Shown here: in pieces, positions 1 through 48,539 of the stretch
How positions within the stretch are numbered: position 1 is the first letter of the stretch
How the letters are laid out: each line of letters starts with the position of its first letter
NCBI GenBank assembly: GCA_029262055.1
Contig: JAJDAD010000074.1
Span: forward strand, 1-48,539
Length of the DNA stretch: 48,539 bases
Direction: 5' to 3'
DNA from: Candidatus Zhuqueibacterota bacterium
GTDB lineage: Bacteria; Zhuqueibacterota; Zhuqueibacteria; Oceanimicrobiales; Oceanimicrobiaceae
Translations under genes and position numbers: made by a program
The notes under the pieces: generated by a model
Seen by the model: the letters and a program-made list of their open reading frames with translations, nothing else
What the model was told of the DNA's origin: nothing
Database searches by the model: none

Positions 1-1
1 T

Positions 2-982
2 TTTGACGGCGCGAACTGGAGTTCATCGGGTGATGAGGACCGCGTGGGCATTATTTGGGATATGGGCTTGAATGGCGCCGATGGCGCAGCCTGTGCTACC
101 ATGTGCCATCAAGGTACGGAAATGCGTACCCAGAGTGGGAAGGTCGACGTCTGGCACTGGAAGGCAGCCCGAACCAACCCGTTGGGATTTGCGGATGATA
201 AGTGGTGGGATACCGCTGGCCGCCATGGGGATGCAGGCAGCGGGTTTGATGCGAGAAATTCGGCCCAAGGTTCCGGGTTTCCCAGTTTTATGGCGGTTGG
301 CGATCCCGGGGGCAATGTGACGTCCTTGATGAGCGACCAGGCGACTCTGAACGGATTTGACCCGTTCAGCTTGGGCCTCGGAACGGCGGATATCGCGGTA
401 GAGTTTGACAGTACTACAGCCTTTTCAACAGGAGCCGTGATCCCTGGCCGGATATTGAGCCTTCCAACAGGAAATCGAGCCTCAGTTGAATCAGCTGGAA
501 AATATGACAACGGTACTTGGACAGTGGAATTTCGGCGGACCATCAAAAGCGATGCCGATGACTTCCGGATTATCTCTCAGGGGTCTGTGGATTTCACCGC
601 AGAGATTTTCGACAACGAAGGCTCTGGCCATCCGGGAGATGGCTTCGACACGACCGTATACACTTTGAATTTTCCATTGGTCACTGGCGTTGCTTCTAAT
701 TCTGACAATCAGTTACCGAAAAACTATGCCTTGCATCAGAATTTCCCCAATCCGTTCAATCCGTCCACAAGCATTACATTCAATGTTGTGCAAGCGGGAA
801 GGGTTGTGTTAAAGCTCTATAATCTGTTGGGTCAGGAGGTTCTGACGCTTTTTGATGGGAATCTCGAAGTCGGTAAGCACAGAGTAAGTCTTGACGCTTC
901 GGCTTTGAGCGCAGGCATTTACATCTACAGGATTTCCGTCAACGGCTTCACAGACGCAAAGAAGATGGCTTTTATCAAGTAG
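2..982 (+). CDS. Ethylbenzene dehydrogenase-related heme protein with type IX sorting tail (5' truncated by window edge)
   Basis: The reading frame is open from base 2, so the gene starts upstream of the window; the GTG at 44 is not a convincing start because homology to the gene at 6182 continues to its left (FDGANW... matches FDGTNW...). It contains a CX3CH motif (CATMCH) followed by the conserved stretch VDVWHWKAAR seen in its paralogue. The last ~80 residues carry a type IX-like sorting domain (NFPNPFNP, then GIYIYRI and KKMAFIK). Family knowledge: these EB_dh / DMSO-dehydrogenase-gamma-like proteins bind one heme and shuttle electrons outside the inner membrane. Inference: a secreted or surface-attached electron carrier serving the adjacent bc operon. 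It ends just before a strong terminator. Confidence 0.85.
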   Translation, partial: FDGANWSSSGDEDRVGIIWDMGLNGADGAACATMCHQGTEMRTQSGKVDVWHWKAARTNPLGFADDKWWDTAGRHGDAGSGFDARNSAQGSGFPSFMAVGDPGGNVTSLMSDQATLNGFDPFSLGLGTADIAVEFDSTTAFSTGAVIPGRILSLPTGNRASVESAGKYDNGTWTVEFRRTIKSDADDFRIISQGSVDFTAEIFDNEGSGHPGDGFDTTVYTLNFPLVTGVASNSDNQLPKNYALHQNFPNPFNPSTSITFNVVQAGRVVLKLYNLLGQEVLTLFDGNLEVGKHRVSLDASALSAGIYIYRISVNGFTDAKKMAFIK

Positions 983-1048
983 GGAACCACCAATCAGATA
1001 GGAGCCGGTAATGGTTGTTTACGTTGGACTACCTTGAAACCAACAAAA

Positions 1049-1084
1049 GTTAGCCGCCATATGTGCGGCGGCTAACTCTTTTTA
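1049..1084 (+). terminator. Rho-independent terminator after first heme-protein gene
   Basis: A perfect 11-bp stem (AGTTAGCCGCC at 1049-1059 with GGCGGCTAACT at 1067-1077) encloses a 7-nt loop and is followed by CTTTTTAA. It separates the secreted heme protein from the bc operon that starts at 1152. Confidence 0.9.
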
Positions 1085-1151
1085 ACCTGGTACGTGGAGT
1101 GTGGTACATACGATTTTTCCTCAAGAGCGGCGAAGCTGAGCATGAGAAAAG

Positions 1152-3074
1152 ATGAAGTATAAAGTAAATGTACCGGATCTGTTGTGGTATAGGACAAATA
1201 TTTTATGCATGGAGGCTTGCCCGGTTCACACTGATTCCGGTAAATATGTCCAACTCATAGGACAAGGAGATGACCGGGAGGCCTATTTGGTTGCGCGTTC
1301 CTCCAATCCTTTTGCCTCTGTGTGCGGCCGCATTTGCGCCGCTCCGTGTGAAGATGCGTGTCGTAGAGGAAAAATCGATGAGCCGATAACTATCAGATCG
1401 TTGAAAAGATTCATTACTGAAAAATATGGCAATGAATCGGATTTGGCTCATACGCAAGAATTGCTCACCGAAGGAAAGAAAGCGCCGCAAGGGTCCTGGT
1501 GGCCTCTCCATGTGCCATCAGTCATAAAAAAAGCGGAAACTACCGGAAAAAAAGTCGCGGTTATTGGCGGCGGGCCATCGGGCTTGGGGTGCGCACATGA
1601 TTTGGCATTGCGGGGATTTCAGGCAACCATTTTTGAAGCCTCTAATACGCTTGGCGGTATGCCCAAAACCGCTATTCCGGAGTATAGGCTTCCGAAAGAT
1701 GTGTTGCGAAAAGAAGCGGAATTTGTCCTTTCTTTGGGCGTTCAAATCAAATTCAATTCACCTCTTACCACGGATTTTGGCCTGGCTGAATTAAAGGATG
1801 CTGGGTTTGAGGCCGTGTTTATTTCGGTTGGAGCCCAGCAGAGCCGTAGCCTTCCCATGGAGGGGACGGAGTTAGACGGGGTTCTCAACGCCATTGATTA
1901 TCTCCTGAATGTCAATCAGGGCTACAAAGTCGACCTAGGGCGAAAGACCGTGGTCATCGGCGGCGGTTTAGTGGCGCTGGATTCAGCTCGGACCGCCTTG
2001 AGAGAAGTTCTGGCTACGGTTTCCGATTCGGAAGCGGCGAAGCTGGCCATCGACATATCCGCGGAAGCTGGAATGATGATGACCGCAGTCGATGTCGCCC
2101 GCACAGCCTTAAGAAGAGGGACCTTAGAAGTTGACGTAGCCAGCCTTGAGTCATTTGCGGAGATGCCGGCTACCCAGACAACTCAAGGAAAAGAAGAATT
2201 TGAAGAATCCCAGAGAGAGGGGATTACCTTTCATCCTTCGCGGGGGCCAAAACGAATCATCGGCGAGAATGGAAAAGTCAAGGGGGTCGAATTCCTGAAG
2301 GTCAGAAGAGTTTTTGATGACCAGGGACGATTCAGTCCTGAACTGGAGCCGGGCACTGAAGAAGTTATTGCAGCCGACTCTGTCATCTTAGCCATAGGTC
2401 AAAGGCCCGATCTTTCCTTCATCAATCCGGAAGATAATGTGGAAATAACTCCCTGGGGTACGATCAAGGTGGATCCGCAGACTCTGGCCACGACTCGGGA
2501 GGATGTGTTTGCAGGCGGCGATTCGGCATTCGGGGCAAGAATTCTTATCGAGGGAGTGGCTAACGGGAAATTAGCGGCGCAATCGATTGACAATTATTTG
2601 AGCAAAAGAGACAGATCAGCAAAAAGGTGCTCTGTTGCCATTGAAGTGCTTTCACCGGAGCTCTATGAGAAGCCCACGGAATATGAAATAGAGGAAAGAA
2701 AGACACCTTCTAAGATTGCTATTGACCGCCGCACCGGGGTCAATGAAGTAGAGCTTGCCTTTGATGAAAAGGAGGCTCGAATTCAGGCGCAGCGCTGCCT
2801 GGTCTGTCATATCAATACGATTTATGATTCCGGAGTGTGTATTCTGTGCGGCGCTTGTGTTGACCATTGTCCGCAAGATTGCTTAAAGCTGGTCCCATAC
2901 TCCGAGATTGAATTGGAGCAAAAAGGGATTATTGGTGACAAGCTTGACAATGAGAAGCAAGTGTTGACGGCGATGATTAAGGATGAAGTTGTATGCATTC
3001 GTTGCGGCCTCTGTGCCACTGTCTGTCCCACTGGAGCTATGACCATGGAGAGATTCTCTTTTAGAGAGGCGTAA
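1152..3074 (+). CDS. FAD/NAD(P)-dependent Fe-S oxidoreductase (GltD-like) of a bc-complex operon
   Basis: 640 aa. The N-terminus has the cysteine-rich Fe-S region of GltD-like proteins (CMEACPVHTDSGKY, then CGRICAAPCEDACRRG). Next comes a first Rossmann fold (VAVIGGGPSGLGCA, ~residue 137), a second one (VVIGGGLVALDSARTA, ~265) and an FAD-site motif (VFAGGD). The C-terminus carries two 4Fe-4S sites (CILCGACVDHCP and CIRCGLCATVCP). Family knowledge: such proteins move electrons between NAD(P)H and ferredoxin or Fe-S partners. Its stop lies 4 nt before the Rieske gene, so the two are almost certainly co-transcribed. Inference: it couples the Rieske/cytochrome b complex to NAD(P), as proposed for some anammox bc complexes. 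Substrate and direction cannot be read from sequence. Confidence 0.88.
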   Translation: MKYKVNVPDLLWYRTNILCMEACPVHTDSGKYVQLIGQGDDREAYLVARSSNPFASVCGRICAAPCEDACRRGKIDEPITIRSLKRFITEKYGNESDLAHTQELLTEGKKAPQGSWWPLHVPSVIKKAETTGKKVAVIGGGPSGLGCAHDLALRGFQATIFEASNTLGGMPKTAIPEYRLPKDVLRKEAEFVLSLGVQIKFNSPLTTDFGLAELKDAGFEAVFISVGAQQSRSLPMEGTELDGVLNAIDYLLNVNQGYKVDLGRKTVVIGGGLVALDSARTALREVLATVSDSEAAKLAIDISAEAGMMMTAVDVARTALRRGTLEVDVASLESFAEMPATQTTQGKEEFEESQREGITFHPSRGPKRIIGENGKVKGVEFLKVRRVFDDQGRFSPELEPGTEEVIAADSVILAIGQRPDLSFINPEDNVEITPWGTIKVDPQTLATTREDVFAGGDSAFGARILIEGVANGKLAAQSIDNYLSKRDRSAKRCSVAIEVLSPELYEKPTEYEIEERKTPSKIAIDRRTGVNEVELAFDEKEARIQAQRCLVCHINTIYDSGVCILCGACVDHCPQDCLKLVPYSEIELEQKGIIGDKLDNEKQVLTAMIKDEVVCIRCGLCATVCPTGAMTMERFSFREA

Positions 3075-3078
3075 AGAG

Positions 3079-3543
3079 ATGAGCGAAAAAGAGGACAAAG
3101 TACCGAGGAGGTTTTTCCTTGAAGTTTTCGGCAAAGTGGCCGTGGTAGTTGCTTTGTTTGCGGAAGCTTTTGGAGCGTTAAAAGCCTTCATTCCGCAAGT
3201 TCTTTACGAGCCGCCATCCAAGTTTAAGATTGGTAAGCCGGATGATTTTCCCGAGGGGATCACATTCTTACCGGAGCATAAGCTGTACATTTTTAGAAGC
3301 GGGAGAGGGTTTCATGTGGTCTCCGCGATATGTACACATCTAAAATGTGTGACCGATTGGAACTCGTCTCAGCGGGAATTCTACTGCTCTTGTCATGGCA
3401 GTGTATTTTCAGAAAATGGCGCAAATGCAGAGGGGCCTGCTCCAAGGCCGTTGTCCTGGCATCCTTTATCCTTTGCTCCTGACGGCAACTTTGTCGTCGA
3501 CACGGGCAAGAAAGTCGAACGATACTATAAATTCACCATTTGA
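3079..3543 (+). CDS. Rieske [2Fe-2S] protein
   Basis: 154 aa. The N-terminus has a twin-arginine-like segment (VPRRFFLEVFGKVAV) running into one membrane anchor, as in Rieske proteins translocated by Tat. The cluster motifs are CTHLKC (~residues 95-100) and CSCHGSVF (~113-120), giving the expected Cys-His/Cys-His ligand set plus the disulfide cysteines. Its last 4 nt overlap the cytochrome b start (3540), consistent with translational coupling. Role: it accepts an electron from quinol in the bc complex and hands it to a cytochrome c, most likely the pentaheme protein encoded downstream. Confidence 0.95.
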   Translation: MSEKEDKVPRRFFLEVFGKVAVVVALFAEAFGALKAFIPQVLYEPPSKFKIGKPDDFPEGITFLPEHKLYIFRSGRGFHVVSAICTHLKCVTDWNSSQREFYCSCHGSVFSENGANAEGPAPRPLSWHPLSFAPDGNFVVDTGKKVERYYKFTI

Positions 3544-4856
3544 AATCTCTGAATATGAAAGAACGGCTCTTATTACTCTGGCGAAACCTGACCTGGACCT
3601 GGGCTCCCGATTCAAACCGGCAGGCCAGCGAAGCAGTTGTCAAGAACTTCTGGCTGCATTGGTTTCCTTCGCGCATATCGTTGCGTGGTTTGGGCTGGGG
3701 ATTCTCTTTTTGGCTGGGCACCATTTCTGCTTGCTTGTTTGTTATCCTGGCGCTGACGGGACTGTTGTTGCTGTTTGTTTACATCCCTTCCATCCGGGAT
3801 GCTTACTGGAGCATGAAGGACATCGACAATGTCGTGGTTTTTGGCTGGCTTCTCCGGTCGCAGCATCGCTGGGCGGCGCAGCTTATGGTTGCGGTTGTCT
3901 TCTTCCACCTGGTACGAGTGTTTTTCACCGCAGCCTATCGTGATCAGCGAGTATGGAATTGGTATATCGGAATCGCGCTTTTTGTTCTGACCATTTTCCT
4001 TTCGTTTTCAGGCTATGTTCTCCCCTGGGATCAGCTAGCCTATTGGGCCTTGACCATCGCCACCGGTATTGCCGCTGAGCTTCCTTTTTTCGGCGAGGAC
4101 ATTCGATTCGCGTTGCTTGGTGGGAATATTTTGGGACAGAGCAGCCTTATCCGGTTCTTCGTTCTTCACAATTTCTTTCTGCCTGCCCTGGTCGTCATTC
4201 TATTCGCACTGCACATGTGGCGTATTCGAAAGGACGGCGGCCTGGCATGCATGGACCGGTTGATACACGAAACCAAATCAAAGAAAATTCCGGTGAGCCC
4301 GACCAAGACCTATTCTTTGCTGGGCGTAACCGAAGGCACAACCATCCAGGCCGCGACCACGGAAATACTGGATGAGAGCAACTCTGTTCGTACCTCTCCC
4401 AACCTAACGCGCAGAATTGCCCTGGTTCTTTTGGTCACCACCATTGCCACCCTGGTTCTGGCGCTGGCTTTCCCCGTGGGATTAGAAGAACCGGCCAATC
4501 CTGCGGTGACCCCAATTCCCGCGAAAGCGCCCTGGTATTTTCTCTGGCTGCAAGAATTGACCGCAATAACCACGATTAAGATAGGCGGAAAAAGCATAAG
4601 CGGCGGTCTGATCGGCGGCATTATTATTCCGGGAATTCTCGGTCTTCTGGCTGTTGTCTGGCCATTCCTGGACAGGAGTCCGAAAGAGGCCATCGGTGTA
4701 TGGTTTCATAAGACGCGAAATACCCAAAACATAGTTTTCACCATTATCTGTCTGGCCGTTATAAGCTTGATCATCATTGGGGTTTACATGAGAGGCCCCT
4801 ACTGGAAATTTTATTGGCCGTGGCAATCATGGCCCGAAATGCCAACGTTGTTTTAG
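3540..4856 (+). CDS. Cytochrome b of a bc/b6f-type complex
   Basis: 438 aa, hydrophobic, with the b-type and subunit-IV-type halves fused in one chain. Heme-ligand histidines sit in SQHRWAAQLMVAVVFFHLV (HX13H) and HNFFLPALVVILFALHMW (HX14H); the unequal spacing is b6-like. The quinol-site PEWY motif appears as APWYF in PIPAKAPWYFLWLQE, so the usual glutamate is absent. A ~45-residue hydrophilic linker (around KSKKIPVSPTK) joins the two halves. The start overlaps the Rieske stop and the end lies 12 nt before the pentaheme cytochrome. Role: transmembrane quinol oxidation with transfer to both low-potential hemes and the Rieske cluster. Confidence 0.95.
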   Translation: MKSLNMKERLLLLWRNLTWTWAPDSNRQASEAVVKNFWLHWFPSRISLRGLGWGFSFWLGTISACLFVILALTGLLLLFVYIPSIRDAYWSMKDIDNVVVFGWLLRSQHRWAAQLMVAVVFFHLVRVFFTAAYRDQRVWNWYIGIALFVLTIFLSFSGYVLPWDQLAYWALTIATGIAAELPFFGEDIRFALLGGNILGQSSLIRFFVLHNFFLPALVVILFALHMWRIRKDGGLACMDRLIHETKSKKIPVSPTKTYSLLGVTEGTTIQAATTEILDESNSVRTSPNLTRRIALVLLVTTIATLVLALAFPVGLEEPANPAVTPIPAKAPWYFLWLQELTAITTIKIGGKSISGGLIGGIIIPGILGLLAVVWPFLDRSPKEAIGVWFHKTRNTQNIVFTIICLAVISLIIIGVYMRGPYWKFYWPWQSWPEMPTLF

Positions 4857-4868
4857 GAAGGCAGTGGT

Positions 4869-6080
4869 TTGCAAAAGAAGAATAATTTTAACCCTCTCGT
4901 AGATTTTTATTGGCTTTTCCTGGCCTCTGTTCTGCTATTTGGCCTGGTTCTAATGGCTTTCTACCAGCAGGCGAATCCGGAGTGGATACAGTATCAACGG
5001 GATTTCAAAGAATATCTCGAAGAAAACATGGGTCCCGAATCCGCCGCAGCTTTTGAGTCTTCTGTAAAACAGATCTGGTTGCCTGAGCTGGGGGGCGTCG
5101 ATCGCTGCATTAGCTGCCACTTGGGATACGACAATCCGAACCTGGTTGACGCCGCGGAGCCGTTTTCGGCCCACCCTGATATTGCGCCCCATTCCATCCC
5201 GACCATGGGCTGTACTATTTGCCATGGCGGACAGGGATATGCCCTGAAGAAAAAAGATGCACACGGAGAAGTAGAGCATTGGGAGGAACCCCTACTGGGG
5301 CGCAAGCTGGCCCAGAAATATGGTTTTAGTAACCCAAATGCTTTGATCGAAATCAAATGCAATATCTGCCATCGCCGCGATGAAGACACGCCCGGCCTGG
5401 AGAGGATAAATATTTCCAGGAAGCTCCTTACGCAAAAGCGAAAATGCCAAACCTGCCACATCATAGATGGAGTTGGAGGCAAAACGGGACCCGATTTGAC
5501 ATTTGTTGGAGACAAGCATGCGGAGCGGTTTGATTTCTCCAAAATCAAAGAGAGGATGCTGGAGAGCGGCCGGCCATTGTCCATGCTTAGCTGGCATTTT
5601 GAACATTTCAAAAACCCCAGAGCGGTGGTCGCAGATACGAAAATGCCTTTTGCAAAATACACGGATGAAGAGGCCTGGGCTTTGGCGATGCTAATGATGA
5701 GCTGGAAGAACATCAATTTGCCCATCATGCTTATGCCTAAAAAAAGGAAGGACGAGCCACCTCAGGAAATAACGGTTGCACGGGAAGGACGCCCCCTCTC
5801 GGAATGGGGAAAAGAATTGTTCGAAGAAAAATTCTGTGCTGATTGTCACACAATTGGCGGCGGTGTGGAAGTCGGTCCTGATCTGTTGGATATAACGACG
5901 AGACGGGAAACCGAATGGTTGAAACGAATGATCCGTTTCCCGGAAGAGATGGAAAAAACCGATCCGATAGCCAAAGAGTTGTTCATAGAATTCGAGGAGG
6001 TGGGAATGGTTGTTGAGGATTTGACAGAAGAAGAAGTCGACGCAATGATCAAGTATTTCGAGTCATTTGCCAAGCAGTAG
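4869..6080 (+). CDS. Membrane-anchored pentaheme cytochrome c of the bc operon
   Basis: 403 aa with an uncleaved N-terminal membrane helix (~residues 12-32). Five CXXCH sites are present: CISCH (80), CTICH (115), CNICH (164), CQTCH (193) and CADCH (323). The fourth is followed by a GKTGPDL segment and the fifth by VGPDL, both typical of class I cytochrome c folds, so the protein looks like a multiheme front half plus a mono-heme c domain. The start is TTG, supported by an upstream GGAAGG. Inference: it replaces cytochrome c1 as electron exit of the complex. Confidence 0.92.
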   Translation: MQKKNNFNPLVDFYWLFLASVLLFGLVLMAFYQQANPEWIQYQRDFKEYLEENMGPESAAAFESSVKQIWLPELGGVDRCISCHLGYDNPNLVDAAEPFSAHPDIAPHSIPTMGCTICHGGQGYALKKKDAHGEVEHWEEPLLGRKLAQKYGFSNPNALIEIKCNICHRRDEDTPGLERINISRKLLTQKRKCQTCHIIDGVGGKTGPDLTFVGDKHAERFDFSKIKERMLESGRPLSMLSWHFEHFKNPRAVVADTKMPFAKYTDEEAWALAMLMMSWKNINLPIMLMPKKRKDEPPQEITVAREGRPLSEWGKELFEEKFCADCHTIGGGVEVGPDLLDITTRRETEWLKRMIRFPEEMEKTDPIAKELFIEFEEVGMVVEDLTEEEVDAMIKYFESFAKQ

Positions 6081-6181
6081 AAGAAAACACCTATAGAATG
6101 AAGGAGGTGGCTATCAGGGATAAATGACCCAGAGTTGAACTTTGTTGACCATTTAATTTACACACAAGGGGAGGTAGGATC

Positions 6182-7495
6182 ATGAAGAATTTGTTAGTAG
6201 TAGGCGTCGTGGGACTGGGGTTAATGCTGGGATTCAATGCCTTTGCGCAAACTACCCTGACTGCAACAGTGGGCACCGCTACTTTGGATGGAGTTGCATC
6301 CTCTGGGGAGTGGACCTCAGATGCTGTTACGACAACCAGAGGTTTGACAATCAAGGCCATGATTGATACCGAGAATCTGTACGTCTTAGCCACCTGGCCG
6401 GATGCAACACGCAGTGTAGCAAAGAATTCCTGGATTTTTGATGGCACTAACTGGAATACGCCAGAGGTTGTCAATAATCAAGGTGGCGATGAGGATCGTG
6501 TCGGTTTCGTTTGGCAAATGAAGGACGAGCAAGGGCAAAGTCTGACCCCTGAGGGAGCAAACTGCACCGCATTTTGCCATTCTCCACAAATGAGAACAAA
6601 TGGCGGCAGAGTGGACGTATGGCACTGGAAAGCAGCCCGTTTTAATCCGGCAGGCTTCACGGATGACAAGTATTGGGATGACTGCGATACCTGTGGAGAT
6701 GGTGGGCGTCATGGTGACGACGGCAGCGGATCGGGTTCGCGGAATAGGAATGACGCCCGAACAGGGCCCAAGTACATGGCAGCCGGGGACCCTGGTGCAA
6801 ATGTAGATTTTTTGGCTGATGATGCGGCAGTCCTTGCTGCGTTTGATCCCTTTGGCGTGATACCTGGCACAGTGGCGGGAAAGGTCGATTTTGATAGCGC
6901 CGCAACCTTTTCTGTCGGGGACATGATTCCAGGCAGAAGGGTACAAATACCTACCGGGAATCGAGCTTCGGTTCTGTCGGCTGGGAAGTGGGCTGATGGG
7001 GCGTGGACAGTGGAGTTCTCCAGAAAGTTGGCTGGCGAAGATGGACCGAGTGGACCGGAGGATTTCGCCGTGGTTCCGGGTGGTTCGGTTGAATTCACCA
7101 CGGATACGATGGACGACGTGGCAGACCATGCGCAGCATCCTTTCACTGGAGGTGCCGCGGATACCAGAGTCTTCACCTTGACGTTTCCATTGGTCACGAG
7201 CGTGGAATCTCACACGGGTAGCCAGATCCCTGAGTCATACGTGCTCAGCCAAAATTTTCCAAACCCGTTCAACCCTGCCACTGCGATAGAATTTGACATG
7301 GTCGAGGCCGGCTGGGTCACATTGAAAATCTACAATCTCATTGGCCAGGAAGTTGCCACTTTGGTTGACGGTAATCGTCATGCCGGCCAGCACAGGGTGG
7401 ATTTTAACGCCTCAAACCTAGGGTCCGGTATCTATGTTTACAGGCTCACGGTCAACGGGTTTACTGACATGAAGAAAATGGCATTCGTCAAGTAG
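6182..7495 (+). CDS. Ethylbenzene dehydrogenase-related heme protein with type IX sorting tail
   Basis: 437 aa, with strong RBS (GGGGAGG) and an N-terminal signal peptide ending near FNAFAQ. A DGxxxSGEW segment (~36-44) opens the EB_dh / CBM9-like beta domain. A CX3CH motif (CTAFCH, residues 128-133) replaces the usual CXXCH. Residues ~355-437 form a type IX-like sorting domain (NFPNPFNPATAIEF ... KKMAFVK). It is a clear paralogue of the protein at the left edge, and the two bracket the bc operon. An extra CDTC pair near residue 164 is not in the paralogue. Role by family: single-heme periplasmic or extracellular electron carrier; the exact partner is unknown. Confidence 0.9.
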   Translation: MKNLLVVGVVGLGLMLGFNAFAQTTLTATVGTATLDGVASSGEWTSDAVTTTRGLTIKAMIDTENLYVLATWPDATRSVAKNSWIFDGTNWNTPEVVNNQGGDEDRVGFVWQMKDEQGQSLTPEGANCTAFCHSPQMRTNGGRVDVWHWKAARFNPAGFTDDKYWDDCDTCGDGGRHGDDGSGSGSRNRNDARTGPKYMAAGDPGANVDFLADDAAVLAAFDPFGVIPGTVAGKVDFDSAATFSVGDMIPGRRVQIPTGNRASVLSAGKWADGAWTVEFSRKLAGEDGPSGPEDFAVVPGGSVEFTTDTMDDVADHAQHPFTGGAADTRVFTLTFPLVTSVESHTGSQIPESYVLSQNFPNPFNPATAIEFDMVEAGWVTLKIYNLIGQEVATLVDGNRHAGQHRVDFNASNLGSGIYVYRLTVNGFTDMKKMAFVK

Positions 7496-7511
7496 GATGC
7501 TGGCCGTTGGT

Positions 7512-7547
7512 GGCGGCTGACACAGCGTGTCGGCCGCCATCATTTTT
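7512..7547 (+). terminator. Rho-independent terminator
   Basis: GGCGGCTGACAC (7512-7523) pairs with GTGTCGGCCGCC (7527-7538) with one G-U pair and a 3-nt loop, followed by ATCATTTTTC. It closes the bc/heme-protein transcription unit before the Qrc-like operon. Confidence 0.88.
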
Positions 7548-7620
7548 CACCCTGAATTGTCGGTAAAATAACCTTCAATGGCGTGTTGTTTTTGGATAAC
7601 CTGGACTACCGCAGAGAGTT

Positions 7621-8121
7621 ATGATGAAAAAAAGTGTTTCTTTCGGTTCTGTTCTTTTGATGGTGCTGGTCCTGGCGGGACTCATGACTGGGGAGTCACC
7701 AGAGACGCAACCCATCGCCTATAATCACTATCTGCATGTGGAAGAGAACGCAATGGAGTGCCGGGACTGCCACATGTATGCGGAGGACAATGCCCGTGCC
7801 TCCATTCCCAATATCGAGGTTTGCCGGGATTGCCATGAGGATGCCATGTCGGACAAGGAGGCAGAAGTGACCCTCATCAATTACATAACGGAAAACACCA
7901 GGATACCTTGGAAGCAAATCTACTCGGTCCCGGATCACGCCTATTTTTCTCACCGTCGTCATGTCAAGCTTGGAGAACTTGACTGTACGGTTTGTCACGG
8001 TGAAGTTGGGAAACTTTCGACCCCGGTTACAGAGCCGTACGTTGAAGTCACGATGGATTGGTGTATGGATTGCCATGAAAGCAGCGGTATATCGATCGAT
8101 TGCTCTGCCTGTCATAGATGA
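7621..8121 (+). CDS. Pentaheme cytochrome c (QrcA/c7-like), first gene of a quinone-linked complex
   Basis: 166 aa with an N-terminal hydrophobic export signal (~residues 5-24). It has five CXXCH motifs: CRDCH (47), CRDCH (68), CTVCH (122), CMDCH (148) and CSACH (161). Extra histidines, as in YNHYLHV and YFSHRRHV, can provide bis-His ligation as in cytochrome c3/c7 folds. It is followed by a Tat molybdopterin-fold protein, a ferredoxin-like subunit and NrfD. That order matches the Qrc complex of sulfate reducers and is close to alternative complex III. Role by context: electron exchange between the periplasmic cytochrome pool and the membrane complex. Confidence 0.9.
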   Translation: MMKKSVSFGSVLLMVLVLAGLMTGESPETQPIAYNHYLHVEENAMECRDCHMYAEDNARASIPNIEVCRDCHEDAMSDKEAEVTLINYITENTRIPWKQIYSVPDHAYFSHRRHVKLGELDCTVCHGEVGKLSTPVTEPYVEVTMDWCMDCHESSGISIDCSACHR

Positions 8122-8144
8122 ATATTCCGTAGAGGAGCGTCTGC

Positions 8145-10625
8145 ATGGAGATTTCCCGTAGAGAGTTTTTGAGATTATTAGGAGCTACCGGCGCCGGTGT
8201 TTCCCTGGCCGGTTTGGGCTGTGATTCTACCTGGTCGGTGCCGGATGAAATGTACGAAAGGGTTGTCGGGGCACCCGGAATCGAGACCTGGAAAACCAGC
8301 CTGTGTACGTTGTGTCCCGCTGGTTGCGGCATCAAGGTACGGTTGATCGACGGCATTCCCGTTGCGATAGGCGGCAATCCGCTCCACCCGGTGAATCGTG
8401 GTGGTGTCTGTCCCATGGCCAACGTTGGGGTTGAGGCTCTGTTCAATCCGGACAGGGTTACGGAGCCCTTGCGGCGAGTCGGCGCTCGTGGGGAGGGTAA
8501 ATGGGAGCCTGTTTCCTGGGATGAGGCCATCGAGACGGTGGGATCCCGTTTGCAGGGCTTGCGGGAAAGGAATGAGACGAACAGGCTGGCCTTCTTCACG
8601 AATCATGACAATACCCTGCGTTCCGATCTGGTGGCAAGATTTATGACAGCCTTCGGCTCCCCAAATCTGTGTGTATTTGGCAAGAACAACGCGTCGACCC
8701 TGGCAACCTACCTTACACAGGGCCACAAAAAGCCACTGAGTTACGATTTCAAGAACATCAAACTTCTCATTAATTTTGGCGCCGACTTTTTGGATGAAGG
8801 GCCCTCACCCGTTCGTTTCAATCAACTTTACTCTGAGTTCAGGAATCGCGGCGAGGGAAGAAATGTGAAAATAGTCCATATTGATTCCCGTTGTTCCCGC
8901 ACCGCCAGCATTTCCCATGAATGGCTGCCGGTTAAACCTGGCACGATGGCCGCCCTGGCTTTGGGGATTGCAAACGTTCTCATTAAAGATGGGCAATACG
9001 ACCGGGGCTTTGTGGCAGCAAACAGCTTCGGTTTTACCGACTGGAAGGATCGGGCAGGCAAGGTTCACCGGGGATTCAAAGCCTTGGTGGAGGAAGACTA
9101 TTATCCGGAAAAAGTGGCAAGAATAACCGAAATACCCGCTCGCAGAATTGTAGAATTAGCACGGACATTCGCTACGGTGGAGTCTGCTTTGGTTCTGGCA
9201 GGCGGGCAAGCCGGCAACAGCAGTAATGGCCTGTACACGCTCTGGGCTATAGAGTGTTTGAACGGGCTGAAGGGCAATTATAAGGACAATGGCAACATCT
9301 CAATCTGTCAGGAACCGCCATTCACAGAACTGCCCGAAGCAACAATGGACGAGGTTTCTTCAAAAGGACTGAGCCGGCCGGGAATGACGCGGTCCGTAAC
9401 TCCGTTCTGTTTTCCGGAAAATGCCGTTTCTCTTTTGCCCCAGGCGATCTTGCAGCAGCATCCCTATCCAATAGAAGTTCTCTTTCTTGCAAATGCAAAT
9501 CCCGTATTTAGCGCAACCAATCAGAGCGATTTTGTAGCCGCTCTCGAAAAAATTCCCTTCACCGTCAGTTTCAATTCTTTCGTCGATGAGACCAGTTTGT
9601 ACGCAGACTTCATTCTGCCTGACCACGTCTTCCTGGAAAAATACGAGGTGGTTCACACTGTTCCCACGGTGCCATTTTCACATCTTGGCATGCAACAGCC
9701 GGTGCTCGAGCCTTTGTATAATACGCGCAACACCGGGGATGTGCTTCTACAAATAGCCCGGAACATCGGTGGGACTGTTGCCTCGTCCTTCCCGTGGCCG
9801 GACTACAAAGAGTGCATCCAGTTTCACTTACAGGGTATTTACGAAAGAGGCGCGGGCACCATATTTTCAGAACGTATGGATGACGCCTGGCTGAAGTTTT
9901 TGAAAAGGCGCGGCTGGCAGGTCTTTGAATACAGCACTTTCGAAGAGTTCTGGCAGGTGCTGTTGGACAACGGTGGATGGTGGGATCCTTTCCCCGCTGA
10001 AACAGATTTCAGAACGATTTTCCAGACGCCTTCAAAGAGATTCGAGTTTTTCTCGCAAGGGCTGCAACGGGAAATCAGATCTCAAATACCAGGCACCGCC
10101 ACCGGCGAGGAGATCCGTTCACTGTTGCAGAAATGGAAGATCGAGGCCCGCGGGGATCTGGCGTTTCTGCCGCACTATGAATCTACGAGATTCGACGACA
10201 GCAACCCGGAATTTGATCTTCATTTGCTGCCATATAATCTCATCACCAATATTGCCGGTGGCGGATGCGTCCTGCCTATGATGCAAGAACTGTTCGGCAT
10301 GCTGGCGCGCGAGTACTGGGGTTCCTGGATCGAGTTTAACCCGGACACGGCCCGAAAACATGGCATCAGTGAAGGAGACATGGTCAAGGTAACCTCTTCC
10401 AAAGGAAGCCTTGAAGTCAAGGCGAAGCTTCTGCCAACCATCAAACCCGGGGTTGTCTACATGCCGGTTGGACTTGGGCACAAGGCCTACGGACGGTTTG
10501 CCAAAGGTATTGGCGTCAATCCTTATGAGATTTTCTTCGAGGATTATGATTCTATCGGCGGTGTCTCTTCTTTGACAAGCACGAAAGTTGCGGTAGAGAG
10601 AATCCGCGGAAAGGAGCAAGCTTAA
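8145..10625 (+). CDS. Molybdopterin oxidoreductase-fold subunit (QrcB/PsrA-like), Tat-exported
   Basis: 826 aa. The N-terminus SRREFLRLLGATGAG is a twin-arginine signal, followed by a lipobox-like LAGLGC. The N-terminal 4Fe-4S motif is intact (C54, C57, C61, C89; CX2CX3CX27C). The protein then follows the MopB fold to a C-terminal dinucleotide-binding domain (NPDTARKHGISEGDMVKV). In the region where a Cys, Ser or Sec ligand to Mo is expected (~residues 175-190, CVFGKNNASTLATY) I cannot identify a convincing ligand. QrcB and ActB are known to lack Mo, so a purely structural/electron-transfer role is possible. RBS AGAGGAG precedes the ATG; the next gene begins right after the stop. Confidence 0.9.
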   Translation: MEISRREFLRLLGATGAGVSLAGLGCDSTWSVPDEMYERVVGAPGIETWKTSLCTLCPAGCGIKVRLIDGIPVAIGGNPLHPVNRGGVCPMANVGVEALFNPDRVTEPLRRVGARGEGKWEPVSWDEAIETVGSRLQGLRERNETNRLAFFTNHDNTLRSDLVARFMTAFGSPNLCVFGKNNASTLATYLTQGHKKPLSYDFKNIKLLINFGADFLDEGPSPVRFNQLYSEFRNRGEGRNVKIVHIDSRCSRTASISHEWLPVKPGTMAALALGIANVLIKDGQYDRGFVAANSFGFTDWKDRAGKVHRGFKALVEEDYYPEKVARITEIPARRIVELARTFATVESALVLAGGQAGNSSNGLYTLWAIECLNGLKGNYKDNGNISICQEPPFTELPEATMDEVSSKGLSRPGMTRSVTPFCFPENAVSLLPQAILQQHPYPIEVLFLANANPVFSATNQSDFVAALEKIPFTVSFNSFVDETSLYADFILPDHVFLEKYEVVHTVPTVPFSHLGMQQPVLEPLYNTRNTGDVLLQIARNIGGTVASSFPWPDYKECIQFHLQGIYERGAGTIFSERMDDAWLKFLKRRGWQVFEYSTFEEFWQVLLDNGGWWDPFPAETDFRTIFQTPSKRFEFFSQGLQREIRSQIPGTATGEEIRSLLQKWKIEARGDLAFLPHYESTRFDDSNPEFDLHLLPYNLITNIAGGGCVLPMMQELFGMLAREYWGSWIEFNPDTARKHGISEGDMVKVTSSKGSLEVKAKLLPTIKPGVVYMPVGLGHKAYGRFAKGIGVNPYEIFFEDYDSIGGVSSLTSTKVAVERIRGKEQA

Positions 10626-10626
10626 T

Positions 10627-11316
10627 ATGCCGAGATGGGGAATGGTCATTGACCTGAACAAATGTACCGGCTGCGGCGCCTGTGTCGTGGCCTGCAAGAC
10701 CGAACTTAATGTGGCGATCGTCGGACCGGAGGAATCCGGCAAGGGACGCACCATGCTGTGCATGGACATTTTTACCTTTTACGAAGGAGAGTTCCCTAAC
10801 GTTAAGACGCGCCACATGCCACGCCCCTGTTTCCATTGTGACAATCCACCCTGTACCAAAGTCTGCCCCGTGCGCGCCACATACCGCAATGAAGAAGGTC
10901 TGGTAACTCAGATCTACCCCCAGTGCATTGGCTGCCGTTATTGTCAGGTGGCCTGTCCGTATACGGTCAAATTCTTTAACTGGTCTAAGCCGGAATGGCC
11001 GAAAGAAATGCGCAAGGCCTTGAATCCGGATGTTTCCGTCCGCCCGGATGGCGTGGTGGAAAAATGTACATTCTGCGTGCACCGGCTGCAAAAAGCCAGG
11101 GAGCAGGTGGCGGTTGAGAATCGGGAACTCGAAGAGGGCGATTATGTGCCCGCATGTGTGGAAATCTGCCCAACCGGGGCCATGTACTTTGGTGACTTAG
11201 ACAATGCCAAGCACGCGGTCAACAAGCTGAAGAGAAGTCATCGCGCGTTTCAGGTGATGGAAGACCTTGGCACTGAACCAAAGGTCTATTACTTATCGGA
11301 GATGGAGATAGAGTAA
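10627..11316 (+). CDS. Four-cluster ferredoxin-like iron-sulfur subunit (QrcC/PsrB/NrfC family)
   Basis: 229 aa. Four cysteine groups are visible: CTGCGACVVAC (residue 13), CFHCDNPPCTKVCP, CIGCRYCQVACP and the split CTFCVHR ... CVEICPTG. This is the standard arrangement for the electron-wire subunit of CISM enzymes. There is no signal peptide, so it is probably co-exported with the Tat-bearing subunit encoded just upstream. An AAGGAG lies upstream of its start, inside the end of the preceding gene. It passes electrons between the molybdopterin-fold subunit and the NrfD quinone site. Confidence 0.95.
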   Translation: MPRWGMVIDLNKCTGCGACVVACKTELNVAIVGPEESGKGRTMLCMDIFTFYEGEFPNVKTRHMPRPCFHCDNPPCTKVCPVRATYRNEEGLVTQIYPQCIGCRYCQVACPYTVKFFNWSKPEWPKEMRKALNPDVSVRPDGVVEKCTFCVHRLQKAREQVAVENRELEEGDYVPACVEICPTGAMYFGDLDNAKHAVNKLKRSHRAFQVMEDLGTEPKVYYLSEMEIE

Positions 11317-12657
11317 ATGGCAGATTCTCACCAGACTTTCTTTGAAGACGAAGAACTTATCCGGCCCATCGAGCAAACGGGCCCAGGATTCTATGCGACG
11401 GTTGTTGTTCTGTTGTGCGTCATCGCTTTCGCCGGCTATACCTACGTCAGGCAGGTCATTTACGGGCTGGGAGTAACCGGATTGGCGCAGCCGGTGTCAT
11501 GGGGTTTCTATATCATCAATTTTGTGTTTTTTATCGGGATCAGCCATGCCGGGACGCTTATCTCTGCCATACTCCGCCTGTCAAAGGCCGAATGGCGCCG
11601 TCCAATCACGCGCATGGCGGAAGTGATCACCGCAATTGTTCTGGCAATAGGTGGCTTGCACCCCATCCTGGACTTAGGCCGTCCCGACCGGATGTTGCAT
11701 CTTTTCACGGATGGACGGTTGCAATCGCCCTTGCTTTGGGATGTGACCAGCATTACGGCTTATTTCGCAGCCAGTACCGTGTACCTCTATATCCCAATGA
11801 TTCCGGATATCGCCATCCTGCGTGACCGTGGCATTAAACCGCGCTGGCTTTACCAGTTCCTGTCCTGGGGCTGGCAGGGCACCGACCACCAAAAGCGAGT
11901 GCTGGAAAGGGCTATCAATATTCTCATGGTCATGGTGATTCCAATTGCGGTTTCCGTTCATACCGTGATTTCCTACATATTTGCCATGACGATTCAGCCT
12001 GGCTGGCACAGCACGATATTTGGTCCTTATTTTGTTGTTGGGGCGATCTTCTCCGGCATCGCCGCCCTGTTGATTGTCATGATTGCCTTTCGCAAAGCTT
12101 TCCACCTGGAAAACTATCTCAAAGAAATCCATTTCAAATATCTGTCAACGTTGCTTCTCATCATGTCCATCCTCTGGTTCTATTTTACTTTTTCTGAATA
12201 CCTCACCGCCTATTATGGACACGAACCCAATGAGATGAGAGTTATCCTCTACAAATTCTTCGGTGCCATTTCACCCTACTTTTGGCTGATGGGGGTGTGC
12301 AATTTTATCATTCCATTGGTGATACTTGCAAATCCCAAAACAAGAACAATCCCTGGAATCCTTATCGCGTCCATATCCGTGGTTATCGGAATGTGGCTGG
12401 AACGATTGATTATTGTTGTGCCCTCTTTAGCTAACCCAAGATTGCCTTACCCCACAGGAGTTTATATTCCAACCCTGACCGAATGGAGTCTTTTTGCGGG
12501 CGGAATTGCCGTTTTTATTTTAGGCTATCTCGTTTTCGCCAAACTATTTCCATTGATTTCCATTTGGGAAATTCAGGAAGGACGTGACCATAGCATAGCC
12601 GAAGTGACTGACAGACTGACGACCTATCTACCCGACCAACCACTGCGGAAGCTATGA
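11317..12657 (+). CDS. NrfD/PsrC-family integral membrane subunit
   Basis: 446 aa, highly hydrophobic with about ten predicted membrane helices. Family-typical segments include INFVFFIGISHAGTLIS in helix 2 and the PILDLGRPDR loop. The start codon immediately follows the stop of the Fe-S gene (GAGTAAATGG), so the two are translationally linked. Role: quinone/quinol-binding membrane subunit; members can translocate protons, but this cannot be decided here. With the three upstream genes it completes a QrcABCD-like module. The length is slightly longer than typical NrfD and similar to ActC/QrcD. Confidence 0.93.
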   Translation: MADSHQTFFEDEELIRPIEQTGPGFYATVVVLLCVIAFAGYTYVRQVIYGLGVTGLAQPVSWGFYIINFVFFIGISHAGTLISAILRLSKAEWRRPITRMAEVITAIVLAIGGLHPILDLGRPDRMLHLFTDGRLQSPLLWDVTSITAYFAASTVYLYIPMIPDIAILRDRGIKPRWLYQFLSWGWQGTDHQKRVLERAINILMVMVIPIAVSVHTVISYIFAMTIQPGWHSTIFGPYFVVGAIFSGIAALLIVMIAFRKAFHLENYLKEIHFKYLSTLLLIMSILWFYFTFSEYLTAYYGHEPNEMRVILYKFFGAISPYFWLMGVCNFIIPLVILANPKTRTIPGILIASISVVIGMWLERLIIVVPSLANPRLPYPTGVYIPTLTEWSLFAGGIAVFILGYLVFAKLFPLISIWEIQEGRDHSIAEVTDRLTTYLPDQPLRKL

Positions 12658-12679
12658 GGAAACAAGCCGGAGCACAACA

Positions 12680-12934
12680 ATGAAGAACAAAGACATGATT
12701 TTTGCCCTGCAGGTTGCTTCGATAACCTATATCTGGATATTTGTTTTAGGTATCGCTATTTGGATTCTTAATCTGATACGTGTGTCCTACAAACTTCAGG
12801 ATAGCTTTGACGCTTCGCTTGCAATCAGCATCGTGGCCATTCCGGTGTTCTTTGTCTTAGCGGTGATTCTAACCTATGTTTTCGTCGGCCTCCGAAAAGG
12901 CCGAAAACGTGAAGACGCATATAGCGCACACTGA
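12680..12934 (+). CDS. Small two-helix membrane protein of the Qrc-like operon
   Basis: 84 aa with two predicted membrane helices (~residues 12-33 and ~48-71) and a positively charged C-terminus (RKGRKRED). An upstream GGAG at about 10 nt supports the ATG. I do not recognise a family. Its position between the NrfD gene and a multiheme cytochrome suggests an accessory or assembly subunit of the membrane complex, comparable in size and place to the small subunits of alternative complex III. That is an inference from context only. Confidence 0.7.
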   Translation: MKNKDMIFALQVASITYIWIFVLGIAIWILNLIRVSYKLQDSFDASLAISIVAIPVFFVLAVILTYVFVGLRKGRKREDAYSAH

Positions 12935-12968
12935 CCCACTGTGGTCAAGCAAACTTGGAGTAGCGAGT

Positions 12969-14207
12969 ATGGGAATTCGTCATAGAGATTCATCTGCAAT
13001 CGGGTTTCATGATTCTTGTGCAAGGCGGTACTTGTCCATTTCTTCTCTGGTTGTTGTTATGCTTTTTTTTCTACCCGTATTTAGTGGGGCCCAGGAGCTG
13101 ACCATACCAAAGAATCCTCTCAAAGGCCGGTTTGTATTTGAACAAAAGGGGTGCATTACCTGCCACTCCATAGAAGGGGAAAGCGGCAAAATCGGACCGG
13201 ACTTGGCAACGAACAAATACTATGGCAGCTTTCTCGAGCTTGCCAGCATTATGTGGAACCATGCTCCGGATATGCTCAGGCGCATGCGTGAACTTGAGCT
13301 GCCCTATCCGGAATTTACCCGAACTGAGATGGCTGAGCTTATCGCCTATCTATATTATTTAAGATATTTGGGAGAGCCGGGTGATTTGTATCGTGGCAAA
13401 ATGTTAGTGAAGGAAAAGCAGTGCCTGCTGTGCCATTCCATCGCCGGCAAGGGCGGCGACCGTGCGCCGGCCTTTGATAAGCTGGCAAAGTATATCTCGC
13501 CTCTATATATGGCCCGGGCCTTGTGGAATCACGGGCCTGAGATGGAAAAACAGATAAAGAAGATGGGTCTGGAACGGCCCATGTTCGAGAAGGGGGATAT
13601 TGTTGATCTCAGCGCGTACATTCGTGAGGCCAGCAAAGGTACGGAAAGGGAACAGGTTTTTTCATCACCGGGCAATCCTCAGAGAGGCCGGTTGGTTTTT
13701 GGGGAGAAAGGATGTTTGAACTGCCACGCTGTTAACGGTGATGGCAAGGACATTGGCCCAAATCTAAAAGAGCTGGAGTGGGATTTCAGCGTGACAGAAA
13801 TTGCCGGACTCATGTGGAATCATGGCTCTGAAATGTGGGAGCTCATGCAGGAGCAAGAAATGAGCTGGCCCAGGTTTGCCGGCAACGAAATGGCTGACAT
13901 AATTGCTTATCTCTACTTCTTGAAGTTTACGGACGACCCTGGGGACCCGGATGAGGGCCAAAAGGTGTTTACAGAAAAAGCGTGTGGCCATTGCCACGGT
14001 GCGGATGCCAGAGGTGGTGAATATGCCCCAGACTTGTCTGAGTCCAAAGGACTTGTGTCGGCCATAGATTTGGTGCAGATTATATGGAACCATGCCCCGG
14101 TCATGGAGGAAAAGATTACAGAAAAAGTCATACGGTGGCCGGAATTTTCGGGTGAGGAGATGAGGAATGTCCATGCTTTTTTACAACATCTGGTGCAATC
14201 GCCATAG
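12969..14207 (+). CDS. Tetraheme cytochrome built of four tandem c-type modules with WNH motifs
   Basis: 412 aa from the ATG at 12969, chosen over 12876 because GGAG lies 8 nt upstream and the upstream extension overlaps the preceding gene. A signal segment ends near FSGAQ. Four modules of ~95 residues each carry CXXCH (CITCH, CLLCH, CLNCH, CGHCH). Each module then has a WNH motif plus a downstream Met (MWNHAPDM, LWNHGPEM, MWNHGSEM, IWNHAPVM), a WP or YP-F segment (replaced by ERPMF in module 2), and in three modules an AYLY-like helix. The Met after WNH may be the distal heme ligand. It is paralogous to the protein at 15560. Likely role: periplasmic electron wire between the quinone complexes and a terminal acceptor. 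Confidence 0.9.
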   Translation: MGIRHRDSSAIGFHDSCARRYLSISSLVVVMLFFLPVFSGAQELTIPKNPLKGRFVFEQKGCITCHSIEGESGKIGPDLATNKYYGSFLELASIMWNHAPDMLRRMRELELPYPEFTRTEMAELIAYLYYLRYLGEPGDLYRGKMLVKEKQCLLCHSIAGKGGDRAPAFDKLAKYISPLYMARALWNHGPEMEKQIKKMGLERPMFEKGDIVDLSAYIREASKGTEREQVFSSPGNPQRGRLVFGEKGCLNCHAVNGDGKDIGPNLKELEWDFSVTEIAGLMWNHGSEMWELMQEQEMSWPRFAGNEMADIIAYLYFLKFTDDPGDPDEGQKVFTEKACGHCHGADARGGEYAPDLSESKGLVSAIDLVQIIWNHAPVMEEKITEKVIRWPEFSGEEMRNVHAFLQHLVQSP

Positions 14208-14237
14208 TCGGACCATCAAACCTAACGGAGAACAAAG

Positions 14238-14819
14238 ATGCTTAAGACACTCGGAATCGTTTTTTTGCTAATAGTAGCCTTCTGCGCTACGGGCCTGTCG
14301 CAGGAGGATGATGGAAACGCGGATTACAATTACATCGGAACAAAGGGATGCAAGAAATGCCATATTAAGCAGTACAAGTCCTGGGCAAAGACCAAGATGG
14401 CAAGTGCTTATGAAATTCTCAAACCCGGCGAGCGCGCCGAAGCCAAGGAGAAAGCCGGCCTTGACGCCCAAAAAGACTATACGACGGACGGTGAATGTCT
14501 GGCTTGTCATACAACCGGGTACGGCAAGGCCGGCGGCTTTGTCAGTCTGGAGGAGACACCGCAACTTGCCGGCGTGAGCTGCGAAATGTGCCATGGTGCC
14601 GGCAGTGAATACGTTAAAGAGCAGTACATGCATCTGAAAAACAAAAATTACAAGCTGGCAGATGTCGTTAAAGTTGGTCTTGTCAGCCCTGTTACCGGGG
14701 ACACCTGCACCGAACTGTGTCACAACGAAAAGAGTCCTTTTTTTAAAGCCTTTGACTTCAAAGAGAGGAAAGAGGAAGGCACGCACGAGCATTTCCCTTT
14801 GAAGTATGTGCATGAATAA
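14238..14819 (+). CDS. Cytochrome c554-like multiheme protein
   Basis: 193 aa with a signal peptide (~residues 1-21). Heme motifs are CKKCH, CLACH, CEMCH and a CX3CH-type CTELCH. The opening YIGTKGCKKCHIKQYKSWAKTKMASAY and the CEMCHGAGSEY segment are typical of the cytochrome c554 / c-prime-554 family. A GGAG precedes the ATG. It sits between two WNH-module cytochromes and is probably part of the same electron-transfer chain. Whether CTELCH binds heme covalently is not decidable from sequence. Confidence 0.88.
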   Translation: MLKTLGIVFLLIVAFCATGLSQEDDGNADYNYIGTKGCKKCHIKQYKSWAKTKMASAYEILKPGERAEAKEKAGLDAQKDYTTDGECLACHTTGYGKAGGFVSLEETPQLAGVSCEMCHGAGSEYVKEQYMHLKNKNYKLADVVKVGLVSPVTGDTCTELCHNEKSPFFKAFDFKERKEEGTHEHFPLKYVHE

Positions 14820-14854
14820 GAGAGAGTTACCATGAACTTAGATTGGTGGGCATC

Positions 14855-15337
14855 ATGATCGTTTTGCTTGAGAAGTCGAGTGTTTTCAAAGAATGCACTC
14901 CCCAGGAACTGGAGGCAATTGCAAATATTTGTGAGAGAATGGACGTCAAGAACGACGACTGTATTTTCGAGGCGGAAAGCCCGGCAGAGCATTTGTACAT
15001 GCTCGTTGATGGAGCGGTCGATCTTCGTTTTAAACTCACTTGTTTCCATTCGGCAAAGGAGATCACGCTCGAGCGGATATTTGATGGCGAGATCTTTGGC
15101 TGGTCTTCGCTTACCGGACCGCATGTCTACACTCTCTCTGCTTCCACGATGCAAGCGTCACAACTCCTACGGCTCAACGCGCAGGATCTCCGGCGTTTGT
15201 GTAAAGACAACGATCACCTTGGTTACGTTCTGATGCATAATCTCGCCGAGATCATTGGCGAACGACTGGCGTCGATGCAAAGGATGTTAATCAACGTGAT
15301 TCAGGAAAATCTCAAAGACAGAGAGCGTACGTACTAG
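14855..15337 (+). CDS. Cyclic nucleotide-binding domain protein lacking a DNA-binding domain
   Basis: About 160 aa. The whole chain is a single cNMP-binding-type beta roll (EAESPAEHLYMLVDGAVDL, then IFDGEIFGWSSLTG) ending in the C-helix; no helix-turn-helix follows. The longer frame starts at TTG 14843, but ATG 14855 preceded by GGTGGG is more likely. An eight-codon ORF (MNLDWWAS, 14832-14858) ends in an ATGA overlap with this start. Family knowledge: Crp/Fnr proteins need an HTH to regulate, so this is probably a sensory partner protein. Its position inside the cytochrome cluster suggests respiratory control, unproven. Confidence 0.8.
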   Translation: MIVLLEKSSVFKECTPQELEAIANICERMDVKNDDCIFEAESPAEHLYMLVDGAVDLRFKLTCFHSAKEITLERIFDGEIFGWSSLTGPHVYTLSASTMQASQLLRLNAQDLRRLCKDNDHLGYVLMHNLAEIIGERLASMQRMLINVIQENLKDRERTY

Positions 15338-15559
15338 CGTGTCCTGTCAAGTCAACTCTACGCCGGAGCCAGGCGGAGGGCTGCTAGATTGAATGCTGGT
15401 ATTTGTCATTTCGGATTTTGGGGTTACTCGGAGCAGCAGAAGATCTTTGCGTTCGCACTCCGGAGTTTGCGGGCCTGTCCGCAATCGCCTGCCGATGCAG
15501 GACCGGAATGCAGCCAGGTTCGTTTTTGGGTAGACACAAACTAGCTAGAGGAGAGCGCC
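15338..15559. other. Intergenic region before second WNH cytochrome
   Basis: 222 nt without a supported gene. The only clear element is the RBS AGAGGAG just before the ATG at 15560. No terminator or promoter could be assigned with confidence. Confidence 0.5.
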
Positions 15560-16789
15560 ATGGCAATCACCAATAGAAGTCAAGTGTCTCACAGACTACT
15601 GTTTTGCAGCCTCTTCATCCTGGGCTTGCTCTATCTGCCGCCGGGACCGGACGCAGTGGCGCAGGAAGCGCTGCTGATTGCCGACCCGCTGCGCGGCAAA
15701 GAGGTGTTTGAAGAGAAAGGGTGCCAGGCTTGCCATGCCATCCACGGGGAAGGTGGGGACATTGCCAGGGACCTCGGGCGGCACGAATACTATGGCAGCG
15801 CTTTGGATCTGGCAGCAGATCTGTGGAACCACTCTCCGATTATGCGCGAGGTGATGGAAGAGCTGGACATGGTCCGGCCCGTATTCAACCAAACTGAAAT
15901 GACGAGGTTGATGGCATACCTGTACTACCAGCGCTATTACAAGAAGACGGGTGACAGTCTCAACGGCAAGAGGTTGCTTACACAAAAGGGGTGCCTTACC
16001 TGCCATAGCCTGCGCGGCAAGGGGGGGGACGCCGCATGCCGGCTCGACAGACTTCGCGAATATGTGTCGCCACTCTTCATGGCTCAGGCCATGTGGAACC
16101 ACGGGCCGGAAATGGCAAGAAAAATGCAGGAATTGCAGTTGGACTGGCCGACCTTTGCAAACGAGGAAATTATAGATTTAACGAATTATCTCCGGGTGCT
16201 GAGAAAAGACTCACACCCGAGGGGTACTTATTTCCCGCCGGGAAACCCGGTTTCCGGAAAAGTTCTGTTTGCAAAGAAAGGTTGCACGCGCTGTCATTCG
16301 GTCGACGGCAAAGGTGGCAATGTCGGCCCTGATATTGCGCAAATAGATTTGAGCAAGAGCGTTACGGAGATTGCCGGTCTTATGTGGAACCACGGTGCGG
16401 ACATGATGACGGCACTGCAAACGGAGAAAATGGCTTGGCCGCAGTTTCAGGGGGATGAGATGGGAGATGTCATCGCGTATCTTTACTCGGTGAGTTTTGT
16501 CCGCAATGGCGGAGATGCCATACGGGGCAGAGAGGTCTTTGAAGCGAAAGGCTGCGCAAACTGCCATACGCAGAAAGGCGGGGAAAAGCCGCCTGGCCCT
16601 GCCCTGCTGGCCATGGCAAGAATCTCCTCACCCATACAAATGTCGCAGGTCATGTGGAACCACGCGCCGGAAATGGAGGCCACAATGACAGAAATGGCCC
16701 TGGAATGGCCAGAGTTCGACCAGACCGAAATGGCAGACCTGTATGAGTTTCTTGCCAGACTGAAAAACTCAGCGCCAGATGCCCGATAA
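15560..16789 (+). CDS. Second tetraheme cytochrome with four WNH modules
   Basis: 409 aa with a signal peptide ending near DAVAQ. Four tandem modules carry CQACH, CLTCH, CTRCH and CANCH, each followed by a WNH-containing helix with a nearby Met (LWNHSPIM, MWNHGPEM, MWNHGADM, MWNHAPEM). Module order and spacing match the protein at 12969, so the two arose by gene duplication after the four-module form existed. RBS AGAGGAG precedes the ATG. The base composition is somewhat more GC-rich than its neighbour. Likely a periplasmic electron carrier; redox partners are unknown. Confidence 0.9.
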   Translation: MAITNRSQVSHRLLFCSLFILGLLYLPPGPDAVAQEALLIADPLRGKEVFEEKGCQACHAIHGEGGDIARDLGRHEYYGSALDLAADLWNHSPIMREVMEELDMVRPVFNQTEMTRLMAYLYYQRYYKKTGDSLNGKRLLTQKGCLTCHSLRGKGGDAACRLDRLREYVSPLFMAQAMWNHGPEMARKMQELQLDWPTFANEEIIDLTNYLRVLRKDSHPRGTYFPPGNPVSGKVLFAKKGCTRCHSVDGKGGNVGPDIAQIDLSKSVTEIAGLMWNHGADMMTALQTEKMAWPQFQGDEMGDVIAYLYSVSFVRNGGDAIRGREVFEAKGCANCHTQKGGEKPPGPALLAMARISSPIQMSQVMWNHAPEMEATMTEMALEWPEFDQTEMADLYEFLARLKNSAPDAR

Positions 16790-16893
16790 AGGGTGGTGTG
16801 TTGTAAAGATTAGGTGCCGGGAATCGTTATAGCTGTCAAGGTAATCCGTACTCGCGAGGCGTTCGGTGACGCAAGCAAAAAAGGAGGTATGAC

Positions 16894-17322
16894 ATGAAGC
16901 GCTCTCTGTTGTTATTTCCGCTGGTTGTCTCGCTGGCCTTCACGAACGGATGCTCGGAGCAAAAGGGCCAGGCTCTTACCGGAACATGGAAGATGGAGTC
17001 CTGTACCTACTCCGGCGCTGAGCGCAACGAATCCGCGCAACCCAAAGACGTGAAGCGATTCTGCCTCAAGATATATAGTCCACCCCACTTCGCGGTAGTA
17101 GAAATGTTCGAGGACAATCCGGACTCGCTTCTCTTTGCCGCGCTGGGTACCTATGAGTTAGGCTCAAGCAGGTACATGGAAAAATATGATGCAAGCAATG
17201 TCAACTATGAGACAACCACATGGCGAGAATTCGACTATTCCTTGCAGGGAGACCGGTTGACTATGACGCGATCTGCCGACGACATGGCCCTGCAAGAAGT
17301 GTGGGTAAGGGTTGACCAGTAA
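16894..17322 (+). CDS. Small lipocalin-like lipoprotein, function unknown
   Basis: 142 aa with a strong RBS (AAGGAGGT) and a lipobox at the end of the signal peptide (FTNGCS). The mature part begins with LTGTWKMESCTYSG and continues with alternating beta-like segments ending ALQEVWVRVDQ, reminiscent of small lipocalin-like beta-barrel lipoproteins. It follows the cytochrome genes on the same strand, but there is a ~100 nt gap so co-transcription is uncertain. No catalytic motif is visible. Confidence 0.75.
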   Translation: MKRSLLLFPLVVSLAFTNGCSEQKGQALTGTWKMESCTYSGAERNESAQPKDVKRFCLKIYSPPHFAVVEMFEDNPDSLLFAALGTYELGSSRYMEKYDASNVNYETTTWREFDYSLQGDRLTMTRSADDMALQEVWVRVDQ

Positions 17323-17372
17323 GATACGGGCAAATGCCTCTAAACTCAGGCGATGATAATCGAGGATTATCA

Positions 17373-17516
17373 CTACTTTGGGTCGTTCGCACTCCATTGA
17401 ACATCGCTATGTAATCCGTTCAAGAGATATACATTTGCACCACCTTCAGGCGTAGCACCGCTCCCGATCTTTTCGCAATAGTCACCTAAACGCGCAGTTG
17501 GCCAATCAGAACTCAT
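17373..17516 (-). pseudogene. Truncated hsdS (type I restriction specificity subunit)
   Basis: From ATG 17516 the frame begins MSSDWPTARLGDYCEKIGSG followed by ATPEGGANVYL, which is the classical start of a HsdS target-recognition domain. After ~40 residues it degenerates and stops (SANDPK). A real HsdS is about 400 aa, so more than 85% is missing. It lies just downstream of the Fic gene on the same strand; Fic genes are often carried inside type I restriction-modification loci. No hsdM or hsdR is present in the window, so this is a remnant. Confidence 0.75.
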
Positions 17517-17559
17517 ACCCCAACCCAGCCAGATTCGTTTTGAATGGAGCACACTATCA

Positions 17560-18660
17560 CTATTTTTCCCTTGCTTGTTGCGGCCCATCAAGAAACAAGC
17601 GGAAGAGCGGCACATTCACATAGTAATTGCTGCGCCCGATTTTGGCTTTGTCCACAAAGCTCTTTTCCGTTAACTGTTCCAGGTACTTGGCTGCCGTAAG
17701 CCGGGTGACCTGCAAGTCATTTTGAATGAATTCTATTTTTGTGTAAGGATGTCTAAACAGGTTGTTGAGCAGGTCCTGGCTGTAGAGCTTGGGGAGCTGT
17801 GCGCGCAGCCGGTGCTTGACAGATTGCATCAAATCCTTGATTTGCTTGATGAGTGCGATGGTCTGCTGTGCGGTGGTTTCTACGCCGGTGAGCATGAACA
17901 ACAGCCATTCCTGCCACGCCTGCTCTTCCCGCACAGCCTGCAAACAGCGGTAGTAATCCGCTTTGTTCCGAATGACATAGCGGCTGAGATAGAGCACCGG
18001 TAAATCGAGCAGGCCTTTGGCCACCAGGTAGAGAATGTTGAGAATGCGTCCGGCGCGGCCGTTGCCATCGTAGAACGGGTGAATGCTCTCAAACTGAAAA
18101 TGGATGACCGCCATTTTGATGAGCGGGTCTTCCGGAGACAGCGCATCGTCATTGAGGTAATCGACCAGGTTGGTCATCAGCGCTTCAATCTGCATCGGGT
18201 CTTGCGGCGGGACGTAAACCACTTCGCCGGTTTGTTCGTTTTTGAGTTCCGTGCCCGGAAGTTTGCGCAGCCCGGCTTTGTTTTTCTCCAGTTCACTTTG
18301 AATCTTCAGAACATCCGCCAGGCGAATGATACCAGTTTCGCGGACACGCGCAAATCCGTGTTTGAGCGCGGTAGAATAACTTTGCACCTCTTTGGCGGCC
18401 GGGCTCTTGATATAGTCGCCGAACAGCTCGGTTTTAAACAATTCGTCATGGGTCGTGATAATGTTTTCCACGGCAGAACTGTCCTTTGCCTCCTGCAGGG
18501 TGAGGGTGTCGATCAAGATATTCTCGTTTGGAATGGTGCCCACCACACCTTTCAGCTCGGCCAGATAGCGGTGCGCAGAGGCCAGTTTCTTAAGCACCGG
18601 TCTGGACTCGAGGTCGATGTGCCCGGGTAAGGGTAGGTGTGAGACTTGATAAGATGTCAT
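17560..18660 (-). CDS. Fic family protein (AMPylase type, class II) with C-terminal winged helix
   Basis: 366 aa. The Fic motif HPFYDGNGRAGR (residues 194-205) is complete. An N-terminal SSAVEN (61-66) matches the inhibitory (S/T)xxxE(G/N) helix of class II Fic enzymes. The C-terminal ~80 residues (YTKIEFIQNDLQVTRLTAAK) look like a winged helix, as in Fic proteins that bind DNA. Reaction by family: transfer of AMP from ATP to a hydroxyl side chain, self-inhibited by the N-terminal helix. A perfect palindrome 19 nt upstream of the start (18679-18703) could be its own operator. Downstream is a broken hsdS, so the locus derives from a type I restriction cassette. Confidence 0.92.
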   Translation of the reverse strand: MTSYQVSHLPLPGHIDLESRPVLKKLASAHRYLAELKGVVGTIPNENILIDTLTLQEAKDSSAVENIITTHDELFKTELFGDYIKSPAAKEVQSYSTALKHGFARVRETGIIRLADVLKIQSELEKNKAGLRKLPGTELKNEQTGEVVYVPPQDPMQIEALMTNLVDYLNDDALSPEDPLIKMAVIHFQFESIHPFYDGNGRAGRILNILYLVAKGLLDLPVLYLSRYVIRNKADYYRCLQAVREEQAWQEWLLFMLTGVETTAQQTIALIKQIKDLMQSVKHRLRAQLPKLYSQDLLNNLFRHPYTKIEFIQNDLQVTRLTAAKYLEQLTEKSFVDKAKIGRSNYYVNVPLFRLFLDGPQQAREK

Positions 18661-18678
18661 TAAATTTGCCCTGGTTTA

Positions 18679-18703
18679 TATACATATCCACAAAATATGT
18701 ATA
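18679..18703 (-). promoter_or_regulatory. Perfect palindrome upstream of fic (candidate operator)
   Basis: TATACATAT (18679-18687) and ATATGTATA (18695-18703) form a perfect 9-bp inverted repeat with a 7-nt spacer. It lies 19 nt upstream of the Fic start codon in an AT-rich stretch. Inference: binding site for a dimeric regulator, possibly the winged helix of Fic itself. Confidence 0.5.
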
Positions 18704-18913
18704 CGAAAATAGTTTTTTCTATACAAGTCATATTCAACATGTCTCGTTTTTACTCTTTTCGGGACTATATTTTAGATAATCTTAGAATGCTCAGGTATCA
18801 AAGCCGAGTCCAGCAGGATGCTTTTTGATTCTTCCTGGTGAGTTAGATACTTTGGGATTGCTCCGGGTGCGATTTTTGTCTAAAAGTATCCATATTGGAC
18901 CCTTCGGACAAAC

Positions 18914-18941
18914 AAAAAAGGCTTCCCGATTGAGAAGCCTT
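18914..18941 (-). terminator. tRNA-Lys-type terminator, copy A
   Basis: AAGGCTTC ... GAAGCCTT stem with an A-run on its left side, which reads as a U-run on the - strand. It is nearly identical to the terminator below the intact tRNA-Lys gene at 43829-43853 and accompanies the tRNA fragment at 18970. Confidence 0.8.
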
Positions 18942-18969
18942 TTCTTTGATAATATTGATGTTATAGTTG

Positions 18970-19014
18970 TGCGTCGTCAGGGAATCGAACCCCGAACCCT
19001 GGGCTTAAGAGGCC
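18970..19014 (-). repeat. Partial tRNA-Lys(CTT) 3' half, candidate attachment site A
   Basis: 45 nt matching positions 43885-43929 of the intact tRNA gene with one mismatch (C at 18999 against T at 43914). It covers the acceptor 3' strand, T arm, variable loop and anticodon, then diverges, so it cannot be a functional tRNA. A direct repeat TTGCGTTA-AAG-TTGCGTTA lies at 19073-19091, and is also present beside copies B (imperfect) and C. Interpretation: displaced end of a tRNA gene left by integrase-mediated insertion, marking one edge of the island. Confidence 0.75.
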
Positions 19015-19405
19015 GATGGCATATCGCAAAATCTGTGCTAAGTCATTGTTTATTATTAGAGGTTTCGAATTATTGCGTTAAAGTTGCGTTATTTTAAGAC
19101 CACAACCCGAGGGGGAGCATCGAGATCAAGGTTATCCCAATGATCTTTTTCCCTCAAATCATCCCCGGTATCAGCCAACTTTTCAAATAGGCCCTTCCAA
19201 GAAATCATGCAATTTTAAACCTGGTGTGACCCGCCGGGGATATCGGTTCTATTTCCGCCCGGACCCGTTTGTGTTTCAGCTTTGAGCCTTTACCATTCGC
19301 CGGGAGGAGTAAAGCTAATATTTTTGTTGAAAACCACCAGAAGGATTGTTATTTCTTTCTATTCCCCATTTCAACATTCTACCAGAATTGAGCAGGGAGG
19401 AACGG
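19015..19405. other. Island left margin, non-coding
   Basis: About 390 nt between the tRNA fragment and the first island gene. Apart from the TTGCGTTA direct repeat (19073-19091) I see no gene; the RBS AGGGAGG of the trypco2 gene lies at 19394-19400. Confidence 0.5.
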
Positions 19406-19702
19406 ATGACTGAGAACATAGAACTTGCCAGCGCTATAACCAATCTACGTCAACAATTGCAGGAGGCTATTAAGGAGGGTGATGGAAAGGATTTGCGTTT
19501 TGCCGTGCAGGGTATTGAAGTCGAGCTGAAATGTTTGGTCAAGAGCGAAGGATCCGGAGGTGTCGGCGCAAAATTCTGGGTAATCAATGCGGAAGCCAAG
19601 GGAATGCACTCCCGCGAAGTCGTACAAACAGTGAAATTGAAATTACTGCCAATCGGTGAGGATGGCGAGATCCAGTGTCTCAGCGACGTTGGAAAGAGCT
19701 GA
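19406..19702 (+). CDS. Trypsin-co-occurring domain protein (trypco2-like)
   Basis: 98 aa from ATG 19406 (RBS AGGGAGG 6 nt upstream; the longer frame at 19346 has no RBS). It begins IELASAITNLRQQLQEAI and continues LRFAVQGIEVELKCLVK and GAKFWVINAEAK, the pattern of the small trypco2 family (LRxEL, velE, KFWVV). Family knowledge: these small proteins are encoded beside trypsin-like proteases in NTP-dependent conflict systems; their molecular role is not established. The protease gene begins 25 nt later. Likely a regulator or inhibitor/adaptor of that protease. Confidence 0.8.
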   Translation: MTENIELASAITNLRQQLQEAIKEGDGKDLRFAVQGIEVELKCLVKSEGSGGVGAKFWVINAEAKGMHSREVVQTVKLKLLPIGEDGEIQCLSDVGKS

Positions 19703-19727
19703 GCTCTAAGATATGGAGGAATTAAGG

Positions 19728-21098
19728 ATGGATCGATGGGATTGGATTGCGCAAGTACGGGCATCTGCGGGAAAAAAACAATATAGTTTCAGTACCGGCG
19801 TGCCGTTGAGCCGCCGATTTATTCTTACGACCGGCCATGGCATCAAGGGGTCAGCCAGTGTTAAGGTACGCTTCATCGCCGATCATCAGACGCCGGTATG
19901 GAAGACCTGGCGCCAGGCAAAAGTCGTCTGGAGAGGTAAGCAGGGTCTGGATGCCGCATTGTTACAGGTAGACAAAGTGGACGACCTGAGGTTCTTTCCG
20001 TATATTAGTTTCAGGCCAAACGGATCTTGGCATGGACTTGGTTTTCCGGCGGCAAGCAAGAGTGCATTGAACGAAATGCGCGTCGATACCGGTCTCAGCG
20101 GAAGTGTGACCCTGGGCGGACGTCTAACCGGAGATATTGAGATAACAATTGGACAGCCCCCGAAGGACGATTCAAAGTGGGCCGGCATTTCCGGCGCTCC
20201 GGTAGTATGGAACGACTATCTGATAGGAATCATCAAGAGCTTGAAGGGAAAATATGGAGGTGAAAGGCTTTCGGCTGTTCCAGTAGGGGCCCTCCTTCAG
20301 GATGATGCTTTTGTTGATCTAATACGCCAAGACAAGGACGAGTATTTCGGCGAGGTTGAAGCTCAGGTTGCGGCCATACTCAAGGACGCTTCCAGTCTGT
20401 GCAATAGTCTCCGGCGTCGGCTCGCCATCTCAGAGAGAGATGAGGAGAAAGTCGCCCGAAGCATGTTGGAGTACTCTAGTGTGGAAGAACTGATTGAAGC
20501 ATTCATCGAATTGAAGAACGGAAGAATCGGGAGCGAATCCCAGGGTGATTTACAGAAACTGATGAACAGACTGCTTCCGCTCCTTCATGATTGTCACGTT
20601 ACAGACCTGGAGAGGTTGAGAAAGGGGAGAGGCGGCGCCCTCAGGCTTCCTGCCACAACCAGGGCTGTTGCCGAGATCATACTGGCGAATGCCGAGCAAC
20701 GTGCGACCAGTTACAAGACGCCAGGGACCGTGACAGAGGACTTGGTCGGTAAGTTGTGCAGAACAACCATTGGTCGAGGTGTTCTTGATATGAAGGGCCA
20801 GGAGTTTTTCGAATTCGTAGAAGATGACCTGTTTACTTTGTTGCCTCCCGACTTCAGCGATAAGAAATATGATAAGAAGCAAGACAGGTTGAGGGAGCGC
20901 TTGCGGGTTCAGGCACGAACACTGAATATTCGCCATTATTACGTTTTTGATGAGGACCTTGATGATAGGTTCTCCGACCAGATGGACAAGTTAGTTGAAC
21001 TGTATCCTGAAGTCAGATTTCTATTCCTTTCGGACAGTAACTTGAGATCGACTCAGTATCGATTGACTGATTTACTAACAGTTTTTTTCGCAGAATAG
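19728..21098 (+). CDS. Cytosolic trypsin-like serine protease with C-terminal effector-associated region
   Basis: 456 aa from ATG 19728 (RBS GGAGGA at 19715-19720; ATG 19713 would sit on this RBS). A protease domain fills residues ~1-200, with a complete apparent triad: His37 (TTGHGI), Asp75 (GLDAALL) and Ser155 (GISGAP). No signal peptide is present, so it should act in the cytoplasm. The remaining ~250 residues are mostly helical (e.g. RSMLEYSSVEELIEAFIELK) and end in an alpha/beta-looking segment (HYYVFDEDLDD). They resemble effector-associated/adaptor regions of bacterial conflict proteins, but I cannot name the family precisely. Inference: the killing or signalling effector of the island system. 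Confidence 0.85.
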   Translation: MDRWDWIAQVRASAGKKQYSFSTGVPLSRRFILTTGHGIKGSASVKVRFIADHQTPVWKTWRQAKVVWRGKQGLDAALLQVDKVDDLRFFPYISFRPNGSWHGLGFPAASKSALNEMRVDTGLSGSVTLGGRLTGDIEITIGQPPKDDSKWAGISGAPVVWNDYLIGIIKSLKGKYGGERLSAVPVGALLQDDAFVDLIRQDKDEYFGEVEAQVAAILKDASSLCNSLRRRLAISERDEEKVARSMLEYSSVEELIEAFIELKNGRIGSESQGDLQKLMNRLLPLLHDCHVTDLERLRKGRGGALRLPATTRAVAEIILANAEQRATSYKTPGTVTEDLVGKLCRTTIGRGVLDMKGQEFFEFVEDDLFTLLPPDFSDKKYDKKQDRLRERLRVQARTLNIRHYYVFDEDLDDRFSDQMDKLVELYPEVRFLFLSDSNLRSTQYRLTDLLTVFFAE

Positions 21099-21114
21099 AG
21101 GTCAAGCGCATAAT

Positions 21115-22071
21115 ATGACACGTTTAAAGATTGATGAAGAAAAGACGGTAGAACTTGCGACGCCTAAAGGCTCACCAAGACAAGTCCATGTTTTTGAAAA
21201 GGATTCTATTAAGGCCGTCAATGCCGCGATTGCGGCAAAACGCCCGCTGCTCGTGCGCGGTGAACCGGGGACCGGCAAAACCCAGCTTGCCCGGGCTGCC
21301 GCAAAAGAGCTGGGCTGGGCGTTCGTTTCTTCTACGATTGATTCAAGAAGCGAAGCATCGGATCTACTTTACCACTTTGATGCCGTCACCCGTATCGGCA
21401 ACGCGCAAATCGCGGGAGCCCTGGGAATTAGGGATGAAGAAAAGGTCCGGGCGCTGCTGAACAAACCTAATTTCATTCATCCGGGTCCGGTTTGGTGGGC
21501 CTTTGATTGGGGGTCAGCGCTGGAGCAGGCCACTCGCGTAAATGCAACGGTGCCTGTGCAGCACGACGAGGGTGACGCGGAAAAGGGCTGTGTTCTGCTG
21601 ATCGATGAAATTGACAAGGCGGACCCGGACCTTCCGAATGGTCTGCTGGAGGCGTTTGGTAGTGGTAGCTTTAAGCCGGAGGGGCTGGAGGATTTAGTTG
21701 AGAGAAAGTTGGAAGAACTCCTGGTCATAATTACCACCAACGAAGAGCGTGCACTGCCTGATGCTTTCCTGCGCCGGTGCCTCGTGTTACAGCTTTCTTT
21801 GCCGACAAAGGACCTTTTGGTGGATTTTTTTATCAAGCGAGGGGGGAAACACTTCCGCAGAGCTTCGAAAGAAGTCCTGCGTGAAGCAGCCATCCTTACT
21901 CGCGCGGACCGCGAACACTGGCAAAAGCTTGATTTGGCTGCGCCGGGCCTCGCCGAATACCTCGATCTTGTTCGCGCCGTCACGACTCAAGAAAAAAGGT
22001 CAGTCAAAAGACAACTGGCTCTCCTCGAGGAGATCGCTAAGTTTACGCTCAAAAAGCATCCGGAGGCTTGA
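21115..22071 (+). CDS. MoxR-family AAA+ ATPase
   Basis: 318 aa. Walker A is GEPGTGKT (residues 49-56), Walker B VLLIDEIDKAD (~160-170), sensor 1 IITTNEE, and an arginine-finger-like FLRRC follows. The acidic region between Walker A and B (RSEASDLLYHFDAVTRI) is typical of MoxR. The last base of its stop codon is the A of the next gene's ATG (TTGATG), and an RBS GGAGG lies inside its final codons. Family knowledge: MoxR ATPases work with vWA-domain partners as chaperone-like remodelers. Here the downstream protein has a vWA-like segment, which gives a vWA-MoxR pair. Confidence 0.93.
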   Translation: MTRLKIDEEKTVELATPKGSPRQVHVFEKDSIKAVNAAIAAKRPLLVRGEPGTGKTQLARAAAKELGWAFVSSTIDSRSEASDLLYHFDAVTRIGNAQIAGALGIRDEEKVRALLNKPNFIHPGPVWWAFDWGSALEQATRVNATVPVQHDEGDAEKGCVLLIDEIDKADPDLPNGLLEAFGSGSFKPEGLEDLVERKLEELLVIITTNEERALPDAFLRRCLVLQLSLPTKDLLVDFFIKRGGKHFRRASKEVLREAAILTRADREHWQKLDLAAPGLAEYLDLVRAVTTQEKRSVKRQLALLEEIAKFTLKKHPEA

Positions 22072-25000
22072 TGCAATTACGTAGCCGCGCCGATTTGGTG
22101 CGCGTTTTGGCCCAGAGCGACAACGATCCGGAGGTTGCGCACTTCGTTGGCTACCACCGCGAGTTACCTCCGGAGAAAGAGCCGGCGATTGCTGAGAAAG
22201 GTATCCGGGAAAGGCCATCTGTCAAACCGAAGCGTGCCATCGAGGTATTCAAACCGCAACAATCACATCTCAACTGGCAAGCCAGCCTGTTCTATTACGC
22301 TTCGCTTTTCATCCCGGGTAAAGAGGGATCTACACGTTTCACCCCGGCTCCGGAGCCTGTTGGCTATTCGCTGGATGAACTGCAACATCGCGAACTTCTT
22401 TCTGTCAAAGCCCCTCCGCGCATCCCCCCTCTCGTCTCATGGCCCAGGTTGCGGCCGCGACTTACCAGGTTACTGCAGGAGTCGTTCCGGACTCGCCAGC
22501 CGGATGTTGACGAGATTCTGCGAATTCTCAACCGGGGCAAAGTGCCGAGCAGTTTGCCGTTCAAGTACAGAAAACGCCTGCCCGGCAAGATAAGTATTTG
22601 GCTCGACCGAAGCAGTAGGCTTGTTCCTTTTCTGGAGGATCAGAACGCGCTTGCAATGCGGCTGCGTCGTCTGGTAGGAAAAAGAAATGTGGAATTCTAC
22701 TATGTGGACGACTGTGTTCAGTCACCGCAAGCATTCGATAGAACACGCATCGGCAGGCAGGCAGCTTCGCATCTGCAAAACGAATGCGTACTCATCCTGG
22801 GAGACCTCGGTTGTCTCGCGCAAGAACAGACTGCCGTAAGGCAGTGGCTGTTGTTAGCCAAACAGGCGCGACAAAGAAATATCAGAATGTTAGCTCTGCT
22901 ACCAGCGCCTGTCGGCAGGTGGCCCCGTGAACTCTTGAAGTCGTGCGAGGTGGCGAGCTGGGAACCTCCTGCAGCGAGACATCGGCAAAGCAGACAGCTT
23001 ATCGATCAAAGAGCGCAACGTTTGCTTAGTCTTTGTTCATACGCCACATGGATTTCTCCCGGTCTTTTGCGCACAGTCCGGCAACTGATGCCAGGCCAGG
23101 CGGATGCTGCAACGGAGGCGGATGTCTACATGCATCCGCAGGTTGGCCAGAGATCTGCGGTTGCTTTTACTATAGCCCGCGATGCGATCGATGACCTGCA
23201 GCAGCTTTTTTGCCAGGAACCCATCCAATTGCAGGAGGCGGTGGCTTCCGCCATACGCAACTGGCACAAGTCGTACGCCAGGGAGCTTTGGTACAGCGAG
23301 TTGCTGCGGCTTCCTAAATCTGCGCGTGCAGGATTCGCACAAGAAATCCCGGACGCTGAGAAGGATGTCGGCAGGTTGGCAGAGACCTATTTGAACCGGA
23401 CAAAATCAGTGCCTTCCCGGTTTATACCTGTACTAACTGAGTGGTTTCGAGACTTGGCCAATCGCGTGAGCCTTGAGCATGCGATATGGGATGAAGTCCC
23501 ATTATTGCGCAGCGTTTTTGTCAAGTTAGAGCAAGACAAGGAAGTCGCAAAAATGCCCATTGGGTATTCACCGGTAGAAGACGACAAACCCGGCCCCGAC
23601 CGCCTCTGGTCCGTCCGTCAAACCGGAGATACTTTCACTATCACCGAAACTGGCGCCGGTACACCGGACAAAGGAACGACCGGCAGCGCCGTGGGCCTCC
23701 TCCGCTCGACCCGGCCCTTCCTGCACTGCGTCTCTGCTGATGTTAGCGGGCTCGTGCAGGAGGGACACCTCGCTTCTGTTTTTCTCGACCCCCAAACCGG
23801 CGCCGTAATCAAAGAACAAGTCACCAAGCCAACCTGGGCCAATGACTTTGGAAAAGACAAATACGGCCTCTGGGCCGTATTGCAATATGGCGACGTGGAA
23901 CAACGCCTGCGCTACATCGAGCCGGGCAAATTCCTGATGGGCTCGCCGGCAAACGAGGTTGGCCGCTGGGACGATGAAAAGCAGCACCCGGTCACGCTCA
24001 CCGGCGGCTACTGGCTGTTCGACGCGCCGGTGACACAGGCTTTATGGCAGGCGGTCATGGGCGCTAATCCGAGTCGCTTCAAAGGTGATGATCGACCGGT
24101 AGAGCAAGTGAGCTGGAAGGACTGTGCCAGGTTCATCGAGAAACTGAACGTGGAGATACCCGGTCTCGGTTTGCAGCTGCCCACCGAGGCGCAATGGGAA
24201 TATGCATGCCGTGCCGGCACAGCAGCCGCGACTTATGCCGGTGATTTGGAAGATGAGACCAAGTCTTCAGTATTGACTGATATTGCCTGGTACAGGGCCA
24301 ACAGTGGCAGCGACACCCATTCTGTCGGCGAGAAGAACCCCAACCCCTGGGGCATCTATGACATGTTAGGCAATGTCTATGAGTGGTGTTCGGACTGGTG
24401 GTCCGGGGATCTTGGCGGCAAGCATGAGGTCGATCCGACTGGCCCCAAACGGGGCACCTACCGGGTCTTCCGTGGTGGCGGCTGGTACGGCCGCGCCCGG
24501 CACGTGCGTGCTGCCTATCGCGTCAGCTACGGCCCTGGCCACCGGGGCGACGACGTTGGTTTCCGTTGTGCCCGAGTTCAGGACAGCATGAGCTCAGGCA
24601 GGTCAGTCGGAGACGGCGGCGCGGATGCGCAAGCCGTCGAAGCTCCGGCAGGCGAGGGTCCGGTTGTCTTCGGTGCTGCCGGCACCAAGTATATTATCAA
24701 GCCGGAGCAAACTGTTGCCATTGCCGTGCACCGGGACGGCAGGCTGCAACTGCAATCGGACCAGGGCATGCTCACGGTTTCCGCCGTGACGAAACCCGGC
24801 TGGGCTGATGCCATGGGCCGGGATCGGTTCGGGCTCTGGCTCGACTTTAAATACAAAGAGGTTGAGCAGCGTCTGCGCTGGATTCCGCCGGGGCAGTTCT
24901 TGATGGGCTCACCAAAAGACGAAGCAGGCCGGTTTGATCGGGAGACAAGACATCTGGTCACGCTCACCCAAGGCTACTGGTTATTTGACACGCCGGTGAC

Positions 25001-25631
25001 GCAGGCACTTTGGCAGGCGGTTATGGGGGACAATCCCAGCCGGTTCAAAAGCCCAACCCGGCCGGTTGAAACGGTGAGTTGGGAAGCGTGCGCGGAGTTT
25101 ATCGAGAAAATCAACGGTGAGCTGCCCGAACTTCGATTGCGGTTGCCGACCGAAGCACAGTGGGAGTATGCCTGCCGCGCCGGTACAACGGCTGCAACTT
25201 ATGCCGGTGATTTGGATATCAAAGGTCTAAGAGATGCTCCTTTGCTCCATGAGATCGCCTGGTATGGCGGCAACAGCGCTGTGGATTTTGAGTTGGAGGA
25301 AAGATACGATTCTTCTGATTGGAAGGAAAAGCAGTATGACCACAAAAAAGCCGGGACTCATCCGGTAGGGTTGAAGAGGCCGAATCCGTGGGGACTTTAT
25401 GACATGCTGGGCAATGTTTACGAATGGTGCGAAGATCGGTGGATCGATGATTTTGGCGACCAACCGGCCTTAGATCCTGCTGGTCCTGAACAGGGCACCG
25501 ACCGGGTCATCCGTGGTGGCAGCTGGATCAGCATCGCCCGGGGCGTGCGTGCTGCCTATCGCGACCGCTACGTCCCTGGCTTCCGGCACGACCTCATTGG
25601 TTTCCGTTGTGCCCGAGTTCAGGAAGCATGA
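22071..25631 (+). CDS. vWA-like (SAV_2336-type) protein fused to two FGE-sulfatase domains with DGR variable C-termini
   Basis: 1186 aa. Residues ~120-330 resemble the SAV_2336 N-terminal region: RPRLTRLLQ, then a degenerate MIDAS-like IWLDRSS and an alpha/beta Rossmann-type segment (CVLILGDLGCL). A linker leads to two FGE-sulfatase (C-type-lectin-like) domains, ~616-838 and ~936-1186, each with [21 protein letters not shown] and YDMLGNVYEWC. Each ends in a variable repeat (24453-24576 and 25494-25617). The catalytic cysteines of true FGE are not apparent, so these are probably ligand-binding folds. ATG overlaps the MoxR stop. Inference: this is the diversified sensor and vWA partner of the system. 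Confidence 0.88.
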   Translation: MQLRSRADLVRVLAQSDNDPEVAHFVGYHRELPPEKEPAIAEKGIRERPSVKPKRAIEVFKPQQSHLNWQASLFYYASLFIPGKEGSTRFTPAPEPVGYSLDELQHRELLSVKAPPRIPPLVSWPRLRPRLTRLLQESFRTRQPDVDEILRILNRGKVPSSLPFKYRKRLPGKISIWLDRSSRLVPFLEDQNALAMRLRRLVGKRNVEFYYVDDCVQSPQAFDRTRIGRQAASHLQNECVLILGDLGCLAQEQTAVRQWLLLAKQARQRNIRMLALLPAPVGRWPRELLKSCEVASWEPPAARHRQSRQLIDQRAQRLLSLCSYATWISPGLLRTVRQLMPGQADAATEADVYMHPQVGQRSAVAFTIARDAIDDLQQLFCQEPIQLQEAVASAIRNWHKSYARELWYSELLRLPKSARAGFAQEIPDAEKDVGRLAETYLNRTKSVPSRFIPVLTEWFRDLANRVSLEHAIWDEVPLLRSVFVKLEQDKEVAKMPIGYSPVEDDKPGPDRLWSVRQTGDTFTITETGAGTPDKGTTGSAVGLLRSTRPFLHCVSADVSGLVQEGHLASVFLDPQTGAVIKEQVTKPTWANDFGKDKYGLWAVLQYGDVEQRLRYIEPGKFLMGSPANEVGRWDDEKQHPVTLTGGYWLFDAPVTQALWQAVMGANPSRFKGDDRPVEQVSWKDCARFIEKLNVEIPGLGLQLPTEAQWEYACRAGTAAATYAGDLEDETKSSVLTDIAWYRANSGSDTHSVGEKNPNPWGIYDMLGNVYEWCSDWWSGDLGGKHEVDPTGPKRGTYRVFRGGGWYGRARHVRAAYRVSYGPGHRGDDVGFRCARVQDSMSSGRSVGDGGADAQAVEAPAGEGPVVFGAAGTKYIIKPEQTVAIAVHRDGRLQLQSDQGMLTVSAVTKPGWADAMGRDRFGLWLDFKYKEVEQRLRWIPPGQFLMGSPKDEAGRFDRETRHLVTLTQGYWLFDTPVTQALWQAVMGDNPSRFKSPTRPVETVSWEACAEFIEKINGELPELRLRLPTEAQWEYACRAGTTAATYAGDLDIKGLRDAPLLHEIAWYGGNSAVDFELEERYDSSDWKEKQYDHKKAGTHPVGLKRPNPWGLYDMLGNVYEWCEDRWIDDFGDQPALDPAGPEQGTDRVIRGGSWISIARGVRAAYRDRYVPGFRHDLIGFRCARVQEA
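24453..24576 (+). repeat. DGR variable repeat VR1 (end of first FGE domain)
   Basis: 124 nt aligned without gaps to the template repeat at 26086. By hand count it differs at 19 positions, all of them adenines in the template. Encoded variable residues include Y, F, G, Y, G, R, H, V, S, Y, G, H, G, D, D, V in place of mostly Asn. The 3' end GGTTTCCGTTGTGCCCGAG is invariant and is followed by TTCA, against CTCA in the template. Confidence 0.95.
24612..24638 (+). repeat. Hairpin downstream of VR1
   Basis: GACGGC (24612-24617) pairs with GCCGTC (24633-24638), with an inner GCGC-GGAT-GCGC hairpin. It starts 36 nt after VR1 and lies within coding sequence. Position matches hairpins after VR2 and VR3. 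Confidence 0.65.
25494..25617 (+). repeat. DGR variable repeat VR2 (end of second FGE domain)
   Basis: 124 nt, gap-free alignment to the template. Sixteen differences by hand count, all at template adenines (for example AAC to ATC, GGC, CGC, TTC and CTC codons). The protein ends ten nucleotides plus the stop later (VQEA). Same TTCA versus CTCA boundary difference as the other variable repeats. Confidence 0.95.
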
Positions 25632-26085
25632 GCGCCGGAAGGCAAAGGCAAGGCGGCCCCGAAGCGGAGCGCAGGGGTAAGCCGGCAAAGTAAGAGAGAA
25701 AATCATGAGTGTCAGGTTAAGGTTTGTTTAAAGTGAATAGCATCAAATTGAAAGAGACAAATCAAGTTCGAATGTCATCCCTGCATGTTTTCAGCAGGGA
25801 TCCATCTGCCAGTTTTCAGATGCCCGATCAAATGACTTTGGGCATGACATTTAACCCGCGTTGCCATTTTCAAGTCTCGGGCTTTGGCGAAGATACCCTT
25901 GCTCTTGTTTAGCTGACGCTTACTTACTCTCATTTCTCATTTGCATATATGGCTTTTAAACAATTACTTAGATGTTATTCTGAGCACGCAGGCCCAATTC
26001 TCTGTTTCTACCAGGGAGCAAAAGTGTGCGAAGAATCTCCCCGGACGTTTGAAGATTCTTCGCGCTCAGGGTAAAGGCCCAAAAG
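25632..26085. other. Gap between VR2 gene and template repeat, with dispersed repeats
   Basis: About 450 nt with no gene I can support. It starts with the VR2 hairpin. Near 25770-25860 is a palindromic repeat-like stretch (GTCATCCCTGCATG ... GGGCATGACA). Near 26030-26070 is another (GAAGAATCT ... AGATTCTTC, with CTGAGC/GCTCAG flanks). Both look like dispersed intergenic elements. It is too short for a reverse transcriptase, and no Avd-like ORF is visible. Confidence 0.55.
25654..25684 (+). repeat. Hairpin downstream of VR2
   Basis: CGGC (25654-25657) pairs with GCCG (25681-25684), and inside it CCCC pairs with GGGG around GAAGCGGAGCGCA. A nearly identical element follows VR3. It starts 37 nt after VR2, just beyond the stop codon. 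Confidence 0.65.
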
Positions 26086-26209
26086 GGCACCAACCGGGTC
26101 ATCCGTGGTGGCAGCTGGAACAGCAACGCCCGGAACGTGCGTGCTGCCTATCGCAACAACAACGACCCTGGCAACCGGAACAACAACATTGGTTTCCGTT
26201 GTGCCCGAG
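26086..26209 (+). ncRNA. DGR template repeat (TR)
   Basis: 124 nt with 11 AAC codons when read in the FGE frame (e.g. [11 protein letters not shown]), the signature of a template whose adenines are hypermutated; AAC gives NNC codons that can never be stops. By hand count 30 of 124 bases are A, and across the three variable repeats all 56 differences fall on these; the 94 non-A positions are identical in all. The 3' boundary differs from the variable repeats at 26210 (C against T), consistent with the IMH*/IMH distinction. It lacks the hairpin found after each variable repeat. The 5' limit of the transcribed RNA is not visible. Confidence 0.95.
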
Positions 26210-26262
26210 CTCATGCGCTGACTGGATGGTCTGCACCTGAACCGGTCGTTATCCTGTCCGCC

Positions 26263-27234
26263 ATGAGCGGCAAACAGCAATTGGCCTCCGGTGTGCGAGT
26301 AGGCACTCGGGCCGGAAACTCACCGGAGCAGCCTTATTTCACTGATATGCAGATTTTCCAAGAAAAAATAAGCCATCCTCTGGTCTCAGGCTGTCCACCG
26401 AATTGGGCTTCGGCTTGGGGACAGGACCAACACGGTATCTGGATAGCCTTCACTTATAAGGATGTTGAGCAGCGGATGCGTTGGATTCCGCCGGGGCAAT
26501 TTATGATGGGTTCGCCCGAAAATGAGTCCGGCCGCTATGATGATGAAACGAAACATCGTGTCACATTGACTCGTGGTTACTGGCTGTTCGACACACCGGT
26601 GACCCAGGCGCTTTGGCAGGCGGTCATGGGTGATAATCCCAGTTATTTCAAAAGCCCTGCCCGGCCCGTTGAAGGGGTGAGTTGGGACGATTGCGGGAAG
26701 TTCATTAAAGCAATCAATGCAGCAATAGCGGGGCTTGACTTGCGCCTGCCGACCGAGGCGCAGTGGGAGTATGCCTGTCGTGCCGGCACAACGGCCGCAA
26801 CTTACGCTGGTGATTTGGATATTGAAGGCGAAAGAAACGCGCCAGTGCTCCATGAGGTTGCCTGGTACGGCGGCAACAGCGGCGTGGATTTTGAGTTGGA
26901 AGATGGTTGGGATTCATCGAGCTGGACTGAGAAGCAGTATGACCACGAGAAAGCAGGGACCCACCCGGTTGCGCGGAAAAAACCCAATCCGTGGGGTTTG
27001 TACGATATGCTCGGGAATGTCTGGGAATGGTGCGATGATCGTTGGGCTAGCGACCTCGGCGAGCAGGCTCAAGTAGACCCCGCCGGGCCTTCGGAGGGCC
27101 CCGACCGGGTCTTCCGTGGTGGCAGCTGGCTCAGCAGCGCCCGGGGCGTGCGTGCTGCCTTTCGCTTCTACGGCGTCCCTGGCCTCCGGGGCAGCCACAT
27201 TGGTTTCCGTTGTGCCCGAGTTCAGGAAGCATGA
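26263..27234 (+). CDS. FGE-sulfatase domain protein with DGR variable C-terminus (third copy)
   Basis: The frame is open from 26053 through the template repeat; possible starts are GTG 26137 (inside the TR), ATG 26263 (used here) or ATG 26347, none with a good RBS. The FGE domain starts at [14 protein letters not shown] and has [15 protein letters not shown] and [11 protein letters not shown]. It is very close in sequence to the second FGE domain of the preceding gene, and its last 41 codons are VR3. It has no vWA-like part. Likely a free, diversified binding protein that shares the retroelement with its neighbour; it may alternatively be expressed by read-through from upstream. Confidence 0.8.
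27097..27220 (+). repeat. DGR variable repeat VR3
   Basis: 124 nt, gap-free to the template, 21 differences by hand count, all at template adenines, including ACC to CCC and TAT to TTT outside the AAC codons. Ends with the same invariant 19 nt and TTCA boundary. The gene stops 14 nt later. Confidence 0.95.
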
Positions 27235-27255
27235 GCTCAGGCAGGCAAGGCGAGG

Positions 27256-27292
27256 CAGCGGCCCCGAAGCGGAGCGCAGGGGTAAGCCGCTG
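27256..27292 (+). repeat. Hairpin downstream of VR3
   Basis: CAGCGGC (27256-27262) pairs perfectly with GCCGCTG (27286-27292), and inner CCCC pairs with GGGG around GAAGCGGAGCGCA. It starts 36 nt after VR3. The core is shared almost base for base with the hairpin after VR2. Confidence 0.7.
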
Positions 27293-27392
27293 AGACTTGG
27301 AGGTGCCTTGCGTTTTGCTGCACCTGGTACACCTGCAATTTTGTGGCCTGTAACTTTACGTGGGGATGGATAGTAATTGCCCTGTAAATACT

Positions 27393-27590
27393 TTATTTTG
27401 AGTCATCAGGCGATTCAATATTCTCTATCTGTTTCTCCAACTGCGCAAGCATAGTCTCCAATTCTTCAACGAGATAGTTATCAGAAAGGAACTTTATTCG
27501 CTCTTCTCTTCTGTCGACAATCTCGGGCTTCTGAGGGTAATCTAGTCTCCTGAGCGTTTTGAATATCGCAGTTGTTGCTTTAAAGTTGCG
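27393..27590 (-). pseudogene. Gene tail remnant B (possible integrase C-terminus)
   Basis: An open - strand segment of 65 codons without a start, reading TTAIFKTLRRLDYPQKPEIV and DRREERIKFLSDNYLVEELE before its stop. It is homologous at protein level to the remnant at 43605-43784. Its upstream end coincides with the TTGCTTTA-AAG-TTGCGTTA repeat. Position next to a tRNA fragment suggests the end of an integrase or integrase-linked gene; I cannot name the family. Confidence 0.5.
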
Positions 27591-27713
27591 TTATTCTATG
27601 TCTAAACATGGGTAAATTTGAGAAGACCACAAATAAAAAAGGCTTCCCGATTGAGAAGCCTTCTTTGTTGCGAAGATTTGATATGAATGTAGTGCGTCGT
27701 CAGGGAATCGAAC
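27458..27713 (-). repeat. Long direct repeat B with partial tRNA-Lys end (candidate attachment site B)
   Basis: About 256 nt similar to 43651-43905. It contains part of remnant B, a tRNA-type terminator (27635-27662) and 22 nt identical to the tRNA-Lys(CTT) 3' end (27692-27713), then diverges. It marks the right edge of the conflict island. Confidence 0.75.
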
Positions 27714-27766
27714 ATCGCACATAAGTCACTGTTTGTGAGATCCTCAATGGCCCCACTGCACCAGGT

Positions 27767-28639
27767 TTAACCCCTAAAATCAAATTCGGTAACATTCAAA
27801 GTGTCACCTCTCGCACTCAGTGTTCCGTTAAAAGTCTGGGTTGGTGCATCAGACCTGGTCACTACCACACCAATATTTGTAACTCCACTACCGCCAAAAT
27901 AGACAACCTGCACTTTGTACCGGCCATTCGGCGCCTGGCCTTGCGGCCAAAAAATATTCTCAGGGCCAAAACCGCTTGTGTTGTCAAAATCAAGGGTACC
28001 GCCGCTCGCTGAAGTTGGCGATGAGAAGAAAATACGATCACCCGCCGGATCGATTACATGTAAGTCCTGGTCCGTTTCGGTATCCCAGGTCAGCGTTATC
28101 TGAACGTCTCCGGTACCCAGCGGCAACAAAGCGATATCAAGCGGGGTCTGCCGCGTTTCGCCTGCAGACAGGGTTACAACAGTGTTGCCTGCAAAAGATA
28201 CACTTGAATTGTCGAACGCCTGCACATTGATAAAGAAAGTTTCCTCCTCACCACTAATTGGAATCGTTAGATTGCCTTCGGCAAAACGGCCTTCAGCGGT
28301 TTCAACTATTGACAAATCACGGCTGACCAGCGTTACCTGGTTCTGATTGACCACCGATACAGCAACTCTGTCAATGGCAGTTAAACCGCTGTGTTTCTGG
28401 AAAGCCGATACCAGGGGTTTCCACTCCCGGGGCAAAGGCCCATTATTACTCTTTCCTTTCGAGAAATCACCTGATGGGGTGGCGAAAACCACATTGAGTG
28501 CCAACTGCCCGGTTCGGCCGGGATTTGTGACTTGACTATCACCGCCACAACCGAAGAAAAGAGAAAGGGGGAAGACGATTGCTGCAACCAGGAACAATTT
28601 GAATTCAGCCTCTTTAAGTCTCATCATTCTAATACCCAC
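27767..28639 (-). CDS. YfaP/DUF2135-like lipoprotein
   Basis: 290 aa, last gene of a - strand operon. The signal peptide ends in a lipobox (LSLFFGCGG). The C-terminal half (~170-290) has the YfaP-type beta-sandwich pattern VQITLTWDTETDQDLHVIDP, then IFWPQGQAPNGRYKVQVVYF. The N-terminal half has no recognisable motif. Such domains bind partners or sugars at the cell surface in other bacteria; no enzyme activity is expected. The gap to the upstream barrel gene is only 16 nt, which argues that the two act together. Confidence 0.75.
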   Translation of the reverse strand: MGIRMMRLKEAEFKLFLVAAIVFPLSLFFGCGGDSQVTNPGRTGQLALNVVFATPSGDFSKGKSNNGPLPREWKPLVSAFQKHSGLTAIDRVAVSVVNQNQVTLVSRDLSIVETAEGRFAEGNLTIPISGEEETFFINVQAFDNSSVSFAGNTVVTLSAGETRQTPLDIALLPLGTGDVQITLTWDTETDQDLHVIDPAGDRIFFSSPTSASGGTLDFDNTSGFGPENIFWPQGQAPNGRYKVQVVYFGGSGVTNIGVVVTRSDAPTQTFNGTLSARGDTLNVTEFDFRG

Positions 28640-28655
28640 ATTGTTGAATTCTGCA

Positions 28656-29801
28656 TTAGAATCTAAAAGCCAATCCGCCTGATGCTTCTATAGCAGTGAC
28701 GTCAATATCACTGTTGGGGCCGGTATTGATACTTCCTTTTGAGTAAATAAAAGCAGGGTTGAATGACACGTGCCTTGAAAGTTTCCAGTCAAAGCCACCT
28801 CCAACTCCCCAAATGGTTGCTCCGTCAACTTGTGATTCGGTGTCGCCGTACACCGATAATTCGACAATATACTTTAGGTCAAAGCGCCGGCCGGCGGGTT
28901 GAATAAAAGTCGCTCTCAGTTGAACCTCATTGCCATTGTCCACCAACTCCGGACGTAGATTGTCTTCGATACTGTTCTCCGAGCGCGTTCTACTGGTGGC
29001 AGAGAGAATTATCGGGTCGAATATAGCGATAGGAAGAAGGAGTTGCCCACGCACTACAATTTTGTCTCCGGACTCGTAGTCCGGCTGTTGTGGAATTTCA
29101 TCCTTCGAATAGGTGGTATAAATGAAATCCGCTACAAACTTGCCCGCGCGGTCTCCGAACTCAAAACCTCTCTCTACACCAACCGTGAAATTCAGTTCGT
29201 CCCCAGGGTCAACCTGGGTATTTTGTCCGTGCAATGTGACGTCATATTCGCTGCGCAACAGATAGCCTGCCCCGACGCCAACCACCACGGACCCAAACTC
29301 CTGGGCCAATGCTAATCCCACGCTGTAAAGAGGACCAGTTCCAAAGTTCGTAACCGGGTTGTCCAGAGGTTTAATTGCCGCAAGTCCGGACAAACTGAAT
29401 TCGTCGGTGGTAAGATCCGTTTCTCCGGTGGGAATGCCGGCGCCAACCGAAAGCAGCGCGACATTATCACCCAAAACATAAGAACCCCGGACAAAAGTAT
29501 CAGAGACGTTGTTGAATTCCCTGCTCGATCCCAAAGCCGGTTCAAACTTGCTCAAGAACGGCGCAGCAGTGACATCGAAACTCAAACGTTTACCAAGCCG
29601 GACGGAGTAGACTAATGGGAACGCAATTTCCGTAAACTTGTCGTCGCCGCCACCCTGGTCAAATGTCCATTGTTTAAAATGCGCTCCCGGTGTGAAGGTC
29701 CGACCTCGAAAAAACTCAAACTGCTCAACTTGCCCTGAAACCGGTTTGGACACAAGCAGCAAGAATATCATGAATGCCGTACTGTTTCTGTGAAATTTCA
29801 T
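28656..29801 (-). CDS. Outer-membrane beta-barrel protein
   Basis: 381 aa from ATG 29801, which has a GAGGGG RBS; the longer frame start at 29843 does not. The signal peptide ends near VSG. The mature chain is dominated by alternating amphipathic beta-strands with aromatic belts (RFDLKYIVELSVYG) and ends in Phe (GGLAFRF), the usual C-terminal signature for BAM-inserted barrels. It resembles transporter/porin-type proteins annotated as phenol or alkane-type barrels, but I cannot assign a substrate. It sits between a CsgG/TPR lipoprotein and the YfaP-like lipoprotein. Confidence 0.8.
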   Translation of the reverse strand: MKFHRNSTAFMIFLLLVSKPVSGQVEQFEFFRGRTFTPGAHFKQWTFDQGGGDDKFTEIAFPLVYSVRLGKRLSFDVTAAPFLSKFEPALGSSREFNNVSDTFVRGSYVLGDNVALLSVGAGIPTGETDLTTDEFSLSGLAAIKPLDNPVTNFGTGPLYSVGLALAQEFGSVVVGVGAGYLLRSEYDVTLHGQNTQVDPGDELNFTVGVERGFEFGDRAGKFVADFIYTTYSKDEIPQQPDYESGDKIVVRGQLLLPIAIFDPIILSATSRTRSENSIEDNLRPELVDNGNEVQLRATFIQPAGRRFDLKYIVELSVYGDTESQVDGATIWGVGGGFDWKLSRHVSFNPAFIYSKGSINTGPNSDIDVTAIEASGGLAFRF

Positions 29802-29863
29802 TGCTATCCCCTCGATGAGTTCAACGGGTGAATGTTGACACACACTCTGGAATTGGCTCTGGT

Positions 29864-31216
29864 TTATTGGCCCTCGGGAAGAGGCACTCGAATCAAAAGG
29901 GTTGCTGTTGCTGAACCTGTCGGAGAATCGGTACCAGTCTCTTCCGGAAGCGGCTCTCGCGTGTCATTGTCGCCCTGCGGCATTTGGCCAGTCTGAGCTG
30001 CAAGCCCGGTTAAGTGTAAACGTGAAACCTTGCTGCTGGTCGACACGGTTTCAGCTTCTGAGCTGAATTCCTCAGTCAGCTCGGTTGTGCTTAGCTTTGG
30101 CTCTGCCGCCGCCTCTTGCGAGGTCTTAACGTCTGAGAGGCCTTGCCGGGCAGTACTGAAATTGGGATCTATGCCGACAGCTCGTTGAAACTCAGCGCTG
30201 GCCTGGTCAAACATGCCACGATCTGCGTAATCCAAACCTTGAGAATAGGCCATGAAAGCCAACAAAGATTCCGTTGGAATCTGTTGAATGGCGTCACGCT
30301 CTGCTTTGGTCAGAGCAATTCCAAACTCATCAATAACAGAAAACACGAGACTTTTTTCCAGCTTAAAGAATGAATTCAAGTCACCAGTGATTTCCTTTAG
30401 CGCTTCCGATTCCGAAGAGACCGTCTCGGTCAGGGCAGCATCGATGCGCAACCGCTCGTCCGCCAATTTGGTAAAGCCACCGCTGACCAACTTGCGGGCG
30501 CCAAGCAACTTCCCAACTCGCGGGGCACTATCTTCTTCAACCAACCCGGATTGCCCGAACTCGAGTTCTTCAAGCAGGCGTTGCAGTTTCAAGCGTTCGA
30601 CAATCTGCAACTGCTCAACTTTGGACAAATCCGTGATCATCATCTGCGCCAGGCCCTTCTGGAGAGGGTTGAGTTCCGGTGTGTCTCCTAAGTTGCGGAA
30701 GGTCAGCACCGCGACGGTATTCTCCGGGATTGCGTCGGCCGAGAGGTCCGATTCCGTAGCGATGGCTGTTTCGATCTCTCGTGCAATTTGTTCGTTGCTT
30801 AGTTGCTTGATGCGGTTGGATATCTTCCTTTTAAAGCCTCCGGACCGGGCCAATTGATCGTAGGTTTTGTATTCAGCGATTGCTTCCGGCAGCATGTCCA
30901 TCGCTTCATAGGTCAGGCCAAGGTAGAAGATAGTTTTGGCGTTACGGGGATCGATTGATTTTGCCTCTTTGAGCTTTGCAGTTGCGTCGTCATAACGCTT
31001 GGTTTCGTAATAGGCGATTCCCAAGTCGCGCTTTACCTGAAAGTCGTTCGGATCTTCTTGCTCTGCAGCCTGAAGCAAGTCTATGGCATTCGTGTATGAC
31101 TGCCTTCTGAGTTCGCCGAGGCCGCGATCATAAGTGCTTGTTGCGCAGCCGAGTTGGAGCATATACACTGACAAGACAAGCAGAAAGTACTTAAGGCATG
31201 TTGTGGGTTTTTTCAT
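29864..31216 (-). CDS. TPR lipoprotein with CsgG-like domain (copy 3)
   Basis: 450 aa from ATG 31216 (RBS GGAG); the longer frame adds 16 unlikely residues. A lipobox (LQLGCA) ends the signal. Residues ~25-120 contain TPR motifs (DFQVKRDLGIAYYETKRYDD). Residues ~150-310 are CsgG-like: VAVLTFRNLGDTPELNPLQK, then MITDLSKVEQLQIVERLKLQ and APRVGKLLGARKLVSGGF. Another TPR follows, then a disordered acidic tail. Homologous domains occur in the two next upstream genes. Family knowledge: CsgG-like domains form outer-membrane pores or periplasmic assemblies. Confidence 0.85.
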   Translation of the reverse strand: MKKPTTCLKYFLLVLSVYMLQLGCATSTYDRGLGELRRQSYTNAIDLLQAAEQEDPNDFQVKRDLGIAYYETKRYDDATAKLKEAKSIDPRNAKTIFYLGLTYEAMDMLPEAIAEYKTYDQLARSGGFKRKISNRIKQLSNEQIAREIETAIATESDLSADAIPENTVAVLTFRNLGDTPELNPLQKGLAQMMITDLSKVEQLQIVERLKLQRLLEELEFGQSGLVEEDSAPRVGKLLGARKLVSGGFTKLADERLRIDAALTETVSSESEALKEITGDLNSFFKLEKSLVFSVIDEFGIALTKAERDAIQQIPTESLLAFMAYSQGLDYADRGMFDQASAEFQRAVGIDPNFSTARQGLSDVKTSQEAAAEPKLSTTELTEEFSSEAETVSTSSKVSRLHLTGLAAQTGQMPQGDNDTREPLPEETGTDSPTGSATATLLIRVPLPEGQ

Positions 31217-31264
31217 GGTGAATCTCCGTGCAATACTGATTTCAGAAATAGGCCCCGGGGCCAA

Positions 31265-31622
31265 TTCACCGAGCAGTTGTTAAACAACTACAGTTTGGTT
31301 GGAAGGTATTATTTTACACGCAGAGGCTGTGCCGTACATTGTCCGTTTGGATGTCTGCGTGACTGTACCGCTGGAGGAGAGGTGAATACCTAATCATAAA
31401 TAAGTCATCCCGTTACAAAAAAGCAACAACTTTGTGAATGTAGAGCAGGTGTTCTGTTTTTCAAAAGAGGCGAATGACTTCTTTGCGTTTCAGAAATTTT
31501 GGCATCTTGAGATTTTCCTCAAAGGTTTCCACCGTAATAACTCCAACCTGAGACGAATCCTCACTCAGTTCCTGTCATCAAGCTTGGAAGGTCGCGCTTT
31601 AGGCCATTGCGGGTAAGGGATG
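31265..31622. other. Intergenic gap between CsgG-like genes
   Basis: About 360 nt. No gene, terminator or RNA can be supported. It separates copies 2 and 3 of the CsgG-like genes and probably holds the promoter of the 29.8-31.2 kb genes. Confidence 0.5.
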
Positions 31623-32735
31623 TCAATTCGAGCGGTGCAGGATGCTCTCCAGTTCCGAATCTGAAAGTCTTTTTGTGCTGGCCCGGCCAATGTAAAGGCG
31701 TGCCAACTTGAAATCCGGATCCAGGCTGAGTGCCTTGCGCAACTGTTCTTGTGAGTCGCGAGTCTTGCCCTGATCTGCAAAGTGCAGCGCTTTGCCAAAC
31801 GCGATAAAAGCCAGGTTACTTTGGGTGGGTGGAATTTGTACGATCCTGCGTTGCGTCTGGCTCAGGTTGAGATTCAGGTTCCGGATGATATCCAGGGTGA
31901 GTTTCTTTTCCGAGGCCAAAACGTCAGAGAGTTGCGCGGTTACGCGCGAGCCGCTTCCGATCAAATGTCCGGTCCTGGCGTCAACCACTCCGGCTGACAC
32001 GCTGATCCGGGTATCGCTGACGCGTTCGATGCCGCCGGTGACGAGGAAGTTGGCTGCGAGAATGTTTCCGATCTCGGTCATGGGGAAGTCATCATACAGG
32101 CGGGTTGGCGTCGTTTCGAGTTCCTCTATCAGAATTTGAACCTGCCGCCGCTCTTTCAGTTTGAGGCTTTGAATTCTGGCCAGGTCATTTATCAGAATTT
32201 CCGCAAGCCCTTTGATAACCGGATCCAGCTCGCCCCAACTTGAGAGATTGCGGAAATAGAGAACCGCAACGCTGTTGCCGGCATTTGGCCCGGGCGCTGC
32301 TTTCCCTGTCAGTTTGTCTCGGATGCCGGCTCGCCAACCTTGCTCCTGATTCTCCGTCATCCGGGCGAGCAGTTCACTCTGCACGGCGGCAGTGACGTCC
32401 AGGGTTGCCAGGTAGCGGTAGATGACGGCCGCTTTTGAATGTTGCCGGGAAGCCTCATAACTGAACCCCAGGAAAAGCAGCGTGGCCTGGTCCGAGGATT
32501 TGATATGGAAAGCTCGAATCAACGAGCGGACGGCCTGTTGATATTCGCCCGACTTGTAGTGCGAGATACCGGAATCCAGTGCCCGTTGCCATTCAGCCTG
32601 CTCGGTGCCGGAACTGGCAGAGACGCCTGGTTGCTTCGTCAGCCGACGGTTCTCCCGGCTTTGTGCTGCGCAACTGCCGCAAGCCAGGGCAATTGCCAGG
32701 AGAGCAAGAAATCCCTTGTGGCGATTGGCGGTCAT
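31623..32735 (-). CDS. TPR lipoprotein with CsgG-like domain (copy 2)
   Basis: 370 aa. A lipobox-like LACGSC ends the signal peptide. TPR-like helices (ISHYKSGEYQQAVRSLIRAF) lie near residues 55-125. The CsgG-like domain follows: VAVLYFRNLSSWGELDPVIK, INDLARIQSLKLKERRQVQI, and ILAANFLVTGGIERV. A last TPR-like helix (LHFADQGKTRDSQEQLRKAL) precedes the C-terminus. The domain order matches copy 3 and, without the lipobox, copy 1. The start overlaps no neighbour and lies 30 nt after the stop of copy 1. Confidence 0.85.
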   Translation of the reverse strand: MTANRHKGFLALLAIALACGSCAAQSRENRRLTKQPGVSASSGTEQAEWQRALDSGISHYKSGEYQQAVRSLIRAFHIKSSDQATLLFLGFSYEASRQHSKAAVIYRYLATLDVTAAVQSELLARMTENQEQGWRAGIRDKLTGKAAPGPNAGNSVAVLYFRNLSSWGELDPVIKGLAEILINDLARIQSLKLKERRQVQILIEELETTPTRLYDDFPMTEIGNILAANFLVTGGIERVSDTRISVSAGVVDARTGHLIGSGSRVTAQLSDVLASEKKLTLDIIRNLNLNLSQTQRRIVQIPPTQSNLAFIAFGKALHFADQGKTRDSQEQLRKALSLDPDFKLARLYIGRASTKRLSDSELESILHRSN

Positions 32736-32765
32736 CCCCGAAACCTGAAAAAGCCGGCTTGACAG

Positions 32766-33824
32766 CTAAAGCGTGAGGGGCCGGATGACTTCTGCCATGT
32801 CGAGGGCTTTCTGGAAATTTGGGGCAATGGCGATAGCTTCTTCCAGTTTGATGACTGCATCTTTGTAATCTTCCTGATTGGCGCTGGACATGGCATCGCC
32901 AAAGAGCGCCACGGCTTCGATTGGAACATCTTCCCGCCCTAACTCGTTTAGGCGTTTCCGCTCAGCTTTTTGAATAGCAACATCCAGGTCTTTTGAGATT
33001 TTGAGCGTCAACTCTTTTGCCAACTGAAGGATCTTTGATGGTTTTCCTTCCACGGATGCTGTCTTGAAAATTTCACCGGTTTCTGTTTTCACCAGGCGGG
33101 CATCAATACGAAAAACTTTGCCCAATCTTATGAAGCTGCCAAAAACGAAGGCGTGTGCCCCCAACAGTTTTCCAAGGCGGGGAGCAGCGTCCTGATCCAC
33201 AACATTTTGGCCGCTGATCTTCTTGGCGGTCAGCTCCAGTTCGTCGATAAGGAATTGGATACGTTCCCTTTCGACCACCCTAAGGTCGTTGACGACTGCG
33301 AAATCACCGATGAGAATCTTGGACAGAGCATTTCCCAGATTGGTGTATTTGTCGGCGTCATCGATGGAGTTGTTTTCAAAGTCCATTATGGCGATGGTCC
33401 GGATGCCGGGGTCTTTCGCTGAGACACCTAAAGACTGTCCTGTTTTCTTGAGGGTGCGATAATACCCGGTCATTAGCCGCCGGTGCGGCCACCACTGGTC
33501 TGACGGCTTGTAATTGGGGGCACGCTGCAGAATCTGATCAAACACGCCTTCCGCTTTTGAGTCCTGTCCGATTGTGACATAGGACACGGCCAGGTATTCG
33601 CTCGCCTCCACGTAATTGTCATTCGATAATGTGCTCGTTACCAGAAGCCTGTCAAGAAGATTGATTGCGGCGCTGAAATCACCACCCTTAAAATGCTGCT
33701 TTGCGGTCTCCAGCTCGACACTCCTGGCGTCCTGTGACGTTACAGAGGAAAAAACGCGACCGTTGCTCGACTGAAGAAGAAGAGTAGAAAAAACAATCAT
33801 GGCAACCTTTTGTCTAATCTGCAT
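32766..33824 (-). CDS. TPR and CsgG-like domain protein (copy 1)
   Basis: 352 aa with an N-terminal signal segment (VAMIVFSTLLLQSS) but no clear lipobox. TPR helices (AKQHFKGGDFSAAINLLDRL) come first. The CsgG-like region is IAIMDFENNSIDDADKYTNL, ILIGDFAVVNDLRVVERERI, then APRLGKLLGAHAFVFGSF and FRIDARLVKTETGEI. Its start is only 11 nt downstream of the kinase stop, so the kinase and this protein are in one operon. Probably a periplasmic partner of the two lipoprotein paralogues. Confidence 0.85.
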   Translation of the reverse strand: MQIRQKVAMIVFSTLLLQSSNGRVFSSVTSQDARSVELETAKQHFKGGDFSAAINLLDRLLVTSTLSNDNYVEASEYLAVSYVTIGQDSKAEGVFDQILQRAPNYKPSDQWWPHRRLMTGYYRTLKKTGQSLGVSAKDPGIRTIAIMDFENNSIDDADKYTNLGNALSKILIGDFAVVNDLRVVERERIQFLIDELELTAKKISGQNVVDQDAAPRLGKLLGAHAFVFGSFIRLGKVFRIDARLVKTETGEIFKTASVEGKPSKILQLAKELTLKISKDLDVAIQKAERKRLNELGREDVPIEAVALFGDAMSSANQEDYKDAVIKLEEAIAIAPNFQKALDMAEVIRPLTL

Positions 33825-33835
33825 TTTTCTCTCCC

Positions 33836-35833
33836 TTAGTTCGTTCTGGTAAACTGGAACTTAAGTGTTGTCCGTTGGCCACTTCTGACCATCACTTTTT
33901 GTTCCGGTTCTTTAGGGACGTAGCCAAACAATTTTGCTTCAACTGTATACTCACCTTCCTCTAACGAGAATGATATTGGCGTCTGACCCAGCTGGTTGCC
34001 ATTGACCAGAATGTTGGCTACCGAGCTGACCTCGGCGCCGCCTTCCAGTTTCATGGCTATTACCGTCAACTGGCCTTTTTCTTTTGGGGCCAGTTGCACA
34101 GCCACTTTTGCTTCTTTTTGGGGTTCAATCTCTATTTGCGTTGAGACGTCATTGTAACCGGCACGTGCCAGACGCACGCTATGCTGGCCGACGGCGAGCT
34201 CAGGAAATGCGGCCGGTGTCACTTCAGCGGTTGCGACCTCATCGATGAAGATTTCTGCGCCTTCAGGTTGGGAGTCAACAACCAATGTGCCCATCTGCGG
34301 GATTTTTTCTTTCTTCTGAGATCTTTCTGTAAGGGTTCTCGTTTTTTTCCGGGCAGGCACGAGCTTTGTCAATTTCGGTGTCCAATCCGCTACTTGCTTG
34401 GGGGCCGCACTCATGGTCTTGCTGACGGTCTGAAATCCTGTTTTTTCTAACCTCACCTCATGGTTACCAGCCACCACTGCTTCTAGCAGAGCAGGGGTTA
34501 CCAGACCCGTATCCATTCCGTCGAGAAAGATTGCGGCGCCCGGTGGCGTACTACCAAGGTTAAGATCTGAGACCAGGGTAAGCGTGTTTAGCTCAAAAGA
34601 GCTGCTGATGGTATCGTTGTTGGCCAACGTGATGGTTTGTGAAGCGCTGTCGTAACCGGTGAGAGCCAAAGTAAGGGCATACGATCCTTCCTGGAATGGG
34701 CCCAGGAGGGCCGGGCTTCTTGCTCCCGTCGGTTTGTTATCCAATAGCACCTCGGCGCCGGGCGGATTTGACTCTACTTTGATAAACCCGATATTATCCG
34801 GATCATTTTTTCTGAGCAGACTTGCTGCGATCAAGCCCACTGCGGCGATCAAGCCGGCGGTCGCCAGAATAACTTTGCGCCGTTTGTTCTTGCCTTTACT
34901 TGCAGGCCCGTAATAACCGCCGGCAGGACTCCTGGGTTTTTCTTCCTGATGGCCCAACCTCGCAGGTTGCACTATAGTGGCGATTTGGTCGGTGGTGATT
35001 TGCTGCGGAGGAGCAGCCCGGAGAAGATCATCGAGCATGCTATCGATATCGCTGTAACGATCTTCGCGCTTTTTGGCCAGAGCTTTCTCCAGGATAGCCT
35101 TGATCTCAGCCGGTATGATGGCCGAGGCCTCGGCGTCGAAGTCAGCCGGCGTATTGACGATGTTAAACAGGACGGACATTTCATCTCTGCCTTTAAACGG
35201 CAGTTGACCGGCCAGGAGCTCGTAGAAAATCACTCCCAAAGACCAGATGTCGCTGCGGGAATCCGCCTCTTCGCCCCGGGCTTGTTCGGGAGACATGTAG
35301 GCAGGGGTCCCCATAGTTGTGCCGGCCTTGGTGAGTCTGGTCGAGCCCCCTAGCTTCGCAATCCCAAAATCGACGATTTTGACGAAGCCATCACTGGTAA
35401 TAATGATGTTGGCCGGCTTCACGTCCCGGTGCACAATATCCTGTTTGTGGGCCTCTGAAAGACCGTTGGCTATCTGGCGAACATTTTGGATAGCATCTTC
35501 CGGCGCCAATTCCTCTTCTTCCATCTTTTGCTTGAGCGTCTTCCCGTCATAATAGGCCATGGCGATAAACATCTCGCCGTCCTCCGTTTCCTCTATCTCG
35601 AAAATGGTACCGATGCGCGGATGGTCAAGAGCGGAGGCTGCGCGCGCTTCATTCATGAACCGGGTCTTGGTCTCATCATCAGTCAGCAAAGCCGAAGATA
35701 GGAACTTCAACGCGACCGTTCGCTTGAGCTTCAGGTCTTCGGCCTTGTAGACAATGCCCATCGCACCCCCACCCAGACGACTCGTAATTCTGTAATGGGA
35801 AATGGTTGTGTCAATTCTTGGATCGTTGTTCAC
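33836..35833 (-). CDS. Membrane Ser/Thr protein kinase with PEGA domains
   Basis: 665 aa. The N-terminal kinase domain (~10-275) has GGGAMGIVYKA, VALKFL (ATP lysine), HRDVKPANI (catalytic loop), DFGIAK and the APE-equivalent GTPAYMSPEQARGE. A single membrane helix (~325-345) follows, then three to four PEGA-type repeats outside (e.g. VESNPPGAEVLLDNKPTGAR; VDSQPEGAEIFIDE). Family knowledge: Hanks-type kinases with extracytoplasmic sensor domains. The head of the operon carrying three CsgG-like proteins, so it may phosphorylate regulators of that envelope system. The divergent region before 36176 should contain its promoter. Confidence 0.93.
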   Translation of the reverse strand: MNNDPRIDTTISHYRITSRLGGGAMGIVYKAEDLKLKRTVALKFLSSALLTDDETKTRFMNEARAASALDHPRIGTIFEIEETEDGEMFIAMAYYDGKTLKQKMEEEELAPEDAIQNVRQIANGLSEAHKQDIVHRDVKPANIIITSDGFVKIVDFGIAKLGGSTRLTKAGTTMGTPAYMSPEQARGEEADSRSDIWSLGVIFYELLAGQLPFKGRDEMSVLFNIVNTPADFDAEASAIIPAEIKAILEKALAKKREDRYSDIDSMLDDLLRAAPPQQITTDQIATIVQPARLGHQEEKPRSPAGGYYGPASKGKNKRRKVILATAGLIAAVGLIAASLLRKNDPDNIGFIKVESNPPGAEVLLDNKPTGARSPALLGPFQEGSYALTLALTGYDSASQTITLANNDTISSSFELNTLTLVSDLNLGSTPPGAAIFLDGMDTGLVTPALLEAVVAGNHEVRLEKTGFQTVSKTMSAAPKQVADWTPKLTKLVPARKKTRTLTERSQKKEKIPQMGTLVVDSQPEGAEIFIDEVATAEVTPAAFPELAVGQHSVRLARAGYNDVSTQIEIEPQKEAKVAVQLAPKEKGQLTVIAMKLEGGAEVSSVANILVNGNQLGQTPISFSLEEGEYTVEAKLFGYVPKEPEQKVMVRSGQRTTLKFQFTRTN

Positions 35834-36175
35834 GGCGAGATCCCCGTTACTTCCTCATGAGCTAAGTTTTGCTTTTAGGCAACTGTTTGTCGCCACCAAC
35901 AATGACAGCATTCTTCGAGGACGGGCAAGAGATAGTGAAACTATCGGAAAAGAGAGCCTATAATCAATCTAAAAGCGTCTGTAAAAGAAGCAAGCTTTTA
36001 TTGTGGTTCGCCAGGTCAGCAGGTGGCAGATAACCGGCCTGGGTGCGCCCGGTCCATGCGGCGAAGTTTTCAGCATTGGTTTAACGGACTTGAACTTTTC
36101 CCCCGCCTTTGTAAATTGTCTCAAAGCACAGAAGGACAACCTTCGGATCAGGCCAGACCAAAGGAGAATACTGCG
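35834..36175. promoter_or_regulatory. Divergent intergenic region between kinase and lytic transglycosylase
   Basis: About 340 nt between two outward-facing genes, so promoters for both are expected here. I could not identify a convincing -35/-10 pair. AAGGAG at 36161-36166 is the RBS of the transglycosylase. Confidence 0.4.
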
Positions 36176-37678
36176 ATGATTTTGGAAAACTGGATGACGA
36201 AGTTGAGATCAGCGCTCTCAGCCCGGGTTTCCCTTTTTGTGATGGGGTTGTTTGCCGGATCTGCACTTACACTGCTGGTACTGTATTTTCCCACTGAACT
36301 TGTTAAGATCCACTGGCCGGACGATGACACGGGACAACCGTCGGTCACAAGGCTCGATCGTCCTACGATTGACCTGCCCACCAATGCGCGCATCGAAGCA
36401 AGAATTCGATATTACCTCCAACCGGGTCGCCGGACAGATTTGCTCAGTAGTTATGAGCGCTCAGGAAGATATATGTCGATCATCGCGGCAATTCTGGAGG
36501 AATACGACATGCCGGCTTCTCTCGCATATTTGCCTGTGTTGGAAAGCCGTTTCTTACCGCAAGGCAGGTCGCGTCGCGGAGCAGCAGGATTGTGGCAACT
36601 CATGCCCGGGACGGCTTCGGATTATGGTTTGAAATACAACCGGTGGATTGATGAGCGCTTCGATCCCGAGAAAGCCACGGTGGTCGCGGTCGAATACTTG
36701 AAGTATTTGCACGACCGTTTTGGCAATTGGGAGCTCGCCCTGGCAGCATACAATTGCGGTCCAACTCAACTCAAAAGAGTTATGCGCCGCGATCAGACCA
36801 ATGATTTTTGGAAGTTGAGGGGGCTTCCGCGCGAGACCTACAATTTTGTGCCTAACTTTTACGCAATATTACATATTCTAACGGATCACGAAAAATACGG
36901 CGTTACATTGCCCGCTTTGAGTGACCCATTGGATTACGAAACGATCGAGATTAATTCGACCTTTTCGGTCGACCAGATTGCACAGCTTGCAAAAGTGCCG
37001 CCCAAAATCATCCGCAAACTGAATCCGGCCCTGCTTGCAAATATAGCCCCAGGTGGCGCCTATTCAATCCGCGTGCCAATGGGGATAAAGGAACAATTTC
37101 TGGAGCAACATAAGAAGAATCCATTCGACGAAGTAGAAATCACTTACACAACACATAGAATCAGGCGGGGCGATACGCTCTCGAAAATTGCAACCAGGTA
37201 TGGTACGACGGTACAGGCTATTATGGCGGACAACAATTTGAGGAGTTCCAGATGGATTAAGGCCGGCATGAAGTTGCGAATCACTTCCGTCAGCGTCAGG
37301 GAAACATCCCCTGCCGATAGTACATTGAATCAGTCCGTCTTAAATGACAGCCCATCCGAAGCGGGGAAAGTCAGGATTACCTACAGGGTTGAAAAAGACG
37401 GTTTGGCCCTCAAGACCGTTGCGCGCTATTTTGCGGTGTCCAGCGCGGAAATCAAAGAGTGGAACCAGTGGCTGCAATCGGACAGACTGCAGTATGGGGA
37501 GGAGCTCCGTATTATCAAATCCGCCGCCGGCATGGTTCTGCACAAGACGAGGCGGGGAGATTCACTTTGGAAAATTGCACGGCGCTACCACACGACCGTC
37601 GGCAGTCTGAAGCGATGGAACCGACTCACAAGTTCCAGAATTTATCCTGGTAGCAATCTCATAGTCGGACTGAGATAA
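36176..37678 (+). CDS. MltD-like lytic transglycosylase with LysM domains
   Basis: 500 aa from ATG 36176 (RBS AAGGAG; the frame extends upstream to 36023 without one). A membrane/signal helix (SLFVMGLFAGSALTLLVLYF) is followed by the SLT domain: YLPVLESRFLPQGRSRRGAA with the catalytic Glu in LESRF, then GLWQLMPGTASDYGL and ALAAYNCGP. Three LysM-type segments follow (HRIRRGDTLSKIATRYGTTV; a less regular one around YRVEKDGLALKTVARYF; KTRRGDSLWKIARRYHTTV). Reaction: cleavage of peptidoglycan glycan strands to 1,6-anhydro products. Its opposite-strand neighbours are envelope genes, consistent with a cell-wall role. Confidence 0.92.
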   Translation: MILENWMTKLRSALSARVSLFVMGLFAGSALTLLVLYFPTELVKIHWPDDDTGQPSVTRLDRPTIDLPTNARIEARIRYYLQPGRRTDLLSSYERSGRYMSIIAAILEEYDMPASLAYLPVLESRFLPQGRSRRGAAGLWQLMPGTASDYGLKYNRWIDERFDPEKATVVAVEYLKYLHDRFGNWELALAAYNCGPTQLKRVMRRDQTNDFWKLRGLPRETYNFVPNFYAILHILTDHEKYGVTLPALSDPLDYETIEINSTFSVDQIAQLAKVPPKIIRKLNPALLANIAPGGAYSIRVPMGIKEQFLEQHKKNPFDEVEITYTTHRIRRGDTLSKIATRYGTTVQAIMADNNLRSSRWIKAGMKLRITSVSVRETSPADSTLNQSVLNDSPSEAGKVRITYRVEKDGLALKTVARYFAVSSAEIKEWNQWLQSDRLQYGEELRIIKSAAGMVLHKTRRGDSLWKIARRYHTTVGSLKRWNRLTSSRIYPGSNLIVGLR

Positions 37679-37710
37679 AGTAGGAGTTGCAGACTCGAAC
37701 ACCGACAAAA

Positions 37711-37736
37711 AAGGGAGCCTCAAATGAGGCTCCCTT
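37711..37736 (-). terminator. Terminator of small membrane-protein gene
   Basis: AAGGGAGCCT (37711-37720) and AGGCTCCCTT (37727-37736) form a 10-bp stem with a 6-nt loop. The A-run to its left reads as a U-run on the - strand. It lies just downstream of the - strand gene at 37763; it may also act on the + strand gene. Confidence 0.85.
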
Positions 37737-37762
37737 CGAGTCATCCGGACTTTTTATTGCAT

Positions 37763-37963
37763 TCATTCCTGTGTTTTGCTCGCGGCCTCAATCAGTACCT
37801 TCGCCGTCATCAAAATAAGGGTTGCAATGTACAAGAACGAAATACCAAATGGCCACAGAGTATGTGTTGGCGCCATTTTTGTGCTTACGAGTGCCAACAC
37901 GCCGAAAACCACGGTGACAATAGCCCACTGAGTGAAGTACTTACCAAAAGACATTTTACTCAC
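37763..37963 (-). CDS. Small two-helix membrane protein, unknown function
   Basis: 66 aa with two predicted membrane helices (WAIVTVVFGVLALVS and WPFGISFLYIATLILMTAKV). An AGGAGGTGAG RBS lies upstream on the - strand. It follows the PP2C gene by 37 nt in the same direction, so it may be the last gene of the envelope operon. No family is recognised. Confidence 0.75.
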   Translation of the reverse strand: MSKMSFGKYFTQWAIVTVVFGVLALVSTKMAPTHTLWPFGISFLYIATLILMTAKVLIEAASKTQE

Positions 37964-38000
37964 CTCCTATTAAGAGTTTGGATGAATAAGAGAAGACACT

Positions 38001-38789
38001 TTATGAATGAACCTTTCTCAGGACTTTGGTTTCCTGAGCATCCTGCTCCTCTTTTGTAACTCTTACCACGATGGCTGTCAGATGGTCCTTTGCGCCTCCG
38101 GCATAGCAGTGTTCTTTGAATGCCCGGCATATCTTATCTAAAACTCCGGAATTCTTCTCGAGATTTTGCAGTATTTCATTGTCAGAGTTGTAGTTGTAAA
38201 CTCCGTCCGTGCAAATGATGAAAATGTCCTGATCTTTGAGGTTGACTTTTTGGATGTCCGGTTCAACCGTTGGCCCGGCGCCTAGGGCCCTGGTTATGAC
38301 ATTACTCTCAGCAAAATTTTTCTCATCGACCGTATTGGGGGGCATCATGTCAATAAGATTCTGCAATTTCGAATGATCTTTGGTCAAGCGCAACAGTTGG
38401 TGTTTCCGGTAGAGGTAAATCCGGCTGTCGCCAACATGGGCTAAAACCGCATCATCCCCTCTGAGCAAGGCCAGGGCAATGGTCGAACCCATGGCTCTTT
38501 GCAACACGCCGGCCTTTTCGTACACCTTCTCGTTGCCGGCCCTAACGAGAGCTTGCGTCAACTCAATCGCATCCGGGATCGATGTGTTCAGACGATCGTT
38601 ATGCAAAGCATCGCGGATCGTTTGCACAACCGTTCTGCTCGCCACGTCACCAGCTGCCGCTCCGCCAACGCCATCAGCGACGGCAAAGATCTTGTCTTTC
38701 TCAAGCACCAAATAGCTGTCTTCATTGACATCGTTCTTGATGCCGAGGCCATTGTCCGTGATGCTCGCAGTTTCAACAGATATGCTCAT
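38001..38789 (-). CDS. PP2C-family Ser/Thr protein phosphatase
   Basis: 262 aa. PP2C metal-binding motifs are visible: NEDSYLV, VADGVGGAAAGDVAS, GDSRIYLYR and CTDGVYNY. Reaction: metal-dependent dephosphorylation of phospho-Ser/Thr. Its ATG overlaps the stop of the FtsW-like gene (ATGA), so it is translationally coupled. The likely counterpart kinase is the PEGA kinase at 33836, which is outside this operon. Confidence 0.93.
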   Translation of the reverse strand: MSISVETASITDNGLGIKNDVNEDSYLVLEKDKIFAVADGVGGAAAGDVASRTVVQTIRDALHNDRLNTSIPDAIELTQALVRAGNEKVYEKAGVLQRAMGSTIALALLRGDDAVLAHVGDSRIYLYRKHQLLRLTKDHSKLQNLIDMMPPNTVDEKNFAESNVITRALGAGPTVEPDIQKVNLKDQDIFIICTDGVYNYNSDNEILQNLEKNSGVLDKICRAFKEHCYAGGAKDHLTAIVVRVTKEEQDAQETKVLRKVHS

Positions 38790-40336
38790 GCTGTCTCTCT
38801 GACGCCGTTCCTATGCGACAGGCCCATCAAGAAACCGATTATGATGCATGATATCAGAAATGAGAACCCGCCTCTGCTGATGAAAGGCAGGGTGATGCCG
38901 GTCAGTGGAATCAGCTTGACCACACCCCCTATGTTAACAAAAACTTGTATGGCAAGCATGGTTGTAAAACCGAGTGCCAGCAGTCGTTCAAGATCCGTTT
39001 CCGAGTGGATGACGACGCGCATGCCCAGAAAGAAAAGCAGGAGATACGACAACACGATTAGCCCGGAGCCGATAAAGCCTATCTCTTCAGCGAGAGCGGA
39101 ATAAACGAAATCGGAAACGACCAGTGGAATGTTGGTCGGGTAGCCGAGGCCAAGACCGGCGCCAGTCCAGCCGCCTGCATTCATTGCGAAAAATGAATTC
39201 ATTATTTGGTAAACGCTATCCCACCAGGCTGCGTCGTGTGGCATTCTCCATACGTCACCCCAAATCAGAAAACGTTGCAATACGTGCGGTGGGATAATGC
39301 CCTCTAACAAAAAAATCAGTTTTGACACCAGAACCGTCACTGCGATTCCGCCGAAGAGATAGAGGTATTTTCTGGTGATTACGAAAATCATGATGACCAC
39401 CAGTCCGCCATAGATAATTACCTGGCCGAAGTCTTTCAGCAAGACGAACAGAGCTTGTGGAATCAACCAGACCAAAATGAACGGCCCCCAAATCAACAGG
39501 AGGCTTTGCAGCTTCTTGCCCCTCACTTTACTTGCCTTGCGTGTAAAGTCATCTTTGTAGTTAGCAAAAAAGCCTGCCAGGAAGATTATGATGGTGATCT
39601 TGAAAGCCTCCCAGGGTGTCATTTTGTAGACGAAGCGACCCCTTGTGCCCACTTCACTCAAGGCTACGAACACGACCAGCATGAAGACCGTAAATGCCAT
39701 CCAGAAAAAGGGATTGTTCAGGGACTGCATGAACTTCTCCCTCGCGCATTTCCTGATTATGAAAACGATCGACAGCAAAGCAATGAGGTGGGAAATGATC
39801 AGGCGCGACCACCCGGGAAAGCTCTCCACCAGATCTCGCAGAAATTGACCCCATTTGAATTGATCGAGTCTAAGCAGCTGTTTGGCTTCGTGCTGAATGG
39901 ATTCGATTCCTCTCTCATCGGACAACCGGGCCGTGCCCGTGGCAGTGACGAAAACCGAATCGGCAAGGGCTTTTTTTGTTGCTGCCGCCGAGTACTGTTT
40001 CACAAGTGTCTTCTGGAAGTCGACGTTTATGGCGGAACTAATTCTATATTGAATTGCGAAGCCAATCCCGGTGAGCAAAGCAACGACCACCAATATGGAA
40101 AAATCTCCCTTGTAGCTTCCTTTCAAGATCGCATATATCAGAAAAAAGAAGGACATGAGCACGGTATTTCTGAGCAGGACCGTAAGGCTGGGATCGTAGC
40201 CGCGCGCATTGCCGGCAAGGTAAACCGATAGCATTCCCAGAACCGAGATAGCCAATGCCAGGCTTAGTCCCAGACCAGGGTTAATTTTTGGACGTTTTGG
40301 CGCTGCCATTGCCGCCATCAAAATACCCAAGTTCAT
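38786..40336 (-). CDS. FtsW/RodA-family SEDS protein with extra loop
   Basis: 516 aa, longer than the usual ~380-420. The SEDS core is recognisable: PQALFVLLKDFGQVIIYGGL, YQIMNSFFAMNAGGWTGAGL, then LPLTGITLPFISRGG-type residues near the end (LIPLTGITLPFISRGGFSFL). An insertion of about 80 residues (from ~120 to ~200, VKQYSAAATKKALADS) lies between early helices and is not typical. Role: peptidoglycan glycosyltransferase partnered with a class B PBP. The start overlaps the end of the PBP gene; ATGs at 40336, 40318 and 40309 are all possible and none has a good RBS. Confidence 0.9.
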   Translation of the reverse strand: MNLGILMAAMAAPKRPKINPGLGLSLALAISVLGMLSVYLAGNARGYDPSLTVLLRNTVLMSFFFLIYAILKGSYKGDFSILVVVALLTGIGFAIQYRISSAINVDFQKTLVKQYSAAATKKALADSVFVTATGTARLSDERGIESIQHEAKQLLRLDQFKWGQFLRDLVESFPGWSRLIISHLIALLSIVFIIRKCAREKFMQSLNNPFFWMAFTVFMLVVFVALSEVGTRGRFVYKMTPWEAFKITIIIFLAGFFANYKDDFTRKASKVRGKKLQSLLLIWGPFILVWLIPQALFVLLKDFGQVIIYGGLVVIMIFVITRKYLYLFGGIAVTVLVSKLIFLLEGIIPPHVLQRFLIWGDVWRMPHDAAWWDSVYQIMNSFFAMNAGGWTGAGLGLGYPTNIPLVVSDFVYSALAEEIGFIGSGLIVLSYLLLFFLGMRVVIHSETDLERLLALGFTTMLAIQVFVNIGGVVKLIPLTGITLPFISRGGFSFLISCIIIGFLMGLSHRNGVRETA

Positions 40337-41939
40337 AGGCTTTCAAAAAAACCTCTTTGGCTATCGGAGCGGCTGCAGACCCGCCGTAACCCGCACCTTC
40401 CGCTACCACTGCAATCGCTATCTGTGGTTCATCCACAGGTGCAAAAGAGATGAAAAGAGCGTTGTTAATAATTCTTTTTTGCCACGTTCCATCCGCTCTC
40501 TTTATGGGCATGTTTATCTCAGCCGTTCCTGTCTTGCCTGCCGCTTCGACTTCCTTCATCCGCAGCCGCCAGGCCGTGCCGCCACGGGACCACACGACTT
40601 CCCGCATCATCTGCCGGACCTTGCGGGCAGTCTCCTCAGACATGACCCGGTTCCAAACCTGGGGCGGCTCAGCACGTTCAATCTTGGGTTTCATCAAAAC
40701 ACCATCATTGGCTATAGTCGCTGCAACCAGAGCCAATTGCAGGGGCGTCGCCAGAACCTTTTCTTGTCCGATTGAAGACCATGCAAGTTCGTGAGCATTC
40801 TTAGTTGGCGGAAAAGAACTTTGAAAAGCAACCAGCCCTGCCAGCAGTTCAGGGCGTGAGGTGTTCCATTGCACCGGCTGGTTAAAGCCAAATCGTTCAA
40901 CTATTGCATGCATCAGTGAATCACCGACGGTCACACCCAATCTGGCGAAATAGGCATTGCTGGATTTTACCAAAGCACGGGTCATGGTTAACTCGCCATG
41001 CCCTCGCCATGTCCGTCCTTTCTTTCTGTAACTGGCACGTTCATGGTCGAACACCCTTTTCCGTCTGACCCCCGGCGGTTTATAACCACTTGGTCCGATC
41101 ATCCAGGTTGGGTCCAGTCCCTTCTCAACCGCGGCACATGCCACTATGGTCTTGAAGGTTGAGCCGGGAGGGTATCGACCTTTGAGAGAACGGTTGTAGA
41201 GGCGTTTTCCGTCTTCATCTTGCACGATTCGGAGCCAGGCGTCGTCTACGGAGACTGAGTCGGGATGATAGCTGGGTGCACTTACCAGGGCCAAAATGTC
41301 GCCGGTCGCAGGCTGGATGGCCACCACGGCGCCTTTATTATCGCCAAATGCTTCATATGCAATTTTCTGCAACTCATAGTCGAGAGTCAGAACGAGGTCA
41401 TTGCCACGGGGCTGCAGGCGATAGTACTTGTTGTTGATGTAATTTTCTTTTTCCTTTTGTGTCGATTCCGATGTCCCCATCAGATACTCAAAAAGCAATT
41501 TTTCGAGACCGGATTTGTCTCTTTCAACGTCTGAATAACCAATGATATGAGAGGTCGCCTCACCAAGGGGATAATGTCTGCGGGGAAGCTGGTCTTCTTC
41601 GACAGCCATATAGCCGGCCAGGAGTTTCGTATCGTCGTGCGTGCGGTCATAGATAGTTCCCTTAGCCGTGGTTGCCTCTATGATCCATGGACGGGGATCG
41701 TGAAGTTTCCTGGTTTCTTCAAAATATGGGTCGCTCACCAACAACTGCCAATACCCCTGATATCCGATGAGGGCTGCGAATGCAACTATGAACACCCATA
41801 GCACCACGGCCATTTCCTTGCGTTGTTTGAAGAAGAGGACGTCCTTTAGTGAGTTCAGAGAAGGTATTATTATCCGAAGGACATAAATTCCTAGTGCGGC
41901 GAGAATGATGAATTTTGCGATAATTAATGCGAGCAGCAT
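40281..41939 (-). CDS. Penicillin-binding protein 2-like transpeptidase (class B)
   Basis: 552 aa with an N-terminal anchor helix. Penicilloyl-serine motifs are complete: STFK (SxxK), SSN (SxN) and KTGTAE (KTG). An N-terminal dimerisation region precedes the transpeptidase domain. Reaction: cross-linking of peptidoglycan stem peptides. It is encoded directly upstream of the FtsW-like gene, the cognate polymerase in such pairs. Its ATG is 3 nt from the stop of the FHA gene, so the operon is tight. Confidence 0.94.
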   Translation of the reverse strand: MLLALIIAKFIILAALGIYVLRIIIPSLNSLKDVLFFKQRKEMAVVLWVFIVAFAALIGYQGYWQLLVSDPYFEETRKLHDPRPWIIEATTAKGTIYDRTHDDTKLLAGYMAVEEDQLPRRHYPLGEATSHIIGYSDVERDKSGLEKLLFEYLMGTSESTQKEKENYINNKYYRLQPRGNDLVLTLDYELQKIAYEAFGDNKGAVVAIQPATGDILALVSAPSYHPDSVSVDDAWLRIVQDEDGKRLYNRSLKGRYPPGSTFKTIVACAAVEKGLDPTWMIGPSGYKPPGVRRKRVFDHERASYRKKGRTWRGHGELTMTRALVKSSNAYFARLGVTVGDSLMHAIVERFGFNQPVQWNTSRPELLAGLVAFQSSFPPTKNAHELAWSSIGQEKVLATPLQLALVAATIANDGVLMKPKIERAEPPQVWNRVMSEETARKVRQMMREVVWSRGGTAWRLRMKEVEAAGKTGTAEINMPIKRADGTWQKRIINNALFISFAPVDEPQIAIAVVAEGAGYGGSAAAPIAKEVFLKAYELGYFDGGNGSAKTSKN

Positions 41940-41942
41940 TTT

Positions 41943-42659
41943 TTACCCGGAAGATAGGGTAAGTATCACTGGATCCATTTTGCACAGATTTATCTTGGTC
42001 CCTACACTCAGTGCCCTGCTGCCACTGATGCGTTCTGTCTCATCGTCGATATACGTTCCGTTTGCACTGCCTTCATCTACCAGCGTTATTTTGTCGGGAT
42101 CAAGATAGTAAAGCGTGGCCTGCGTCTTCGAGATATTGTCAAAAGGCAGGCAGATGTTGGCGGTGGATGAACGGCCAATTTTGTACGTATTGCCGGGCGT
42201 TAGCTCCCAGCGCAACCCCTTGCCCTCACCGGCAATGACCTCCAAATGAAGCCTGGAAACGGCTTGAGCAATAGCCGGACTCGTTTCCTCAGACGAAAAC
42301 CAGCAACGAATATCAGCTTTGCGTTTGGACATGGTCGCGGAAGACAGAATCTGGACGGTTATTCTGGGCCGGAAAAGCTCGTAGTCATTATCAGCAACGT
42401 ATCGTTGAATGTGATCGGCCAGAACCGCTTCAAGCTGCTTGTTCGAGTGCGCGTGCTTTATAAAAACTTTGTTGTTGACCTGGATCTCAAAATTGTCGGG
42501 AGAGATAGTCTTTTCCGGGTTGTTGATGTCGATGCTGCGTTCAATCGTATCTTTGATCTGACCCAGCAGCCTGTCTTTGTCCAATGGGTCGATCAACCAC
42601 CAGAAAAGGGCAAAGATAACACTTCTGATGCCTTGATCAATTGTTCGAATAATGCCCAT
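41943..42659 (-). CDS. FHA-domain protein with DUF3662-like N-terminus (second of pair)
   Basis: 238 aa. The N-terminal ~130 residues resemble the FhaA/DUF3662 domain (NFEIQVNNKVFIKHAHSN). The C-terminal FHA domain has YKIGRSSTANICLP and TLVDEGSANGTYIDDE, with the Arg and Ser/Asn typical of phosphothreonine binding. Role by family: recognises kinase-phosphorylated partners at the cell-wall machinery. Sits between the other FHA gene and PBP2 in one operon. Confidence 0.9.
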   Translation of the reverse strand: MGIIRTIDQGIRSVIFALFWWLIDPLDKDRLLGQIKDTIERSIDINNPEKTISPDNFEIQVNNKVFIKHAHSNKQLEAVLADHIQRYVADNDYELFRPRITVQILSSATMSKRKADIRCWFSSEETSPAIAQAVSRLHLEVIAGEGKGLRWELTPGNTYKIGRSSTANICLPFDNISKTQATLYYLDPDKITLVDEGSANGTYIDDETERISGSRALSVGTKINLCKMDPVILTLSSG

Positions 42660-42677
42660 TATCCACTCCCGGAGAAT

Positions 42678-43526
42678 CTATTCGACAAGTCTTATCGCAT
42701 AATTCGCTATCTTGATTTCGTCATTTGGGGATACCGCAACTTCCTTTTTTAGTTCTAATTCCTGGCCATTCAAGAACGTGCCGTTGACCCCTTCCGGCAA
42801 GAGGAAGTAGTTGCCATCTCTCAGTTCTATAGTAGCATGGCTGCGAGAAATGGAAAAGTCGGCGCTTTCCAAAACCACATCGTCCCGACTTGCTCTCCCC
42901 AAAGAAATTTTCGCTTTGGTCAAAGTCACTTCATTCTTATCTGTGCCTGAGTCGATCAGAAGCTTAATCCGAACACTTGGCTCCGGGGCCTGAATAATCG
43001 TTGCCTGGTTGTCGGGAGTTACGGCCGGCGGTTGCTCGATGATGGTTGCTTTCAAATCCCGGTCAGCAGGAACGGCTACCGGCGGTTCCGGGCTGGCCCC
43101 CGCTTTGTCAAGTTCCTTTCCGGTGGCCTCGGAGGGTTTCTTCATGCTGTAGTCGATCCTGAAGTTTCCCCGTTCGAGACTGGTATCGGTCGTGAACTCG
43201 ATAGCTATTTCGCGTTTGTTCTGCTCAGGATTGATCTTGCGCATCTCGGGATAGAGCTCTTCTTTGAGCTCTTCGCAAAGAACATCCTCGACTTCCTGGC
43301 GGGCATTACGGTCGTATTCGCTGAAGTGGATGACATAATAAGAAGGGATCAAAATCTTCCTGCCAACAACGTCGACATTCTTCTTCATTAACTCTTTGAG
43401 CCCTTTGGATATCTCTTTGTACGGAATCCGATCCGCGGCAGAGGCATGCTCCTTGGCAGTCGCACTAGCATCTTCCAAGTCCGACACCCGTTGCCAGGCA
43501 GCTTTGAATTTGTCTTTTAGACCCAT
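42678..43526 (-). CDS. FhaA-like protein: DUF3662 plus FHA domain (first of pair)
   Basis: 282 aa from ATG 43526 (the upstream extension to 43580 lacks support). The N-terminal half resembles DUF3662 (KNVDVVGRKILIPSYYVIHF). A proline-rich linker contains two near-identical segments (KATIIEQPP and QATIIQAPE). The FHA domain has KISLGRASRDDVVLES and ISRSHATIEL plus NGTFLNGQ. It heads the - strand envelope operon. Role: phosphothreonine-dependent adaptor. Between this gene and the tRNAs lies a repeat. Confidence 0.9.
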   Translation of the reverse strand: MGLKDKFKAAWQRVSDLEDASATAKEHASAADRIPYKEISKGLKELMKKNVDVVGRKILIPSYYVIHFSEYDRNARQEVEDVLCEELKEELYPEMRKINPEQNKREIAIEFTTDTSLERGNFRIDYSMKKPSEATGKELDKAGASPEPPVAVPADRDLKATIIEQPPAVTPDNQATIIQAPEPSVRIKLLIDSGTDKNEVTLTKAKISLGRASRDDVVLESADFSISRSHATIELRDGNYFLLPEGVNGTFLNGQELELKKEVAVSPNDEIKIANYAIRLVE

Positions 43527-43604
43527 GATAATTGCCTCAAACTGGTTAGTGAAGCAACGAGGAGGAGAGAACCACTTCAAATATGTTAAATAACCGTAAA
43601 TAAG

Positions 43605-43784
43605 TCAAGGGTGAAATTCGTGCAACGCCACAGCCTCGTCGAGCAGAACCTTCAATTGTTCAACGCTGTAGTTGTCAGAAAGGAACTCTATTCGCTCGTT
43701 TCTTCTGTCGACAATCTCGGGCTTCTGAGGGTGCTCTAGTCTTCTGAGCGTTTTGAATATCACAGTTGTTGCGTTAAAGTTGCG
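43605..43784 (-). pseudogene. Gene tail remnant C (possible integrase C-terminus)
   Basis: 59 open codons on the - strand (TTVIFKTLRRLEHPQKPEIV, DRRNERIEFLSDNYSVEQLK) with no good start; a GTG at codon 8 is possible. It parallels remnant B at 27393-27590. Its upstream limit coincides with the TTGCGTTA-AAG-TTGCGTTA repeat (43769-43787). It may be the end of an integrase gene next to the tRNA attachment site. Confidence 0.5.
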
Positions 43785-43905
43785 TTATTCTATGTCCAGA
43801 CATGGGTAAATTTGAGAAGACCACAAACAAAAAAAGCTTCTCGATTGAGAAGCCTTTCTGTTGATAATATTGCGGTAAACGTTGTGCGTCGTCAGGGAAT
43901 CGAAC
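43651..43905 (-). repeat. Long direct repeat C next to intact tRNA-Lys(CTT)
   Basis: About 255 nt similar to repeat B at 27458-27713, containing remnant-C sequence, the tRNA terminator and the 3' end of the tRNA. This copy belongs to the functional tRNA gene, so it is the intact site (attachment site C). Confidence 0.75.
43829..43853 (-). terminator. Terminator of tRNA-Lys(CTT)
   Basis: GCTTCTC (43836-43842) and GAGAAGC (43847-43853) form a perfect stem with loop GATT. Seven A residues at 43829-43835 read as a U-run on the - strand. Degenerate copies accompany the tRNA fragments at 18970 and 27692. Confidence 0.88.
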
Positions 43906-43957
43906 CCCGAACCTTGGGCTTAAGAGGCCCCTGCTCTGCCAGTTGAGCTAACGACGC
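43885..43957 (-). tRNA. tRNA-Lys, anticodon CTT
   Basis: 73 nt on the - strand. Acceptor GCGTCGT pairs with ACGACGC; the T arm contains GGTTCGATTCC. The loop CTCTTAA gives anticodon CTT (Lys, AAG codon). No encoded CCA follows. Intact gene; truncated 3' copies at 18970 and 27692 point to repeated insertion at this gene. Confidence 0.93.
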
Positions 43958-43961
43958 AGGT

Positions 43962-44037
43962 TGGTGAGGGTAGAAGGAATCGAACCTTCGGCCCACGGCT
44001 TAAAAGGCCGCTGCTCTACCGGCTGAGCTATACCCTC
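43962..44037 (-). tRNA. tRNA-Lys, anticodon TTT
   Basis: 76 nt including encoded CCA. Acceptor GAGGGTA pairs with TACCCTC; loop CTTTTAA gives anticodon TTT (Lys, AAA/AAG). It is 4 nt from the other tRNA-Lys, so the two are probably co-transcribed and share the terminator at 43829. Confidence 0.93.
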
Positions 44038-44095
44038 GCCTTGCTTTTAAGGCAGGGCAAATATAGAAAAAATAACCTATGGTGTCAATAGAAAA

Positions 44096-44578
44096 TCAGT
44101 CGAGATAGATGATTTCCGGGATGAAGCGTCCGTCGCCGGAAATCGTAATCAAGCCCACGGAAATGCGCAGGCTAAACCGCCGTTTGCCGGCGGCGCCCGG
44201 ATTCATCAAATAGGTATCCCCCTCTTTTTCCAGCCTGGCCTGATGCGAGTGACCGAAAATCATAATGTCCAGTTTCTGATTCGGAGAATGTTGCATTTCC
44301 TGTTGAATGCGAGGATCCGACAGTCCGTCAAAGATATGGGTCATGCAGATGGTGACCCCTTCGAATTCGGCCCTCAGAATCTCCGGGTAATCGCTGACGA
44401 TGGGGAAGGTGTCGATATTGCCGTACACGGCCTGGACCGGAGCAATGGTTTCCAGGCTGGTTATGATGTCCCGGCCGCCGATATCACCGGCGTGCAGGAT
44501 TTGGTCTACTCCGCTAAACTGAGCAAAAACCCCCGGATGGATGTAACCGTGATTGTCAGATATGACGCCGATCTTCAT
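44096..44578 (-). CDS. YfcE/MJ0936-family metallophosphoesterase
   Basis: 160 aa. Calcineurin-like motifs are complete: SDNHG, HAGDIGG, GNID and GHSHQA, with the usual metal-binding Asp/His/Asn. Family members are Mn2+-dependent phosphodiesterases acting on small phosphodiesters; the physiological substrate is not known. It lies next to the tRNA-Lys pair and faces the Smr gene across a short gap. Confidence 0.92.
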   Translation of the reverse strand: MKIGVISDNHGYIHPGVFAQFSGVDQILHAGDIGGRDIITSLETIAPVQAVYGNIDTFPIVSDYPEILRAEFEGVTICMTHIFDGLSDPRIQQEMQHSPNQKLDIMIFGHSHQARLEKEGDTYLMNPGAAGKRRFSLRISVGLITISGDGRFIPEIIYLD

Positions 44579-44709
44579 TTTGGCCCCCCCGCGATTTGCA
44601 TTTGATGGACTGTGTGTCTACTTTGGGCGAGCATTCTATTCCTGGCTTCCATCTTAAACAGCCTGTTTGTCAAATCCAGTTTCGCCGGGACACAAACGAG
44701 ATCTACCGC

Positions 44710-45006
44710 ATGTCAGAATTTGATGAAGGTGACGAACACCTGCCCGAATATTTCAGGGTAACCGATGTTCTGGATTTGCATGGCTTTTTCCCGGAACAGA
44801 TTCCGGAAGTCGTGGCCGAATTCATCAGAAATGCTCGTTCGTTAAAGCTGCAGCGGCTGCAGATCATCCACGGCAAGGGCAGGAGTAAACTGAAATACCT
44901 GGTTCGCAAAGAGCTGGCACAAAATCCGCACGTGCTCGAATTCCGTGATGCGCCACCGGAGCTGGGCGGTTGGGGCAGAACCATGGTGTCGCTCAAGACG
45001 GAGTAG
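44710..45006 (+). CDS. Smr-domain protein (short, LDLHG/HGKG type)
   Basis: 98 aa from ATG 44710; an in-frame extension to TTG 44596 is not supported. The Smr motifs LDLHG and IIHGKGRS are present, ending in GWGRTMVSL. Family knowledge: small MutS-related domains with nicking endonuclease activity. The stand-alone form is widespread; substrate and biological role are open. The start is not certain. Confidence 0.85.
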   Translation: MSEFDEGDEHLPEYFRVTDVLDLHGFFPEQIPEVVAEFIRNARSLKLQRLQIIHGKGRSKLKYLVRKELAQNPHVLEFRDAPPELGGWGRTMVSLKTE

Positions 45007-45025
45007 TTGCCCCCGTCGTGCCCGG

Positions 45026-45565
45026 TTACGGCTGTTCCGGCGACGGCAGGTTTTGCAGTGCGTCCTTAAATGTGTCAAACGCATCAGCCCCGAAGAGACA
45101 AAAGACCACTTTTTTCAAGCCTGTCTCCTTGTTCAAATATTCCTTTGTGGTGGTCAGCATAATCCCGGCACAACGCTGCAGCGGAAAGCCGAAGATGCCG
45201 GTGCTGATCGCTGGAAAAGCAATGCTCCTGAGATGATGCGCGTCTGCGACTTTGAGACTGTTGAGAGTTGCATTGGCGAGTTTGACCTCCTCGCCGCCTT
45301 CGCCCATCTGTGGTCCCACTGCGTGAATCACATATTTTGCCGCAAGCTCACCAGCGCCCGTAAGCACGGCGCCGCCCACTTCACAGCCGCCCTGTTTGTC
45401 GCATTCAGCCTGGATCCCGGGACCGCCCTTGCTGCGGATGGCGCCTGCGACACCTGCACCCAGAATCAGCCCCGAATTAGCGGCGTTGACGATTGCGTCA
45501 GTGGCTTGGTCAGTAATGTCGCCCGCAAGCAACTCGACTATGGTTTGGTTGATGGTACGCTGCAT
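45026..45565 (-). CDS. Macro-domain protein (ADP-ribose/O-acetyl-ADP-ribose hydrolase-type)
   Basis: 179 aa, a single macro domain: GDITDQATDAIVNAANSGLI, then GAGVAGAIRSKGGPGIQAEC and GIFGFPLQ. Family knowledge: removes ADP-ribose or O-acetyl-ADP-ribose modifications. Converges with the Smr gene on the other strand. Confidence 0.92.
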   Translation of the reverse strand: MQRTINQTIVELLAGDITDQATDAIVNAANSGLILGAGVAGAIRSKGGPGIQAECDKQGGCEVGGAVLTGAGELAAKYVIHAVGPQMGEGGEEVKLANATLNSLKVADAHHLRSIAFPAISTGIFGFPLQRCAGIMLTTTKEYLNKETGLKKVVFCLFGADAFDTFKDALQNLPSPEQP

Positions 45566-45930
45566 ACTATTGCTTGTGAGTAGAGCTTGCGGTTTTTACT
45601 TGAAGGTTGACTCATGACTGTGTGCGAAAATTCAGTTGGTCTCCTGACTGAACAATCCATCATTTTGTGCTCACAGTGACCTAAGAGTGCAAGTGAGCAA
45701 TGTGAGTTAATCGACTTTCCGAGTCCTGGATTCCGTCACAAAAGTACCGTTTTGCGGGCGGAAAAGCAAGCGCACAAACTGCGCGCGGAGAACAATCCTG
45801 GCCCGATCGGTTATCTGAAGTTTTTGCGGAATAAGCGTTGCACGGCTTTGTATTTTGGGTGAAAGCTGTCTGGCGTCGGTATTTCCTCAAAAATGCTTTG
45901 CACGGCTATTGGGAAATGCCGGCGCATTTT
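45566..45930. other. Intergenic region
   Basis: About 365 nt with no gene or RNA that I can support; only short AT-poor stretches are seen. Confidence 0.5.
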
Positions 45931-46830
45931 TTATGCTGGCATTCGTGATGGTGAAAATTGATCGACGCGCAGGCTTTGCTCGCGGGACAGGTAATCTATA
46001 ATGCAGTCGACCACCCCGTCATCGGTCAAGACCCCGTCATGGCCTAGCCCCTCACTCAGACGAATTTCCCCGCCCGGCCAGAGTTTTGACAGCGCAATCG
46101 CCTCCGAGTGGCTGATCAGTTCATCGTCCTTGTCATGAACGATAAGCGCCGGCATATTCAGGGTCGGCACGATGTTGATGATGGAGAGGTCTTTCAGGTT
46201 GCGCTGAACGTAAGTGTTGAGAAGATGACTCATCCTGCCCATGGTCTGGCGCGAGACCTGAATCTGCCCGCAGAATTTCCGCAAGTAGTAATCCATCGAC
46301 GCAGCTGCTCCGCTGACCACCAGCCGGTTTGCCGCGACGCCCTCCTGAATCGACAGGATGGCGGCCAGTGCGCCGGCGGAATGGCCGACCATTCCCCACA
46401 CGCCGTTGTAGCGGCGGGACAGGTCGGTTATGATCGCGGCCATTTCCAGGATGTGTGTTTGCCCGCCCTCAGAGTTGCCGTGTCCAAAGGCGTCAAACGC
46501 GATGGCGTGGAACCCGGCTTTTTGCAGCCATTGCCCCAAAGGCGCCATTTGCGCCGCGCTGCCACCCCAGTCGTGCGCCAGTAAAACCACGGGCCCGCTG
46601 CCCCAGGAGTAGGTCGTGTAAAGCTGTTCAGCCTCACTGTTGCCGTTGACGGCGAGCGAAAAAACCTGGATTTGCGCCGCCTGAATCGCCTGTAACTCAC
46701 GCTGCGAGACGTCGTAATCAGGCGGCGTCAGCCAAAGCCGGGCTGCCTTTTGGCTGGCTTTTTTGGGAGAAACTTTTTCGAGAATGCGGAATGAGTAGTT
46801 GGTAATTGCAGTGAGGTCCTTCAGCAGCAT
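45931..46830 (-). CDS. Alpha/beta-hydrolase
   Basis: 299 aa. The nucleophile elbow GHSAG (VGHSAGALAA) carries the catalytic Ser, the oxyanion-side HDWGGS loop precedes it, and an Asp (HDKDDELI) and His (GLGHDGVL) complete the triad. There is no signal peptide. Substrate is unknown; it resembles serine hydrolases of the lysophospholipase/esterase type. Confidence 0.88.
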   Translation of the reverse strand: MLLKDLTAITNYSFRILEKVSPKKASQKAARLWLTPPDYDVSQRELQAIQAAQIQVFSLAVNGNSEAEQLYTTYSWGSGPVVLLAHDWGGSAAQMAPLGQWLQKAGFHAIAFDAFGHGNSEGGQTHILEMAAIITDLSRRYNGVWGMVGHSAGALAAILSIQEGVAANRLVVSGAAASMDYYLRKFCGQIQVSRQTMGRMSHLLNTYVQRNLKDLSIINIVPTLNMPALIVHDKDDELISHSEAIALSKLWPGGEIRLSEGLGHDGVLTDDGVVDCIIDYLSREQSLRVDQFSPSRMPA

Positions 46831-47010
46831 GTCGATCCCTGAGTCAGAAAGTGAGAGAAGATTATTTACCTCTTAAGACCAATCGACCGCTTTCGCGTAA
46901 AAATAAATCACGCACTTAAAAGACCGCCAGATAACGCGTTCCGCTTGTCCCTGGCGAACCGCCAAAACCCGGAGAATAGCAGGCGGGCACCTCATTCCCG
47001 CGGCGAGCTT

Positions 47011-47043
47011 AGAAACCGGCTTTTTCACAAAAAGTCGGTTTCT
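47011..47043. repeat. 15-bp stem hairpin
   Basis: AGAAACCGGCTTTTT (47011-47025) pairs with AAAAAGTCGGTTTCT (47029-47043) with one G-T pair and a 3-nt loop. No U-run follows on either strand, so a terminator is unlikely; a dispersed repetitive element is possible. Confidence 0.5.
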
Positions 47044-47172
47044 GCACGCGGTACGATACCAAAGGCCGTTCCCCTTTTGCGGCGACCCAGGCCCAACGAG
47101 TAGCGTCAGCGCTAGTGGGAGGTATAATTTTTCTTGCTTCTTTCTGTGGAATGTCTATTCTATAAGAAGTAA

Positions 47173-47199
47173 CTCTACTCTACTCTACTCTACTCTACT
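47173..47199. repeat. CTCTA pentanucleotide microsatellite
   Basis: Five perfect CTCTA units followed by a partial one. It lies in the ~530-nt intergenic region (46831-47357) that otherwise holds only the hairpin at 47011. Confidence 0.85.
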
Positions 47200-47357
47200 G
47201 ACGTGCACCACGCGCTACTCCGAGGGGCAGATGAGGTTGTAATGTTGACGAGCCGGAGAATATTTCTTGACAAAACAATGGGGGTGATTGGGCTCTGATT
47301 CGTATATCTATAAAAGGTAATTACAATTAGTTTACGAATTACATGCCGAGGTGTAAA

Positions 47358-48539
47358 ATGAAGATGAAAATTGAGAAGCACTTTTTGTACTTAGTATTGC
47401 TGATCGTAATACTTTTTCAGGTGACTTTTGGGTGTGGTGGTGGTAATCCGACAACTCCGAAGAGCGTTGGAACCATAGAATGGCAGCACACTGAACAACC
47501 ATATGGTGGCAAGATCCTCTGCCTTGCTGTTGACGAAGCAAAAACCATGTTTGCGGGAACGCAATTCGGCGCTTTTTATTCTACTGATTTTGGTCAAAGA
47601 TGGAACAAATCGAATCTGCCTGATATTCCTGTAAAGGCATTGCATGTGTCCTCAAATGGAATTGTTTTTGCGGGGACGGGAAATGGTGTTTTTAGCTCAA
47701 TAGATGGTGGCCGCAATTGGCAAGAGATGAATGCCGGTTTAGGTGAAAGTGTCATTAACGCTATCGTTGAGAAAACAAACGAGGGATTATTGGCAGGTAG
47801 TGATGCTGGACTATTTGTTTCCACTAATCTAGGGCAGAGTTGGTCGATTGAGAGTTTCCAAGATACTCTGATTTCGGCTCTGGCCATTGACAATAATGAT
47901 AGAATTCTGGTTGGTGCGCGTGGCGGAGACCAAGCAGGCATTTTTAGACAGCTTGATGACACTACGCAATGGAAGCAACTGCTTTCTCTGCAGACCGCAA
48001 TATTGACTATGCTTGTCAGACCGGATGGTCAGATCCTGGCCGGTTCCACCACAGATGACTTTTTTCCCAATAGCGTGATTTTTTACCATTCGACAGATAA
48101 CGGCGTGTCCTGGCGGAGAACTTCAGCTTTTTCTAACGGACTCAATGCTGGGGCCGTCCGATCCCTTCTTATCACGCCTGGCAACGCGATTCTTGCAGCT
48201 ACCGGTGGTGGTGATGTCGGTGAGGGCGATGATGGTCTTTTCTTGTCACGGGATTTTGGTTCAACTTGGAATCAAGTAGGATTGTCCTCAAATGTAGTCT
48301 TTTCTGTAATTGAAGGACCCAATGCAACGATTTTTGCTGGAACGTCCAGCGGCGTACTCATGTCGTCAACTGAGGGGCAAACTTGGAGCTTTCAGAGTCA
48401 GGGTTTGAACTTCCCTTGGGAATCCGTTGACATTCATTTCTTACTAGAATCTTCTGACGGAAAGATCTTGGCAGGAACAGCCCATCATGGTCTTTTATTT
48501 TCGACCAACCAAGGGATGAGTTGGACCCAAATGGGTCTC
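47358..48539 (+). CDS. BNR/sortilin-like repeat lipoprotein (3' truncated by window end)
   Basis: 394 codons open to the window end. The ATG at 47358 follows GAGGTG. The signal peptide ends in a lipobox (QVTFGCGGG). The mature part consists of repeated Asp-box-like blades such as GVFSSIDGGRNWQ, GLFVSTNLGQSWS and GLLFSTNQGMSW, typical of a sortilin/Ycf48-like beta-propeller. Probably surface-exposed; the C-terminus, and any sorting tail, is outside the window. Confidence 0.85.
   Translation, partial: MKMKIEKHFLYLVLLIVILFQVTFGCGGGNPTTPKSVGTIEWQHTEQPYGGKILCLAVDEAKTMFAGTQFGAFYSTDFGQRWNKSNLPDIPVKALHVSSNGIVFAGTGNGVFSSIDGGRNWQEMNAGLGESVINAIVEKTNEGLLAGSDAGLFVSTNLGQSWSIESFQDTLISALAIDNNDRILVGARGGDQAGIFRQLDDTTQWKQLLSLQTAILTMLVRPDGQILAGSTTDDFFPNSVIFYHSTDNGVSWRRTSAFSNGLNAGAVRSLLITPGNAILAATGGGDVGEGDDGLFLSRDFGSTWNQVGLSSNVVFSVIEGPNATIFAGTSSGVLMSSTEGQTWSFQSQGLNFPWESVDIHFLLESSDGKILAGTAHHGLLFSTNQGMSWTQMGL

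Follow-up and report, generated by a model that had tools for sequence, protein, structure and literature searches.

Gene content of the locus

The window that we analysed makes up an entire contig (48,539 bases), and the cassette described here lies on its forward strand. A Trypco2 (trypsin-co-occurring domain 2) protein is encoded at 19346..19702 (PF19631, E=4e-24), followed by a trypsin-like peptidase at 19713..21098 (PF00089) and a MoxR-type AAA ATPase at 21115..22071, which adjoins the first of two target genes. Target 1 (22071..25631, 1186 aa) has an N-terminal region of about 600 aa, its family unassigned, and then two FGE-sulfatase/C-type-lectin domains, seen as two stretches of PF03781 (E=4e-82). 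Target 2 (26347..27234) has a single FGE/C-type-lectin domain, and its best PDB match is TvpA (2y3c, E=9e-29), the variable protein of the diversity-generating retroelement (DGR) of Treponema denticola; the matched stretches cover the variable C-terminal end. The start of target 2 was placed at the ATG at 26347 because the hairpin of the template RNA ends at 26328.

A template repeat (TR) of 124 nt, 30 of them adenines, lies between the two targets at 26086..26209, and it has three variable repeats (VRs), each at the end of a domain of the C-type-lectin fold. VR1 (24453..24576) closes the first FGE domain of target 1 and is internal to the protein, VR2 (25494..25617) is at the C-terminus of the same protein, and VR3 (27097..27220) is at the C-terminus of the separate, FGE-only target 2. 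An element of about 50 nt was also observed downstream of VR2 and VR3 (25637-25684 and 27240-27289). The two copies are 88% identical, and their core, CCCCGAAGCGGAGCGCAGGGG, could pair with itself, possibly as a stem-loop after the VR.

The position of the MoxR ATPase next to the target, with the trypsin-like peptidase and the Trypco gene nearby, is that of the RT clade 5A loci which Dore 2024 (PMC10907252) places in a "MoxR ternary conflict system" setting, with targets proposed to be antigen sensors. Judging from this gene neighbourhood, it is likely that the FGE/C-type-lectin domains sense ligands for a conflict system built on the MoxR ATPase and the trypsin-like peptidase (Dore 2024, Kaur 2020). 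The vWA component of the MoxR-vWA-VMAP arrangement (Kaur 2020) gave no Pfam match, and the low-confidence model of the target 1 N-terminus likewise had no vWA match. The AlphaFold models, with a mean pLDDT of 58 for the target 1 N-terminus and 63 for target 2, are too poor to define the binding face or to show how the N-terminus folds.

Template and variable repeats

The sequence-only reading had counted by hand 56 differences between TR and VRs, all of them on template adenines, with the 94 other positions invariant, and had proposed a realignment with substitutions counted by template base. We ran this check on the four 124-nt segments, and the computed alignment bore the count out. VR1, VR2 and VR3 differ from the TR at 19, 16 and 21 positions, every one a template A (19/19, 16/16 and 21/21), while no VR departs from the TR at any of the 94 non-A positions (0 mismatches in 282 comparisons). 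Adenines make up 30 of the 124 positions, and the probability that 56 of 56 differences fall on A by chance is ~10^-42.

Two further details of the same reading were also confirmed. The TR has 11 AAC codons in the reading frame of the VRs and these never yield stops; indeed, a stop codon cannot be reached from any of the 19 A-containing TR codons, and each VR could encode ~10^17 proteins. Across the VRs the first A of the AAC codons has changed 28 times out of 33 and the second 18 times out of 33. The 3' boundary, read as CTCA in the TR and TTCA in the VRs, resembles an IMH, GAGCTCA in the template against GAGTTCA in the VRs. When the genome was searched, the 22-nt 3' pattern was found at the TR and the three VRs only, and the further blastn matches to the TR in the 5.7-Mb genome were weak and all lay in other DGR loci.

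Just upstream of the VRs, the DNA of the FGE domains is 28-34% diverged between copies. At that divergence, 0 differences in 94 non-A positions would have a probability of 10^-14 to 10^-17 if the copies had not been made from a common template. Together with the perfect agreement at non-A sites, this means that each VR was rewritten from the TR long after the domains were duplicated. The non-A divergence between TR and VRs is 0/94 for each, with a 95% upper bound of ~3% per VR (rule of three), and since none of the 282 comparisons differs the rewriting is recent by any clock. Adenine-directed mutagenic retrohoming into the three repeats from their single template, as the sequence-only reading had it, is well supported.

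Missing reverse transcriptase and the repeats in its place

The same reading named the locus a diversity-generating retroelement. The relation between TR and VRs stands, but no reverse transcriptase (RT), Avd or HRDC is found anywhere in the contig, although the TR is more than 20 kb from both of its ends. A search of the 48.5-kb contig for the RVT_1 family gave no RT, and tblastn with four DGR RTs, three resident in the genome and one from the related locus L048, gave matches at chance level only; a cryptic RT was rejected on these grounds. Near the cassette there is neither an Avd nor an HRDC accessory gene, and the genome has no free HRDC; its single HRDC sits in a reading frame of 731 aa, the size of RecQ, and was rejected as a cognate accessory elsewhere in the genome. 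The three DGR RTs of this organism are on other contigs. The locus is an RT-less remnant, or else a DGR cassette that depends on an RT in trans.

The 454 nt from target 1 to the TR hold two dispersed repeats, to which no strand was assigned. M1 (25699..25928) occupies the place of HRDC and RT and has about 7 other copies in the genome, and M2 (25931..26068), with about 19 other copies, ends 17 nt before the TR. Relatives of M1/M2 occur in 4 of 7 genomes of the same family and in 0 of 13 other genomes of the class. Both have full-length borders common to other copies, they differ by 13-16% from the copies nearest to them, and the terminal branch of M2 is ~0.10. No clear terminal inverted repeats were found in M1 or M2, and they were rejected as true MITEs. 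They are residents of this genome and its family that occupy the site of the lost HRDC and RT genes.

Template RNA and its hairpin

Downstream of the TR a spacer of the template RNA (26210..26328) ends in a hairpin at 26286-26328, with an 8-bp stem and a GTAG loop, which is a candidate recognition element for the RT. Similar hairpins with differing stem sequences lie 3' of the TR in six other loci (L048, L049, L050, L052, C87 and C2), some of which served to define the motif, and the template of C67 has no GTAG hairpin. Among shuffled sequences, 0.2-1.4% have a hairpin of this kind. An independent check, made on the DNA before the RT genes of further genomes in the phylum, found it in 3 of 23 stretches against 11 of 438 control windows, a weak excess, the tested stretch being the accessory gene in many of the loci. 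The GTAG hairpin is thus a feature of some DGR classes and not of all, and we claim it for the class of the window only. The template 3' RNA had no Rfam match at E up to 5, and the spacer, folded as a single sequence, was no more stable than its shuffles (z -1.2). In phage BPP-1 the spacer 3' of the TR recruits the RT complex (PMC12875486), and by analogy the hairpin of the window may act in RT recruitment.

Related loci

Searching with the MoxR protein brought up orthologous loci in other bacteria. One of them, L048 in an Isosphaeraceae MAG (JARLIH010000414.1), is complete, with the order MoxR, a 1193-aa double-FGE target, HRDC, RT, TR and FGE target. Its single TR serves three VRs, two of them within one protein, and every VR difference is at A. 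The order target 1, RT, TR, target 2 is also seen in L050 (Schlesneria) and L052 (Candidatus Accumulibacter contiguus), where nearly all TR/VR differences fall on A; HRDC was shown in L050. The complete L048 reveals which genes the cassette of the window has lost, and HRDC and RT were most likely lost in the window's own lineage. Three further MoxR-FGE loci, in deltaproteobacterial (L049), verrucomicrobial (L051) and Lysobacterales (L055) genomes, are also without an RT. L049 retains HRDC and a 5'-truncated TR, and L051 and L055 have targets only. RT loss recurs among the related loci.

Origin of the cassette

The cassette is flanked by direct repeats, 22-nt copies of the 3' end of tRNA-Lys(CTT) on the reverse strand at 18969..18990, where the tRNA similarity runs on to 19014, and at 27692..27713. 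The tRNA-Lys(CTT) gene itself is at 43884-43957. The tRNA-Lys 3' end with its downstream spacer occurs three times in the window (18908-19014, 27448-27713 and 43642-43929), which suggests successive integrations at tRNA-Lys. No integrase was noticed in the ORFs annotated between the two 22-nt copies. The N-terminus of target 1 has no match in 62 other genomes of the class, and its relatives are found in other bacteria, e.g. Planctomycetes, Verrucomicrobia and proteobacteria. The cassette was not found in relatives within the class. Since it lies between tRNA-Lys repeats and is absent from these relatives, an acquired island is suggested, and it is likely that the cassette arrived horizontally as a tRNA island. 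Plasmid carriage, for which there was a single weak match, was rejected.

Other DGRs in the genome

Three complete DGRs are present in the same genome, C87 and C2 with one VR each and C67 with three, on loci L019, L020 and L021. Each has an RT, an Avd-like protein and its own template, and their templates fail to explain the VRs of the window. According to Dore 2024 (PMC10907252), just 2% of DGR-bearing organisms have more than two systems. The resident RTs are ~31-34% identical to the RT of L048 overall, at best 40% over 251 aa. The targets of C87 and C67, as read from sequence, have NACHT-like NTPase regions before the FGE domain. In C67 the VR of the Avd-adjacent target (8339-8466 on the reverse complement of L021) has a 1-nt deletion compared to the template, which causes a frameshift at the end of the target protein. 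Pieces of RT genes also lie at the ends of contigs C38, C107 and C51. They resemble group II intron RTs and are probably multi-copy introns that break the assembly; for this resemblance they were rejected as the missing RT. Of 82 genomes of the phylum that were searched, 22 have DGR-type RTs at an E of 1e-45 or better, which is a high frequency.

Interpretation

We consider it very probable that the window holds the template-and-target part of a DGR which has lost HRDC and RT in cis. The sequence itself shows the relation of TR and VRs, the targets, the gene order, the absence of RT and HRDC, the repeats at their site, the intact hairpin and the recent rewriting of the three VRs, whereas the mechanism is taken from studied DGRs and the sensor role from Dore 2024 and Kaur 2020. 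Given an RT, a transcript would begin upstream of the TR and extend through the 3' hairpin. Its reverse transcription would introduce errors at adenines, and the resulting cDNA would overwrite the terminal parts of three C-type-lectin (FGE-fold) domains, which belong to two proteins. At present the cassette may be dormant, it may be served by an RT from another part of the genome, or it may be RT-less in some cells only. Either all VRs would have been rewritten shortly before the RT was lost, or the rewriting would continue in trans or in cells that still have the RT.

There is about an even chance, in our judgement, that the RT disappeared very recently, or in some cells only, and that the VRs are a frozen snapshot. 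The lack of any difference in 282 non-A comparisons points to this, as does the repeated absence of the RT in the family (L049, L051, L055), and RT-intact and RT-disrupted variants have been found side by side (Dore 2024, PMC10907252). The event has to be recent, yet M1 and M2 look old. If they arrived when the RT departed, the rewriting must have continued afterwards, in trans; if they arrived earlier, the loss of the RT may be recent. It is conceivable, though we lean against it, that one of the resident RTs (C87, C2 or C67) reads the TR of the window and rewrites the three VRs today. The enzymes are at hand in three complete DGRs, TR and VRs agree at every non-A site despite the 13-16% divergence of M1/M2, the GTAG template hairpin is kept and is also present at C87 and C2, and Dore 2024 (PMC10907252) infers trans activity for the RT-less DGR 4/5. 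However, the VRs in that study match the TR of an RT-bearing locus while the template of the window is private, the RT classes differ and the resident loci use Avd and not HRDC, so trans use may fail; and M1/M2 may predate the RT deletion, in which case their divergence does not date the loss. More specifically, a working orphan, which stably keeps a private TR and three targets without an RT of its own and depends for their rewriting in trans on RTs of another class, with a different accessory protein, via the common hairpin, seems doubtful to us.

The assembly is a draft of 114 contigs, 97% complete, and a cognate RT within the unassembled ~3% of the genome is rather unlikely. That the RT was removed by an error of assembly or binning is highly improbable: the 454-bp interval is contiguous, M1 and M2 have full-length borders common to other copies, and at the other contig ends there is no RT gene of the needed class, only the pieces that, judged by their sequence, resemble group II intron RTs. 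As the FGE domains are paralogous, their tandem duplication followed by gene conversion, without any reverse transcription, was also considered. This is already refuted by the adenine bias (56/56 at A, P 10^-42), the flanks are 28-34% diverged and the TR is outside the functional target reading frames, and its probability is negligible.

DGRs as such are already known, and the window cassette adds to them a DGR-type template-and-target unit without its own RT. It keeps the template, the hairpin and three freshly rewritten VRs, and with three complete DGRs in the same genome it is a natural test of whether RTs serve foreign templates in trans, which is its main value. The common hairpin is a candidate for what the RT recognises. 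DGRs in the MoxR setting have been proposed as bacterial adaptive sensors.

Comparison with known systems

One close counterpart is L048, which has the same gene order, the double-FGE target, three VRs on one TR and a related template 3' hairpin. It is complete, with HRDC and RT between target 1 and TR, whereas the window has neither. The DGR 8/9 of Thiohalocapsa PB-PSB1 and the RT clade 5A loci (Dore 2024, PMC10907252) also have a MoxR ATPase directly before the target, whose N-terminal extension contains no known domain and whose C-terminal part is a lectin domain. They share with the window, too, a further short target that consists of the lectin domain only, and Trypco2 and trypsin-like genes nearby. 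The window differs from them in lacking the RT and the accessory gene, and in having two variable lectin domains in target 1.

Thiohalocapsa DGR 4 and 5 (PMC10907252) resemble the window in that dispersed repeats replace the RT gene, several VRs lie in one target and the setting is that of the MoxR ternary system. Their VRs, however, match the template of an RT-bearing locus, while the template of the window is local and has no match in any other locus, and their repeats are MITE-like, whereas M1/M2 have no clear terminal inverted repeats. Three VRs on one template, two of them in one protein, are precedented: L048 has the same, DGR 4 of Thiohalocapsa has three VRs in one target (PMC10907252), and the DGR of T. 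denticola has seven targets (PMC4891356). The latter also shares several targets per template and an FGE-type lectin variable protein (TvpA, 2y3c) with the window, and its accessory gene, HRDC, is of the type found in L048, but its targets are scattered, several of them are predicted lipoproteins, and the RT is present. The DGR of Bordetella phage BPP-1 is similar in its TR with a 3' spacer RNA and in its mutagenic retrohoming, and differs in having an Avd accessory protein, a phage tail target and the RT in cis.

Follow-up and report, generated by a model that had tools for sequence, protein, structure and literature searches.

A conserved pairing of a TPR–half-CsgG lipoprotein with an outer-membrane barrel beside a PEGA kinase in a KSB1-type genome

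The window analysed here, the whole stretch of 48,539 nucleotides, comes from a genome of candidate division KSB1 type, a little-known group. It carries six open reading frames on the minus strand at 27767–35833, in the order kinase, three TPR/CsgG proteins, barrel and lipoprotein, all in one direction as the first-pass annotation had described. The genes and the features around them are as follows.

33836–35833, minus strand: KIN, a Ser/Thr kinase of 665 aa (HRD, DFG and GTPAYMSPEQ motifs; hydropathy peak; Pfam).
32766–33824, minus strand: CSG1, 352 aa, a signal peptide without a lipobox Cys, TPR, half-CsgG domain and TPR (PF03783 positions 5–101 of 210).
31623–32735, minus strand: CSG2, 370 aa, lipoprotein-like, with TPR, half-CsgG domain and TPR (PF03783 positions 4–99 of 210).
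31217–31622, minus strand: the CSG2–CSG3 gap of 406 bp, a possible second promoter region.
29864–31216, minus strand: CSG3, 450 aa, a lipoprotein with TPR, half-CsgG domain, TPR, low-confidence linker and C-terminal tail (listed ORF start 31264).
28656–29801, minus strand: BARREL, an outer-membrane barrel of an unnamed family (listed ORF start 29843).
27767–28639, minus strand: X, a lipoprotein with a constant N-terminal domain and a YfaP/DUF2135-like C-terminal domain.
27635–27666, minus strand: a terminator-like hairpin of 14 pairs just 3′ of X.
36023–37678, plus strand: an MltD-like lytic transglycosylase with LysM, divergent from KIN.
38001–43580, minus strand: an FHA–FHA–PBP transpeptidase–FtsW/RodA–PP2C block.

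Since the 406-bp gap splits CSG2 from CSG3, the genes are probably transcribed as two blocks, KIN–CSG1–CSG2 and CSG3–BARREL–X. The gap gave no Rfam match at the gathering score. A promoter scan, with 14 sites found against 5.9 expected over both strands, was uninformative. The terminator-like hairpin is strong, and the six-gene run ends there. Because the lipoprotein signal of CSG3 begins at 31216, this position is a more likely start than the listed TTG. A diversity-generating retroelement cassette adjoins the gene set.

KIN was described earlier as a membrane kinase with PEGA repeats, and Pfam and hydropathy bear this out: the Pkinase domain covers residues 14–264, one hydrophobic segment lies at about 321–340 and is predicted to cross the membrane, and there are four PEGA stretches. 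In CSG1, CSG2 and CSG3, PF03783 (CsgG) scores over its cut-off and each protein has TPR matches. A lipobox-like Cys is present in CSG3 and, in atypical form, in CSG2, while CSG1 has none; the earlier description of three TPR and CsgG-like paralogues, two of them lipoproteins, therefore stands. The PF03783 matches all end at profile positions 99–102 of 210, whereas the host's own CsgG, on contig C42, matches up to position 197. The pore-forming transmembrane hairpins of CsgG lie in the second half of the domain. This half is lacking in CSG1–3 by Pfam, and the AF2 model of CSG3 joins two strands of the half-CsgG domain by a short turn; thus, we rejected a CsgG-type (curli) pore for these proteins. 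Pfam at E 0.1 gave none of the six proteins a CsgE or CsgF match. All 38 CSG3 domains compared match CsgG at E 0.1 or better, and weaker matches connect this domain to LpoB (20 of 38, best E 1.4e-4), the TolB N-domain (7 of 38) and FlgO (3 of 38), from which it differs in being fused to TPRs and tied to a barrel. A fold search with CSG3 was taken up entirely by TPR proteins and has no bearing on the half-CsgG domain. In sequence searches against solved structures, the half-CsgG domain alone gave chance matches only, the 60 matches listed of 305 for whole CSG3 were TPR proteins and designs, and a deltaproteobacterial CSG3 matched mainly TPR designs.

The structural model of BARREL is a confident barrel with 16 strands by hand count, and a weak general OMP_b-brl match falls below the Pfam cut-off; the model agrees with the outer-membrane barrel proposed at first. 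Its homologues form one unnamed family. BARREL is about equally similar to porins, FadL, TpsB, BamA, PgaA and PelB, so its fold does not separate transport from a plain porin. At E 0.01, the 54 barrels compared match five Pfam families in all; Slam/DUF560 is not among them, and membership of the Slam family was rejected. PorP/SprF and PorV are barrels of type IX secretion, and neither gave a match in the same 54 barrels at this threshold. The barrel alignment found weak matches only in a sequence search against solved structures, and BARREL had none in the plasmid collection. The two structure predictions are each of a single protein.

X has a lipobox-like Cys and a constant N-terminal domain at about residues 16–166. 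The whole protein gave no Pfam match at E 0.1 and matched one unnamed family in PHROGs. Its C-terminal part shares about 40% identity, over about 65% of that part (E 4e-10), with E. coli proteins annotated as YfaP (DUF2135), from which X differs in its constant N-terminal domain and its operon. The initial assignment as a YfaP lipoprotein fits the lipobox and the C-terminal part, but not the N-terminal part. The tip varies, being YfaP-like in the window and laminin G or BNR/Fn3 in other loci. A profile of the constant domain gave 29 hits at E<1e-3 in the ORFs of 79 loci and the window, all on the strand of the barrel: 22 follow it immediately, 4 lie between CSG3 and the barrel and 3 are beyond one giant gene. 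In whole genomes, 15 of the 17 hits at E<1e-15 adjoin a barrel and 22 of the 46 at E<=1e-3 do not lie beside one; the profile was built from barrel neighbours, and its best hits are biased that way. The single X hit of the host genome lies beside its barrel. No X hit was found within 7 kb on the barrel strand for 17 of 40 barrels, some of which are at contig ends and several beside giants. When five same-family genomes are compared, X shows the lowest conservation of the genes in four, with 26–33% identity compared with 42–50% for the barrel and 50–52% for CSG3; in the fifth, G007, X (47%) exceeds the barrel (44%). The recurrent partners are exoprotein-like, either X-type lipoproteins or giants, and two of the giants (L093 and L110) contain FlgD_ig domains over the cut-off together with weak sorting-domain matches. 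Giants beside barrels may have their own exporter.

Rather than occurring independently in related genomes, which the first-pass annotation had named as the contrary pattern, the kinase, CSG1, CSG3 and barrel genes keep their order in six of seven same-family relatives; the seventh is spread over several contigs. The gene block is not a chance arrangement. Outside the family, what is conserved shrinks to a unit of CSG3 and the barrel, often with X. Of 79 named loci, 56 have a barrel gene 3′ of CSG3 in the same orientation, at a distance of no more than 300 bp in 38; going by record titles, such loci span about ten phyla. A CSG3-like gene without a barrel in view occurs in 23 of the 79, of which 11 have less than 2.5 kb left downstream. 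Starting from the barrel, 34 of 40 barrel genes in 40 genomes (host included) have a CSG3-type gene, defined by 41 hand-picked rows spanning the TPR and CsgG parts (one cut short), upstream on the same strand and contig; 22 of these 34 lie within 400 bp, and the remaining six barrels have no such gene on their contig. Per genome (n = 40, CSG3 profile E<=1e-50), both are found in 28, CSG3 alone in one that is 73% complete, the barrel alone in none and neither in 11, with G006 counted via a CSG2-type hit and a CSG3 fragment. The linkage of CSG3, barrel and X is well supported. The three CsgG-like proteins, previously taken as one set, are not equals, since CSG3 alone is tied to the barrel and CSG2 is absent from one same-family genome (G004). 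The set had also not been recognised as a described system at first, and we found no description of it in the open-licence PMC literature, the body searched.

The C-terminal tail of CSG3 in the window ends in a strand-like motif. This motif closes the tail in 38 of 57 barrel-linked CSG3 proteins, 3 of 22 barrel-less ones and 138 of 536 other ORFs, under a pattern picked after inspection of tails; an earlier, stricter motif, given up for this looser pattern, was found in 14 of 56 and 1 of 23, respectively.

The PEGA kinase is an add-on to the conserved unit and is found near it in 16 of 79 loci. The nearest kinase has PEGA over the Pfam cut-off in all 16, although at L077 the PEGA part alone is on the contig and at L109 the score is barely over (22.6 versus 20.8 bits). 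Among 20 genomes of the class that carry a barrel but fall outside the family of the window, two (G025 and G027) have a kinase adjoining the module; the barrel contigs covered are those of all but G020, G028 and G037, with one of the two covered in G022. On a barrel tree from a short search, the label 'kinase near', assigned by hand to 15 of 56 rows, changes at least seven times, gains and losses taken together. Phosphosignalling control of the gene set is a guess from gene order, and the FHA/PBP/RodA/PP2C block could possibly supply signalling partners of KIN.

On this basis we tentatively propose that CSG3, BARREL and X could form an outer-membrane module for display or export of X, and that the kinase of this family may read the module or the wall. 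CSG3 would be fixed by its lipid to the outer membrane, at the inner leaflet. The client would be held or guided by the TPR arms of CSG3 together with its half-CsgG domain, and the tail, which is flexible, would dock on BARREL; BARREL in turn would pass or seat X at the cell surface. The tip of X would face outward, YfaP-like here and lectin-like in some relatives. In the family of the window, CSG1 and CSG2 may be extra periplasmic subunits alongside the kinase, which would read module or wall state via its periplasmic PEGA repeats and signal inward. We infer surface exposure, direct contact, transport and signalling, as well as phospho-control of the module. The 'envelope-spanning machine' suggested earlier holds in that the genes belong together, but 'envelope-spanning' is not supported, as the single predicted transmembrane segment of the kinase is the sole inner-membrane element. 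A bolder version, possible but somewhat doubtful, is a new type of outer-membrane translocon, present in about ten phyla, by which a lipoprotein or giant exoprotein dedicated to it would reach the surface; the C-terminal strand of CSG3 would either dock on the barrel or gate it, and some lineages would have a PEGA kinase as a sensor of its state. The gene set looks like an unnamed way of surface protein placement, a subject poorly known in Gram-negatives outside Proteobacteria. The question becomes testable through a barrel family that in many phyla keeps the same kind of lipoprotein partner and has a client with a varying tip, and a kinase that reads the module would give a route for Ser/Thr kinases to sense the outer membrane.

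Slam combines a TPR domain and a barrel in one protein, whereas here they are separate genes, CSG3 and BARREL. An excerpt of PMC12282271 describes Slam/type XI secretion (T11SS) as a barrel system for surface lipoproteins that are encoded nearby and have shared and variable parts. Likewise, X adjoins its barrel and has shared and variable domains. However, BARREL lacks a Slam/DUF560 match, the shared part of X is N-terminal rather than a C-terminal barrel domain, and there is an extra half-CsgG domain. The best reading is that the module would work like Slam/T11SS with different, split parts. The CsgG curli channel and HfaB, a further CsgG-family comparison case, share with our set the CsgG-family domain, the lipoprotein and the link to surface proteins; they differ in that the match here covers the first half of the CsgG profile alone, without the transmembrane hairpin stretch, and a separate barrel is present instead. 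HfaA, HfaB and HfaD form the holdfast anchor complex of Caulobacter.

Such a complex is the precedent, as excerpted from PMC6707917, for a passive anchor, in which barrel and CSG3 do no more than fasten X, or some other surface structure, to the outer membrane and X arrives by another route. The laminin-G, BNR and Fn3 tips of some X proteins would suit this reading, as would the giants in the same operons with their FlgD_ig and weak sorting-domain matches and possible exporters of their own. Yet that a single barrel family stays with CSG3 from phylum to phylum seems more than an anchor needs, and the membrane part of a CsgG-type ring is absent from the half-CsgG domain; we consider an anchor unlikely.

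AlgK/AlgE also place a TPR scaffold, a barrel and a lipoprotein at the outer membrane. A plan of TPR scaffold, 16-strand barrel and ring lipoprotein, the ring having twelve parts, appears for PelB/PelC in an excerpt of PMC12141448 and would suggest polysaccharide export, with X binding the exported polymer. The PgaA and PelB barrels among the matches of BARREL, tied with others, and the lectin-like tips of some X proteins are consistent with this. However, TPR and barrel are in two genes here and a protein partner replaces the polysaccharide synthase genes: no synthase or glycosyltransferase was matched by Pfam in the 29 window proteins scanned or found among the recurrent neighbour clusters that could be labelled, and the varying partner is a protein. 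Polysaccharide export is thus distinctly improbable.

A role in regulating peptidoglycan or envelope stress, with lipoproteins like LpoA/LpoB, the precedent for peptidoglycan regulation, and a kinase tuning PBP, RodA and MltD next door, is less probable again. It would account for the weak LpoB matches and for MltD, PBP, RodA, FHA and PP2C adjoining the set in the window, and in G004 (L035), too, the MltD-like gene adjoins the kinase and diverges from it. However, the conserved partners are the barrel and X, and a PP2C match (E<=1e-6) lies near the cluster in 2 of 40 genomes, the window and G007, for which reason a fixed link to wall synthesis was rejected.

Finally, type VI secretion has a threonine-phosphorylation pathway, and a divergent VipB-type sheath gene follows FHA at three deltaproteobacterial loci (L128, L138 and L146), but an accessory role in such a system under a kinase/phosphatase/FHA switch is highly improbable and was rejected as a general role, since the gene inspected at L123 and L129 is not VipB, the host genome (97% complete) has no VipB match and VipB is present anyway in 19 of 20 such genomes, which were hand-picked.

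The first-pass annotation described a PEGA kinase (KIN), three CsgG/TPR paralogues (CSG1, CSG2, CSG3), an outer-membrane barrel (BARREL) and a YfaP lipoprotein (X) at 27767–35833, and we recovered six minus-strand ORFs in that order with the same coordinates and domain types. The intergenic gaps are 11 bp (KIN–CSG1), 30 bp (CSG1–CSG2), about 406 bp (CSG2–CSG3, the longest), about 62 bp (CSG3–BARREL; 20 bp if the ORF start as listed is used) and 16 bp (BARREL–X), and a terminator-like hairpin of 14 pairs lies 3′ of X. The genome that contains the contig comprises 5.7 Mb in 114 contigs. The gene order recurs among relatives: KIN, CSG1, CSG3 and BARREL are kept in order in 7/8 family genomes, this one included and G001 being counted with only the PEGA end of KIN, at a contig start; G006, whose genes are split over two short contigs, is uninformative on order. 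G004 lacks CSG2. X comes after the barrel in seven of the eight, and in G001 the contig ends.

Across 40 genomes of the class, this genome included, barrel and CSG3 occur together in 28, CSG3 alone in one (73% complete), the barrel alone in none and neither in 11; CSG3 was counted at a profile E ≤ 1e-50, and G006 through a CSG2-type match plus a CSG3 fragment. A CSG3-type gene, from a set of 41 rows chosen by hand from profile matches, lies upstream on the same strand for 34/40 barrel genes, and the other six have none on their contig. The gap is within 400 bp in 22 of the 34 and 1.3–10.4 kb in the other 12, with large ORFs in those loci that were read. In the GTDB phylum the barrel is present in 51/82 genomes (E ≤ 1e-20), and since even the weakest of the listed matches reaches 2e-43, presence is clear-cut. 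At greater distance, a contig scan (290 candidate stretches, 200 relatives) retained 79 loci, whose phylum names are titles of metagenome-bin records and possibly wrong, one titled Actinomycetota being nearly identical to a Calditrichota locus. In 56/79 the barrel lies 3′ of CSG3 on its strand (within 300 bp in 38), and 11 of the 23 barrel-less loci have under 2.5 kb of downstream sequence. Iterated profiles on the ORFs of these loci gave one barrel family throughout. Clustering of neighbours by similarity alone gave, besides several groups that were unassigned or obviously housekeeping, CsgG-type proteins in 79 loci, the barrel in 56, kinase in 16, giant exoproteins in 16 (some joined only via a common C-terminal domain, outside the operon), X-type proteins in 14, a 311–375 aa group in nine (one member was scanned with Pfam and is trypsin-like), PP2C in seven and FHA in four. 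In L053, L068 and L069 a variant cluster places an FGE-like protein and a giant one of 2200–3000 aa, in that order, between CSG3 and the barrel.

The steady unit is the CSG3 lipoprotein and the barrel, with X in many loci. In 16/16 kinase-bearing loci the kinase closest to the module has PEGA, and on the barrel tree kinase and CSG3–barrel unit co-occur in several distinct branches; outside the window's family, a kinase adjoins the module in 2/20 barrel-bearing class genomes (counted without the barrel contigs of G020, G028 and G037 and one G022 barrel contig). The kinase accompanies the unit, but the unit does not need it. The annotation's reading, an envelope-spanning machine under phosphosignalling control, was right in part and missed the core, a putative barrel-lipoprotein-display unit. 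The annotation did not recognise the set as a described system, and the open-licence literature searched (subscription papers and preprints excluded) showed no description of the unit; the novelty is this unnamed unit, not the kinase operon as a whole.

KIN has one kinase domain and four PEGA stretches (Pfam). Its PEGA part would be periplasmic, because a single hydrophobic segment near residue 321 (hydropathy) separates it from the kinase domain. Genes for FHA, PP2C, PBP, RodA and MltD adjoin KIN, and among the 40 genomes a PP2C match lies near the cluster only in the window and G007. An FHA–FHA–PBP–FtsW/RodA–PP2C block (38001–43580, minus strand), with no kinase inside, has the same gene content as the actinobacterial pknB region. 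In three deltaproteobacterial loci (L128, L138, L146) the module adjoins PP2C, a trypsin-like gene (Pfam in L138), a PEGA kinase, FHA and, after FHA, a divergent VipB-type T6SS sheath gene, which is not the main VipB that those genomes carry; in two other such loci the gene examined is of a different kind. The VipB-type gene has no match in the window's own genome.

CSG1, CSG2 and CSG3 each have TPRs and a CsgG match above cut-off (Pfam). Two were annotated as lipoproteins, and the signals of CSG2 and CSG3 are indeed lipoprotein-like, that of CSG1 plain; the lipobox cysteine is invariant among 20 aligned CSG3 proteins. The CsgG profile is matched only to position 99–102 of 210, and the genome's real CsgG, on another contig, is matched to position 197 as a control. 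CSG3 is modelled confidently (mean pLDDT 89) save for linker and tail. The first tail motif tried was present in 14/56 barrel-linked versus 1/23 barrel-less proteins. An alternating hydrophobic stretch at the C-terminal end, picked after the tails had been read and counted on those same sequences, is present in 38/57 barrel-linked members versus 11.5 expected by shuffling, 3/22 barrel-less proteins and 138/536 other ORFs. A second two-gene type, with no barrel in view, pairs a TPR/CsgG protein of about 400–420 aa with a CsgG protein of about 235–254 aa (L115, L122, L130, L135, L141, L143, L150); the former ends in glycines and a histidine in the first five.

A profile of the N-terminal constant domain of X, grown from five N-termini, matched 29 locus ORFs at E < 1e-3, all on the barrel's strand in operon position, and two further ORFs more weakly, one in a barrel-less locus. 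The lipobox cysteine is invariant in 22 aligned members and identity is otherwise low. The remainder of X varies:
window: YfaP-like C-terminal part
L075 and L076: discoidin-like by eye only (Pfam gave nothing in L075)
L078: PEGA- and YfaP-like similarity
L086: BNR and Fn3
L092: laminin G (Pfam), within the constant domain
L088, L090, L096–L098, L103: inserts similar to that of L092, judged from alignment position
In four same-family genomes, identity to the window is 26–33% for X, 42–50% for the barrel and 50–52% for CSG3; in a fifth, G007, it is 47% for X versus 44% for the barrel. Among 46 X matches in the 40 genomes 24 adjoin a barrel, as do 15 of the 17 at E < 1e-15. Several of the matches with no barrel beside them have a PEGA match at a distance of up to about 1.5 kb, on G025:C224, G029:C29 (near 103 kb), G029:C70, G038:C74 and G038:C96, and the constant domain therefore occurs in another PEGA-linked setting too.

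In the simplest reading, barrel and CSG3 would export X or seat it at the surface, the constant part of X serving the machine and the variable part facing the outside world; transport, contacts and signalling are here what we infer. This would be the logic of Slam/T11SS, whose cargo likewise combines shared and variable parts (PMC12282271), but BARREL is outside that barrel family. Against export or display, 17/40 barrels have no X match in reach, and the X profile had barrel neighbours as its training set. BARREL is modelled with very high confidence (pLDDT 92), with 16 strands counted by eye (two short ones at 200–212 excluded), and is compatible with a plain porin. Its matches (FadL, porins, CdiB, BamA, PgaA, PelB) all score near one another and do not name a function for the predicted fold; passive anchoring and polysaccharide export are alternative readings.

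A clear diversity-generating retroelement cassette lies 0.5–3.3 kb from the operon:
24451–24572, plus strand, variable repeat at the end of an FGE-type domain
25492–25613, plus strand, variable repeat at the end of an FGE-type domain
26084–26205, plus strand, asparagine-rich template repeat
27095–27216, plus strand, variable repeat at the end of an FGE-type domain
Over 122 nt, template and variable repeats differ at 57 positions, every one a template adenine (57/90 A positions versus 0/276 others). RVT_1 has six matches in the genome, three in 345–360 aa frames and none on this contig. A trypsin-like protease, an AAA ATPase and two FGE-domain proteins, which are the retroelement targets, are consecutive at 19713–27234 (plus strand), a set resembling conflict-system gene sets with retroelement-diversified domains (PMC10907252, PMC7159879). 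Elsewhere, cytochrome and molybdopterin oxidoreductase genes surround that of an ethylbenzene-dehydrogenase-type haem protein (6182–7495, plus strand) whose C-terminal sorting domain is type IX-like (Por_Secre_tail above cut-off).
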